From contig NC_089453.1 of assembly GCF_026210795.1 (NCBI RefSeq), forward strand, positions 1,986,501 through 2,050,500: a stretch of DNA of 64,000 nucleotides, in the 5' to 3' direction. The notes under the pieces are model-generated. The model did not search any database, was not told where the DNA came from, and saw nothing but the letters and a program-made list of their open reading frames with translations. A program made the translations under genes and the position numbers. Shown here piece after piece: positions 1-64,000 of this stretch (the stretch's first letter is position 1; each line of letters opens with the position of its first letter). The stretch is from Rhizophagus irregularis. Lineage: Eukaryota; Glomeromycota; Glomeromycetes; Glomerales; Glomeraceae.

Positions 1-1033
1 TAACCTTTTGGCTTCAAATTTGCTGTCTTGAGAACTAGTGATTGGATTTAATGGTCTTGGGCTTGTTTTTAGATTTGTCTCATTGAAATAAACATTTTAA
101 TACCTATTTCATCTTTGTAGGTGCAATATTAACCAAGATATTTCATTTTGAAATCTTTGTTACATAGGATCTGAGTTATCTTAGTATTATTTGGGGTCCT
201 GATAGGATTGGGATAGAGTTAGGATTAAAGTTGAAATAAAGTTAGAATAGGGTTAGAATTAAGGTTGAGATATGCCAGATGATGGATTAGGATAGAGTTT
301 AGGATAAGTGGATTAGAATTTTAGTGAATAATAAATGAGCTAGACCCATTAAAAGAAAGGAGATTGTTCTACTGATAAATGATTCAATTGAATTATTTTG
401 ATTATATATTATAAAAGAGAAATGTTTTATGAATTAATTTGATTATATAAAAGAATGGAGTTAATATTTCCTAATATAGAAATTTGACAACGTATATTAT
501 TCATAACGTCACGTGATATTATAGCTACCAGTAATATATACATTGCACAAAGATTCATATTAGGAAATATTTTTAATTCAGGCCGGAATTATAAATTTGG
601 CCAGAATTACTGCTGATCGATTATGATCACGTGTGAAAATTCATATTGGATGGTCCAATCTTTTTGCAATTAGCGGTAAGAACGATTGTTTATGTTACTG
701 TAAACAAAAAAAAAACTTTTTTTGTTCTTATAAAGATAAACAAAAAATTATTTATTTATATAACCATTTTTATTACATTGTTACAAATCAGCTAATAATT
801 TACCAATCATATTTTAACAAATTAATCAATAATTGTTGACCAGCTTGATAATTTATCAAAAAAGATTTTTTCTTGATCAGTCCTATTAGACCGATCAGTC
901 CTAATTGGTCCAGTCCTAGGACCGGACTGGACCATCGTCCAGACTGAAACCATTAACATCCCTAACTCAAAATTTTAACAACAGTAGGAATAATGATCTG
1001 ACCCATACAATAGAAAGTCTTGTTGACTAAATA
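1..1033. other. Intergenic AT-rich DNA, no gene seen
   Basis: No coding stretch is convincing here. Positions 180-320 carry loosely repeated GTTAGGATT-like words. Positions 880-950 are a GC-richer patch with several palindromic words, including the hairpin listed separately. Confidence 0.5.
906..934. repeat. Perfect 11-bp-arm hairpin in a palindromic patch
   Basis: The arms TGGTCCAGTCC and GGACTGGACCA flank a 7-base loop. The surrounding 60 bases repeat the GGTCC/GGACC words. It may be the end of a decayed TIR transposon, but no partner end was found. Confidence 0.5.
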
Positions 1034-1214
1034 CAGTCAAACCTTTATATAATGATATGTCAGATATATATGAAATTTTTAGGAAATGTCATTATATCAA
1101 AGTTATACCGATATTTATATGTACTCATATATAGTGGAAAAATAAAATTTTATCGGTATATCGTGTTTTAATAGTATATCGGTATATCAAATATGGTATA
1201 TCGAGGTTCAAATG
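1034..1214. mobile_element. Degenerate pogo/Tigger-like MITE
   Basis: The left end starts CAGTCAAACCTTTATATA directly after a TA. The right end, read inward on the opposite strand, starts CATTTGAACCTCGATATA, which matches at 13 of 18 positions. The interior is full of CGGTATATC words. The CAGTC terminus and TA target are typical of pogo/Tigger (Tc1/mariner superfamily) elements. The right flank is TG rather than TA, so this copy is old. A clearer relative lies at 10311-10446. Confidence 0.5.
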
Positions 1215-2042
1215 TGATAACAAGTTATGTGAATATGTTTTTAATATACCAAGTTGGTAATTATGAGAAATTTTACTCATGTTTTTACTGTCTTAACATT
1301 ATTTTATATGTTTTTCTTTTTCATTTTACTAAAGGTTGCAAAGAATTGCTGGAATACTTGTTGCATTTTCTACTCTCAAGATAACTAATAATGCTGGTTC
1401 ATATGATATTGGTTGATTTAATTTCACATTCAGTTGGTCATAAATTTAGTGACCCTTTCTTCATTTCTTGATTTATATACTGATAATGCTAAAAAGTTAT
1501 TCTTTTTTATTTTTCTATTTGCTAATCCCTGCTAAATTCTATTGCTGTTACTACCCATCATATTTCATATTCTTGTAAAATCTAATTATATATATAAATT
1601 ATTTAATATGTAAATTTCATTTCACATTTATAATAAAGGTAATATTACCAAATAACTTAAATAACTTTGTATTTTTTTTGTAAATTAACACATTAAATAA
1701 AAGCTTTCACAATTTCTCTCCCAATCCTTTTCCCAGTAAGTTGATGAATTTCACTTCTCACAGTTTCAAATGCATAGTCCATAGTGTATCTTTTCTCCTA
1801 TTAAATCAAAACTTCCCTCAATTTCTTCAAGATGAGTCATGAATCAGATGACCAGAAGAAGAGCCTGCGTGTGATTGGAGATTGATGCTTCAGATTGGTT
1901 CATACTTTGATGATTAAAACAATCTGAATCTGTAGGTAATTGCGTAATGTCAGACATTTCATTTAAGAGAGCTTCAATAGATCATTGAATTCAGATGAAA
2001 TTCTGCCAAATCCATGATGGAAAGTTTCAAAAGTATTTAGTC

Positions 2043-2468
2043 TTATGGTCTGTTATTGATCATTGAAAAGATTTCTTGCACCTCCTTGGTGAAGTCTTCA
2101 TTGCGTGCCTTAATTTTTCCGATTTCTGAGGTAAGTTTATTATTAATTTTGGCATAAATTCTATCGAGTTTCGCATATTTATTTTCGTATCATACACAGA
2201 GAGTTCATTGGTAACTTCGGTGATACAACTGATACATGACATTTGCTGGAAGCTTTGTCCATAATGTCATGGATCTAAAAGATGTGCAATTGACATGACC
2301 GGATGATATACTTTTTCCCCGTCTATTAGTTAGTATATCCTTGATCTTATTATTTACTTCTGGAAAAATATAATCTAATGGCCTGGTTGAAGACTTGTAA
2401 AATATACATGCAGTGATATTTACCATTTGATTCCAATTGCTCATAGTACAAAGATAAAATAATATCAC
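2043..2468 (-). pseudogene. Frameshifted ORF remnants, family unknown
   Basis: Successive minus-strand reading frames of this interval give charged, helix-like peptide pieces. One frame runs from 2468 to about 2205, and another ends at a stop at 2043-2045 after a Lys/Asn/Glu-rich stretch. No single frame stays open. This looks like a decayed protein gene whose family I do not recognise. A chance reading in AT-rich DNA is possible. Confidence 0.25.
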
Positions 2469-2693
2469 AACGAAATACCAATGACTAATTTATCCAATAT
2501 TAAAAGTAAATTCTCCATATCCTTCCAAATGATTCATCTTAAATAATATTAATAGATTCAGGTAATTTATTGTCATTATTATGCATTATTCAGTAATAAC
2601 CAACTTGAATGCAAGTTGATTTTAGAGAAGTAAATTAAAGCATGCTGCTGAAGACCCCATCATGTTTTAACCAGATATTTAAGGATATTTGTT

Positions 2694-2918
2694 AGGACCC
2701 CGAAATATACATAAAAAGGTCAGATCCGAGTTTGCTTACAACCAGCCAAAAAAAAACATGAAAATCTTTCCTTTTTTAGATAATTCCCGGTGAAAAGATA
2801 TTTCCTTTTTTGGTCACTCGCCAATATTATCATAATTCCGGCCCTGAAAGAATGCGTACAGCTATTAGTAAAAATTTTTTGGCTGCCTCTGACCTTTCTA
2901 TATATATTTTGGGGTCCT
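2694..2918. mobile_element. MITE with GGACCCC-type terminal inverted repeats
   Basis: The left end AGGACCCCGAAATATACATA and the reverse complement of the right end, AGGACCCCAAAATATATATA, stay similar for about 35 bases and both continue into AAGGTCAGA. The element is about 225 bp and has no ORF of its own. A solitary matching end lies near 62397. The superfamily is not clear. Confidence 0.6.
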
Positions 2919-3046
2919 TATTTGTTGTTGATAAATAACCGATTGGTGTCACTTAAGATTGCCGTTGGAATTTGGTGTGACTGAAACTATTGTATTTGCA
3001 TTTTCTAAGATATTGGTACACCGTGGTAATTTCATAATATCACAAA

Positions 3047-4460
3047 TTAAAAAGGTTTAGTTAAACTGTGTGCTATGTAAACTAAAAATATAACTTCAGG
3101 ATACTTTAATTCTAATAAATGCCATGTAGAAGCATTGTCTATAATTATGGCTGAAATTTTTAATGAACTGACTTCAATTATTATTTTTTCTAGATTTTTG
3201 GCAATCGTTTCTTCATTTTGATGTGTCTTACCGGCTGGCAACAAAAACTGGCTTAGGAGTTGTTAAAATATAATTAGTCCAATGTTCTTGGACCATCCGT
3301 TAGAAATGAGACAGATTTTCACATCCATTAATTAAAGCCTAAACATCATGTTTTGTCTCATAAATACATGATCTAATAGTTTTGTAGAAAGTTTTTTTTT
3401 TTTTGGTTAGGCAATTTAAATGCTGGACGTGTTTGTTGCCACAATTCTTTAATTGGTTCCAACTCAGATAATGATAAAAATAAGCCACAACAAAATATTG
3501 ATTTTGCAAACGCTAATTCAAGTGGTATCAGGACATTTCGCTGAAACCATTTCGCTGAATGGACATTTGCTGAGACATTATTTATTACATTTGTTTATTT
3601 TATTATTTTTATACTAAATATCATACAATTATTTACACCTATCAAGCCGCTTTCGATCATCAATTAGCTAGTCATTAAAGTGATATTATTACATCATGGA
3701 CTATTAAACACCTCAAAGTTGATAGAAAAATATAAGTCGCCAGGTGGCGTTACAATAACAGTATATCAATTACAGTTTCCGATTTTCCGCGCATAAATTA
3801 TGATTTAGAGTTAATAACACTTAAAATAAAAGGAATTTTTTGTTTAAACGTTTATTTAATTTTTATTTTTATTGCAAAAATAGGTGGCATGGCAAAAGAA
3901 TGTAACAGAAATTAAAAAATAAAAGTATTAAAGTATTCAATCAAGAATCGAAGATATTATTCAACGTTTAAGTTTTATTTTATACACTTGTCATTTGTAT
4001 ATTCGAGTGTAAATCAGAATATCTATTAAGGTTCCTAATTTAATAAATAAATAAAAAATAAATAAAAAAAAAAAATTTTTTTATTTTCATTGCGCGATTA
4101 ATATTTTTATAAAAGTGATGATCGCTATCATTTCTATCATTTTCGGCGAAATGGCTTCGGCGAAATGAAAATTCGGTGAATGGCTTCGGCGAAATGGCTT
4201 CGGCAAAATGGGTTTCGGTGAAATGTACCGTAACTAATTCAAGTGACTTTGTTCTGTTTTAGAAATGTAATCGTCTCTAGCTTTTGGTTCTGGAGCTAAA
4301 GTCGCTCATACTGTATGAGTCACCGAGACAACTTCTTTTTTGTGCCGATGTAATTTAATACGTTTTTTTAAATGATTATGTACAGATCTAAGTGACTTTA
4401 TCCAATTACATGTTCTAGTTGCTGATTAAAATACGACCATAATGAATCTGGTAGTGGCAT
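3047..4460 (-). pseudogene. hAT-type transposase relic (BED finger + DUF659-like)
   Basis: Read on the minus strand, 4440-4340 resembles a BED zinc finger (CNWIK followed by a His-rich end). 3524-3420 gives FAKSIFCCGLFLSLSE, and 3330-3047 gives CLISNGWSK and later IIIDNAS followed by KYPEVIFL and IAHS. These match the order of the BED finger, DUF659 and catalytic region of hAT transposases. Stops and frameshifts break every segment, so no protein is made. A 709-bp TIR element (3525-4233) sits inside the relic and splits it between the finger and the DUF659 part. Members of this family move DNA by cut-and-paste in the nucleus; this copy is dead. Confidence 0.6.
3525..4233. mobile_element. Non-autonomous TIR element inserted in the hAT relic, 12-bp target duplication
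   Basis: CTAATTCAAGTG occurs at 3513-3524 and again at 4234-4245, exactly flanking the insert. The insert ends are imperfect inverted repeats built from ACATTTCGCTGAAACC on the left and the reverse complement of GGTTTCGGTGAAATGT on the right. Near the right end the word TTCGGCGAAATGGC is repeated in tandem. No transposase ORF is present. A 12-bp duplication is unusual for the common DNA transposon superfamilies. Confidence 0.65.
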
Positions 4461-5280
4461 TATTGATAATAATTTTTGTAAAAATAACTTTATTAATTTT
4501 AAAATAATTTAATAATACAATTTAGATGAAAGATATTGTAAAATAAGTAAATAACTGATAGACGCGAAAAGTTTATTGTGTTTTAATGTTTTTTGTACAT
4601 TTTGATGCGCAATTATGCACGTACATGAAGTAATTTAAGTATACACGTATTACAAAATTTATTGTGAGCGCCAGATATAATAAAACAGTCCAAAACTTGA
4701 CGTGCGTCAGTTATCAACTGACGCAAATAATATTAATTAATGGTATGGACGTATGGTATAAGCGTTATTTTGACAATGGTTTTTCTGATTGGAACGTACT
4801 ATGTGGTTACGACGTGTACTTGGCATATTTTAGTATTGTATTAAAACAAAATAGTTTATTACTTATCAATAACTTTTAAAGAGCATGTTTTAGGTTACTT
4901 TTCTTGCGTCCTTAAAAATTATTAACAATTATTATGAATGTATAGAGAAAAAATATGAAAAGAGAAAACGTTATCCATAATTGATTTTCTAGTATCATAT
5001 CTTATTATTGTCAAGGGGTTCGTTCTCATTTAGGAGTTTAGCTATAACGGTTTTTTTTTGGTTGATCCATAAAATGGTAAATAATATTTAAAAAGAAATT
5101 ATAATTATCAGCTCTATTTGTTAAATCCTTTAATGATTATAATTATGTGATTGTGATTTTTTAGTTATTTCATTACTTTTTAAAACTTCAAATTTACAAG
5201 GGAGACGTCATTACTTTTTAAACTTCAAATTTATAAGGGGGGACGTCATTTAATAAATAGGGCGGGTCAAGCCTATGCCG
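4461..5280. other. Intergenic, with a small hairpin and a 39-bp direct repeat
   Basis: There is no supported gene. 4703-4725 is a perfect hairpin (TGCGTCAGTT, ATC, AACTGACGCA). 5171-5250 holds two head-to-tail copies of a unit of about 39 bp containing CTTCAAATTTA and GGGACGTCATT-like words. Confidence 0.5.
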
Positions 5281-5514
5281 CAGTGTTGTACATTTTTGAT
5301 GTCCGAAGCTTTTTTTGGTTGTCCCGGACATGCCCGCACTCTGTCCGTACTCTTCTGTAACTTAAAAACTCTACAAAAATTATATATATTTATGCATAAT
5401 TGGATGCTAAACATTTTTGCTAAGTATCGAACAAGGTTATCATAGAAAAATTTCGAGGGGTTATCATTTCTTTTTTGTGTAACATGTCCCGGACATTGTC
5501 CCGTGACAACACTG
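5281..5514. mobile_element. Small hAT-like MITE, CAGTGTTGT termini
   Basis: The element starts CAGTGTTGTA and ends with the inverse, ACAACACTG. The inner inverted repeats share CCCGGACATG. CAGTGTTG is a classic hAT end. The flanks CCTATGCC and CCTATGGT look like an eroded 8-bp target duplication. The ORF running through it on the minus strand is not a gene. Confidence 0.6.
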
Positions 5515-5816
5515 CCTATGGTGATGAGGATTGATCTTTTTCTGGCCATTCTCTAAGAAGTTGAATAAATTGATTATAAAGAGTATTTCCATTGCATTTA
5601 ATTATTTATTTTCGCCACAAGCTATGCACGACACCTGTACTAATATTTATACGTCTGAAAACACTTGTCACAATTTGCACTTACGCCACAACTGATAAGT
5701 TAAAAAAAAATTATATTTTTTTATTTAATAATTTATACAAAAATAAGACCAATTCCAAAATAAAAAAATAAAAATAAAAATCTATTTTTTTAATAAATAA
5801 TATTTCATCATCACTT
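5515..5816. other. 3' intergenic spacer
   Basis: AT-rich spacer between the small hAT-like element and the end of the BTB-TLDc gene. 5700-5790 is a run of A/T homopolymers likely to contain the gene's polyadenylation region. Nothing else was seen. Confidence 0.4.
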
Positions 5817-7240
5817 CTAATTCTTATTATTAATGACTTGAAATACTTCATATTCTTCCACATCAAATTTTGTTGTATCAAGAATTTTATTCTCATAATA
5901 AGTATGTCTACTAGTACATCTTAAGGATAAATTACTAAAATTAGGCATCCATAAATCATTACAACCAAAAGAAGGACCACGTACATCAGCACAAAATAAA
6001 GCCATACTATAATGATCTTGATGTATTCTACTTAATATAACTTGATTTAAATCCGTACCATCACCCAAATTAAATATAAAACTATTAGAAGTTTTAATCC
6101 ATTTACCAAAAAATCCACTTTGCCATACAACAGGATTATAACCACCAACAATTTGTTTTGTATTTGCAATTTTCATTAAAACAATAGTAGCACCTTTATA
6201 ATCACATAATTCATGAAATTTTTGTGATGTAAAACCATCTCTTGTTCCTCTCAATAATAATCGAAAATTATAAGATTCTTTACGACATAACCGTTTCGTA
6301 TTATCTTGTCTATCTATCCATTTTGATATTAAAGCTGCATGTTTCCATTTAATTATAACTGAATTTATTGGATCAATTAATGGTACCCTTGAAATTGAAC
6401 TATTATTACTAAGACAATTATTTTTTATGAGTATTCGTTCAAAAGGTTGTAATTCAATTGGTAATTCTCTACAAGAAATTAGATCAGTTCTTATTAATGG
6501 AACACAATTTTCTAACACGTTTTCTAAATCGATAAAATCATTTTCAAACCATTCATAAGATTTAAAAGTTAAAAAATTATCATCGTAATTCAAAAGTCTT
6601 GAATTATTAATTTGTTTAATTCCCCAATTAATAACATAATTCCATAATGACATTTCATCTAATTGTATTTCATCTCTTTTTAATATTTCAATTAATATTT
6701 GTTCATTAATATTTTTATCATAATTTTGTAAATCATCACAAATTATTTCTAAACAATAATTAAGTAATTTTTTACAACTATCTAAATATAATACTGTCGA
6801 ATTATTTAATATTTCTATAGGATTTGATGATAACCAATCATCTCGATTTTCTAATAAATATTCTTGTGCATAATCACATAATTCTGTTAATATTAATTCA
6901 TCTGAAGCAATAATTAAATTTATTATGAACATTGAATCATAATCATCTAATTTAATAATTCCACTATAAATATATTTTAATATACAGTACATTCAAATAT
7001 TTTTGGTTCAATATTTGATTTTTCAAATAATATCATTCCTTCTTCATTACGTTTTACCCAACCGGTTGATAATGCGGAATGAAAATAAGGTGACCTTGCC
7101 CTTAATATACAACTATGAGCTTGAAATTTCATATAATCATCTTTATTACCAACTTTTATTATAACATTATAATCGTCACATGTAATTAATAATTTATTAA
7201 AATCTATTGATAATGAATTATAAAATATTCCAGTATTCAT
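5817..7240 (-). pseudogene. BTB-BACK-TLDc domain protein gene, apparent frameshift inside the BTB domain
   Basis: The first frame (ATG at 7240) encodes an N-terminal BTB fold: DYNVIIKVG, then FQAHSCILRARSPYF and KIFE. It stops after 87 codons at 6977. The second frame, open from 6992 to the TAG at 5817, resumes at once with ILKYIYSG, the end of the same BTB domain. It continues through a helical BACK-like middle (LCDYAQEYLLENRDDWL) to a C-terminal TLDc domain of about 150 residues (RLLLRGTRDGF, GGYNPVVWQ, DLWMPNFSN, FDVEEYEVF). BTB domains dimerise and often recruit substrates to cullin-3 ligases; TLDc domains occur in proteins linked to V-ATPase regulation and oxidative stress. No splice signals explain the switch, so the change near 6977-6992 is an indel: a recent pseudogene, or a sequencing error in a live gene of about 475 residues. 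The remainder is well preserved. Confidence 0.8.
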
Positions 7241-8377
7241 TCTTTATTAGTTTGATATGAGACGATAACTTTTTTGTTAAAAATTTTTTTTTTTTTTCTT
7301 TTATGCAATACATGAAACAGGTTCTCACGACTCCCGAATTGCGTAACCGTTTCCTTTACGCACGTGATCATTACCACGAAAAATGTCACTGTGCATACCG
7401 CATGTGGCTGATGCAGATCAACATAATTATACATTATACGTTTACAAGAAATAAAATTTAAAAAAATGATTTTCGAAAGTGAAGATAATAATTCTTTAAA
7501 ATTAATTCATGGAAAACAGTCACAGCTGATTTTAATTTTATTAAAAAAATACTGAATATTTAATTAATCAAACAATAAATATTTCCATATACCTGGCGTG
7601 CTTAATAATGGTATGATGTGAAGCTTCGCGCCACATCATATCAATTATTAAAGCCGCCTGTACATTATACTGTATACTGATATTTTTTTAGGTAAGCGTT
7701 GACATTTTTGACGCATTACGTCATATAGGTTAAATCTAATTTTTGTATGTAAAATACCTATTGTTACGTATATAGTTATTGGGTAAAATGTTCCCAATAA
7801 CTATTATATATAGAGTAAACCTTTTCTAATATAAGTATAACTGATAGAGTTACATGTGATTCTCATTCACTTCTCTAAATGAAATTGGTTAGATTGAAAA
7901 ATATTCTGCGCCTCGCATAGGCGTAATGTTACGTTTTTCAGTTAAATCACATGACGAATGACAGCACATTCACACGTGCGCAGTAATTCTATACAATCAT
8001 AAATTCATACTAAGTTTTTGCTAAGCTAACAAGATAAAAATCAATATTTGAGTAACTCCATACCTGCTAGACAATTTTACTTGATCATTCTTGATCAGTT
8101 GATCCATTTCATTTAGCTAAAGTATTATAAAATTAGAAATAAATAAAATAATTTCATTAAATAAATATTTATTTTTCACAAATCTTTTTAAATACACAAA
8201 AAATTAATGAATTAATGTTATTCGTACTTTATTCATTTAACTAGTGATAATTGTACGGGTAAACGATAAATAAAATTAGAACTGATCTTCTGATTTACAT
8301 GGTCATATGACCCTTTCCAAACACTGCATTTACCTGCAAGAATTACAATTTTCGTTTATTTGAAAAAAAATTTATTA
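7241..8377. other. Intergenic between BTB-TLDc and kinase genes
   Basis: No supported gene. It contains the upstream regions of two divergent genes and the long hairpin at 7595-7658. CACGTG-like and CATATG words occur but cannot be assigned a role. Confidence 0.4.
7595..7658. repeat. Long imperfect hairpin, 26-27-base arms
   Basis: The left arm begins GGCGTGCTTAATAATGG and ends GATGTG. The right arm begins CACATC and ends TTATTAAAGCCGCC. They pair with few mismatches around an 11-base loop, AAGCTTCGCGC. The GC-rich ends stand out in very AT-rich flanks. It could be a miniature foldback element or the source of a structured RNA. Confidence 0.6.
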
Positions 8378-10171
8378 ATGAAATTTTTTAAATTTTCCAA
8401 GAAATTGTCCCTTACTAAAATTTGTCTTTCCTTTACTAAAATTTGTAAAATTTGTAATAGTTGTTCATTTTCAGAAAAAAATGTAAATACTACTGATATT
8501 AATAATATTAACTCAAATAATGAATCAAATAATTCTAATAATTTAAATAATAATCTTAATTTATATGAAAAAATGTTATCTTCTAAAGTATTTGGTTTTT
8601 GTCCTAAATGTAAAAAACCAAATTCACATTATCATTGGTGTAAAGATTGTTATTCTGAAATATTTCAAAAAAATTTTAGTAATTGGACTAGTGAAAATGT
8701 ATTCATTGACAAATTTATTCAAAAATTACAATTAAATGCAAGAAATAGGTTTGAATTACTTGAATGGATAGTTCATGATCGTTTAAGAAATATTAAATTC
8801 TTAGCTCAAGGTGGATTTAGTACAGTTTATGAAGCAATTTGGTTAGATGGATTAATAGATAAATGGGATTATGAAAATCAAAAATGGGAACGTGAAACTG
8901 AAGAACTTGATGAACAAGTTAGAGATGTGATTGATAATAAAATTAAAAATCCTCTTAAAAGTGATGAAAAATATGGTTATTATGTGGTACTCAAATGTTT
9001 GGATAATTCATCAAATATGGATGATCATTTCTTAAATGAAGTAAGCAGTTATTATAGAAACTGTATTAATAATAATAATTATTTAGAGTAAATATATAAC
9101 CAATATTTATTTATTTTTTTACAAAAATATACAGTGGGAAATACATCTACAATGCCAGCATAAAGTAACATCAAATGGATCTATTCTTGTCCCATTAATT
9201 GGTATAACGAAGGATCCGGATACATCAAATTATATGGTTGTAATGGTTAAATTACCTTTTGGTAGCTTAAGAAATAATTTATTATTAAAAAAATATAATC
9301 CAAATGATAAATATCATAATTTATTTTTAATTTCAACACAACTTGAAGCTATTCATGAGTTAAATTTAGTTCACGGAGATTTTCATAGTGGAAATTTACT
9401 CTGTCATGATCACGAATTAGTAACTATTAGTGATCTTGGATTATGTAGACCAATTGATCAACCTAATATAAAAGATGGTATTTATGGAGTTCTTCCTTAT
9501 ATTGCACCAGAAGTTTTGCGTGGAAAACCATATACAAAAGCTGCTGATATATATAGTTTTGGAATTATTATGTGGGAGTTGACATCAGGAGTTCCAGCAT
9601 TTCATAATATTCCTCATGATTTAAATCTTTCTTTGGATGTTTGCAAGGGTATTAGGCCAGAAATTGTGAAAGAAACAATCCCTGAATATGTCGAAATAAT
9701 GAAAAAATGTTGGGATAATGATCCCGAAAAAAGGCCAACTGCTAAAGAGTTAAAAAATTTTTTTTTCAAATGGATTGAAAAATATAAAATAGAAGAAGAT
9801 GAAGAAAATAGAATACCTATTCCCGGTATTATATTTTTTAATTTTAGTTCATATTACTTAATGTCTTATTATTAATTACATTAATTTATAGATAATGAAG
9901 AAGTTAAATGTCATCCAGAATCTTACTACACAAGTAGAAAAATAGATTATTCGGATGAATTAAACCAACAATTTGAATTTGAATTAAGTAATAAAATTGT
10001 AATTACTGAAGATAATCATGATTATGAAATAAAAATGAGTGAAAGTTTAGGTATGTATAATAAACTTAATCTATTTTTATTTACTTTTTTATTTTTAATT
10101 TCAAAAAATTACAAATGTTTTTTTTTAAATATATATATAATCTAGCCGATTGTATGGTTAAGGATTATTGA
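8378..10171 (+). CDS. Tyrosine-kinase-like (TKL) protein kinase, four exons
   Basis: Exons 8378-9040, 9135-9825, 9892-10050 and 10146-10171 join in frame to give 512 residues; every intron is GT...AG. A Cys4 ribbon (CPKC, then CKDC) lies at about residues 77-100. The kinase domain follows: glycine loop GGFSTVYE at 145, VVLK lysine K206, catalytic loop HGDFHSGN at 301-308 (HGD in place of HRD), DLG at 321, APE at 345-347, and DIYSFGIIMWE. All residues needed for phosphotransfer appear present. The domain resembles the TKL/Sel1-associated kinases greatly expanded in arbuscular mycorrhizal fungi. Its substrate is unknown; it is probably cytosolic, with no signal peptide or membrane segment. The start is the ATG at 8378; the open frame extends slightly upstream from a TTG. 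The minus-strand gene at 15385-17090 is a close paralog with the same intron positions and an identical second-exon length. The short last exon is the least certain. Confidence 0.85.
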
Positions 10172-10310
10172 TTTTAATATTCTTTTTTTAATTTTTGTAT
10201 ATATTTGATAAATTATTAATTATCTTTTTTCCACAATTTTGTATTTATTAAGGCAAAAATTTATTAGTTTATTTCTTTATTATCGGTACATTAATTTTTT
10301 CAAAAATGTA

Positions 10311-10446
10311 CAGTCAGACCTTGATATACCGATATTCGATATACTGATATACGAACTTGATCTAACGATGGAACTTTACTAATATAACGATATTTTCAAA
10401 GATTTTCAGATGGATCCTGACATATCGTTGTATCAGAGTTTGACTG
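10311..10446. mobile_element. Pogo/Tigger-like MITE, 136 bp, TA target
   Basis: It starts CAGTCAGACCTTGATATA and the opposite end reads inward CAGTCAAACTCTGATACA. TA lies on both sides (10309-10310 and 10447-10448). CAGTC ends with a TA duplication fit pogo/Tigger MITEs. It lies 140 bp downstream of the kinase stop codon. Confidence 0.75.
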
Positions 10447-10849
10447 TATGGTACAAAATTTCTGGCAGGTGATACATAAAATATTAATTTCATCACAAAT
10501 ATCAAACAAGAGTTACATTTTTATACTTCAATAATATTTCTGATTATTAATATGGTTTTCTTAATTGATATATAGCGAAATTCCTTTTTCAATTGATTAT
10601 GTATCATCTTGAACCGGTATATTATTTGTATATACTGTATATAAGAACAATGTGGAGTACAAGTATATTGTTTAAATTTATAATAAAACAGTTATTGGAT
10701 ATAAACCGTATTATGTTGCCAATGATTTCAATACCTTTTGGTTTATTTATGTATGATAATTATGTCTAAAGATTTTGGGTGTGCTATAGTAGAGTATAAA
10801 AAAATTGTCATTATCATTATCAAGCAAATCTTGTGCAAGATTAATATAG

Positions 10850-11330
10850 ATTATGTTAAGTGATTGTATATTATAACATATTTGAGATAAATGATAAAAA
10901 ATTCGGAAGAAATATGTGAATTGCAGCGTAATTCTGAAAGATTTTAAGTAATCTTTTGTTCCGGGGTAGTATAGAGTAAAGTTATATTCGAATATAAAAA
11001 TGAAGACTAAACTCTTTAAAGTAGAGATTTAATTCATAAGCATTTTAATATTTCTTGAGCCACTATCATATATTTGTTATTATAAAGACCTTGTGAAGTT
11101 GATTCCTAAGCAGACCACTAATTATGTAATGAATCAGATTAACAGATAAAACTTTACAGAATGATGTATAAGAAAAAAAGAGGTTTTGAAGTTGGAGATG
11201 AAGTAAATATTCCATTTTCATATAAAACTTATTTTGACTTGTTTGGGAGACAAACAATTAAGGTATTATAATTACAAACATTTCTCCAAAAGATTCTCAC
11301 TGCAATCTTACACCAAAAGGTCCAACCATT
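10850..11330 (-). pseudogene. Decayed 5' part of an F-box gene
   Basis: This stretch matches the intact F-box gene at about 20040-20525 nearly base by base (for example AGTGATTGTATATTATAAC and TTATTATAAAGACCTTGTG). It is broken by stops and small indels. Peptides such as SFCKVLSVNLIHY and GLLRNQ correspond to the F-box copy's SFCKVLSINLVHY and ELLRNQ. The distal LRR part is absent, and the F-box start is lost at about 11330. Confidence 0.8.
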
Positions 11331-11479
11331 TTGGTTAAAATTTGCAACTTGGGTTGATTCAAGTGTTGTACAGCATATGAACTTAATCGTACAGACCCTG
11401 GCGAAAAGAATGGCAGTCAATTTTTTAATAATAATTGCAAATTATAATAATAAATTATTAATATTTTTTTTTATATTCT

Positions 11480-11935
11480 GAAAGATGGACAAAAAATATA
11501 ATATTTGATATGGCCTCCATTTGCATCAATACATGCTTTAATACGACGTGGCATGCTTTTAACGCAATTAATAATTACGGTATTAAGTTAAAAAAATTTT
11601 CTTTTGAAATATTTTTTTTTTTGTGTGACTATACTCTTGACCTTTTTCTCAACATTTTTCTTCAAAACAGCCCACATATTCTCAATAGGTTGAGATCTGG
11701 GCTATAGGAAGGCCAAGGAAGGATCCGACCTAGACAGATTAAAACCTTTTGAAGTTTGCCCCGTGGAAGGTGAGCTCTCAGATCATTTTGAACATCACGG
11801 GAAGTGTGTTTCGGGTCATTATCTTGTTGAAAGACCCATCGATTACCATGTACTTCATTTGCATTATCATATAAATCAGTCCTAGTTAAAACTTTTAATG
11901 GACCAATTTTGTATATCTATATAAATCATTTACCA
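11480..11935 (-). pseudogene. Tc1/mariner transposase relic (catalytic C-terminus)
   Basis: Reading the minus strand from about 11935 gives [14 protein letters not shown], then [18 protein letters not shown], then [10 protein letters not shown]. After a one-base shift it reads [13 protein letters not shown]. These are the second and third catalytic-acid motifs of Tc1/mariner transposases. The frameshift in the SPDLNPIENMW motif and the lack of an N-terminal half mean the copy is inactive. No terminal repeats were found. Confidence 0.8.
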
Positions 11936-13267
11936 TTGACAATAACTTCAATCTTAAGATGACTTCATTTTTTTCATTTCAACCTTATCGACCCTAATAT
12001 TAAATGTTGCTGTGTTAATATTCAAGTCAGTGAGAATAACAATACAAAAGAATTTCATGCACATTCAATAAATTTTACATTCTCGTTCTCCTTATTACAA
12101 AGGTACCTTTCATCTTGTTTTTATACAAAATTTATCCAGACAAGTCATAATGTACGCAATATCCGACATAATCAAGTATTAGGTATTAGAAATAGGGTTA
12201 AATATTTAGAGGTTGAAACTGGTTAAGCTCGTATTTGTTAATTTGACGCATGATTTAATCCAATAGCCAATCAGAATATATTGATGATTATAAATAAATA
12301 ATGTAAAAGAGTAAGAGAAACCATCTAAAAATGTTTTATTATATTCACTAAATATATATTGTATTATAACTACAAAAACGAACCTTAAAAATCAAAATAT
12401 TCTACAGTTTACAACAACCAGTAAAATGATGATTTCTGGGCAATTAACACTTAATCGTTTTATTGTCCTATTTTGTCTTGTTTATTATTTTGTTACGCAA
12501 ATTTTATAGTGATGACTGATGAGATTTGTAGATTTGTACCAGTTGTGAAAACTGATTAATTTAGCTATATTAAGCAAGCTCTAATTGATTAACTGATTAT
12601 CAATCAGTTTTGACTGAATAAAAATTCAGGTTCAGATGGTTTAAACCATCTTTTTACAACTCAAGAGATTTGAATAATGATTTTTTTATTGAAGGAAACT
12701 TTTCAATATGATTAATTATATAAAAAAGAGATATATTGGATTAAAAATTGCCCGCTAAACCAATAATATTATTAACTTCAAGCGTATATGTAATTATGTA
12801 TTGTTAGTATATATTATATAAATTTAGAAACATCAGCCACAATTTCAAATCACGTAAATCACGTCCAGTAATATTGTATTATTCAAAAAAAGTAAATAAT
12901 CATGAGACTATCATGAGTCATCTCTTTTGAAGAATTACTAATAATCAGTAACTATAGAAACAATATTGGAAAAAAAATTATGTTGATTATGACATAATTT
13001 TTATACTCTGACTATAACTAGAAAATTTATATAAAAGGCCTTTCCATCCACAAATTTTTTTAAAAAAAATTCTCTCTTCCTCTCTCCACAGCTGAGTAGC
13101 CAAAAAGACCATCAGTTTCTCCTTCTCTCCAGCAAAGTAAACAAAAAAAGCTATTCTTTATTTTATTCTCACTTTATATTTCCTAAGTAAAAGCTTTAAT
13201 TTTTAGCAATGACTTAAACATAAACCAAAGAAACAAAGCTTTTTTTGCAGAAGTAGACATAACCTAG
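11936..13267. other. Intergenic, no gene seen
   Basis: AT-rich sequence. 13060-13150 contains CT-rich strings and CCACAG-like words resembling a fungal promoter or splice region, but no open frame supports a gene. Short palindromes occur near 12550-12640. Confidence 0.35.
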
Positions 13268-14712
13268 GCAAAGAAAGTGGGTTGGGAGCGTGGGTTCATG
13301 TGTGTAGGTGGTGGTGTTTTAACTTTGTTTTTTTTTTCGTCTTTTTTTTTATTAGGCCTATCTTCTCTCTGCCAAGATTTTCTCTTTATTAGGTTTTCTC
13401 TTAGATCCCTATTTTTACGTCTTTCTTTAAGTATGTGGGTAAGGTGCACATATTTTATTAGAGAAGTTCTTGAAAAAGAGTGCGTATCAAGTATTAAAAA
13501 CGCGAAATTTTTTTTTTTTTGATGTTTATACTTTGTATTTGTTATCTGACCTCTTATCATTGGATTGTATTAATTTTTTTTTTATTTATCAGTTACAGCA
13601 CTATTTTGTATTGAAATACTGGATAACAGATGAAAGTTCTCTGAATGGAGCATTACTGATTTTCTAGAGAGTGTAAATGGCTCAAGAGACTTTAAAAGAG
13701 GTGTGTATTTTTTTATTTGCAAAGTGGGTAACTTCCTAAGTTAAAATTAGAACGGATAACTCATTTGAGTCGGGGAGTTCACAAATTTTACTTAGGAGGG
13801 TACTGGATTTGTTTGTTTGGGTTGGGTAAGGGTGAGCAAAGTGGGTAATTCCTTGAAATTACCTGCTTTTTCTTTTTTATTTTATTTTTATTTTTATTTT
13901 TTTTTATTCCCTTTTTTTCTTCTTTTTTTTATTATTATTTTTTTTATTTCTCTTGTTCACTTGATAACCAACTCAAGCAGATAAAATCCTACTTTGTTAT
14001 TAGTAAAGTCTGCTAATTTTAAAAGGAGGAATTAGCTATGTCTTCTTTATCATTAAATAAAAATTTAGCACACTATTAATAATTTTTACTCTCTCATAAT
14101 AGGTAAATGCAGATATTTACAATCACTGGTAGAATGAAAAAATTTCTTAAAGGAGTTTTTGAAAAAGAGTGTATATTAAATATTAAAAATGTGAATTTTT
14201 TTTTTTTTGATGTTTATACTTTATGTTTGTTATCTGGTGGTGTTTAACTTCTTTTTTTTCATCATCTTTTTTTTAGGTTTATCTTCTCTCTGTCAAGGTC
14301 TTCTCTTTATTAAGCCTTCTCTTAGGTCCCTTTCTTTGCGTCTTCCTTTAGGTATGTGAGTTGAGAGTATGGGTTAGGAGTGTGGGTTTGTGTGTTGTGT
14401 TTTAACTACATTTTTTTTTCGTCTTCTTTTTTTTTAGGTTACCTTCTGATTTGACTCTTTATTAGGTCTTCTCTTAGATCCATATGGATATGTGAAATAA
14501 TAAAAGTTTTAAGGAAGAGATACTAGTAAGAAATTCTATTAAGTACACTCATGTTTATGTATTCAAATTTTTCAAAATGTCCAGTTATTTCTTGTGTATA
14601 ATTTTCTAGGAATATGGTCATTATTCAAGTTTGACATATTTTGCTACTTATATATTCGTATTCTTTTGTTACGCAACCCACATACCTAAAGGAAGACGTA
14701 AAAATAGGAATA
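13268..14712. repeat. Dispersed local repeat family, three direct copies and one inverted piece
   Basis: A unit of about 170 bp (TGTTTTAAC, a T-run, CGTCTT, TTAGG, CTTCTCTCTGCCAAG, CTCTTAGATCC, then TATGTGGG) occurs at about 13270-13440, 14225-14360 and 14370-14490. A second module with TTGAAAAAGAGTG followed by GATGTTTATACTTT occurs at about 13468-13550 and 14150-14235. A short inverted copy (CCCACATACCTAAAGGAAGACGTA) lies at 14678-14712. T-runs create spurious open frames. The copies have diverged and no coding potential is shared. Confidence 0.6.
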
Positions 14713-15384
14713 TTTCATTTTCTTTCTCACATCATACATATGATCGAATATACTGAGAGATTTTATTAAATTTTTAATTTATACGTTCTAATGTTATGTC
14801 TTCTCTGTTAATTTGATAATAGATTTCTCAATTAATATCATAGATTTACAATATAATAAGAGAAATAATTATACAGAACAAAATATTACTAGTGTAACAA
14901 GTAACAAATAATATGCGATTTAATTTATATTTTATTTGGAAAAAAATGTATATAAATATTAACAGTCCAAGAAAATTAGTCCAATTGATTTAATTAAACA
15001 TTACGTGATCAAAAAAATCAAATCAATATTTAATTTATTCAAAGTCTATTTAGTCACAGAAGATAATACAGAAGATAATACATGTAAAATTATAATAATA
15101 TATAATATTTATACATGAAGTTGAAATTAATTTTGAGTATAATTAATAAAGAATTATATGATCGAAAATAATCAAAATCAATTTCAATCTTCATGTATAA
15201 TAATAAAAAAAAATTGATAATATAATGAAAAACAAATAACCACTCTTTCGTTAATTTAATAAAATAATTTAAATTGTTTCATTTTTACTTACCAACAAGA
15301 TAAAAATAATCATAAAACTAATTCATTGTCACTAAATTCTTGTATGGCTAATTAAGAAAATTGATACATTTAGTTACAAATTTA
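14713..15384. other. 3' flank of kinase gene, duplicated elsewhere
   Basis: No gene. About 14950-15240 is similar to 21280-21540 (shared words include TGTATATAAATATT and CATTACGTGAT). This shows that the kinase locus was copied together with its downstream flank. Confidence 0.5.
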
Positions 15385-17090
15385 TTACTTATTCAAAATA
15401 AAATATTTACTGTAATTAAGATAAATACCTTCTTCTTCAACAATATGATCTGTTATTTATAAAAATTTTAATATTAATTAATGCTAATATATCTTATTTT
15501 TTTAAAAAATAATTAAAAAATTACTATAATATACATACGCAAGTTTTCACTTTGTAATATTTCATTAATTTTGGTCGAATAATTGATCTTTCTACTTGTA
15601 TAGTAGGATTTTGGGTGATATTTAATTTCTGGTTCATTTTCTATAAATTGATATATATTTATAATAAAGTTATTATCATTTACAATGTAATGAAAATATT
15701 CTATTAATCTGAGAAAGTTATATTTACCAGGAACAGGTATTCTTTCTTCTTCATCTTCTTCAAATGGGTAGTTTTCAATTCTTTCTAAAAAGAACCATTT
15801 TAATTCTTCAGCAGTTGGCCTCTTTTTAGGATCATTATCCCAGCATCTTTTCATTATTTCAACATATTCAGGTATTGTTCCTTCCAAAATTTCTGGTCTT
15901 TTACCTTTACAAATCTCTAAAGAAAGTTCTAAATTATGAGGAATGTTATAAAATGCCGAAACTCCAGATGTCATCTCCCACATAATAATCCCAAAACTAT
16001 ATATATCAGAAGCTTTCGTATATGATTTACCACGTAAAACTTCTGGCGCTACGTATGGAAGAACTCCATACACATCATTTTTTCTATTAGGTTGATTAAC
16101 TGGTCTACATAATCCAAGATCACTAATTACTGTTACTTCATGATCAAAACAAAGTATATTTCCATTATGAAGGTCCCCATGGATTAAATTTAATTTATGA
16201 ATACCCTCAAGCTGTGCTGAAATTAAAAGTAAATTATGAAATTTATCATTTGGATTATGCTTTTTTATCAATAAATTATTTCTTAAATTACCATAAGGTA
16301 ATTTTGACATTACAATAATATAATTTAATGTATCTGGATCCTGTGTTATTCCATTTAATGGAACAAGAACAGAACCATTTGATCGTACTTCATGTTGACA
16401 TTGTAAATGTAATTTCCACTATATTTTAAAAAGAAAAAATTGGTTATTTTAATATTTGAATATTAAATAATTCGTTATATACAGTCTGTAACTTACCTCA
16501 TTTAAAAAATCCTCATCAATTTTTGATGAATCATTTAAACTTTTAAGTACTACATATTGACCATGTATTTCATCATTTTTAAGAGGATTTTTAATTTTTG
16601 GATTAATTGCATCTTCATAATCTTGTTCGTTAAGATCTTCAAATTCACGTTCCCATTCCTGTTTTTCATAATCCCATTTATCTATTAATCCATCTAACCA
16701 AATTGCTTTATAAATTTTACTAAATCCACCTTGAGCTAAGAAAACAATATTTTTTAATCTATTATAAGGAATCCATTCAAGTGATTCATATACATTCCTT
16801 GCATTTAATTGAGCTTCTTGAATAAATTTATCTATATGCATATTTCCACTAGTCCAATTATTAAAATTTTGTTGAAATTTCTTTGAATAACATTCTTTAC
16901 ACCAATCTTCAAATGTATTTGGTTGATTACATTCAGTACACAAACCAAATTCTTGATCAAATATTTGTTGTTCATAAATACCTAATTCACCATCTTCCTC
17001 ATTTAAATTGTTTAAATTATTTAATTCATCATTTAAATTATTTAAATTATTTTCTGTAACAATTTCATCTTTATTATTAATATCATCCAT
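15385..17090 (-). CDS. Tyrosine-kinase-like (TKL) protein kinase, four exons
   Basis: Exons 17090-16497, 16418-15728, 15640-15539 and 15449-15385 join in frame to 483 residues. The ATG at 17090 opens an Asn/Asp/Leu-rich leader, followed by a Cys4 ribbon (CTECNQPN, then WCKECYSKKFQQNF), the glycine loop GGFSKIYK, VVLK lysine K183, catalytic loop HGDLHNGN at 278-285, DLG at 298 and APE at 322-324. It is an intact active-type TKL kinase. Substrate and pathway are unknown; expansion of this family suggests signalling roles that vary between copies. Introns 1 and 2 match the paralog at 8378-10171 in position and phase, and exon 2 is 691 bases in both. The ORF reads through intron 2 without a stop, so a retained-intron form is possible. 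The last exon is the weakest call: a short further intron with acceptor near 15408 could be used instead. Confidence 0.83.
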
Positions 17091-17785
17091 TTTTTTTTTA
17101 AAAAAAAAAAGTTAAACAAGTTTTCAAGTATTTATAAAATTTTAAAATTACGCAATTAGAGTTTCAAATTGTACCAATCTGATACGAGCACAGTAAATCT
17201 TATTGGTTTAATAATCAATTCCAATCGGAGTTCCCCTCCGAATAAATTGTACGAATTTAGAAAATTTTGTTGATCCAAGAAATCTGATTGGGCGCAGTAA
17301 ATTTTCCTGCAAAATGTTGATCGCACTATATGACGTTAATCCTCATTGTGTCGCAGCAAAATTTCAGAGAAAAATTCTTAATATATAATATACTGTATAA
17401 TAACTTACTTTTAGATACTTTGCAAGTTTACTTAGGTAACAAAGTCCAAGTATTGAGTATCATTTTTGATTTAATTTGATTTTATCATTAAAACCATCTT
17501 GCAAGATGATAAATCAGTTTTATATAATGTACGATATTATAGTTATCCTTCCGAACTTTAACAAACTCTTAAGGCAGTTAATAATATATTTAGTATATGA
17601 TTTTAAATCCTATTCCACATATTCGACAGGAAAACGATCTGATACACATTCCAGCAGAACTAAAAAAGAAATTATAAATTGTGTAATAAAAAATTCAAAG
17701 AAATTAACAAAAAGAAAGCATTTTAAGTTTTCTTTAAAAATCAAGCCATTTAAAATATCCTTTTAAGCAAAGATGATAATGATCA
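17091..17785. other. Upstream region of the kinase gene
   Basis: No gene. 17150-17290 (for example CAGTAAATCTTATT and CCTCCGAATAAA) recurs at about 22105-22210 upstream of the decayed kinase copy, so promoter sequence was duplicated with the gene. Confidence 0.5.
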
Positions 17786-17865
17786 ATCTTGTTTCTTATA
17801 ATCCCATTTAACTATCCATCTAACAAAATTGCTTCATAAATAGCATAGTTTTACTTAGTGTTGAT
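17786..17865 (-). pseudogene. Short TKL kinase exon-1 fragment
   Basis: About 80 bases (TATAATCCCATTTAACTATCC and onwards) match the exon-1 region of the kinase at 16665-16730, which encodes the AIWLDGLIDKWDYE segment. It is out of context and not part of an open frame. Confidence 0.6.
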
Positions 17866-18334
17866 CAAGCCGATTTTATACTATTAAAAAAAGCGTGTTA
17901 AGTACAAGCCACCAAGATTTCAATCAATTTTGAAAAAGGTTATTTTATTTTTTCAAAAGCTTCTTATACTCGTCTCAAGTTACTATTTTTGTTTATATAT
18001 TCTTTACAAAAAGATTTAATAGACAAAAATTTTAGCTTCAAGGTGCTCATTGGACTTTCAAAGCGCTCATTATTTGCTGTAGCTCAGTTTGTACTTACAT
18101 TTCGTCAAACTCAGGAATAAATAGCCTGGCTTATTTCTTTACAAATTTACTTATACAATATAATGGTAAGTTAAAAAAATTTGGGGTTAATAAATTTTGT
18201 GTTTTCATGGTGTCTTGTTTTAGATCTCTAATATTAAAATTTCAATATAATATAGAATAATAATAAGTGTAATGAATCACGAAAGTATTATATTCAGGAA
18301 GGTAGAGGTTTTAAGAGAAAATTCTTATACTCCA

Positions 18335-18600
18335 GCCAGTGATTTATATATAGTCTTTCTATGATTATGTGGGAATTTTACATCTGAGTACCACCATTTA
18401 ATAATAGAGCACATGATCTTTAACTTAGTTTGAGTATTTGTTAAGGTGAACGTCCTGAAATTATTGAAAGTACACCACAATCAATGTTATGTAGATTTGA
18501 TGAAAAAGTGCCGGAATGAAGATCCACATCTTCTGAAGAAAAAATTATTGAAAAATGGATCATTCTTCCTTATGAAATGAAAATTGAAGAAATAAACTAT
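18335..18600 (+). pseudogene. TKL kinase C-lobe fragment
   Basis: Plus-strand frames give pieces of a kinase C-lobe: a SDLYI/LCGNFTS segment like SDIYSFGIIMWEMTSG, a CKGERPEI-like stretch (GTGAACGTCCTGAAATTATT), then VDLMKKCRNEDP and EEKIIEKWIILP. Frameshifts separate the pieces. The sequence differs enough from the two intact kinases to come from another subfamily member. Confidence 0.7.
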
Positions 18601-19150
18601 TAAAAATGCCAAACGGTAGTGGTAATATATAACAGATAAAGGAAATTACATAAACTGCAATAATGTGAATAATGTAGAGAAAATAACGTATATTTAGATC
18701 GATCAGATATTGTGTAGTTTCTTGTTTATGAATTTAGATGAAGAAAAATTTCCCAAAAATTATACTCTTCTTGGTATAAAGTATACAATGCTAGTATACA
18801 TCGAATCTTCGATGTAATGTAATCCAATCAAGTGAATAATTTCAACCCGATTCAAGTCTGTTCGTTAATTCTTATCGAAAAAACATTTATATAATTTTTG
18901 AATTATCAATGTTTAAGATACATATCAGTGTAAATAATCCAATAAAATTCTTTATTTATTTTTTGTAAAATATTTAATATACACTAAATCATTACCTACA
19001 CTAAATCATTACCAAAGTTTGAATTTCTGAATTTCTATCTAAAGAACAATAAATAGATTAATACAAGTTATTGTATACATGTAATCAACCATAATTTTAC
19101 TGCTTTAAAATAAAACCCTCTCAAAAAAAAAAAACCATATATTTTAAAAT
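18601..19150. other. Intergenic, no gene seen
   Basis: AT-rich, without recognisable features. The 3' region of the minus-strand F-box gene ends here. Confidence 0.4.
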
Positions 19151-20614
19151 TTAACTAATGAAATACGGACTTACATTAAATTCTTCATCACCAAAATCTG
19201 TAACTTTAAATTTCTTAATAACACCTAATTTAATATATTTATTAATTATTTCTATATTTTCATGATATGTATCTAAACTATTTGTATCATAATTAACAAT
19301 TATTAAAGAAATTGATCTTTGTGATTTAAAATTTAACCAACTTTTAAAAAAAGATTCTAATTCTTCTGGAAGTAATTTAAATCTTGCATCAAATAAATGA
19401 TATAATATTAATTCATAAAGATTATTTTGAGAATATTTTAAAATCATTTCTAATGCTTCTTTTTCACTTAAATATTCATCACCACACCAAATTTTAATAC
19501 TTTCTAAATTTTTACAATTATTAAAAATTAATTTTAATGTTTCCAATTCATTATTTTTAATACCAGTAGAAAGTTTTAAAAGATTTGGACAAAATTTAGT
19601 GATAGCTAAATTTAAAGAATTATCACCACAACCTGAATATTCACATACATAAAGTTCTTTCAAATTTTTTCCATTATTTTCTAAGAAATTTATTAATAAT
19701 TCAAATTTTGGACGAGTATGTTGTAATTTTAAAATTCTTAAATTTGGAAAAACAACATATCTTAAGATTTCAAAATCTTCAAAATTTTCACTTAAATTAA
19801 AAGATAATTGAAGTTCTTTTAAATTTTTAAAATTAATAATAAATGATAAAGAAATACAATGATAACCTCCAAGAAGATCTAATTTGATTAAAGTATTAGG
19901 AAGTTTTGACATTAATAATTGAATTGTATTCATAAATTCTTTATCTGTAAAATAATAAAATAACTCTATACCAAAATATTTCAAATTTTTTTGAGAAGAA
20001 ATTAAATCTTCCAATCCATTCGAAATAATACCTTCAATTTTTATATTAAGTGATTGTATATTATAACAAATTTGAGATAAATGATAAAAAAATTCGGAAG
20101 AAATATTTGAATTACAACGTAATTCTGTAAGATTTTTTAAACAATCTTTTGCTCCAGGGTATAAAGTAAAAGTTATATTTGAATAATATAAAAAAACTAA
20201 ACTTTTTAAAGAAGAAATTTGATTCATAAACATTTTAAATATTTCTTGAACTACTATAATATATTTATTATTATAAAGACCTTGTGATGAAAAATTTTGT
20301 TGATTTCTAAGAAGTTCACCAATTTTATAATGAACTAAATTAATTGATAATACTTTACAAAATGATGCATAATTGAAAATAGGAGTTTTTGAATTTAATG
20401 TTGAAATAAAAATTCCATTTTCATATAAAATTTCTTTTGACTTGTTTGGAAGACAAGAAATTAAAGTATTATAATTACAAACATTTCTCCAAAAAATTCT
20501 TACTGCAATTTCACACCAAAAACGATTAACTAATATACATGAATACAAAGTAAATTTATCATCTTCCAAATATTCTAAAATCTCATACAAACAATCTGCG
20601 GTAAGTTGAGTCAT
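19151..20614 (-). CDS. F-box protein with leucine-rich repeats
   Basis: One uninterrupted frame of 487 codons. An F-box lies at residues 3-45 (LTADCLYEILEYLEDD, then LYSCILVNRFWCEIAVRIFW). The rest is irregular leucine-rich repeats (SLKSLVFLYYSN, NLTELRCNSN, NLKELQLSFN, NLRILKLQHT, NLKELYVCEY, NLESIKIWCG). F-box proteins link substrates to SCF ubiquitin ligases through Skp1, with the LRR part normally choosing the substrate, which is unknown here. This is a very large family in arbuscular mycorrhizal fungi. A GTAAGT close to the stop codon could be a donor for a further small exon, so the C-terminus may differ. A decayed copy lies at 10850-11330. Confidence 0.85.
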   Translation of the reverse strand: MTQLTADCLYEILEYLEDDKFTLYSCILVNRFWCEIAVRIFWRNVCNYNTLISCLPNKSKEILYENGIFISTLNSKTPIFNYASFCKVLSINLVHYKIGELLRNQQNFSSQGLYNNKYIIVVQEIFKMFMNQISSLKSLVFLYYSNITFTLYPGAKDCLKNLTELRCNSNISSEFFYHLSQICYNIQSLNIKIEGIISNGLEDLISSQKNLKYFGIELFYYFTDKEFMNTIQLLMSKLPNTLIKLDLLGGYHCISLSFIINFKNLKELQLSFNLSENFEDFEILRYVVFPNLRILKLQHTRPKFELLINFLENNGKNLKELYVCEYSGCGDNSLNLAITKFCPNLLKLSTGIKNNELETLKLIFNNCKNLESIKIWCGDEYLSEKEALEMILKYSQNNLYELILYHLFDARFKLLPEELESFFKSWLNFKSQRSISLIIVNYDTNSLDTYHENIEIINKYIKLGVIKKFKVTDFGDEEFNVSPYFIS

Positions 20615-21279
20615 TGTTTTTAAGAAAAAGGTAGGTTTAAAATTTTATAAAATTTTAAAAAAATTTTGTTTAACCGTTTATTTTTATGATTTGCTTTGTG
20701 TTACAAAGATCAAGGTCATATGATCCTACTATTTTTGGTTATAAAATTTGCAAATTTTTGGTTGCATGATTATCATGTGATGAAATTAAAATGGATGATT
20801 TTCAAAATAACTTTTAAAGCCCTATTTGTGTGAGAATTATGATAATCGAAATTTATTCTAAGACAATTTTATTAAATTGAGCAAAGAAACAAAATAATAC
20901 TAGTAATAGATAATATTTTATAAAATTATGACAAGATGAAGATGAAGAAGTTTATATGGGAAATCATAGACCTATTCGAACACATACTGAGATGGAAACT
21001 ACAGAAATTGGATGTCAATCTTGAACAAATAAAACCATATTACTTGGAGAGAATTTTTCCAAGTATAATCAAATTAATAAAGAAGACACAAATGTAAACA
21101 TTAGAACGTACAAAATTAAAAATTTAATAAAACCTCTTCCAGTAAAAAGTGAGAAAAAAAATTTACTATTTTAACAAACGCGAAAGTGACTATAAAAAAA
21201 AAGAATAATTATTCATGCGGAAAAACCGAAAAAAAACTAAATAAAAAATATGCCTTGATGATTTGAAGTAACAAATAAT
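20615..21279. other. Upstream region of the F-box gene
   Basis: No gene recognised. 20930-21030 has a short Glu/Asp-rich plus-strand reading with no family signature. Confidence 0.35.
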
Positions 21280-22250
21280 ATGTACAGAAAAAAATGTATA
21301 TAAATATTTAATAGTCCAAGTAAATTAGTCCAAGTGTATACAACTTACTCGCGTTTAATTTATCACAAACAGTAGTTTGATTTAATTCAAGTAAACATTA
21401 CGTGATTTAAAAAAGGATGATAAATACATGTACTGACAATATACCATGAATTGAAATTAATTTTGAATATAATTAATAAAGATTAAAATAATCAAAATCA
21501 ATTCCATCTTAATGTATAATAATAAAAAAATAAAAAAACAAATAACCACTTCGATAAATTTATACTTATTCAAAATAAAGTTTTTAATCAAGGTAAATAC
21601 TTTCTTCTTCTTCAACAATACAGTCTGTTATTTATAAAAATTTAATATTAATTAATGATAATATATCACTACTATAATATACATACATAAGTTTTCACTT
21701 TAACATTTTATTAATCACCTTGAGCTAAGAAAACAATATTTTTAGTCTATCATTCAAGTGACTCTATACACTCTTTGCATTTAATTGAGCTTCTTGAATA
21801 AATTTATCTATATGTATATTTCTATTGGTCCAATTATTAAAATTTGTTAGAATTTTTTAGAATAACATTCTTTACACCAATCTTAAATATATTTGGTTAA
21901 TTAAATTCAGGGCATAAACAAAATTCTTGATTAAATATGTGTAGTTCATAAATGCCTAAATTATCATCTTCTTCATTTAAATTATTTGATTCATCATTTA
22001 AATTATTTTCTGTAACGACCTTATTATTATTAATTAATATCATCCATCTTTTGAAAAGTTTAAACAAGAATCATAAATTTTCTAATCTAATTAAGAAATT
22101 TGATATAGGCATAGTAAATCTTATTAGTTTTATAAAGACCTTTATAAAAAATTACGCATTCTAATCAGAGTTTTCCTCCGAATAAAGAATAAATTAATTG
22201 CACCAATTTAGAAATTTTTTTATCCGCAGTAAATCGTAACCTGAAACGTG
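21280..22250 (-). pseudogene. Copied kinase locus with the catalytic domain deleted
   Basis: Three blocks are collinear with the kinase locus at 15385-17090: 21280-21700 with its 3' flank and last exons, 21715-22050 with its first exon (Cys ribbon and leader), and 22060-22230 with its promoter. The whole kinase core is missing at about 21700-21715. Frameshifts disrupt the rest. It is a segmental copy with an internal deletion; introns and flanks are kept, so it is not a retrocopy. Confidence 0.75.
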
Positions 22251-22305
22251 ACTTTCCATCACCGGTGTTGCTCCACATCACTTGCAAAATCCTATTTATC
22301 ACACA

Positions 22306-24880
22306 AAAAAAAAAACTCTCTCCCTTTTTCTCCATTTTGTTAGTTTTCCGCAGTAATTTTGCGCATTTTATTTTTTTAAGTTTCTATCTGAAACACTCAA
22401 AGGGAAGAGGCCCTACAGGGTGCCTCGGGCATACGACGAGGTTTTATTGCTCTCACAATACCCATATTCAAAGGGTTGGTAATGTCTTATTTTCCAAGAG
22501 CCGACGACTTTGCTCCAAGACTCGGATATGACCATACGCTTACTGGTCCTGAGGACTTTATCTTTAACCATGATACTATACAAAGAGTATCTCCTACCGA
22601 AGACACTTTATCGGACACACTTTCACCTTCTTACGACTTAGAGGATTTTAGGTCTTTTCCTTCACCTCCAAAAAATTATAATTTTTCTACGAAATACGAA
22701 AAGTTTCACGTGACTCCAAGCCATAGAGCCGGTTATAACAAGATTTACAATTTTAGGCGTTCAAAAAGTTTCTTTTTTGAGCTGGTTGATCATTTACCAA
22801 ACACCAATGAACTTCAATTGAAGATTTACACAAATGATTATCATATGTCTTCTAGCCCGATTAGTCATAACTCCACAAGTCAACTCCCGAATTTTAAATT
22901 TCAAATATCGAAACAGCTCACGCACTTTTTTTCAACACAAAAAGTTATTCCTCGACGTTTTCAAGAAAAATTTTTCACGCTTATTCGTAAAAAATTATTG
23001 GAGCGCTTAGATTTTATAGTATCACATGCTCAAAAGAAAGATACAAATAATCACATGACTAAAACTTTTTTTAATTTTTCGTATAAGAAATATAGATTTT
23101 ATTTTGGTATCTACCTCCCATGTAATCACAGTCATTCAGTGGATCCGCTTAGCAACACCGCAGTAGCCTGTCCTATTCCTGTTCCTTTCACAATGTCACT
23201 TCATCGCCACGCCTGTATTATCCATCACAAAAAATTGGTCCTGTACTTTATTTCAAAGGATAACAAAATACCTGATGTCAGTAATTGCAAAACTTTCAAA
23301 GATTTTCACGCAACTCGCCTTTACAATAGATGGGCCAAAAAGAAGACACATAACAACTTCTCGAATCGATTAGGGATTTCTTTCACCACAACATATCGCG
23401 CATATCATAGTAACGTTGTAGCTAAAAAACGACTTAATTTCATCTAGGCAAAGTTTATAAGAACTTTCAGCATACTCCTAGCTCACGTCCAAAAGTCAAA
23501 AAACGACAAGAGGCACGCTTTAATGCATCAATGAGGAAAACCTTTCACAATGCTAAATTGACACCTGATGCTCCGATGGATGACAAACTTCAAGCTGCTC
23601 GGCATCATAAATTTTTGTTTCAAGAAAATCAACATTTTAGTACACCTATCAAACATCTTCGTTACAAGAAAAAATTTATTGTACCCAAACAAGATGATTA
23701 TACCTTTCCGCTCCCGTTTCCTGAAACTAATACTAATCTTATGGTAGCCATGTCCGATTTAAATCCTATTGACAGCTCCGTTGTATCTACACTTACTGGT
23801 AATTCTACACCACCATCATCCATTATCGATACTTTTGAAAACGTGCCTGCACATTACGTTCTGCTAATTCCGGAGGAACCTTTTTACAAAGGCGGCTTAC
23901 TTAATCAACCCTCTCGTAGCAAAATTAGGAAACGCAACTTGAATCCATTAACGGTTGGCAGTAACGCTTGGTTAGCCCATATGAAAGAAATCTATGATCA
24001 ACATGAAGAGGATATGAAATATGAACGTGAAAAAACTGACGCTGGAATCCGATGGGATACTACTCCTGATTAAGGTATCTATCAAGAGGATTTTTGTGCT
24101 GCGATTATGGAATATACCGATGCTCGACATGCTTACGAATTAAAATGACTTGAACTCTCGTCTATCACATATACCGTGCCTGGATCACTTAAAACAAGCG
24201 AACGAAAAAAGCGAGAAAAAGATATCACTAGAAAACGACAAGAAGATATGGAAATCTTAGAAGAGCTACTTAATCGTGTCGAAAACCTCAACCATGCTAT
24301 ATATATGGAATACCATAGGAAAGTAGTTGGCTTAAAATATTTACCTTGTGCCCTCATGGAAGAACGTTTACTCAAAAGACGTGCCTGTGATAATGGCAAT
24401 CTGGACACTTTCTACGGTCTTCATAAATATAAAACGGTTTGTATAAACTCCATTTCAAAGGACTTGGTTATAAGTTCGTCTAACATTACGATTTAGTATA
24501 GATTCACTCATTTTATTATATAGATTTTATATAGTTTGTTTCTACTTGTACATGCTTATTAGCATTTTTGTTCTTTTATTTTCGATATATTTTAACAACT
24601 CAAAATAGTGTAAATCATTCCACCTCTTACAGTATTTACAGGTGGCAACCTTATAGGTTGAAAGAAAAATACGGATTAGTGCTAGTCATTTAATTGCTTT
24701 TTCCTTTTACCTGCTCCTTCATCGGTCGTGTTGTTGGAGTAGTCTATGGTATATAATAATTAGTTAGGGTCTGCCCCTCGGGATAGATGTTGGACTAAAT
24801 GTTGGGCGCAATTCTTGTAATTAATGCTCTTTTAGAATAGTCCTTCCGACTTTACATAAAATAAAATAAAATAAAATAAA
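22306..24880 (+). mobile_element. LINE-like retroelement insertion with 16-bp target duplication and ATAAA-repeat tail
   Basis: TCCTATTTATCACACA is present at 22290-22305 and again at 24881-24896, directly flanking the insert. The 3' end is a tail of ATAAA repeats (about 24855-24880). A long target duplication plus a simple-repeat tail and no terminal repeats is the signature of target-primed insertion by non-LTR retrotransposons. The insert is visibly richer in G and C than its flanks. The only ORF (22482-24496) shows no reverse transcriptase or endonuclease motifs, so this is a non-autonomous or ORF1-only element. The 5' leader has a GC-rich segment (GGGTGCCTCGGGCATACG). Confidence 0.8.
22482..24496 (+). 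pseudogene. Broken single ORF of the LINE-like element, family unknown
   Basis: The ATG at 22482 opens a frame that runs to 23447. A frameshift at about 23430-23441 moves the reading to another frame, which continues from HLGKVYKNFQHTP to a stop at 24071-24073. In that same frame coding-like sequence continues past the stop and a TGA near 24145 to 24496. The intact form would have been about 670 residues. It is basic, with DFRSFPSPPKNYNF near the start and a Glu/Arg-rich helical stretch near the end (EDMEILEELLNRVENLNHA). I see no RT, APE or zinc-knuckle motif. It may be an ORF1-type RNA-binding protein or a passenger gene. Confidence 0.6.
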
Positions 24881-24896
24881 TCCTATTTATCACACA

Positions 24897-27800
24897 CTAC
24901 CTGTCACATTTTATCATATTGGTTCGATTCATTAATTCAAAATTAATTAAAGTAAATCACATAATATGTATAACAAAGTTACAGAAAGTTGTATCAAAAA
25001 AAGCTAATTAACAAATCAATCGTTGATACAATATTTGCGTTATGTAAATTCCAAATTTGTAAGTTACACTACTATCATACAAAAAATAGTCAAAAGCAAA
25101 ACAAATAAATAAAGTAAAAAAAAAATCATGCATGTAATTTATAACATGTAAATAAAATATTCCTTTAATTTATAGTTCTTTTATATCAAAGTAATTTATT
25201 ATAATACATATGCAGCGATAGAAAACTTAGATAATATCCAAATTCCAAACCTAACAAAAAAATTTTTTTATTCACCAATCCATTTTTATAATTTTGTTCA
25301 GAGTTTCCTTTTAGCTAGATGATTAAATAAAAAAGTTTAAAAATAAAACTTGATTGTAAATTGTAATAAGTAAATAAAGTAACTAATATTGATTTTTCCA
25401 GTATTATTCAATATAGATTTCTTAACCTTTTCAAGTTCTTCCCCTATGATGTTTCACATTATCTTTGTTCACCTGACAGTACCATTTAGTTGTAATATTA
25501 TTTGTCCTTTCGATTTTGTGACACCTTTTTTCTTATCACTTCACTCAACCAACTTCTCAACTTAACATTATTTCTACCTAATCTTTTTATACTATCTATA
25601 TATTTTATACACTATTTCTGCACTACTTTCTTTCTGTATGTTCAGTTCTTGAGAAATATTATCAAAAAAACTTTTGCTTTCTCTTGTTTGTTTAAACATG
25701 TGTTCAACATAATTTAAAAAAATATTTTTGTGTTTGTCCCTATTCTACTAAAGTCTTCTATAAGATTATATCTTTGTAAAAGGCGTTAACAAATACTTTT
25801 GGTAATAAATATGATCTTTTTAGCATTTTTATATGAAATGTTTTATTTTTCTTTTGCAAAAAAATTTGGTCAAATATAAATAAATATAATATAATAATAT
25901 GATTTTAATAAATCATTTATAACTTATTTATTATATTAACAATATAATAAAACTAGTAAGAGACTAATTATTAAATAACAATAAAGAATATAAACATATT
26001 CTAAACTTTTAAGTTCAAATACTTCATTAAATAAATTAACTTGCAAGTTATATAGATTAATCTTCTAAACTTTTTAAATAATAGTAATAGGATTATTCCT
26101 TTTGCCTTTCGCAAGTAATCCTTTAATGACTTGTTATATCTCCTTATTTGCATTCTAGGTTCGAAGACCAAGCCTCTTAGCTTTTCAGTTAAACATTGCT
26201 GCAATCAAATGAATTTCTTTTATACTCTGGCCGACTGGAACAATTAAGTAACAGTTAGATCAGGAAGTCTGTGCGGAAGTACTTTTGTTGATAAGTCTGA
26301 AACCAATCAAGGCTCAGCATTAAACATTTCATCTCAGAAGAAATTCTTGTTGAACCTCAGTATAATCTAATTATTCTATGCTCTTTCCTCTCCTTTTTCA
26401 ACTTTAGAGTAATAATAGAATATTATATTAACTATTTATTCAAGATAAGAATATCTGTATCCTGGGCTTTTAAGGATATATCTATATCCAGGATATAGTT
26501 CAAAGTTCAGAATAAGGTGCTATTCATTATTATGAATTATAATGATTTTAAATGTCTGCTAAAATTCTTTTACTTTGATCCATAAATTAGTCCATCAGCA
26601 TTTCAACTATGACATATTCAAATTAAAGTGTATACAAAAAATTAAAAGAAGTGTATGATACAATGAAAGGTTTAATAAAAAGAAGAACTATCACAGTATT
26701 AAATCATAAATAAGTTTAAATATTTTATAATCGCTTTTTTTCTCAAGAGACTGTCGACCAATTTCTTTTCGATAAAAATGTATTTGATTTCATATACCTC
26801 GAGAGTAATAAATAATATTTATCCATGATATTATTAGAGTGTGGAGAAACAAACTCTGAAAAATTTTTTGAAAATATTTCAGAGAATTTCTTACAAATAT
26901 TAAAATATTTTGAGATTTTAGAGAAATTACGTAAGAGTAAGCACAAGAAGGTAGCAAAATTATGTGGTAATTTTGTAAAAAGGCAAAGGGTAATGAGAAG
27001 CTAATGGCCTAATAGCAAGATTATGTGGTGGTGTTTAAATAAGTATAATAATAAGTGTAAATAGGAAGTAAATTTTAATGAATAAATATAATTTTAGATG
27101 AAAATGATTTTTGTGATATAGTGAATTTTCGAAATTCTTGATTTTTTGATTTTCTTGATTTTTTGCATTTTTTTAATTTTTTTTTTAAAAAAAAATTTGT
27201 AGTTTTGCTTAGAATTTTCTTAAAACACGTGTTACGTATAATATATATAATTTGTCCTCTTCGGTCATTTACGGTTGCTTCATGTAAGGGTATGTCTGTC
27301 CGCAATCGTAATCCTCCAATGAAGTTTTTTGTTGTGCTGACACATTTTCCCTTTTTAAATTTGCTATTATTGATATTTTTACTGATTCAATTTCCTTTTG
27401 TACTCCCGTCGCCATTTACATATTTTGTGATACGTTTCTTTTTCTGTAATACGTTTTAAATTTTTATTTTTTGTGTTACTTGCAATACCGCTGACTTTTC
27501 CGTTTTCCTAGTGTATATATGTTCATTTGACTATTTGATTTTGAATTTTTGAAATTTTTGATTTTCTTTATTTTTTATATTATTGAATTACTTTTTTTTA
27601 AAAAAAAAACATTGGAACATTTTTTTCGTAGTTTTGCTTGAGCCTTTTATAAGAAATCACTCGTGCATTCATGAAATAGAAATCACTAAACACGTGTTAC
27701 ATAATATTATGTAATTCTTTGAAGAAAGAAAATTCTGCCATTATCTCCCTTTGTAATTGTGTATAATAAATCTACTTTCTAAATAAAAAATTTAATTAGT

Positions 27801-29696
27801 TTCAAATATATAAATAAAAGAATTGAATTAAATAAATGAATGACTTTTAACTTACCAACTGAAATAAATTACCAAATTATTTTTTATTAGTTTAACTTAT
27901 ATATATACAGTATATAATACATAAAAAGTAATAATAAATTTTACTAAATAAATAACTTATAGCTTACCAATTAAAAAAATATGCAAATAATTTTTAAATA
28001 AAAAGTTGGTTACAATCTAAATGTAATAAAATATATTATTATTAAATAAAATTTAATTAGTTTAAATATTTTGTAAATATAATAAATGAATTCAATAAAC
28101 TTACAAACTACATTATATGATACGTAACTTACGCCCTGTAGTGTTATTAATTTATTAATTAATTAAATGTAAATATTATTAAAAAATATATAATATTAAA
28201 TATATACTTACAATCTTTTGTTTAAATAAAGTTTAATACACATAAAATATTATACATACATAATAGAATAATTAACTACCATTTAAATACAAACAAATTT
28301 AGTCATTAGTTATTGGAATATTATTTAATATGTAATAAAAAAGATAACAACTGATAACTTATTAACTAATAAAATTTGATTATAAAGAATATTAACAAAA
28401 ATAAGTAATTCAACTATTTATTCAAATTATACATACATTAAGTTAATAACTGCTTATTATTAACTTACAAGCAGGCATCGCCACTCAACCGGAGAAAATT
28501 TAATATTGCCGATTTACGCCAATTTATTGGATTGTCGTCTCATCACGTGATATGACGTACAATTTTAAAGATAGTAATTCAGTAATTAATAGTGTCAATC
28601 CTATCATAGCCAAGCGAAAAAATAATGGTGAATCACATAATCATTTAAAATTCTGAGTTTATTCAATGAGACCCAACCCACGAAGATGTGGATCCTCGTA
28701 ATACCAAACATATTTTAAAGCAATAAAATTCTCTTCGCATAATTCTGATCACGCATCACGTCATCAACTGCTTCTCAAAGTCTCCTTCATTTTTGTGAAA
28801 ACATTTATATGTTGCTCAAACATGCTGCTGTTTACCTTGTACCTCTATAGCAAATCCATATTGTGGATATTAGATGTCAAGTTCTAGTCCTCGAGGATGT
28901 TCAGACGTTATTAAGAAGTCTGATTTGCAAATGTCAGAAGGTGGGACAAGAATTTTAGTTATGACTTCGCGACATAAGTTTCGTGTTTTATTGAAACCCA
29001 TTTATGACCTTTGTTACATATCCATTGCATTGGAACAAAAAGGTTTATATATTCCGTAAAAAACACATACGACTTCTACTGTGAGCGATCTCCAAGATCA
29101 CAAGAAAAATTACCATCACATTGTGAATACTATTCTTTATTCGATAAAGTTGTAGATCTTTGCCACATCTCCAAAGCATTGGAGTAGTTGAATTAACATA
29201 TTCTGTTGGCTGTTTCATTTAAGAATAAATGTAATTATTGCAGACATGGACTTGAAACTGAATAAAATATTTTATAAATTGTTTGTTTTAGGAAGGCATT
29301 AAGGTTAGAAGGTCGTCTCCACCAGTACATCTATAAATATAATATACAGTATATCTATTTAAATAATAAAACAACTAATAATATCTTCAATAGTATATAA
29401 TATATATTTTAAAAAAGTGAAAGTAATAGAAGTGTTTATATGTATGTACTAAAAATATTACTAAATAACATCAATAATACCAGTTACAGACTTACAGTAA
29501 TATATCAGCTTGTTTGAAAGTTGAAGTAATTGGATCACTATGGCACGCTAATAAAATCTTATTACTCATGTAAGTTTTTTACGTATAATTGTTAAACACA
29601 GAAACTTTGCCCGGGATTTAACTATGGTCGGCAAAATATATACTAGATCTATGTGAATCAAAATTTGATCGTGTATAATATTATTTGCTCAGTGGA
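24897..29696. other. Gene-poor AT-rich stretch
   Basis: No protein gene is supported over 4.8 kb; short open frames here lack recognisable motifs. 27110-27250 and 27530-27715 are two diverged copies of one sequence (GAAATTCTTGATTTT-like runs, a T/A homopolymer, GTAGTTTTGCTT and AACACGTGTTAC). Similar partial copies also occur at 28970-29050 and 29150-29200 (CATATCCATTGCATTGGA and CATCTCCAAAGCATTGGA). Confidence 0.5.
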
Positions 29697-29712
29697 GTAA
29701 CAAATTAATGAT

Positions 29713-30198
29713 TTTTTTTTTTTTTTAAATAGTAACGCATTTTATTAATTATTTAAATTTGAAACAAATTACATAATCAATTGTTAAAATACTTAGAGCC
29801 TTAATAATTAATAAAAACTATTAAAACCCTATAACTAAGTATTATCGAAAAATTACTATAACTAATTTTTTAAACTAATCTAAATAATTAACTAATTTAA
29901 CTGTTGTATCCCAGCTGTTATCTATATTAATATTGTCTGCTAATTTACCTGTGAGCTTATTAAGCGTTACTAAACTAATTTTTTTATTTAATCTATTTTT
30001 ATTATCTTTTTCTAATTTTTCTGCTGTTTTTAATTTTTTATCATTTTTGTCATTTTTCTCGTCTTCGTCCGGAAATTTATTTAGGTCTTTTTTATTTTTC
30101 CTTAAATCAGCCTTTTTAATATTTATTTTTTCCTCAAGTCTTTTAACTTCGTCGCATCTTGGAATCCATATACGCCTTTTGATCTCGTTATACATAAC
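29713..30198 (-). mobile_element. 5'-truncated LINE insertion
   Basis: GTAACAAATTAATGAT occurs at 29697-29712 and 30199-30214, flanking the insert. On the minus strand the insert ends in an A-rich tail (T-run at 29712-29726 on the plus strand). It begins abruptly in coding sequence, which is 5' truncation typical of LINEs. It carries the 3' end of an ORF, described separately. Confidence 0.75.
29875..30198 (-). pseudogene. LINE ORF C-terminal remnant
   Basis: The open frame begins at the truncated 5' end and ends at 29875. It reads IWIPRCDEVKRLEEK, a Lys-rich linker, then LVTLNKLTGKLADN and SWDTTVKLVNYLD. I associate this arrangement with the C-terminal end of LINE reverse transcriptase ORFs in this kind of fungus, from memory of the style rather than from a search. 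There is no catalytic domain, so it is not functional. Confidence 0.45.
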
Positions 30199-30215
30199 GT
30201 AACAAATTAATGATA

Positions 30216-30242
30216 CAGATACAACAGATACAACAGATACAA
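30216..30242. repeat. Three tandem 9-bp repeats
   Basis: CAGATACAA is repeated three times directly next to the downstream target duplication of the truncated LINE. Confidence 0.8.
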
Positions 30243-30488
30243 CAATAATTTGTAGTGCTAAATTTAGAACACGGAAAATACGTGAATATGCATGTTAATG
30301 TGAAATTTGATAAATTTAATAAATTTAATAAAATATTTATTTAAAGGGTCATTATTTAAATATTATTTTTCTTTTATTTACACATTTCCTTTTAAACTTA
30401 ATTTAAAATAAAATAAATTTAATTAAAGAGATTAAAATTTTATAGCTACTCACAATTAATAAATTTTCAATATTCAATCAAAAAGTTC

Positions 30489-32827
30489 TCAGTCTGCTAC
30501 TTCCATTGGTTCAGGAGTAGACGCCGTGGAAATTGCTTCATCGTTATTTTTTGTACTCGTTGATTGCATACTATTGTTCTCTACAGTCTTTACTTTTTGT
30601 AGTCTGACTATCTCACTTTCCAAAAATGAAATCCGTTTTTCCTAAATAACATTAATTAAAATTAATCATTAAAATAGTAAAAGATTAATATTATAAATAT
30701 TTTTAAATTTTAAAACACTTATCTTTAAAATGAAATATGAAATAATAATTATAATGATATTGTCTTTTGTCCAAAATTAAATGTTGGACATACAAGATTA
30801 ACCACCAACTCACAAATCAGGACCTTTAAACAAATTATGTGAAATCTTACCTTTACTTTTTCATTTAGTTGCATTTTATCTTTGACTTTCTTAAAATATG
30901 ACTTATCATTCGCGATTTTCTTTTCGAAATTAATTACTGTAGATTCACGTTCTGAAAGCCTTCGTTCGAGATCCTCAACTCGAGAATCACGCTCTGCAAG
31001 TTTCTTTTGAAAATTCATATCACGATCTGCTAATTTTTTGTCGAGATCAACTATCAGAGGATCACGGTCTGTGAGTCTTTTATTGAGATCTGCTACCAGA
31101 GAATCACGTTCTGTAAGTCTCTTATTGAGGTCTGCTACCAGAGAATCACGTTCTGTGAGTCTCCTATCGAGGTCCGTTACCAAAGAATCACGTTCCGTGA
31201 GTCTCTTATTGAGGTCCGCTACCAGAGAATCACGTTCTCTGAGTTTTTTATTTAAATCCGCAACCAGAGAATCGCGTTCCGTAAGTTGCTTATTGAGGTC
31301 CACCACCAAAGAATCACGTTCTGCGAGCTTCTTATTATGGTCTGCCACCAGAGAATCATGTTCCGTGAGTTTCTTATTATGGTTCACCAGCAGAGAATCA
31401 CGTTCTGCGAGTTTCTTATTGAGGTCCACCACCAGAGCATCACGTTCTGCGAGTTTCGTTTCTAAAATACTTATTTGAGACTCACAATCATTAAGTTCTT
31501 TCTCAAGATCATCAACAACTTCTTCACATCCAACGAGTTTCTTTTCTAGATCATTAGTTAATGATTCGCAAACAGTATATCTTTCTTTAATAAGAACTGA
31601 ATACATTTCAAGCTCAAGTTCTCGATCCTCAGCATCTTGTAATTCAGATTTCAGTTTTTGGATTTCATCTTCATACTCTTCTTTGATATTCATGATGGCG
31701 AGTTCGGCATTTTTACGTTCTTCTTCACTAAATAACAGATCATAATAAATTAATTTGTTAAATAAGTATATGCACAAAAGACATCACAAAGTATCGAATG
31801 TTCATACCTCTGCTCAAGAGCCTTTTGTATTTCTTCAACTTGCTTTTCTGTACTATCAATCTTTTCCGCCTTATCATTAAGGACGTCTTGTACTTCCTTT
31901 CTTAGTTTTGTGTTTTCGAACTGTAAAAACAAAAATTCATGTAATTAATAAATGCAACGTACTATTATTAAAGCAAATGACATACTTTAAATTTCTTTAT
32001 TTCATTTTTGAGCTGTTCGTTCTCACTATTAAGTTTATTAGTATTGTTTTTTGTTTGTTGCTGCAGCTCTCCACGAAGTTTTATGTTCTCGTTCTGTAAA
32101 AAAAAAAAATAGTATTAGTTAATAATGAATTCAATTAAGAGTATACCCTTGAGCATTGTATACCTTAAGTGACGCTATTTCAGTTCTAAGCTGATTTTCT
32201 TCAGCAATAAGTATATTACTCCTATCCTTCTGAGATTTCTCCTAAAAATATATCAAAAGTTTGTAAAAGGACACAATTAAGTTATGTAATAGAGAAACAA
32301 AATATAAATAAATATTTAATTAATATTTAAACCACCAACCTGAAGAGATTCTGCTTTCTTTGTAAGCTTACAATTTTCGTCAACAAGTTTCGCATTCTCT
32401 GCTCGTACAGTGTGAAGTTCTGATTGAACTCCCATTAGTGTTTCCTTATTCTGCTGACTCAATTCTCGCGCTTGCTGTGAAAGTGTAGTACAAGCTTCAA
32501 GTAGAACGTCGTTTTGTGTAGACAAACTTTTTATTTTATCATCTTTCTCTTTTATACTTTGCCTCAACTCATTGATAACTAAAAAAAAAAAGATTCGGTT
32601 AAAAAAAGAGTAACAAATAATTACTATTATTATAGTAACTAACCTTTCTCTTTTGTATTGACAACGGTAACAATTTCATCGACGGTAATTATTCGACATT
32701 TAATTTGAGAAACGTTTTTAGATAATTTTTCAAATTTCGACAAAACATTTGATGATTTTTCGATCGTTTGTTTATTATTTTGATTTGCATCAGAACTAGT
32801 AGGAGGTTGTTCACTTTCTTGTGCCAT
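30489..32827 (-). CDS. Seven-exon coiled-coil protein with 14-residue tandem repeats
   Basis: Exons 32827-32644, 32578-32340, 32241-32164, 32093-31986, 31920-31808, 31727-30851 and 30641-30489 join in frame at GT...AG introns to give 583 residues ending PEPMEVAD. From about residue 60 the protein is one long heptad-rich coiled coil. Residues 335-513 are about twelve copies of a 14-residue unit of the type ERDSLVADLNKRLT, one shortened to 11. Fourteen residues are two heptads, so the repeats keep a continuous helix register. There is no signal peptide, membrane segment or catalytic motif. I do not recognise the family; a structural, tethering or scaffold protein fits. Divergent from the DNAJC2-type gene across 297 bp. 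Confidence 0.85.
30911..31447 (-). repeat. Coding minisatellite, 42-bp unit
   Basis: The DNA behind the 14-residue repeats is tandem 42-bp units (words such as GAGAATCACGTTCTG recur with regular spacing on the plus strand). The most alike copies lie between about 31060 and 31260. Copy number could vary between strains without changing the frame, since the unit is a multiple of three. Confidence 0.85.
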
Positions 32828-33124
32828 TTTTTTTTATTTGATTTTCTTTTAAATTAGTTGTTGGAAAGCTTTTAAAGCTTTTTCTTGTAAATAAGTTTTT
32901 GAGAGAATTCGGTTAAGATTATCACAATTACCACAATTACCGTACGTTTTATATAAACATGATAAATTGTTACACATGAATTAATGCGCAGAAATTTTAC
33001 GGAAAAACTCATTAAAAGTGACATGTGATATATTATCTTTTTTTTTACATGCGCAAATTTTTGGAGAAAACAGATCAACCTTGGTATTTCTTTCAAGTTA
33101 TTTAAAAAAAGGGTTGTATAAGAC
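32828..33124. promoter_or_regulatory. Divergent promoter region, coiled-coil gene and DNAJC2-type gene
   Basis: 297 bp separate the two start codons on opposite strands. It contains several TATA-like words and a T-run but no element I can name. Shared regulation is possible but not shown. Confidence 0.4.
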
Positions 33125-36100
33125 ATGTCACAAACTCAGTTTGTTCTTGGTGTTCCTCCGCCAACGTGGAACGACGGTGAAGAATTTCGAATTCATTGTG
33201 GAATTTCCGGTATAATACAAGTTTTTAAAGTTTATATCTGGAATGTTGATAAGTTCTGAGCTTTTCGGAAGTTATATTTCGTTTCTAATAAGAATATTTC
33301 GTTCTTTTTGTTTTCAGATGGCTTGACTCGTAATATTGAGCCAATTGGTAACCAATTCCTTGCATATGTCCGTCGAAAGTTGAATAATTACTCTTTTTCC
33401 GATGACGAACGTATTCAGGCAGAAGCTGCGACGGAACAAGCTGAAGAAATTATTTTAGAGGATTCTGAAGAAGAAACTTCAGAATTATTAAATAGAGATC
33501 CAAAAGATTGGAAGGTAATTATATGGAAGAATGAATTGATTTAAATTGATAGATCTCAATTAATAATACTCCAATTATTTAATAGGAACAAGATCACTAC
33601 GCAGTATTGGGTCTCTCTAAATATAGGTGGAAAGCTACAGAAGAGCAAATAAAACATGCGCGTATGCTTCTATTTTACTAAACGAATTTTCTTCGTTTTA
33701 AATTTAACTTTGAAATGATTAATTTTTTTTTCAATTTAATTATGAACAATTATAGATCGGAGGAAGGTTTTAAAGCATCATCCGGATAAAAAGGCCTCTA
33801 GTGGGGATACGAATGATGATGCTTTCTTCAAATGCATACAAAAAGGTTTGTAATTATATTTTTATGCTTTGATTTAAATGCAATTACGTCGACTTATTTT
33901 TGTTGAATATTTGTTAATTAAATAGCTCATGAAGTTCTTTCCGATCCCGTCAAACGTCGTCAATTTGATTCAGTGGATGATGCCATTGATGATGAAGTAC
34001 CAAGTTCAAAAGCTAAGGGTGACTTTTTTAAGACATATGGTCCTATATTTGAACGTGAAGCGAGGTGGGCTTTGGATTGTACGAATGGAGTATTATTCTT
34101 GATTGATATATTTTCTTATATTTTATTATTTGTTTCGTTTAGGTTTTCTAATAAAACTCCAGTCCCCATGCTGGGTGATATAAATACATCCAAACCAGAA
34201 GTTGAAGCGTTTTATGATTTTTGGTATTTATATGCATAATCATTTATATGTTCTTTGAAAAATTAAATTAAAATACATTTATTTTACTTATAGGTATAAT
34301 TTTGATTCTTGGCGTTCTTTTGAATATCTTGATAAAGAAGATACTGATAGTACAGACAAGTGTGTTAAAATAATTATTTTCATTTAATTATTTTTTTTCT
34401 TTTTTTTTTTTAATATTCAATCATTATATGTCGATTTTTTTTTTATTATATAAAGCCGTGATGATAAACGATACATTGAAAAGAAAAATAAAGCCGAAAG
34501 AGCAAAACGCAAAAAAGAAGATAATATTAGACGAGGAAAACTTATTGGTAGAATTTCGTTTATTTTTACTTGTATTTATCATTTTCAAGTTTGAATTATT
34601 ATTTAACAATCTTTTATTTTTTTGTGGTTAGATCAGGCGTTGTCATTAGATCCACGTATTCTAAAATTTAAACAAGAGGAGAAAGCAGCAAAAGAGGCAA
34701 AGAAAAGAGAGAAAGAAGATGCTGCAAAACGGGCCGAAGAAGAAACGAGAAAGGTATTGTTGATAAAACATTTTCCCTTACATTATTTTTCTAGCTCTTT
34801 TCATTCAAGATTGGTAGCACAAATGCTTCTATAACGGGTTAGAATGATCTATCCGTTTTATTAGTTTATTCTATCTGATTTTGTATGTTAGTGATCTTTA
34901 ACAGTATATCTCTGCATTGTCGGTTTTTGTTTACAATGTATATACACAAGATGTATTTAATATTGATAAACACTATTTGAGAGTATATCGCAATGCAAAG
35001 TTCTAAATTTAGAAAAAGAATTCATGATGGAATAGAAGATTAATTATCCAACATAATTATATTTTCGTTTCTAAAGGCTGCAGAGGAAGAGAAACAAAGG
35101 AAAGAGATGGCTGAAGCTGAAGCAAAACAAAAGGTTTTTAATCCTGATTTTATCATCGTTATTTAAAGATATATCTTAAGTATACGTATTAACACATTAA
35201 CTGTATAGCAAGCCGAGGAAAAGAAGGAAAAGACAGCGAAGAAGAAAGTTATTCGTAATGAAAAGAAAAATATCAAGACACATGTTAAGGTTCGTTTGAT
35301 TTTTTATTATGTTTATTGAAATTTTTGTTTAAAAAAAGAAAAACTTTCCCTCAATATATTTATAATAAATACGTAATTTTATAATAATAAGAATTATAAT
35401 TATTTTTACCCGGAAAATGAAACACCACCAGTGGAAGTTATTGATATTCAATTATCAGAATTGGATACATTATTTGAAAATCTTTCTTTGGAGGAATTGC
35501 AAAACGTAAGAAAGCAATTAGATTCTTCTCAAGATCGTCATACTGCCAAGAAGGTTTTAGTTGAAGAAGCTAAAAGACTTGTTAGTGCTGGAACTTTATC
35601 AGCTGATTCAATTAAACATTTCAGTCCAGGTATATATATATTTATTTAGATAAATGTGACAAAGTTGCTAATTTATTTAAAAAAAATACTGAAATTATAT
35701 TAATCCAATTAGATATCAATGAAGTGAACGTTAAAGAGACTACTCCAGTTGAAGAACCTGTCATTAAAACGACGGAAGAACCTAAAGAGCGATCATGGAG
35801 CGTAGAAGAAATATCACTGTTGATTAAAGCCGCAAATAAGTATCCTGGCGGTACAGTGAATAGGTAAGATAAAATTTATTTATCGACCATATATAGAATC
35901 TTTATTAACTTAAACTATTTAAGGTGGGAAACAATAAGTGAATACGTCGCATATCACGCAAATTTACCACTAAGAACTAATGATGAATTGATTAAAAAAT
36001 CCAAAGAAGTCCAAAAAGGTATAGAAGATTTTATATAACTTGATGTTTTATATGATAATATAATAAGCAATGAATAACGAATTATTTGACAGGCGCAACT

Positions 36101-36818
36101 GCACTAGAAGAAGATGTGCGTAAACTACAGCATCAAAAGAAACATGCCGACACGCGAATTACAGAGCATCCTTCAATGCGTGAAGCAACTATTAATTATG
36201 ATGAGCCAGTAGTAGCACCTGCTGAATCGCAGAATAAATCACAACCTACATCAAAAGCGAACAAAAATAAAGCAAAGAAATCCACCAAGGCACAACAGTT
36301 AACTGCTCCAACCTCAGGAAATACCGAGGAAAAAGAAACTTCTCCAAATGCGACAGAGACTATAACGACATCAAAGGAGACCACCGAAAAAACTATTTCA
36401 TCTAATGGAACAACCACCACAGCCGTAGCATCGTCTACATCATCATCTACATCTACGTCTATGTCTACATCCACATCTACATCCTCATCTACATCTGCAG
36501 CAGCGACACCGTCACAATCAGCTACTAACTGGACGGCAGCTCAACAAGCTCAGTTGGAACGGGCTTTACAAACTTATCCACGAGAATGGAAAGGCGATGG
36601 TGATAGATGGGACAAAATTGCTGCAGCAGTCGACGATAAAACAAAAAAGGAATGCAAACTTAGATTTAAGGTAAGAGAAATAAGTTAATGACAAATTTAT
36701 TTTGTTAAATTTAATTCTTTTATTAATTTTTATTTTTATCTTTTTTTTAACCTTCCTGAAGTATTTATCTGAGCAAGTCAAGGCTAAAAAAGCAGCAATG
36801 GCAACGGATAAAAAATAA
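33125..36818 (+). CDS. DNAJC2/zuotin-type ribosome-associated J-domain protein, 16 exons
   Basis: Sixteen exons (first 33125-33209, last 36762-36818) join in frame to 734 residues. Exons 2-15 are 33318-33514, 33586-33661, 33756-33845, 33926-34064, 34143-34223, 34294-34359, 34456-34547, 34632-34753, 35077-35133, 35209-35289, 35392-35629, 35713-35863, 35924-36018 and 36093-36670. The J-domain starts at about residue 95 ([20 protein letters not shown]) with the HPD motif near 128-130. A zuotin-homology region follows ([24 protein letters not shown]), then a charged helical stretch (RAKRKKED, many KKEK words). SANT/Myb-like domains lie at about 468-520 ([21 protein letters not shown]) and 669-722 ([18 protein letters not shown]). 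The family acts with an Hsp70 of the ribosome-associated complex at the tunnel exit to fold nascent chains; SANT-bearing members also bind chromatin. The linker before the second SANT domain is a Ser/Thr run from a TCTACA-rich microsatellite. Confidence 0.92.
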
Positions 36819-37129
36819 TTTATGAAATAACTATTTTATCCGGAATTTATTAAAACAAAGAAAAGATCAAATTAATAACTCGGATAATTTTTTTTACTAT
36901 TAGTAATTTGGTTAATCAAATTTAACTTTGAGCGTTATAGATTTATTGGAATAAAAAAAAATCGTGCACAAAAACTATAAAATGTATAGAATAGGTACAA
37001 TTTTGGTTTTTTGGAGGGTAACAATCATCTTTTGACTTGTTCAAAAATAAAATGTTCAGAAAGTTAAATAATAAATATAATTATTTATTTTTATTTACTA
37101 TTTATAACAGTATATTAAGTATGTTACAT
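36819..37129. other. Convergent 3' intergenic spacer
   Basis: 311 bp between the ends of two convergent genes. AT-rich, with AATAAA-like words on both strands, suitable for overlapping polyadenylation regions. Nothing else was seen. Confidence 0.4.
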
Positions 37130-38227
37130 TTACCACTTGACTGGTAAATTAGCTCTATTTGCAAGTGCTAATTTATGTAATTGCTCCTTTTTCTTTAAAG
37201 CAGCTGAATCCCCATTGATTACAGCTAAAATTTCGTTAGCTAATCTAATACTAAAATTTTTACCGGATCTTTTGTCAGAAGCATCCAAAATCCATCTAAT
37301 ACCTTTATGGCGCCTTTGGCGTTCATTTAAAGCTTTAGGAATTAAAGTTACTTTTGAACCTTTTTTATAGCTCATATGACTAACCAGTGGAGAAGCTTTT
37401 TCAATAGCAGCCTTAGTAATTAAATAAGGATCATTATGTGTTTGTCTACGTATTTCTACCATCGCATCAGCTAAAAAACGTCTTGCAGTAGCTTTTTTAC
37501 CATGGCGCATTATAATATTTACTGCTTGTGAAATTACAGGATCTTCCCTTATGAATCGAGGATCATTTTTATCTATAGTCAATTTTGTTGTAGCATCTGC
37601 TTCAGTTGAATGTACAATTGCTGTTTCAAGTGTGGGATCGAATGTGGGATCTTTATTTGTAGCAAATATTAATGATGCATCTTCTTTACTAGAAGATATA
37701 TTCGTTGTATCAAGTATAGATTCAGGTGTTTCAGGTGTAGAAGTTGAAGGTAATTTTGAAGTTGTGGAATCAAAAAGAGATGGATCATTTGATGATAAAG
37801 AAGGCGATGAAGAATTTGTTATTGATTGAGAATTTTCACCAGAGGTTGAAACTGTTCTTGATCTTGATAAAGATTCTTTTAAAATTGAAAATAATTCTTT
37901 ACTACTTAAATTAATATCATTTTCTTTATAATTTAAATCATTAGATAAAATCTTATCAAAAAGGTCAACTTTTTCATTCTCCTTATCTTTTATATTATTA
38001 TCTTCGTTATTTTTATTATTATTATTATTGTCGTTTATACTACTACTACTAATACTATTGTTGTTATTATTATTAATATTATCTTCGTTATGATTTTTAA
38101 TCGAAGATTGAAAGGAACGATAATATGATGAAATTAATGATGAATTTCTTGATCTGGTTATTAAAGTTGTTAGTGGACGTTTATTTATCGTAATAATATT
38201 AGCGGAGAAGTATCTTATAGAACTCAT
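37130..38227 (-). CDS. Mitochondrial small-subunit ribosomal protein uS7m
   Basis: Single-exon gene, 365 codons. Residues 1-45 are basic and Ser-rich without acids (SSIRYFSANIITINKRPLT), as expected of a mitochondrial presequence. An Asn/Ser low-complexity segment and an acidic Ser/Thr-rich linker follow. The S7 domain fills about residues 220-365 (DPVISQAVNIIMRHGKKATA, AIEKASPLVS, RHKGIRWILDASDKR, LANEILA). S7 binds the 3' major domain of small-subunit rRNA in the mitoribosome and starts assembly of the head. The long linker between presequence and S7 domain is far longer than in bacterial S7 (about 155 residues). Confidence 0.93.
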   Translation of the reverse strand: MSSIRYFSANIITINKRPLTTLITRSRNSSLISSYYRSFQSSIKNHNEDNINNNNNNSISSSSINDNNNNNKNNEDNNIKDKENEKVDLFDKILSNDLNYKENDINLSSKELFSILKESLSRSRTVSTSGENSQSITNSSSPSLSSNDPSLFDSTTSKLPSTSTPETPESILDTTNISSSKEDASLIFATNKDPTFDPTLETAIVHSTEADATTKLTIDKNDPRFIREDPVISQAVNIIMRHGKKATARRFLADAMVEIRRQTHNDPYLITKAAIEKASPLVSHMSYKKGSKVTLIPKALNERQRRHKGIRWILDASDKRSGKNFSIRLANEILAVINGDSAALKKKEQLHKLALANRANLPVKW

Positions 38228-38402
38228 TCTATTCTAAAAGTTATTTATTTATTATTTTTTTGCAAATCCCCTTTTATATAGACACGATTTTGGATCTGGT
38301 TTATCTTTTTTTTTGCAAGATCTTGTGTAACAGAAATTACAAGCCACCTAAAAATATATAAACATCATAAAACTCATGCGGATATGAATTAATTTCAATA
38401 TA
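38228..38402. promoter_or_regulatory. Bidirectional promoter of two mitoribosomal protein genes
   Basis: Only 175 bp separate the start codons of uS7m (-) and mL58 (+). Both products go to the mitochondrial ribosome, so this short region probably coordinates them. I can name no specific factor site. Confidence 0.6.
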
Positions 38403-38879
38403 ATGTCATTTTTGATTAAAAAAATTCCTTCCGCATTATCATTAAATCGAATATTATTTACTCGTACTTATACAGCCAAAAAACCCATAAATACTAGTAA
38501 ATCATCAGCACCAATTTACGAAAAAAAAGAATTAGAAGATGGTAGTATATTCATATCAAGAGTACCATTAAAACCTCAAAATCAATCATTTGAAGAATTA
38601 CCACCACCATTAAAACCGATTAAAAAAAAATCATATCATTTAACTCAAGAACAAATAAATGAGATAAAACAATTACGTGAAAAAGATCCTATTAAATGGA
38701 CTAGAAAAAAATTAGCGGAAAAATTTGAATGTAGTCAATTTTATATAGGTATCATCGCTCCCGTATCTGAAGAAAGAAGAAATGAATTAGAAGAAGAATA
38801 CAATCAAAAAATTGAAGAAATGGGATGGAAAAAGAGATTTATTAGAAATGAGAGATCTAGAAGACGGGATTTATGGTAA
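38403..38879 (+). CDS. Mitochondrial large-subunit ribosomal protein mL58 (MRP-L20 family)
   Basis: Single-exon gene of 158 codons. The N-terminus (IKKIPSALSLNRILFTRTYTAKK) is a typical basic presequence. The conserved core TQEQINEIKQLREKDPIKWT followed by RKKLAEKFECSQFYIGII matches the fungal MRP-L20/mL58 family, a fungus-type protein of the mitochondrial large ribosomal subunit with a helix-turn-helix-like core. The C-terminus is basic (RNERSRRRDLW). It is divergent from uS7m. Confidence 0.85.
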   Translation: MSFLIKKIPSALSLNRILFTRTYTAKKPINTSKSSAPIYEKKELEDGSIFISRVPLKPQNQSFEELPPPLKPIKKKSYHLTQEQINEIKQLREKDPIKWTRKKLAEKFECSQFYIGIIAPVSEERRNELEEEYNQKIEEMGWKKRFIRNERSRRRDLW

Positions 38880-39114
38880 AATGGTGAAAATATTATTGAT
38901 AATAAAAGGGACATTTATAATTTTCTGTTGATGTCACGTTTATAATTTTTTCTGTTGATGTCACGTTTATAATTTGTTCTGTTATCACTTTTATGTTTTT
39001 TATTATTATATTAAATAAATATCATAATTTAAATAAACAGATACATAATAATTAGGCATAATTTTGAATAATTTAAATAACTTGGATAAACAAACAAATA
39101 AACTATTTAATAAA

Positions 39115-41282
39115 TCATATCATTTCATCAATTTCTTCTCTAGTTAAATTAGAAATTTTTAATTTACTCCTATAATCATCCCAATTTAAATAAGCTCCAA
39201 TTATTCTTCTATGACCAGTAAATCCAGCTCTACCATGTAATACTCTCCAATTATTAAAAATTAATGCTCTACCAGGTTCTAATTTTACCCAATACTCATT
39301 TTCTTTATCAATTAAAATATTATTCCATTTTCTTAATGCATCATAAAATGCTTCAACTTCATTCGATGATAAATGACTTAACGTTGATCTGTCATCATTA
39401 TTATACCGAATTTGATAAATTTCATTTGTTAAAGGATTATAATTTAATATAGGATAAGCATTCGGTGTCGGTTCAATTAATGTATTAGGATCACCTGCTG
39501 AATGTGCAGGAATACGAATTGTGGATAATATTTTATGTGCTTCAGGAAATGTCATTTTTAATCTACGAGCCGCCCAAAATCCGTCAACTAATAATGACGA
39601 TCCTCCCGTACCATTGAACTCAATTAAATGAAACATTTGTAACCTATTTCAAAGAGTTGAGAAAATTTAAAATAATGTTATTTTTTTAAATTTTAAATTT
39701 AAATTTACTAAAAAAGAAAATTTTAACATACCCAGATGGATCAGTGAAATAGGTATTATCGGTATGAGCTTTCAATGCTAATGATGTATATGCAGTATCT
39801 CCATGTTCTAAATTTGATGTAAAGTCCCAAAATCTACCTAATTAAATAAGACAAAACTTAATATTTTTTAGAAAAGAGGAAATTAATATATCTCACTTGA
39901 AATAATTTTACCATAATGAGTTTCTCTTATGAAACAAATTCTTTTAGCTAATTCTTCTGTCTCTTCAACTTTAGGTGGCACTCCATCAACAAAACAAAAT
40001 CCAAATTGATCCTAATAAGGAAAAAAAAGAAATTTACATTGGATAAATAAATAAATAAAGTAAGGTGATGCAGCTAAATGGATAAATAGAATAGTACTTA
40101 CAATGTTCAATAACCAATTTGATAACCCTTCTTCAGATTTCATTACCTACGAATAAAATAGAAACACATAAATAAATTAATTATTTTGGCTATAATTTTA
40201 AAATAGTTTGTTCCCATGTATGACTTACTGACTTACATCTTCGTACTTAACAGTCGGCGGATACTCTTTAATCCTCGCATCCCATAATATTTTCCTATTA
40301 AATAATAGGAAATAAAACAAATAAATAAATAAATTTATTTGTTAAAAAATTTTTTTTTTACACGTAAAAAAAAAATGACAATTACTTTTGTAAGAATGGT
40401 TGAAAATCAACAAATTGTGGATCATAAGAATGCCTTCTCAACCAAGTCCACCTAAAAAAACTAGTATGTCCATCACTCCCTAATCAAAAAATTTAATTCA
40501 GATTCGAAGAATAAATACTAAACTAAGTACAAATAAATGATAAAATATACATTTAATTTTTATTCCATTTGATTCTGGTAACGCAGATTCTGATTCAAGA
40601 TCTTCCGGTATCTTAAATGTATCAACAAGTCTTTGTTTGGTTACTTTATGAAAACATTCATCACATTTACAGTGATCTCTTAACCAAATATTATGACTAT
40701 AAATAAAAATAAAAAAAAAGTGTTAAAATAGAAAAATTTAAAATAGAAAGATTTTAAAATAAAAATTTTTAATTAATCACAGGAAAAAAAAAATTTTGCG
40801 CTGTTTCAGCGATCATCATGTTATTAATAAAGTTTTTTTTAAAAAAAAAAAAAATTTACAATTTACTTGTCTGACCATCTGGCCAATCTATGAATACTTT
40901 TGTAAGTGTCGTCGATACCGCTATAGGATTGGATTGCGGAATCGTCATTTCAAAGTCTGGTGACTTTAGTATATATATAAATCACAAATAAAACAATTAT
41001 AATTATTATTAAAATCAAAAATAATCCATCAATTCATTTTTTATTGAAGATTCATTTAAATACCTCCGTTAAATTTCTTTTACAAATATTATTAATCAAT
41101 AATTCACGTTTTTCAATAATATTCGTTCGAATTCTTGAAAGTACTCCATTATTATTTCGACTTAAATAACTAATACTACGAAATGAATTATTCTTTATTA
41201 TTAAATTTTTACTTAATAAATTATTACTAGAATTAAAGCTAATTTTGATATTAGCATATACTCGAGGAATTGAACGAAACAT
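39115..41282 (-). CDS. Trimethyllysine / gamma-butyrobetaine dioxygenase family, mitochondrial, nine exons
   Basis: Exons 41282-41064, 40963-40860, 40696-40551, 40479-40386, 40294-40237, 40146-40102, 40011-39912, 39837-39732 and 39643-39115 join in frame to 466 residues. The N-terminus is a basic, Ser/Asn-rich presequence. A DUF971-like domain carries the zinc cysteines C117, C119 and C122 (WLRDHCKCDECFHK). The TauD-type 2-oxoglutarate/Fe(II) domain has H280 and D282 (HTDNTYF) and distal H427 (NWRVLHGRAGFTG), with R429 nearby for 2-oxoglutarate. The family catalyses the first (trimethyllysine hydroxylation) or last (gamma-butyrobetaine hydroxylation) step of carnitine synthesis. The presequence favours trimethyllysine dioxygenase, but the two are hard to separate by eye. 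All metal ligands are present, so it should be active. Confidence 0.88.
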
Positions 41283-41297
41283 AACTATTCAGAACAA

Positions 41298-41322
41298 TTT
41301 TTTTTTTTTTTTTTTTTTTTTT
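41298..41322. promoter_or_regulatory. Poly(dA:dT) tract of 25, promoter of the dioxygenase gene
   Basis: Twenty-five consecutive T on the plus strand (A on the coding strand) lie 15-40 bp upstream of the dioxygenase ATG. Such tracts exclude nucleosomes in fungal promoters. The position could also be within the 5' UTR. Confidence 0.5.
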
Positions 41323-41342
41323 GAGTCATGTATAAGTTACAC

Positions 41343-41503
41343 GTTGTGGGCGCGGTTTGTGTCGATCTTCGCCATATAAAGAAAAGTGACATTTAAGTGT
41401 CACCTGATCACGTGCAGCCACGAGTTGGACGTTTTTTTTTAAGTGTCAAAATTTTATTTGTCACCCCCGTGATACAAAAACCACGCCCACAAAACCGGGG
41501 TGC
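41343..41503. mobile_element. Small TIR element with 9-bp target duplication
   Basis: AAGTTACAC lies at 41334-41342 and 41504-41512. Inside, GTTGTGGGCGCGGTTTGTGT on the left opposes ACAAAAACCACGCCCACAAAAC on the right as an imperfect inverted repeat. The right end carries eight extra bases, so its boundary is less sure. No ORF. Confidence 0.5.
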
Positions 41504-41569
41504 AAGTTACACAAATTATTAAAAATTGGTCTCCGAAAACGACACGTGATTTATAAAATAGCACATTAC

Positions 41570-42943
41570 CTAGGGATGTGGCCGTGTGGGGGGTCCAACT
41601 GGTTGGTTACACAATATAATATACAATAAGTCTAATACAGTCGCCACTGGTTATAACGAACCTGTTTGTACCGAAAACTTGTTGTATTGAACCAAGTTTC
41701 ACAGAACTGATTTTTTTATAATTAATTGCACTGGATATAACAGATATAAACGAAATCACATAATAAATTACTATATACCGCATCCGAACTTATTTTAGTC
41801 AGCCCAAGTATATCAGTTACATATTTAATAGTATACCGAACTATCACGTGACTTTAATTAGTAATATAAAAGAATGGACTACCGGAAAAATTATTTCTGC
41901 TAGTATCAGATAAAATTTTCATTTGAATAGCTGGTAAATACTTAAAAAATTGATGAACACATAAATTTTAAATAAAACATAGTGTTATCTGTTATAGTAA
42001 GTCATGTAATCATCCGAACTTTAAATATTACAGTATATGCTGCTATAATTTAATTGGATAAAATTCATATACCGAACAGTTCGGTATATAATATGAATAT
42101 CATATATCAAATTCACCATATACTGAACCAAAACGCTTGGAACGGCAGGTTCATTATATCCAGTGGCGACTGTAAATCAAAAACTGTCCTCCATATAAAT
42201 TCATATACGTTATTAGTAAATTACGATGATCGGTGAACAAAATACCCCTGCAATTAAAAAAATCAGCCACCCAATTATGTCATCCTTGAAACATGATCAT
42301 CTTTACATCTGTTTTGTCGCGTCCAAGTACTTTAAATAATGTTTGGACTTTCTCTGAGAAGAAAAAAACAACATCGGCGGTTTTATTTTAGTATTTATGA
42401 TGAATAAATCAATATTTAGAAGTCTAAAACAAGTAAACCAAGTTTATTTTTTACAAGAAAACGTTATTTATATAGACTTTTAATTTATAATAACTTTTAA
42501 ACCTTTTTTTTAAAAAAAAAACTGAAAAAAATATTGTCTATAGTAAATGTCTACAATAAATAGTTGTATGCAGTTTTCACTAATAAAAGAGAATGTATTT
42601 AATAAAATTTTAATATAAAAGTGATATTTTTCATTGTTTTTTAAAAAAATTTTTTTAATACATATTTCGAAATAATAGTTTTTCTAATAAGCTATATTAA
42701 AACTTTGACCTGAGAAACCCAATAACGCTCTAATAGCCATGAAAATTTGCAAATATATGACTCTTACCAACACTAATCTACTCTCGAACATCGGCTTTTA
42801 GAAACGTTGTGTGTCAAAAGTTTTAGGCTTGGAATGTTGTCTTGGATATATTAAAATAATAAAATTCAGGGGTGACGGTAGTGACAGTTTGGTAATACGA
42901 AATTATATTGTGTAACCAACCAGTTGGACCCCCACACCCCTAG
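41570..42943. mobile_element. Non-autonomous hAT-like element, 1.37 kb, hosting a nested MITE
   Basis: The left end CTAGGGATGTGG, then GGGGTCCAACTGGTTGG, is mirrored by the right end, which reads inward CTAGGGGTGTGGGGGTCC and then AACTGGTTGGTTACACAA. The repeats extend about 45 bp with a 5-base gap in one. ACATTAC flanks both sides (41563-41569 and 42944-42950), a 7-bp duplication or an 8-bp one with a mismatch. TAGGG ends point to hAT, tentatively. No transposase is encoded. Confidence 0.75.
41638..42172. mobile_element. Pogo/Tigger-like MITE, 535 bp, nested
   Basis: The left end CAGTCGCCACTGGTTATAAC, followed by GAACCTG, and the inverted right end agree at 25 of 27 positions. TA flanks both sides (41636-41637, 42173-42174). 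It lies inside the 41570-42943 element, so it inserted later. No transposase ORF. Confidence 0.88.
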
Positions 42944-42963
42944 ACATTACGCTAAAAATGAAC

Positions 42964-43204
42964 AACTTCCCCAGTATCACCGTAGAAAAATGTCACATTT
43001 GGCCCGCATTACGGCGTTATGCACTAACACGTGAAAATAAACAGTGACGAATAAGAGGTGATGAATAAGGTTTTGCCTACTCGAAAAAAACTAAGTCCCT
43101 CAGATACTTATAGAAAATGGAAACGCAGTGGGGTGTGACGGTTGTGATGAATAAAAAACGATCACGTGAATGTGACATTTTTCTACGGTGATACTGGGGA
43201 AATT
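42964..43204. mobile_element. MITE with 9-bp target duplication and near-perfect 36-bp inverted repeats
   Basis: AAAATGAAC occurs at 42955-42963 and 43205-43213. The ends are inverted repeats with one mismatch, containing TTCCCCAGTATCACCGTAG then AAAAATGTCACATT. A 9-bp duplication with long TIRs suits a Mutator-like (MULE) MITE. It begins 20 bp from the end of the hAT-like element. No ORF. Confidence 0.85.
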
Positions 43205-43213
43205 AAAATGAAC

Positions 43214-43769
43214 GTACTGCGGTATATCTTTCGGCAAGAATTTTTCCGATATCGCACTGCGCATTCCAGGTGCTCGATTCACATGGCCCGTTCATGCTAA
43301 TGGTGAGCAAAAGTTTGTATAAACGGTATGATATAGTTTTCTTTCATAAGATATGCAGTGCATAAATAGCTTTTAGAATACCATGACTTCATGGTATAAT
43401 ATTCTTTGTCAAAATATTCTCACTATTATTACCCTCTCTCTGTTTAAGATGCGAGTAGTTGGTTAAATTAGAAAAAAAAAATGATTTACAAATAAAATTT
43501 CCGAGCTGAAAAAAGAAATAAAACTTAGGGACACCAATTTTCAAATTATGTTGTTATCGCAAATTTCCCTAATCACGTAAAAATACAAAAATTGAAAATT
43601 GCCATTATTAAACCTCAACAGAAACTTAGTGACAGGTGAGACGTCAGTGGTATTCTTAATGCTGATTCTTGAGTTTCTGATGCATTAACCAAGAACGAAC
43701 CGTAGTGTTAGTTTTGAATATCCACGTCTCAGAGTTTCAAAGCTACCTACCGTTCGTAGAAAAATTTGT
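43214..43769. other. Intergenic, no gene seen
   Basis: AT-rich. 43378-43397 is a small perfect hairpin (ATACCATGA and TCATGGTAT). Nothing else can be supported. Confidence 0.4.
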
Positions 43770-44140
43770 ATTTTTTTATCAAAGCTGGTATGATGAGTAA
43801 TATATTTTTGAGCGATTGAAGCCATTCTTTCGAAATTAAGAATTAATAAACCATTTATATACTGTACACTTTTTTAAGTAACAAAAAAAAAATAAATTTT
43901 TTCTTAGTAAAGAAGGATAAAATGATTTAAAATTAATCATCTTGAGGCTGAAGTTGCGAATTCGCAATGAAATAAAGAGAAATAAAGAGAGTAGATTTCC
44001 CTGAATTTACAAGCCCAATAAATTAACATTATTGCTTAAAACACTAGATAAATAATTTTTGAAAGAGAACGTAACGATAAGCCATCGAACAACTGTAAAG
44101 GTTTCCTTGTTTTATATACTTATTTATTGACATTAATTTT
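43770..44140 (-). pseudogene. Decayed third copy of the VLIG-type GTPase gene (G-domain fragment)
   Basis: 43770-43855 matches the start of exon 7 of the two intact genes (AGTAATATATTTTTGAG and CAAGAATTAA-like words), and 43940-44140 matches exon 6, which holds the P-loop. An intron-like gap between them corresponds to intron 6. Retention of the intron shows a genomic duplicate, not a retrocopy. Indels and stops rule out function. Confidence 0.8.
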
Positions 44141-44465
44141 TATTAAAAAAATTCGTTAATTTAAAATATTTATAATTGGTCTAACACCGGTTTATGGCAA
44201 AGAATAAATAAAAGGTTTCATATATCATTTACTAAAAAGAACATTAGTTTTTGATTTACTCTTAAATGATTTTTAGGAAGATGAAAATTACGACCCCTTT
44301 ACCAAAATCCATTACCACAATTCTTATATACTAGTATGTAGTAATTCTTTGCTCACATGATTTTGATTTTACATTGTAAGTAAAAACAAACAAACAAATA
44401 AATAAATAAAATAAAATAAAATAAAATAAAAATTATTGTAAGTTAACAAAACAAATTCTCCCAAC
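44141..44465. other. 3' spacer with AAAC/AAAT/AAAAT microsatellite
   Basis: 44385-44433 is a compound simple repeat (CAAA, then ATAA, then ATAAA units) just beyond the end of the minus-strand GTPase gene. No gene. Confidence 0.6.
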
Positions 44466-47400
44466 TTATTCTGGAATGAGACCTCCGTATCTGAATTCCC
44501 ATGATGGATCAGTATTATCAACCATGTCATGTTTTTTACAGAGTTCATCTTTAAGTTTATACCAGATCGCACGCATTTTTGTTATATGTTCATCAGAAGG
44601 TTCTGATCGGGGAAAAGGAAGCCATGATGGATGATATTTAGACAAAAATTCAGAGAGTGGTAATAAATTTTGATCCTTTTTACTATATCCCCATAATCTC
44701 TCGTCATGAGCTTTATCCTCGGTACATACAATTAAAGATGGATACTTTGTTTCTCTGTTCCGACAACCATTAAAAGCTGGAAGCAAATGTTTAGTTACTT
44801 GATGTTGAGTATGATCATCATCAGGTAGCTCACATTTAGAAGAGCATAGTGGACATCTTGCTGAACAACCAATTTGATTATAATAGCTTATTTTTGTTTC
44901 TAAATACGTATTCATTCTTTTCTTCGATTCATTTCTTTCTGTATCAGTCCATATATTTTGTATACTATCTCCTTCTGTTATGGACTTACAAAGTAATTCA
45001 CAAAAATAAACAGGTTTTTCAATGGTAATACTTCCAAGTAGTTTATCTACATCCTTTAAAATTTCGGAAAAATCATACTCCGGTGGTGTCATATTCATAT
45101 TAATATTATGCTTTCGCTGCATAGATGTTCTTAATAAATTATATTCTTTAGAAGAAATTGACTTTCCAGATAAATAAAGAAGAAAGCTTGATAATTGCAG
45201 TTGTTCATATATTTGCTCTGGATCGAATAATGCACTCCATTCAGAAACAGCCTTTAATAGGTTTTCCTTTGTATTTTTGTAATATTCATCAATTTCACGT
45301 AATATAGAATTCGTCAAACTTACTTTATATACTGCATAATCAGAATTAAAAAGGGTTGTCATATATTCTATCGGATCTTTAAGATATTCTCGAATTGCAT
45401 TAATGTTCAATGCATCAAAACTTTGTTTATACGCATAATTGGTTGCTGTATATGTGTCTGTCCAACTTTCTCTCAAATAGATTTGAAGTTTTCGATCAAC
45501 TGTTTTTTCTATTACTGACATTTGCTGCTTAAAGGCTATTAAAATATATTTAAGCATTTCTTTGGAAAGATTTTCATTGGAAAAATCTGTTAAAATTTTT
45601 TGAAAAGATAATAGTAAATCCTTTTTCAGGTTATCCGATTTTTCTTTTTGTTGTTTTTCCCATTTAATAGTATTATTCCTTAATGTTTTATATATTTGTG
45701 ATCTAAAATATTTCTGTAAATAAAAAATATTCGAATATTAGATTTGTAAGCATGCAAAATATCAAGAAACTATTGTTTTAAATGTTACAAATATATAAAA
45801 TTCTATCATTTAATTACCTCAATAAAATCAAAGTCAGTCTTAAATTCCATATTACTAGTTTGTTGTGTAAAGTCAAATAAACAGTTACATAACGTTTCAA
45901 ACCATTTGATCGCTTGTCCGTATTCAATATGTAAAGATGTTTTATGTTTTAAGTCAAAAGTAATTCCATTAATTGTTCGCGTCAATTTGTCATAAATATC
46001 TTTAGCTATCTTTTTTTTCGAATTTTTCATAAGAAAACCGAAGCTCATAATATTTGGTTTAACTTCAATTATACATTGAATTTGTTGTATATTAATATTA
46101 ATATTTTCTTCCAAGGTTGATGGTTTCTTTATGCTTGTCCAAAAATCTCTTTTAAACTTTTCTTTTTCTTTTTGTTTTGAATCTTGACGAACTGTTGAAC
46201 TAAATTCATTAACAGCATTATTAAAAGTTACTTGAACATGTTGTTTTAATTCTTCTGACTGATATACCATCTGACGATAGAATTCCTTTTTATCATCATC
46301 TACTTCTTTCCAAATATCTTCAAATATTTTTGTACATTCTGCTTCATTAATCTTTTTAAAGCCTAGTCCTCTAATTTTATTACCAACTTTTTCTATCGCA
46401 CATTTTGATAGCCAAGAATCTTTATATTCTCTTACTAACGACATCCATTGCGCGTCTTGTTCTCTTCTTTCTTCCGAAATCATATTATAAATAAGCCTTT
46501 TTCCCTCTTCGACAGTATTGGCATCAAATTGTTCCTGTACTAATTCAGAATAATTTCTTAAACTATTTCTTTTCCAATTGTCTGTTAACGAATCTAATTC
46601 CATTCTAAATTCTGTTTCAATCGGAGTCCATTTTGAGTAGTCTACTTGAATTTTCTTAACATAACAATTAATTGTATTTTTAGCACGAGAAGTGAATTCC
46701 GGAAGATTGTTTTCTTTAATAATATTAACAATATTACGCATTTGATACCATGCTTGAATCGCTTTGAAACTTTCAAAATGAAGGAAACTTCCATATGTAT
46801 TAATTTTACTCCATACTGTTTTCATATATGGAATAAATCCTAAAAAAATAAAATTATATAATTATTTGGTATTGTAGAAAAAAATATACACGCCAGACAA
46901 TTTACCTTGAACATTTGTGAAATGTTCCGACGCATTCTTATGCAGTAAAGCAGATTTTAGGAGTGATTGTCTTAAACTTGAAATTTTTGCGGGAAATACT
47001 TCCTATTTAAAGACTTAATCAATAATTTAAGAATACCGAGCAAGAATAGAAACAGAATATACTTACTGCTGGTAAATTAACATTTTCAGTTTCTCCGATA
47101 TTGGTAACACGAGGACGAAAATCATCTTGATAACAACAGAATGCATTTTCTAATAAGTGAACATCTTGCTGTTCGACAGACATAAAATCTTCTAATGAAT
47201 CTACACAGCCAGGAATCTGTTTAAACATTTTTTTTAGTCCATCAACAATATCCTTAAACGCTGGCTCTTGAGCTTCTATCGTATCAACCATATCACGAAG
47301 TACAAAATGTAATCTTGGTTTTGATTGTCTATGTCTAAGAGCGTCCAAGTGCCATGAAGATACTTCTAAAATATCACCAATATCTCTTGTTAGTCCTTTT

Positions 47401-50400
47401 GTATTAATAATTATAATTTGTGAACACATTAAAGCCAAGAGTGTTATCTTTTTATCAAAACTGGTACGGTGAGTAATATATTTTTGAGCAGTTGATGCCA
47501 TTCCTTCAGAATCAAGAATTAACAGATCAATCGTATTTCCATTGAAATTCGTGGTTCGATAACTCATATATACTCCTTTGGTACTAAAAAAAATTATTAA
47601 TTCTTAGTTACTAAAGAAAGGTAAAGCAAAATATTTACCATCTTGAAGCTGAAGTTGCAAATCCACAATGGAATAAATAATTTAAAAGAGTGGATTTTCC
47701 TGAACTTTCAAGTCCAATAACTGAAATTACTATTAATCTTCTTCCGACATTTGTCATCAAGTTACTCAAAACATTGGATAAAAACTTTGTTGGAAGAGAA
47801 CGTAATGATAAACCATCGAGTAATTGTAAAGGTTCTCCTTCAAGAATCCATGTTTTATACGCTTCTTGTAACTTTGGTTTATTGACATCATATCTAATTT
47901 AATAAAAATAAATTTATAAATTTGTATAAAAATTTTGATCGATTTTTAAATATAGATACTTACAACTGTTCTAATACTGATTTACGAGCATTATTCAATT
48001 CAGACAATATAATAAATTCACGCCAAAAGTCATGAATGGAAATATCATTTTCTTCGATAATCTGTTTGATTTTAGTTCGTTCTATATCGTTCTTTGAATT
48101 TTGTAAATCGCGTAGATATTTTTTAAAAAAATCATCAATTTGACAGGAAAAATCTCGTATTTTTTCTATATTATTTTCATTAATTAATTGTGCAAAATCA
48201 ATAAAAATTGTTAGTGGCTTTTCTGCCCCAAGTTCTAATTGTTCTTTTCGACATTTTTTAATCCTATTTAAAATTTCTCCTTCAGACATGAATTTTGAAT
48301 TCACTTGTGATTCTGTCGTAGATTTCTTATCATTTAATGCTTCAATCTCATGTTCTAAATGAGTCGCACGAAAAATATCTGATCTGCTATTAAATTTGAT
48401 AGTCTTCATTTTAGAAGCGAATGAAGATTCTTCAGTTACACTTTTCCAAATATTTAGAGTACTTCCATCTAATAATTTAAGAAATAGGGATGGATGAATA
48501 ATTTTTACTTCAAGTTTTGATAGTTGTTCCATTACATCATCTTTTCTCTTTTCAGCAAATAGATTTAAATCGTTAGAAATTTGCTCAATTTTAATACATT
48601 CAGAATTGAAGCGTGATTTCAGTAATTTTTTTAAAGTCTTTTTACGTTTACTGAAAGGATCATTATTTTTTGATTTACTCCAATATATCACAGATAATTT
48701 TGAGATGTATGATATATCATTGGATTCCGCTAAGATAGTATTAAAAAGTTGATTTAACTCATTAGATGGTGAATTTCCTTCAAAATCTTGATCATTTACG
48801 TGTAAAAACATGTAAAATGCAAACTGCGAGAAGCTATTAATTAGACTAAGAAAAGTTTGATGTGGGCTTTCTTCAAAGTATACTTCAGCTATAGCAACAG
48901 GTTTTCGTCCATAATTTTCCGAAGCGGAATGAAAAGAAATATCAATTGAACCAGCCGAAGTAACACTTAAACCATCTTCACGATGTTTACAAATAATTGG
49001 ATAAAGCTTTTTTGAGAATGGTGTAGTCAATTCGCTCGTAGTTAGATTGAATGATAATAATAAATGATATTTATCTCTAAGTATTAAGCTTTGAATTTCT
49101 TTTAATACTCGAAGACCTTTTTGATTAAAATCATTTTTGTTTGTAAATAATAATGGAATAGGAATATTTGCTCGAGTCAGTGAAAGAAGGATTTTTGAAA
49201 GTGCTTTTTTTGGTACTTTATCCAAGAAAGCTACAAGATAATCTCTCCCTTTGCAGTTAACTAATCGGTTTAATGCCTGTGAAGGGTCATTAAGCTCTTT
49301 AGAATCTGAAATTTGCCTAATGCAATCTTGAATACGTTGTAATGGAATGGTTCTATTAATTATATCGACGATATACGGAAATATATTTCTAAGAATTCCA
49401 TTTGTAGGATCACTTAAAGAAGGTTTCACTTTAACTTTAAATATTTCTTTAGTCAATTCATCCGTTACAAAGTTTGTAGCGTCATAACTGATTATTTCGT
49501 CTCCAAAAGTCATTTGGAAAAACTCCTCAAGTGATAAAGATTCAGATTGCGTTTCACCAACAGATGAGTCATCAGAATCTTCAGAACTTGTATCAGAGAT
49601 ATTTTCATTTTCAATTTTTTGATCCAGATTTTTATTAGAATCAAAATTTTGTAGAATTAAAGATTGACTTAATTCAACCCACGCATCTATAAATAAGATA
49701 TTAATTAATTATAAATCATTTTTTTTATTTAAAGAAAGAATATAAATAATGAAAAATTACCTTTATTTGACCCTACATTCTTTGTATATGGATTATGAGA
49801 AGATAAATGTGATTCAAAAATTATAAAATAATTTACCATACTTTGAATTCTATCTAGATTTTTAAAGAATATTTCAGGCGCAGAAATTATTACATTATTA
49901 ACGTATTCTTCTCTTAACCCATCGAGAACACTTGTGCTTTTATAATCAAAAGTATGATCAATCTCAAATAATCGTGGATATTTGCTCAGAGTAGACATAA
50001 AATCGGAGGAGTCGATAGACGATTGATCATCTGAATACTGTTTATTATAATTATCAATAATATTGTGAATAACTAAAAAAAAGAAAGAAAGAAAGAAAGA
50101 AAGAAATAGATAAACAAATTTGTTATAGACATATCAACGTTAATGAAAAAAATATGCCGACAGAATATATTTTAATAATTAGTATACCTTTTGAAAGAAT
50201 GTTATCCATGCTTTTTTGTTGAAATTGATTCACGAGTTCTTTTTGAAAGTTTAACATCCCATTGGAAAATTTAACGAGAATACTACTAGTTATTTCAAAT
50301 GATACTCCTTGTTCAACGGTAAATTGCTCAACTAATATCGTTGCTGTTGATATTGCAATTCCGAGATTCATACTGAAAAGTTTATCATTTCATACGAGAT

Positions 50401-51352
50401 ACAAAGTATTAATACACATTGCGTTACTACCAATGTTGATGATATAGTGACATAAATTAATTACCTTTTATTTTGCCAAGATTTACAATCAAATGCCGAT
50501 TCGCCAATCACACATACAAAATTTTCAAAATTTCCATTTTGGCCATTGTAGAATTCTTTAACTACTGATGAGTTATTTGAGTTCTTTGTGATTGAAATTA
50601 AGTCATAATTATTGATTTCAAAGAACCTAAAACCATCTCGTATAATATTCATAAACCAAGGATTATTCTTTATTGAATTTGAACTCGGGTCAAGTTCAAT
50701 ATTGTCGAATTCAGATTTCGATAAATTTATTTTAAGAACTCTTTGATTATTTTGTTGGAATTGTATCAAATATCTAGTTTGAAATAAAGATAAGATCTCT
50801 ATTTCACTACTCTGCAAATGATTATCGGTAAGATTAAAGTTAATTTCTAATTCATAATGATTGGAAATAACTTCTTTTTCGTCACAAAGGTTAACGTTAT
50901 AACCATCCGCGAGAACTAATAAATCAAATCTAAGATCTTGACTGGCTTGTACAGGATCAAACCTTGATGAAATGAAATAGAAATGTTAACGAGAGTTGAC
51001 TTTCGAGACTTAAATTACTGCGGGTTGATACATTTTATAATATATACCTTTCGTGAATAAGTTGGACAGTTTCCTTAGGAAGTTTTTTAATCAATTCCAA
51101 AAGTCGGTCTTCTAATTCATGCATAGAATATGTAGGAGATACATAATCACGGACACTTTGTGGAAGGTGTAAGATTTCTGTCTCATTGATTGAATAAAGC
51201 TGGTTCTTCGAATTACGAACTTTATAATCTTCATGATAAAGAAGAATTTTTCCTGAAATTTCTTTCGTAACAAAAATTTCGGCTAATGAAAGAGCGAAGA
51301 CAAGGCCAGAAAGACCTCCGCTACAGACGACAATAATTGGCTTTTGAAGCAT
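44466..51352 (-). CDS. FAD-monooxygenase-like / VLIG-type GTPase fusion protein, copy A
   Basis: Ten exons (51352-51048, 50962-50465, 50372-50188, 50072-49761, 49686-47964, 47893-47639, 47583-47067, 47002-46906, 46839-45818, 45713-44466) join in frame to 2053 residues. The N-terminus has a Rossmann glycine motif (VVCSGGLSGLVFALSLAE), then DLLVLADG and IGESAF...MNLGIAI, which follow the order of the three motifs of flavoprotein hydroxylases, but GES replaces the usual GDA. A helical middle leads to a GTPase domain: P-loop GLESSGKS at 1068-1075, DSEG (G3), VLRDMVD (RD-type G4), as in VLIG and guanylate-binding large GTPases. The C-terminus has a Cys/His cluster (RCPLCSSKCELPDDDHTQH). VLIG proteins are interferon-inducible in vertebrates; the role in fungi is unknown. 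The nearly identical exon plan in copy B supports the model. An (AAAG)n repeat sits in intron 3. Confidence 0.85.
50081..50107. repeat. AAAG microsatellite in intron 3 of GTPase copy A
   Basis: Six or more tandem GAAA units near the acceptor side of the intron between exons 3 and 4. It is absent from copy B, so it arose after the duplication. Confidence 0.8.
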
Positions 51353-51540
51353 TGAGCTCCTTCTAATTTATTGTAAGCTAGACGTTTATGTCGAATAAAA
51401 TAATAATAAGCCTAGTAAAAAAAATCAACAATAAGATTTATGAAGAATATAAGTTAATTTTTTGTAAAAGAATTAGAAAATGCAATCATTAATTTCATTT
51501 AAATTTTAGAGTTTTTCCGGAATTCTTATTTATTAAGATC

Positions 51541-51573
51541 CAGTGGTTTCACGAAAGTTTCACTGCATAATGA
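51541..51573 (-). promoter_or_regulatory. Conserved upstream block of GTPase copy A
   Basis: CAGTGGTTTCACGAAAGTTT followed by CACTGCATAATGA lies 189 bp upstream of the ATG. It is kept with only two differences at 61932-61964, 182 bp upstream of copy B, while the surrounding sequence has diverged more. Two GTTTCAC words ten bases apart suggest a regulatory site. Confidence 0.55.
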
Positions 51574-54500
51574 ACGAAAAAAAAAATCAAAAATAAATTT
51601 AGAAACTATATTGTCAATCTGTATAAATCTGGGATTAATTTTGCTGGTCATCTGGGCAAAAAAAATGGTATCAAATTATGGCTTCCCGGAGAATTATAAT
51701 ACAGTATATATCGATATAGTATAATTCATATTATATTAATTAATATTAAATTGAATTAATATTATACTTATAAATCAGTATGTTGCCAAGAAATAAACGT
51801 AATATACTAGTATATTTACTAGATTATGTTCACATTTCGGTAGCCGCAGCCAGTCATACAAGTCACGTGAAACGGAAGAAGATACGATCGACGATGTTCG
51901 GGCGAAGAAAGGAATTCAGTTACCTTTGGATAGAGCTTTATATCCCGAGTCAAGGCCATTACAGAAAAAAATATTTATATTATTTTCTGGGTTTGTGAAT
52001 TTTGTTTTGTTTTTTTTTAGACTAGTCTTCGTGTATGTGGTATTTCTGCTAGTAATTTTTTTTTTACAAAAAATGTATGTAGCATACCACGATTCTAAAT
52101 TTTAGCAGACATCCCCATTACTTATTATTTATGTTTTGAGGGTTTAGAAAGCTATAGCATAAAGGTGATGGCTATAGTTGTCACAAGAGCTGACTAAGGG
52201 ATTAAATGAGGGTCAGTAACTTCATCACAAAATTTTCAGGGTATTCAATATTGCACAAATAGTTAAATTTCTCGAAATTTATGCAATATAACTAACAATA
52301 TTATATGTATAATTCTTTGTACAAATTTATATAAAAATTAGCAAATTTTTTTATAATATATTGAATGGAAAATACATAATATATATTAAATATACAATTT
52401 ATGTGCATTTTCAGGGTGTGCAAATCAGTTTTTCATGCACAAAATATTGCATATTTTTTACATATAAAAAAAATTCCCGATGTTTGCTCGGAGAAGGAGA
52501 AGAATAACATTGGCTGGGGCGTGGCAGGAGATTTCATTTCTGATGTAATTGAATGTTAGTTGTTTTAAGAGATTGTATAAATACTCTTCCCTTATTTCAA
52601 TAAAAAGAAAAAAATAAAAATAAAGATTATGTTCACGTGATTCGTTAAATGATTGATAATAAAATCTTTCTAAAAGTTTAAAATTAGTAAATAAACATAT
52701 GTTTCACAATTGATAACAGAAGAGAATAGGTTTAAACTTGACGTCAAATTACATATGAAACTAATATAGGTGCTATTCCATCGTGGTATAAAGAATTAGA
52801 AAATACAGTATAATGATTAAAAATTAGGATAGTAGAGAAGTTATGAAATTAGTAGGAATATGAAGAGTTAGAAGGAATGAGGGAATGTACAGATCCCCTA
52901 TAAAAAATTTATTCCGTGTTTTTTTATTCCATGTTATTTCCGTAAATGTATCATATTCACGAAGTTTTACAAGTAATTACGGATAAAATTTTTTACAGAG
53001 ATCACAAAGGAGGGAAAGATTCGAAGTATTTAATGAAAAAAGCATAATAGGATTTAATTTTATTAAATAAAAGAATCTAGATAATCAAAGATATATGTAA
53101 AGAAGAAATTTACAGAAAGAAGTTACAAAAAAAATGGTTAAAAATGTTAGAAGAAAAAGATGAAGTTGTTTCTACACAGGTGTGATAAACGAGGGATGGA
53201 ATGAGTGAGAATAGATAAAAATGGTAAAGTGATAGACAAATTCAACGCAAAATACCTTATAGCATTGACTAAGGCACCCCCGGGTACTAAAAAATTGAAT
53301 CGTACCCAAGGGTATTAACATGGAAAAATCAGCCGAAATTAACCTAATTTTACCAGAATTAAAATTATCCTCTACATATCATACCCGGTATATTATAAGG
53401 GGGGTACGCCGAAATGCCCTTAGTCATGCTATACGGTAATGAATAGAATGAGAGTAAATGATTTAGAAATATAATGGTGTTAATAATATTTCCTAGTGAT
53501 TGCAAGATCAAGATCGTGCCAGATAACGAAAATATAGTATTAACGGCGAAAAAGGTATTAAATGAAAACGCTGAATTTGGTGTACGAGACGAGTATGGAA
53601 CGACTGGAACGTGCATAATATATACCTATGGTCATATGGATATTTAAGTTTATTAGTATAGAAAATAAGATTGAGATAAGTATTAGTAAGAAGCTTGGTA
53701 AAATATCATCATGTAATGGCTATTAGGCAAATTTACAAGAAGGACTTTGATGAATTTTAGTAATTATAAAGAGAACAACAATCTAGCTGACGAAACTCTA
53801 TTAGCAATTTAAAGTTATACTAGTCATATGAATATATGTAATTGAGCCGTCAGCAAATGAAATTATAATACAAATGAGGGAACTTATTAACATGATAATT
53901 AGAAATCATTCATTTGCATTTGTATGATTTATAATTGCCCATTATTAAAACATAATAAATATAATATTATCAGTTAGCACAATGTTTTAAATAAAGTCTC
54001 AGGGCGGATATCAAAAAATTTTTATTTGAAAATAATTTGATAAATACTTTTTTAAGCCAAAGTATAGTTCTTCAATAGCTTCTGGATTTTTTTTTGTGTT
54101 AAAAATTGAAGTACGTATGTTTACAATCAGTTTTAGTAATTCTTGCTTATATTGTATACTTTACAAATATTATTGGACAAAATATTTTAAGTTATATTGT
54201 CAAACTTATCAGTAATAAATTAATTTAATTATTTTAATTTATGATTTTAAATTTATTGAGCTTAAAAAAATGGGTATTCTTATGTCATCCTAGTCTTATT
54301 CAAAATAAATTTGACAACACCAAAGTTCTATTTTTTAAACACAAAAATTGGTAATACCGTATAGATTTTTTTAGCAATAATTATTTGGTATACTTAATAA
54401 TGGCCTTTATTATTATAAACATTCTTGTAACATTATAGTAGGTTCTTTAAAACACATTAAAATTTAGAATATTTGATATAAGATTTGATAACTTTAAAAT

Positions 54501-54896
54501 ATGTGATTGATTAATCAAAAAATTCATTTTTTATATTCAAACAACAGACTGAAAGTTAGATTTACAATTACTTTAATTATATAATTCAAATAGGATCTGC
54601 CGAACACGCACAGTTATCGTATAGTGATATTCCGAATTGTGAGATATTTTAGCATCGCTATCCAACAACTAATATTTTTTTTTTTTGGTAGTGCAATTTT
54701 TGAGTTTATTAATTATATAAAATACAGAAAGTTCTGTTACATGTATAATTAATTAGTTTAAAACATCCAACAACTAATATTTATTAAATATGTTTTTTAA
54801 TAATTGATTTCATTTAAATATATATAGTAGATGTACAGGTAGTATAATCATGTAAATAAAAACAAAATAACTAAGCAAAAAAAAAATTGTTTCCTG
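51574..54896. other. Spacer between the tandem GTPase genes
   Basis: 3.3 kb without a supported gene. It holds AT-rich sequence, short open frames with no motifs, and the MITE at 53258-53433. Confidence 0.5.
53258..53433. mobile_element. Small TIR element, 176 bp
   Basis: TATAGCATTGACTAAGG on the left is mirrored by CCCTTAGTCATGCTATA on the right, one base apart in length. Inner halves also oppose each other (CCCGGGTA and TACCCGG-like words). TA could be the target. A short open frame on the minus strand covers it but is not a gene. Confidence 0.6.
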
Positions 54897-57800
54897 TTAT
54901 TCTGGAATGAGATTTTCGTATCTTGGTCCCCATAATGGATTAGTATTATCAGTCATGTCATATTTTTCACAAAGTTCATCTTTAAGTTTCCACCAGATTG
55001 CACGCATTTTTGCTACATGTTCATCAGAAGGTTCTGAGCGAGGAAAAGGAAGCCATGACGGATGATACTTAGACAAAAATTTGGTGAGTGGTAAATAGAT
55101 TGAATCCTCATTACATCCCCATGTGCTAGTGTTATGAGCTTCATCTTCAGTACATATGATTAAAGTTGGAAACCTTGTTTTTACATCACAAACACCGGTA
55201 AAAGCTGGAAGTAAATGTTTAGATACTTGATGTTGGGTATGACCATCATCTGGTAACTCACACTTGGAAGAACAAAGTGGACATCTTGCTGAACAACCAA
55301 GTCGATCCCAATAAGACATTAAGGTATTTTTTGTTTCCAAATGAGCTTGTATTCTTTCTTTTTTTATAAATCTTTCTGTATTAATCCATGTAGTTTGCAT
55401 ATTTGTAAGACTTTCAATCAGGGATTTACAAAGTAAGTTACAAAAATCAACGGGATTTTCAATAATAAAACTTCCAAGCAAATTATTTGAATCTTTTAAA
55501 ATTTCAAAAAGATCATATTTTGGTACGGCTTCTCTTAATGAATTATATTCTTGAGAATTTGAATGCCCAGACAAATAATGAAAAAATTTTGATAATGACA
55601 ATTGATCATAATTTTCGAATAATTTATTCCATTCAGGTATACCATTTAGTATATTATCCTTTGTATTTATATAATATTCATCAATTTCACGTAGTACGGA
55701 TTCTATCAAAGCTTCGCTATATTTATTATATTCAGTATTAAAAAGGTTGGACATATATTCTGTTGGATTCTTAAGGTATTCTCGAATTGCATTAATATTG
55801 TATGCACCAAAACTTTGGCTATAAGCATGATTTGCTGCTGTATTTGTATCCATCCAACCTTTTTTTAAATATATCCGAAGCTTTTGATCTATTGTTTTTT
55901 CTTTCATGTCCAATTGTTGTCTAAATGCTATTAATATATATTTAAGAACTTCCTTAGAAAGACTTTCGTTGGAAAAATCTGTTAAAATCTTTTGAAATGA
56001 TGACAATAAATTTTTTTTCAGGCTATCCAATTTTTCTTTTTGTTTATTTTCCCATTTAATAGTATTATTCTTCAATGTCCTATATATTTGTGATCTTAAA
56101 TATTTCTGTAAATAAAAGTAGTAAATATTAGATTAATATATGTAAGCATATAAAAAGTAGCCATTATATTAACTATCATAATATATTAATAAAATAATTA
56201 CCTCGAAAAAATCAAGGTCAGATTTAAACTCAATTTTATTATTTAATGATTGTGCAAACTCAAATAAACAATCACATAATGTCACGAGCCATTTGATCGC
56301 TTGCCTATATTCAATATGTAGAGACAATTTTTGTTCTAAGTCATAAGTAATTCCGTTAATTGTTTGCTTCAATTTACTTTCGATTTCTTCTGCAATTTCT
56401 CTTTTGTTAACATTCTTTTTTACAGTAAAGAAATTAAAATGAGTATTTATTTTTATTATATTTTGAATTTGTTCTACGTCAATCCTAATATGTTTTTCTA
56501 AAGTTGATGGTTTCTTTATACTTGTCCAAAAATCTCTTTTAAATTTTTCTTTTTCTTTCTGTTTTGAACCTTGACGAACTGTTGAACCAAATTCATTAAC
56601 AGCATTAACAAAGGTTAATTGAACATGTTGCTCTAATACTTCTGGCTGTAATACCATTTGTCGATTAAATTCTATTTTATCATCTTCTACCTCTTTCCAA
56701 ATTTCTTCAAATATTTTTTTACATTCAGCTTCATCCCTTTTTAAATTAGTAGTATTTAATCCTTTGATTCTTTTACCAACTTTTTCTATAGCACAATCTG
56801 ATAACCAAGAATCTTTATATTCTTGAATTAATAACATCCATTGACTTTCTTGTTCTCTTCTTTCTTCTGTAATCATATTATAAATTAATCTTTTACCTTC
56901 TTCTACAGTATTTATATCAAATTGTTCTTGTACTAATTCTGAATAATTCTTTAAATTATCTTTTGTCCATTTATCTGTAAGCAATTCCAATTCTTTTATA
57001 AATTCTTTTTCAATTTGATCCCATTTTGAATAATCTAATTTAATTTTTGTAACATAATCATTGATTATAATCTTAGAATTTGTAGTAAATTCCGGTAATT
57101 TATTTTCTTTAATCTCGCTAACAATATTACGCATTTGATGCCATGCTTGTATCGCTTTAAAGTTTTCAAAGTGAAGAAAACTTCCGTATGTATTAATTTT
57201 ACTCCATACGGTTTTCATATATGGAATAAATCCTAAAATGATTTAATTACATAAAATAGTTGTAAATAGAAATACAAATACGAATGCATATCAGATAATT
57301 TTATTACCTTGTACATTTGTGAATTGTTCTGATGTATTTTGCTGTAATAAAGCAGATTTTAAGAGTGATATTCGTAAACTTGAAATTTTTGCAGGAAATA
57401 CCTCCTATATTAAACGAAAGACATTATTGATTTGAATTTAAGTGATAATAAACCAAATTGTTGGTTAACCTAACACTCACGGCTGGCAAATTGACATTTT
57501 CGGTTTTACCAATATTGGCAACACGAGGACGAAAATCATCTTGATAACAGCAGAATGCGTTATCTAACAAATGAACGTCTTGTTGTTCAACTGACATGTA
57601 ATCTTCTAATGTGCCTACACAACCAGGAATCTGTTCAAACGTTTTTTTTAGTCCATCAACAATATCCTTAAATGCTGGTTCTTGAGCTTCTATCGTATCA
57701 ATCATATCACGAAGTACAAAATGTAATCTTGGTTTTGATTGTCTATGTCTAAGAGCGTCCAAATGCCATGAAGATACTTCCAAAATATCACCAATATCTC

Positions 57801-60800
57801 TTGTTAATCCTTTTGCATTAATTATTACAATTTGTGAACACATTAATGCTAATAGTGTTATCTTTTCATCAAAGCTAGTACGATGAGTAAAATATTTTTG
57901 AGCAGTTGATGCCATTCCTTCGGAATCAAGAATTAACAGATCAATCGTATTTCCATTAAAATTTGTGGTTCGATAACTCATATATACTCCTTTGGTGCTA
58001 AAAAAAAAATAATAATTAATAGTTAAAGAATTGCAAATAATTACTAAACGAAAAATTTACCATCTTGAAGCTGAAGTTGCAAATCCACAATGGAATAAAT
58101 AATTTAAAAGAGTGGATTTCCCTGAACTTTCAAGTCCAATAACAGAAATTATTATTAATCTTCTTCCGACATTTGTCATTAAGTTACTTAAAACATTGGA
58201 TAAAAACTTTGTTGGAAGAGAACGTAATGATAAACCATCGAGTAATTGTAAAGGTTCTCCTTCAAGAATCCATGTTTTATACGCTTCTTGTAACTTTCGT
58301 TTGTTGACATTATACCTAATTTAAGAAAAATAAATTTATAAGTTAGTATAAATTTTTTAATCGACCTTTAAATATCGATTCTTACAATTGTTCTAACACC
58401 GATTTATAATCATTATTCGATTCAGATAATATAATAAATTCACGCCAAAAGTCATGGATAGATATATCATTTTCTTCGACTATCTGATTGATTTCAGCTC
58501 GTTCTATGTCGTTATTTGAATTTTGTAATTCATGCAAATATTTTTTGAAAAAATCATCAATTTGACGGGAAAAATCTCTCATTTTTTCTATACTATTTTC
58601 ATTTATTAATTGTGCAAAATCAATAAAAATTGATAATTTTTCTTTTGCACCACCAAGTTCCAATTTTTCATTTCGGCATTGTTCTATTCTATTTAAAATT
58701 TCTCCTTCAGACATGAACTTTGAATTCTCTTGTGATTCTGCGGATCTCTTATCATTTAATGCTTCGATCTCATGTTCTAAATGAGTCGCACGAAAAATAT
58801 CTGATCTGCTATTAAATTTGATAGACTTCATTTTAAATGCAAATGAAGATTTTTCAGTTACATTTTTCCAAATATTTAAAGTACTTCCATCTAATAATTT
58901 AAGAACTAATGATGGATGGATAATTTTTGTTTCAAATTTTGTCAGTTTTCTCATTACGTCATCTTTTTTCTTTTCAGCAAATAGATTTAAATCGTTAGAA
59001 ATTTGCTCAATTTTAATACATTCAGAATTGAAGCGTGATTTCAGTAATTTTTTTAAAGTCTTTTTACGTTTACTGAAAGAATCATTATTTTTTTTTGATT
59101 TGCTCCAATATATTGCAGATATTTTTGAGATATATGGATCATTGGATCCTGCCAAGATAGTATTAAGGAGTTGATTTAATTCACTAGAAGGCGAGTTTCC
59201 TTCAAAATCTTGATCGTTTACGTGTAAAAACATGTAAAATGCAAATTGTGAAAAACTACTAATTAGACTGAGGAAAATCTGATGTGGATTTTCTTCAAAG
59301 TATATTTCAGCTATAGCAACAGGTTTTCGTCCATAATTTTCCGAAGCGGAATGAAAAGAAATATCAATTGAACCAGCCAAAGTAATACTAAAACCATCTT
59401 CACGGTGCTTGCAAATCTTTGGATATAGCATTTTTGTGAATGGTGTAGTCAATTCGCTCGTAGTTAGATTGAATGATAATAATAAATGATATTTATCTCT
59501 GAGTATTAAGCTTTGTATTTCTCTTAATACTCGAAGACCTTTTTGATTAAAATCATTCTTATTTGTAAATAATAATGGAATAGGAATATTTGCTCGAGTT
59601 AGAGAAAGAAGGATTTTTGAAAGTGCTTTATTAGGCATTTTATCTAGGAATGCTATAAGATAATCTCTCCCTTTGCAGTTAACTAATCGTTTTAATACCT
59701 GTGGAGGGTCATCAGGTTCTTTGGAATCTGAAATTTGTCTAATGCAATCTTGAATACGTCGTAATGGAGTGTTTCTATTGATTATATCAATAATATACGG
59801 AAATACATTTCTAAAAATTCCTTTTGTAGGATCATTTAAATAAGATTCCACTTTAGCTTTAAATATTTCTTTCGTCAATTCATCTACTACAAAATTTGTA
59901 GCGTCATAACTGATTACTTCGTCTCCAAAAGTCAATTGGAAAAATTCCTCAAGTGATAAAGATTCAGGTTGCGTTTCATTATCAGTTGAGTCATCAGAAT
60001 CCTCAGGACTGATACTATCATTTTCAATTTTTTGAATTTTTTGATCCGGGCTTTTATTAGGATCAAAATCTCGTAAAATTGAAGAATGATTCAATTCAAC
60101 ACATTCATCTATAACATAAAATATTAGTTAATCATAACAATAAATCTTTTTATTATTGTTAAAAGAAGGATAAGGAACGAATAATTACCTTTATTTGACT
60201 CAATATACTCAATATTTTTTGTATCCGAAATATGAGAAGATAAATAAGATTTAAAAATTATAAAATAATTCTCCATATTTTGAACCCTATCTAGTTTTTT
60301 AAAGAATATTTCAGGTGCTGAAATTTTGACATTATTAAAGTAATCTTTTTTTAATTCATTGAAAAAGCCTGTGCTCTTATAAGGATTCTTTTTTAAAGTA
60401 GGCATAAAATCAGAATCGATGGATAATTGGCCATCTGGATACTGTTGGTTATAGGTATCAACAATATTGTACATAACTTTATAAAAAATATAATGATGAC
60501 AATAATTAAATAAAATTTCGTTATAGGCATATCAACATTATTTGAAAAATATAGCGTCAAAATGTGCTCTGATAATTTACCTTTTAAAAGAATATTATCC
60601 ATGCTCCTTAGATGAAGTTGATTCACGAGTTCTATTTGAAAGTTTAACATACTATTGGAAAATTCATCAAGAATACTACGAGTTATTTTAAATGATATTT
60701 CTTGATCAATGGCGAGTTGCTCAGCTAATATCGTTGCTGTTGATATTGCAATTCCGAAGTTCATACTGGAAGATTTTATCATGTAATACCATATGATAAG

Positions 60801-61750
60801 AGATATATTAATACACCGCATTACCGTCGATGTTGATAATAAAAATTAATTACCTTTTATTTTGCCAAGTTTTACAATTAAATGCCGATTCACCAATCAC
60901 ACACACAAAATTTTCAAAATTTTCATATTGGGCATGTTGATAGCTTTTATAAAATTCTTTAGTTGTTAACGAGCTATTTAAGCTCTTTGAGATTGAAACC
61001 AAGTCATAATTATTGATTCCAAAGAATCTAAAACCGTCTTGTATAATATTAGTAAACCAAGGATTATTTATTGAATTCGAACTGTGGTCAAGTTCAATAT
61101 TATCAAACTCAGATTCCATTAAATCAATTCTAAGAAAATTTTGATTATTTTGTTGGAATTGCATCAAATATCTTGTTTGATATAAAGGTAAAATTTCTAT
61201 TTCACTATTTTGCAAATGATTTTCGGTAAGATTGAAGTTAATTTCTAATTCATAATTATTGGAAATAACTTCTTTTTCGAACTGCAAACTGTCACAAATA
61301 TTAACGTCATAACCATCTGCGAGAACTAATAAATCAAATCTAAGATCTTGACTGGTTTGTGCTGGGTCAAACCTGAGGAAATAAATGGAAAAGTTAACAG
61401 ACTTAAACTACTGCGGATTGTCACATTTTTAATATATCTGAATACCTTTCGTTAATAAGTTGTACAGTTTCCTCAGGAAGTTTTTTAATCAATTCCAAAA
61501 GTCGGTCTTCGAACTCATGTATAGAATATGTAGGGGATATATGATCACGAACATTTTGTGGAAGGCGTAAAATTTCAGTCTCATTGACCGAAAAAAACTG
61601 GTTCTTTGAATTACGAATATTATAATCTTCATGAAAAAGAATTATTTTTCCTGAAATTTTTTTCGTGACGAGAACTTCGGATAAAGAAAGAGCGAAGATA
61701 AGGCCAGAAGGACCTCCGCTACAGACGATAAAAATTGACTTTTGATGCAT
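54897..61750 (-). CDS. FAD-monooxygenase-like / VLIG-type GTPase fusion protein, copy B
   Basis: Ten exons (61750-61446, 61372-60854, 60765-60581, 60476-60189, 60108-58386, 58315-58061, 57997-57481, 57404-57308, 57232-56202, 56105-54897) join in frame to 2042 residues. Exons 1, 3, 5, 6, 7 and 8 have the same length as in copy A (305, 185, 1723, 255, 517, 97). FAD-type motifs: VCSGGPSGLIFALSLSE at about 9-25, DLLVLADG at 115-122, IGESAF at 261-266 and MNFGIAI at 276-282. G domain: GLESSGKS 1067-1074, DSEG 1116-1119, LRD 1187-1189. The C-terminal Cys/His cluster (C1915, C1918, C1922, H1929, H1932, H1937) resembles the CPLC...H pattern at the end of VLIG proteins. Both copies keep open frames throughout despite many substitutions, which implies selection. 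Large GTPases of this type usually self-assemble on GTP binding. Whether the flavin fold still binds FAD is doubtful because the Asp of the GD motif is replaced. Confidence 0.85.
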
Positions 61751-61931
61751 TGAACTTTTATAATTTAATATAAGCTAAAAGCATATGTCGAATGAATAAC
61801 AAAAGTGGGCAGGTTCACACTAATAAAAAAATCAATAATAAGGTTTATGAAGAATAAGCTAATTTTTTGTAAATAAGAATTTCATTTTTAAAGTTTTAGA
61901 AGTTTTTCCGGTGATCATATTTATAGAAGTT

Positions 61932-61964
61932 CAGTGGTTTCACAAAAGTTTCACCGCATAATGA
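61932..61964 (-). promoter_or_regulatory. Conserved upstream block of GTPase copy B
   Basis: CAGTGGTTTCACAAAAGTTT followed by CACCGCATAATGA, the counterpart of 51541-51573, at nearly the same distance from the start codon. Confidence 0.55.
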
Positions 61965-62544
61965 ATTATCATCATATTTGTGGAACGAGACCCGGAAAAC
62001 TCCAGTTTCCATTAGAATAGAAATATTTAAGGTTACTACTAGTTAACCAATTTATTGAACGACAGTTAATTTTATCTAATTTACTCTAATTACCAAGTAA
62101 AAATTTATGTTGCTGAATTGAAATATATTTCATAAAAACAAGCTTTTAATAAATTCCATATGAAACTAAGAATCCTTTAGAAATCAAAATAATTAGCCTT
62201 TTTAATGTAAATTATGACATATTTACTGACCAAATTAAAAAAAATTTGGTCACCATTTTGAAACTAATAGTTTCACTCGTTTAAATGTATAAATTCTTCT
62301 ACATCCTCTTTACTTGTTCCAATATGTGTTGATTTTTTAATCGGCGTGGGCGTACATCGCATCGAAATATAATAAAATTAAATCGTCATCTTAGACAGGA
62401 CCCCGAGCTATACATATATAGGTCAAGTGAAACTAAAATTTTTTTATATTAGCTCTACGCATAGGTTTTTATTATTATTAATACGCATTCTAAGAACCTA
62501 ACTTTAAAAATTTATCTAAAATAAGCAAAATGATCATCTGACTA
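61965..62544. other. Intergenic, with a solitary MITE end
   Basis: No gene. 62397-62427 (AGGACCCCGAGCTATACATA) matches one end of the 2694-2918 element; the partner end is missing. The 3' end of the following minus-strand gene lies at 62545. Confidence 0.5.
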
Positions 62545-63958
62545 TTAGTATCTTCCTCCCAAAACATCATATATCTTTTGAATAATATCCTTACGGCCAA
62601 AATAATCAAAATAATATTTTTTTTCATTACCTAATAATTTTAAAATATTTCCATCAATTGATACTCCTGATTTACCAAAATGATAAATGATATTAGATGC
62701 TAAATGATGCGTTAAAAGATTGCAACCCTCTTTCAAAACGTCACTAAACAGATCAAGATGAATAGGTAAATAAACACATAATGAAATATAAGAAATATCA
62801 TTTAAATTCGTAATAGGTTCATCTGTATAACAATGGTTATTGTAACCCTCAAAGTATATTGCTACAACCTTTCCTATACACATAGTTTCGCCATATAGAA
62901 CAAAAACATAATCACCCTTCAATAGCGGAAATTCCTTGGATATATTTGCATTTTCAATATTGGGAACTACATGTTAAAATAATTAATTAGTTAAATTCAA
63001 TGATATTATAATTACAAAAAAATTTATTAAATAAAAATAAATATACTTACTTGGAATTAATTCCAATTGAATATTTCTTTTATTTGACTTCTGTTTTTGT
63101 CTTGGTTTTTTTATCTCTTCTGTATGTAATTGCGCTAGTGTCAAAGATATATTTTTACGATTCTCTTTCCATCTTTTTTCTCTTTGTTTAATAAATCGCT
63201 GTTCAGGATTTTCATTCTTCGTAAAGTATGCAACTAAATGGCTAGCTTTATTAGGTTGAATAGAGTTTGATGCATCCAATCTAATTGAATTTGATGCTTT
63301 TATTTTAAATTTTCGTTCAAGAGGTTTTGAACAATATGCATCATGTGATTTACGTTGATTAAGTAAAGCTTCAAATTCAAAAGTATTTTCCGGAAAGTAC
63401 TGATAACCTAAATTAACTGTCATAATTTTTAGTTTAAAATTGTAAATACTTTAAAATATAAATATCTAATACTTACCACTATCACCATTATTTAAAACTG
63501 ATAAGGAATCTGAAAATTCATCAATAATATTGAGTTGCGTTTGACCACTCTGAAATATGTTAATAGGTGAGGAATCAATATCATCATCCAAATTATTACT
63601 ATATCGACCTATTTATTTCTCTTGATGCAATATTTATTGAAGAAGATATGTCATCATCATTTTCTTGAATGTCTTGAATATTATGTCTATTTGAGGATGG
63701 ATCTGTTTCATTCATTATATGTATATGACATTGAAACTTCATTTTCATGTGAGCCAATCGTAATAAGTGAATTATTTATATCAATAGATAAGTTTTCAGG
63801 ATTTGCAGGTTGGATCATGCCAAGAAATTTTGTAAGTTCAAGTGCCAATCGATGAGAATGATGAATAGTTTGCATAATTTGTTCGTCTGTGGGCCATAAT
63901 CTTAATTTTTCTAAAGACAAATCGTTTAATTGGCCTTCATTATAATCAAAAAGATACC
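62545..63958 (-). pseudogene. 3' part of an unrecognised gene, apparently frameshifted, running off the window
   Basis: The last two exons (63416-63051 and 62966-62545) join in frame and read VNLGYQYFPENTFEFEALLN, a Lys/Arg/Gln-rich stretch, then LLKGDYVFVLYGETMCIGKV, with a C-terminus rich in His and aromatics (LTHHLASNIIYHFGKS). An upstream exon ending at 63477 fits in phase. Further up, an exon from about 63958 (SLEKLRLWPTDEQIMQTIHH) meets stops, and three reading frames are needed between 63720 and 63560. Two or more indels there suggest a pseudogene or sequence errors. I do not recognise the family; a transposon-derived gene is possible. Confidence 0.5.
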
Positions 63959-64000
63959 CTATTGGAAAATAGTTATTTATAAATTAAATGTAAAAATAAA

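What the first reader, a model, noticed from the sequence alone, without database searches (positions are those of the whole stretch)
44466..61750. Tandem genes fusing a degenerate flavoprotein-monooxygenase fold to a VLIG-type large GTPase
Both copies are long ten-exon genes (2053 and 2042 codons) in which every intron is GT...AG and phase-compatible, and six exons have identical lengths. The first three exons carry the glycine motif, DG motif and GD-like motif of class A flavin hydroxylases in the right order. Exons 6-7 carry a VLIG/GBP-type GTPase core, and the last exon a CPLC...H cluster. VLIG GTPases are known chiefly from vertebrate interferon responses. A flavin-fold sensor or regulator built onto one in a fungus would be a new architecture. 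I infer a self-assembling defence or membrane-remodelling GTPase controlled by a redox or ligand-binding domain; function is not shown.
Basis: partly seen in the sequence, partly recalled or inferred. Interest (0 to 1): 0.82.

Follow-up and report, generated by a model that had tools for sequence, protein, structure and literature searches.

The report
Pseudo-flavoenzyme domain fused to VLIG GTPase
In this fungus a small gene family joins a worn-down flavin-enzyme domain, whose closest relatives found here are bacterial signalling-type proteins, to a giant GTPase related to one that human cells use against intracellular bacteria, which suggests a fungal sensor-and-switch protein.

Summary
Observation confirmed. 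Both genes (minus strand, 51352-44466 and 61750-54897) give open ten-exon models of 2053 and 2042 codons with GT-AG introns in matching phases; six exon lengths are equal. Two more copies lie on the same contig with the same exons and phases, all FAD-like+GTPase; one has an in-frame stop. Exons 1-4 are under purifying selection.

The GTPase is VLIG/URGCP type (Pfam URGCP_GTPase 3.5e-30). The genome holds four other such loci; the FAD-like query found nothing at them.

The FAD-like part matches no library directly. It is homologous to a flavoprotein domain of actinobacterial FHA proteins, whose predicted structure is p-hydroxybenzoate-hydroxylase-like (Z about 23). In all four copies the first glycine of GxGxxG and both glycines of the turn after the GD motif are replaced, so it is probably no longer an active flavoenzyme.

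Most likely mechanism (inferred): a GTP-driven assembling GTPase controlled by a pseudo-flavoprotein sensor domain. Function, transcript and occurrence in other fungi are untested.

The parts
44466..51352 (-). Copy 1, ten exons: 51352-51048, 50962-50465, 50372-50188, 50072-49761, 49686-47964, 47893-47639, 47583-47067, 47002-46906, 46839-45818, 45713-44466; 2053 aa
   Evidence: paralogues
54897..61750 (-). Copy 2, ten exons: 61750-61446, 61372-60854, 60765-60581, 60476-60189, 60108-58386, 58315-58061, 57997-57481, 57404-57308, 57232-56202, 56105-54897; 2042 aa
50188..51352 (-). Copy 1 exons 1-3: degenerate FAD_binding_3-like domain (residues 1-329)
   Evidence: homology to actinobacterial FHA flavoproteins; motif loss
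60581..61750 (-). Copy 2 exons 1-3: degenerate FAD_binding_3-like domain (residues 1-336)
49761..50072 (-). Copy 1 exon 4: linker between FAD-like and GTPase parts, dN/dS below 1 in all six copy pairs
60189..60476 (-). Copy 2 exon 4: linker
47964..49686 (-). Copy 1 exon 5: no recognised family except its C-terminal end (from residue 900), where the URGCP_GTPase match begins
58386..60108 (-). Copy 2 exon 5: as above by alignment with copy 1
46906..47893 (-). Copy 1 exons 6-8: VLIG/URGCP GTPase core (P-loop residue 1068, DSEG about 1117, LRD about 1188)
57308..58315 (-). Copy 2 exons 6-8: VLIG/URGCP GTPase core
44466..46839 (-). Copy 1 exons 9-10: long C-terminal region with CxxxCPLCxxxC...H cluster at residue 1921
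54897..57232 (-). Copy 2 exons 9-10: long C-terminal region with Cys/His cluster at residue 1911

Best explanation
Anatomy: each gene encodes one protein in which an N-terminal pseudo-flavoprotein domain (p-hydroxybenzoate-hydroxylase superfamily; closest relatives found here, the flavoprotein domain of actinobacterial FHA proteins) is followed by a linker, a region of no known family, a VLIG/URGCP GTPase core and a long C-terminal part with a Cys/His cluster. Mechanism (inferred): the GTPase, with intact P-loop, DSEG and RD motifs, binds GTP and self-associates as GBP and GVIN GTPases do; the N-terminal domain, which has lost key cofactor contacts, no longer oxidises anything but binds a small molecule or a partner protein and holds or releases the GTPase. 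Shown by sequence: homology, gene structure, selection, motif state. Inferred: single transcript, loss of FAD binding, oligomerisation, sensing, and a cell-autonomous defence or self-recognition role.
For: Four copies of the same order on one contig; ten exons and phases equal in all four, while introns 3 and 4 vary in length (115/104/98/135 and 74/80/90/62); in copy 4 exon 3, intron 3 and exon 4 form one open frame, so FAD-like end and linker are joined even unspliced. dN/dS below 1 in all segments and pairs, linker exon 4 included. GTPase: URGCP_GTPase 105.5 bits, cut-off 55, copy 1. Flavoprotein homology: tblastn of copy 2 residues 1-336 in 72,556 plasmid records gives 13 records at E<=10; the seven best E-values (1e-2 to 3e-1) are all Streptomyces FHA proteins, 7 of the 8 such records in that collection. 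blastp against three of them at database size 1e8: best E 1.45e-7 for copy 2, 2.2e-4, 0.010 and 0.004 for copies 1, 3, 4; hhalign probability 96.4 over 268 columns. Against 48 bacterial domains hhalign scores 64.0 (115 columns, residues 7-122), versus at most 21.9 in 20 column shuffles and 15.3 reversed. Best bits of copies 1-4 against the FHA flavoproteins 48.1, 57.4, 42.0, 48.1, versus none or at most 26.6 against 20 ordinary actinobacterial FAD_binding_3 proteins and 27.7 in 200 shuffles of copy 2. In 16 actinobacterial genomes the fungal profile gave 4 rows at E<=10, all four in FHA flavoprotein genes, although six of those genomes hold at least 232 ordinary FAD_binding_3 places. The bacterial domain's model matches solved flavin hydroxylases: Foldseek E 9.8e-11, TM 0.51; Z 23.6, 3.6 A over 312 residues. 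Cofactor motif loss in 4 of 4 copies. Function by analogy: human GVIN1 forms a coat around cytosolic Burkholderia (preprint PMC11974893; passages seen).
Against: No direct library hit for the FAD-like part. The fungal profile alone is at its limit: it missed the FHA flavoprotein gene in 13 of the 16 genomes that have one, and in 396 genomes of the phylum 5 had a match at E<=0.1, one being the FHA gene (best, 0.012) and four short matches elsewhere; the three of these four that I looked at are unrelated genes by eye. The only fungal model that could be run, exon 2 alone, was unusable (pLDDT 46). Copy 3 has an in-frame stop in exon 9. Exons 9-10 evolve about as fast as the FAD-like part, so its speed is not special. 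No transcript, expression or biochemistry. Nothing speaks directly to ligand, assembly or defence; no PADLOC match for exons 5 and 7.
Confidence: 0.5

Rival explanations
1. Two neighbouring genes, a FAD-like protein (exons 1-3) and a GTPase (exons 4/5-10), wrongly joined by the splice model.
For: No transcript is available. Reading on into intron 3 meets a stop after 21, 62 and 20 codons in copies 1, 2 and 3, so a short FAD-like protein by intron retention is possible there.
Against: Same exons, phases and order in four copies; exon 4 has dN/dS 0.16-0.44 in all six pairs; in copy 4 exon 3, intron 3 and exon 4 are one open frame; each of the four FAD-like places found in the genome is followed by a GTPase.
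Confidence: 0.1
2. The N-terminal domain still binds FAD or another dinucleotide and is a redox sensor or enzyme feeding a signal to the GTPase.
For: The DG motif is kept in 4 of 4 copies, copy 4 keeps the GD aspartate, and a third glycine after the GD motif is kept in 3 of 4; the domain is under purifying selection.
Against: First glycine of GxGxxG replaced by S (copies 1-3) or N (copy 4), and both glycines of the PGRG turn after the GD motif replaced in 4 of 4.
Confidence: 0.2
3. The family is decaying: remnants of a duplicated gene with little function.
For: Copy 3 has an in-frame stop; a GTPase relic with stops lies next to copy 1 and an exon-5-like relic with many stops on another contig.
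Against: Three of four copies are open over more than 2000 codons, with dN/dS well below 1; GTPase core 0.07-0.22.
Confidence: 0.1
4. The flavoprotein resemblance is a generic Rossmann coincidence.
For: No HMMER hit to FAD_binding_3 or to solved structures; weak profile hits.
Against: Co-linear match to one specific bacterial family over 268 columns, far above shuffles and above ordinary FAD_binding_3 proteins.
Confidence: 0.05

Closest known systems
VLIG / GVIN / URGCP large GTPases (Pfam URGCP_GTPase PF25683)
   Same: GTPase core over the curated cut-off (copy 1); giant protein; Cys/His cluster near the C-terminus weakly shared with other VLIG-type proteins of this genome (score 26.6 against at most 18.3 in 20 shuffles).
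   Different: N-terminal FAD-like domain; ten exons, where two of the four other loci in this genome are single open frames of 1559 and 1532 codons; the URGCP domain (PF25496) of those two is not detected here.
Actinobacterial FHA-flavoprotein (FHA + FAD_binding_3-like), e.g. Streptomyces WP_329460619.1
   Same: Co-linear homologous FAD-like domain with shared signatures such as EDRLLEL...RFDP and IQEGLRLFGV / IQDGFRFFGI.
   Different: The bacterial form has an FHA domain (79 of the 80 loci examined) and intact cofactor motifs; the fungal form has no FHA match (copy 1), has lost cofactor glycines and is fused to a GTPase.
Class A flavin hydroxylases (PHBH, KMO, Tet(X), MICAL)
   Same: Fold of the bacterial relative's model.
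   Different: Fungal copies lack key cofactor residues and are not recognised by Pfam FAD_binding_3 (copies 1 and 4).
Guanylate-binding proteins and atlastin/Sey1/RHD3 GTPases
   Same: G domain of copy 2 matches Sey1 (4.7e-8) and GBP5 (3.5e-4) chains; RHD3_GTPase 3.7e-12 for copy 1; RD-type base motif (motif meaning recalled).
   Different: Size, other domains, and a better match to URGCP_GTPase.

Membership tests
VLIG/URGCP GTPase | URGCP-type GTPase core | tested here: met
   PF25683 105.5 bits, cut-off 55 (copy 1)
VLIG/URGCP GTPase | intact nucleotide motifs | tested here: met
   P-loop, DSEG and LRD in 4 of 4 copies
VLIG/URGCP GTPase | URGCP domain (PF25496) upstream of the core | tested here: inconclusive
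   not found by Pfam; no profile match of exons 4-5 to this genome's URGCP-bearing proteins, score 14.7 against up to 21.3 in shuffles; domain present in two other loci
VLIG/URGCP GTPase | GTP-driven assembly / antimicrobial coat | not testable with these tools
   needs biochemistry
Class A flavin hydroxylase (FAD_binding_3) | hydroxylase fold | tested here: inconclusive
   shown for the bacterial relative's model; fungal exon 2 model unusable
Class A flavin hydroxylase (FAD_binding_3) | GxGxxG, DG and GD motifs intact | tested here: not met
   first G and the PGRG-turn glycines lost in 4 of 4; DG kept in 4 of 4; GD aspartate kept only in copy 4
Class A flavin hydroxylase (FAD_binding_3) | over the Pfam cut-off | tested here: not met
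   no match up to E 10 for copies 1 and 4; copies 2 and 3 not scanned singly, consensus pieces gave none
Actinobacterial FHA-flavoprotein family | homologous FAD-like domain | tested here: met
Actinobacterial FHA-flavoprotein family | N-terminal FHA domain | tested here: not met
   fungal models start at the FAD-like domain; no FHA match in copy 1 up to E 1

The most novel reading that the evidence does not exclude
A bacterial-type FHA-linked flavoprotein domain entered the lineage of this fungus, lost its chemistry and became the ligand- or partner-sensing head of a VLIG GTPase; the local, mosaic four-copy cluster is then a fungal cell-autonomous immune or self-recognition locus, related by descent of its GTPase to vertebrate GVIN defence.
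Probability: 0.2. Interest if true: 0.85.

Novelty: new variant of a known kind. Interest (0 to 1): 0.6.

Why it matters
A 2025 preprint gives human GVIN1 a function and says none had been reported for GVIN proteins before (PMC11974893, passages seen). A fungal VLIG with a dedicated sensor-like head offers a tractable way to ask how these giant GTPases are controlled, and whether a fungus has cell-autonomous defence of this kind. The bacterial FHA-flavoprotein family, met on the way, looks like an unstudied signalling module: the one paper search aimed at it listed a single paper, on a glucose dehydrogenase, not opened.

Tried and rejected
Direct family searches of the FAD-like part: Pfam, solved structures, NCBIfam (a 17.6-bit match to fructose-bisphosphatase, cut-off 368, and a 0.032 match to ahcY, each in one member of 4, taken as chance). 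First genome-contig scan with the fungal alignment: 73 stretches, no relative. Viral contigs with the mixed alignment: 38 stretches, no relative. The genome's ordinary FAD_binding_3 genes as source: profile score 15.7, no better than shuffles; only the C-terminal open frame of 10 of them was compared. Bacterial domain against the whole fungal genome: nothing, without a positive control. URGCP domain in exons 4-5: not found. Fungal structure: exon 2 only, pLDDT 46, discarded. Kinase-like neighbour of the bacterial genes: a regular-expression count gave 37 of 80 loci, several loci being cut short; of 8 neighbouring frames from four non-Streptomyces loci none matched a kinase family, so no conserved operon is claimed. 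A first pattern count of FHA (49 of 80) was replaced by a profile search (79 of 80). PADLOC: no match for exons 5 and 7 of copy 2 or one bacterial protein; a weak mad8 match for another VLIG-type gene. Literature searches with VLIG, URGCP, GVIN1 or very large GTPase together with fungal or Rhizophagus terms listed no paper on such a fungal fusion (listings and abstract starts; open-licence papers only); one fungal NLR paper was searched for five terms and held none of GTPase, VLIG or FAD.

Full report
WHAT IS THERE. The window lies in a genome of 146.7 million bases in 32 contigs; that size and contig number, and the window's 27.5% G+C, fit Rhizophagus irregularis as I recall it, but the species was not tested. 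On the minus strand two tandem genes about 10.4 kb apart, start to start, can be read as ten exons each. Copy 1 runs 51352-44466 (2053 codons), copy 2 61750-54897 (2042 codons); all introns are GT...AG, phases agree, and exons 1, 3, 5, 6, 7 and 8 have equal lengths.

MORE COPIES. The FAD-like part finds four places in the whole genome, all on the contig and strand of the genes (12 rows). The linker plus exon 5 finds the same four and one relic with many stops on another contig (C12:1108381). The GTPase part finds the same four, four other VLIG-type loci, a relic beside copy 1 and one weak further place (C15:3344184, E 1e-4) (22 rows). Copy 3 lies at about C25:2101934-2095130 and copy 4 at about C25:2286707-2279411. 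A spliced alignment rebuilt both with the same nine introns in the same phases as copies 1 and 2. Copy 3 has one in-frame stop in exon 9 (C25:2096408); copy 4 is open. All four carry FAD-like part and GTPase part in the same order. In copy 4 exon 3, intron 3 and exon 4 form one open frame; in copies 1-3 reading into intron 3 stops after 20-62 codons.

SELECTION. dN/dS (Nei-Gojobori, six pairs of copies) is 0.28-0.49 for the FAD-like part, 0.16-0.44 for linking exon 4, 0.29-0.35 for exon 5, 0.07-0.22 for the GTPase core, 0.25-0.39 for exon 9 and 0.27-0.61 for exon 10. The FAD-like part is therefore coding and constrained, with dN 1.6 to 9.5 times that of the GTPase core, but exons 9-10 evolve about as fast. 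The copies look mosaic: copy 4 is closest to copy 1 in the GTPase (94% identical) but to copy 2 in exon 9 (87%), while its FAD-like part is distant from all three (58-61%); gene conversion is the likely reason (inference).

THE GTPASE. In copy 1 Pfam finds URGCP_GTPase, 3.5e-30, at residues 900-1204 and RHD3_GTPase, 3.7e-12, both over their cut-offs. By sequence the nearest solved chains are Sey1 (4.7e-8) and GBP5 (3.5e-4) (copy 2). The P-loop, DSEG and LRD are intact in 4 of 4 copies. The genome has eight URGCP_GTPase places: these four and four others (a lower bound by its own words for large families). Two of the others are single open frames of 1559 and 1532 codons and have a URGCP domain as well. 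The fusion's core aligns with them (hhalign 98.6% over 257 columns), the Cys/His cluster weakly (26.6 against at most 18.3 in 20 shuffles), exons 4-5 not at all. The FAD-like query found nothing at those four loci.

THE FAD-LIKE PART. Direct searches fail: no Pfam, PDB or meaningful NCBIfam match. A tblastn of copy 2 against 72,556 plasmid records gave 13 records at E<=10; the seven best E-values, 1e-2 to 3e-1, belong to the same kind of Streptomyces gene, annotated 'FHA domain-containing protein', in one record over query residues 6-293. These proteins join an FHA domain to a FAD_binding_3-like domain; of five scanned, one is over the FAD_binding_3 cut-off and four are below it. Homology of the fungal domain to this family was then tested. 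blastp at a database size of 1e8 gives 1.45e-7 for copy 2 and weaker best values for copies 1, 3 and 4 (2.2e-4, 0.010, 0.004); hhalign of 4 against 3 sequences gives 96.4% over 268 columns. Against 48 bacterial sequences hhalign scores 64.0 over 115 columns, at most 21.9 in 20 column shuffles and 15.3 reversed. All four copies reach 42-57 bits with the 80 bacterial frames (best of each), against none or at most 26.6 with 20 ordinary actinobacterial FAD_binding_3 proteins and at most 27.7 for 200 shuffles of copy 2 (24 such loci fetched, 4 dropped for want of a frame with both motifs). In 16 actinobacterial genomes, each holding an FHA flavoprotein gene, the fungal profile gave four rows at E<=10 in three genomes, all four in that gene, although six of these genomes hold at least 232 ordinary FAD_binding_3 places. 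Against: it missed the gene in 13 of 16, and in 396 genomes of the phylum 5 had a match at E<=0.1, one the FHA gene and four short ones elsewhere; the three of those four whose loci I looked at are unrelated by eye. The profile by itself is thus at its limit; the pairwise and profile-profile tests carry the claim.

FOLD. A model of the bacterial domain (L066, 48 sequences; pLDDT 70.9, pTM 0.72) matches styrene, kynurenine and p-hydroxybenzoate monooxygenases: Foldseek 9.8e-11 at best with TM 0.51; VIA-align Z 23.6, 3.6 A over 312 residues at best, with many PHBH entries at Z about 22-23.

STATE OF THE COFACTOR SITE. Of 155 columns invariant in 48 bacterial domains, 32-36 are kept in each fungal copy. 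The bacterial GGGPVGL is [S/N][G/E]G[P/L]SGL in the fungus, losing the first glycine of GxGxxG; the DG motif is kept in all; the GD motif is GESA in copies 1-3 and GDSA in copy 4; both glycines of the bacterial PGRG turn after it are replaced in all four, while the next glycine is kept in three of four. Which residues touch FAD is recalled from the known PHBH motifs, not computed here. The simplest reading is a pseudo-flavoprotein.

HOW IT MAY WORK. Human GVIN1 is reported to form an antimicrobial coat around cytosolic Burkholderia (preprint PMC11974893; passages seen). By analogy the fungal protein is likely a GTP-driven assembling GTPase. A degenerate enzyme domain at its head, under constraint, is best read as a sensor or docking module. 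This step is inference. Alternatives (two genes, active flavin sensor, decaying family, coincidence) are weighed in the rivals.

BACTERIAL FAMILY. The second genome-contig scan found 126 relatives of the bacterial query, of which the best 80 were returned, all from actinobacteria by their titles; 79 of 80 carry an FHA domain by profile; a kinase-like frame was seen in 37 of 80 loci by pattern. Other phyla could not be searched with a sensitive profile, so the source of the fungal domain, and the direction and fact of any transfer, are open.

NOVELTY. No paper on a fungal VLIG with a flavoprotein-like domain turned up in the searches listed under Tried and rejected; they cover open-licence papers only, and no annotated fungal database was available, so the architecture may be present, unremarked, in public annotation. 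I file it as a new variant of a known kind: a VLIG-type GTPase with a new N-terminal domain.

Noticed in passing
window 43691-44134 (-): Relic of a further VLIG-type GTPase core (36-37% identical to residues 1009-1188 of the fusion) with stop codons inside, just downstream of copy 1.
   Followed up: partly
L131 (G000 C12:1107400-1109600): Relic of the exon-5 region of the fusion, with many stops, on another contig; no other part of the gene was sought there.
   Followed up: partly
L016-L019, L020-L099: Actinobacterial protein family with an FHA domain joined to a divergent flavin-hydroxylase-like domain with intact cofactor motifs; in three annotated Streptomyces plasmids next to a protein kinase gene.
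   Followed up: partly
G000 C14:3104173, C14:3201676, C2:1820935, C1:5945348: Four other VLIG/URGCP-type loci in the same fungus, two of them single open frames of over 1500 codons.
   Followed up: partly
G000 C9:3432164-3453890 and elsewhere: Ordinary FAD_binding_3 genes, five matches within 22 kb of one contig (21 matches scored, a lower bound).
   Followed up: no
window copies 1 and 2 with C25:2095130-2101934 and C25:2279411-2286707: The four copies look mosaic: the nearest neighbour changes from segment to segment, as expected from gene conversion.
   Followed up: partly
window 36074-39648: Open frames that look like the end of a SANT-type protein, a mitochondrial ribosomal uS7-like protein and a carnitine-synthesis-type dioxygenase, by eye only.
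   Followed up: no
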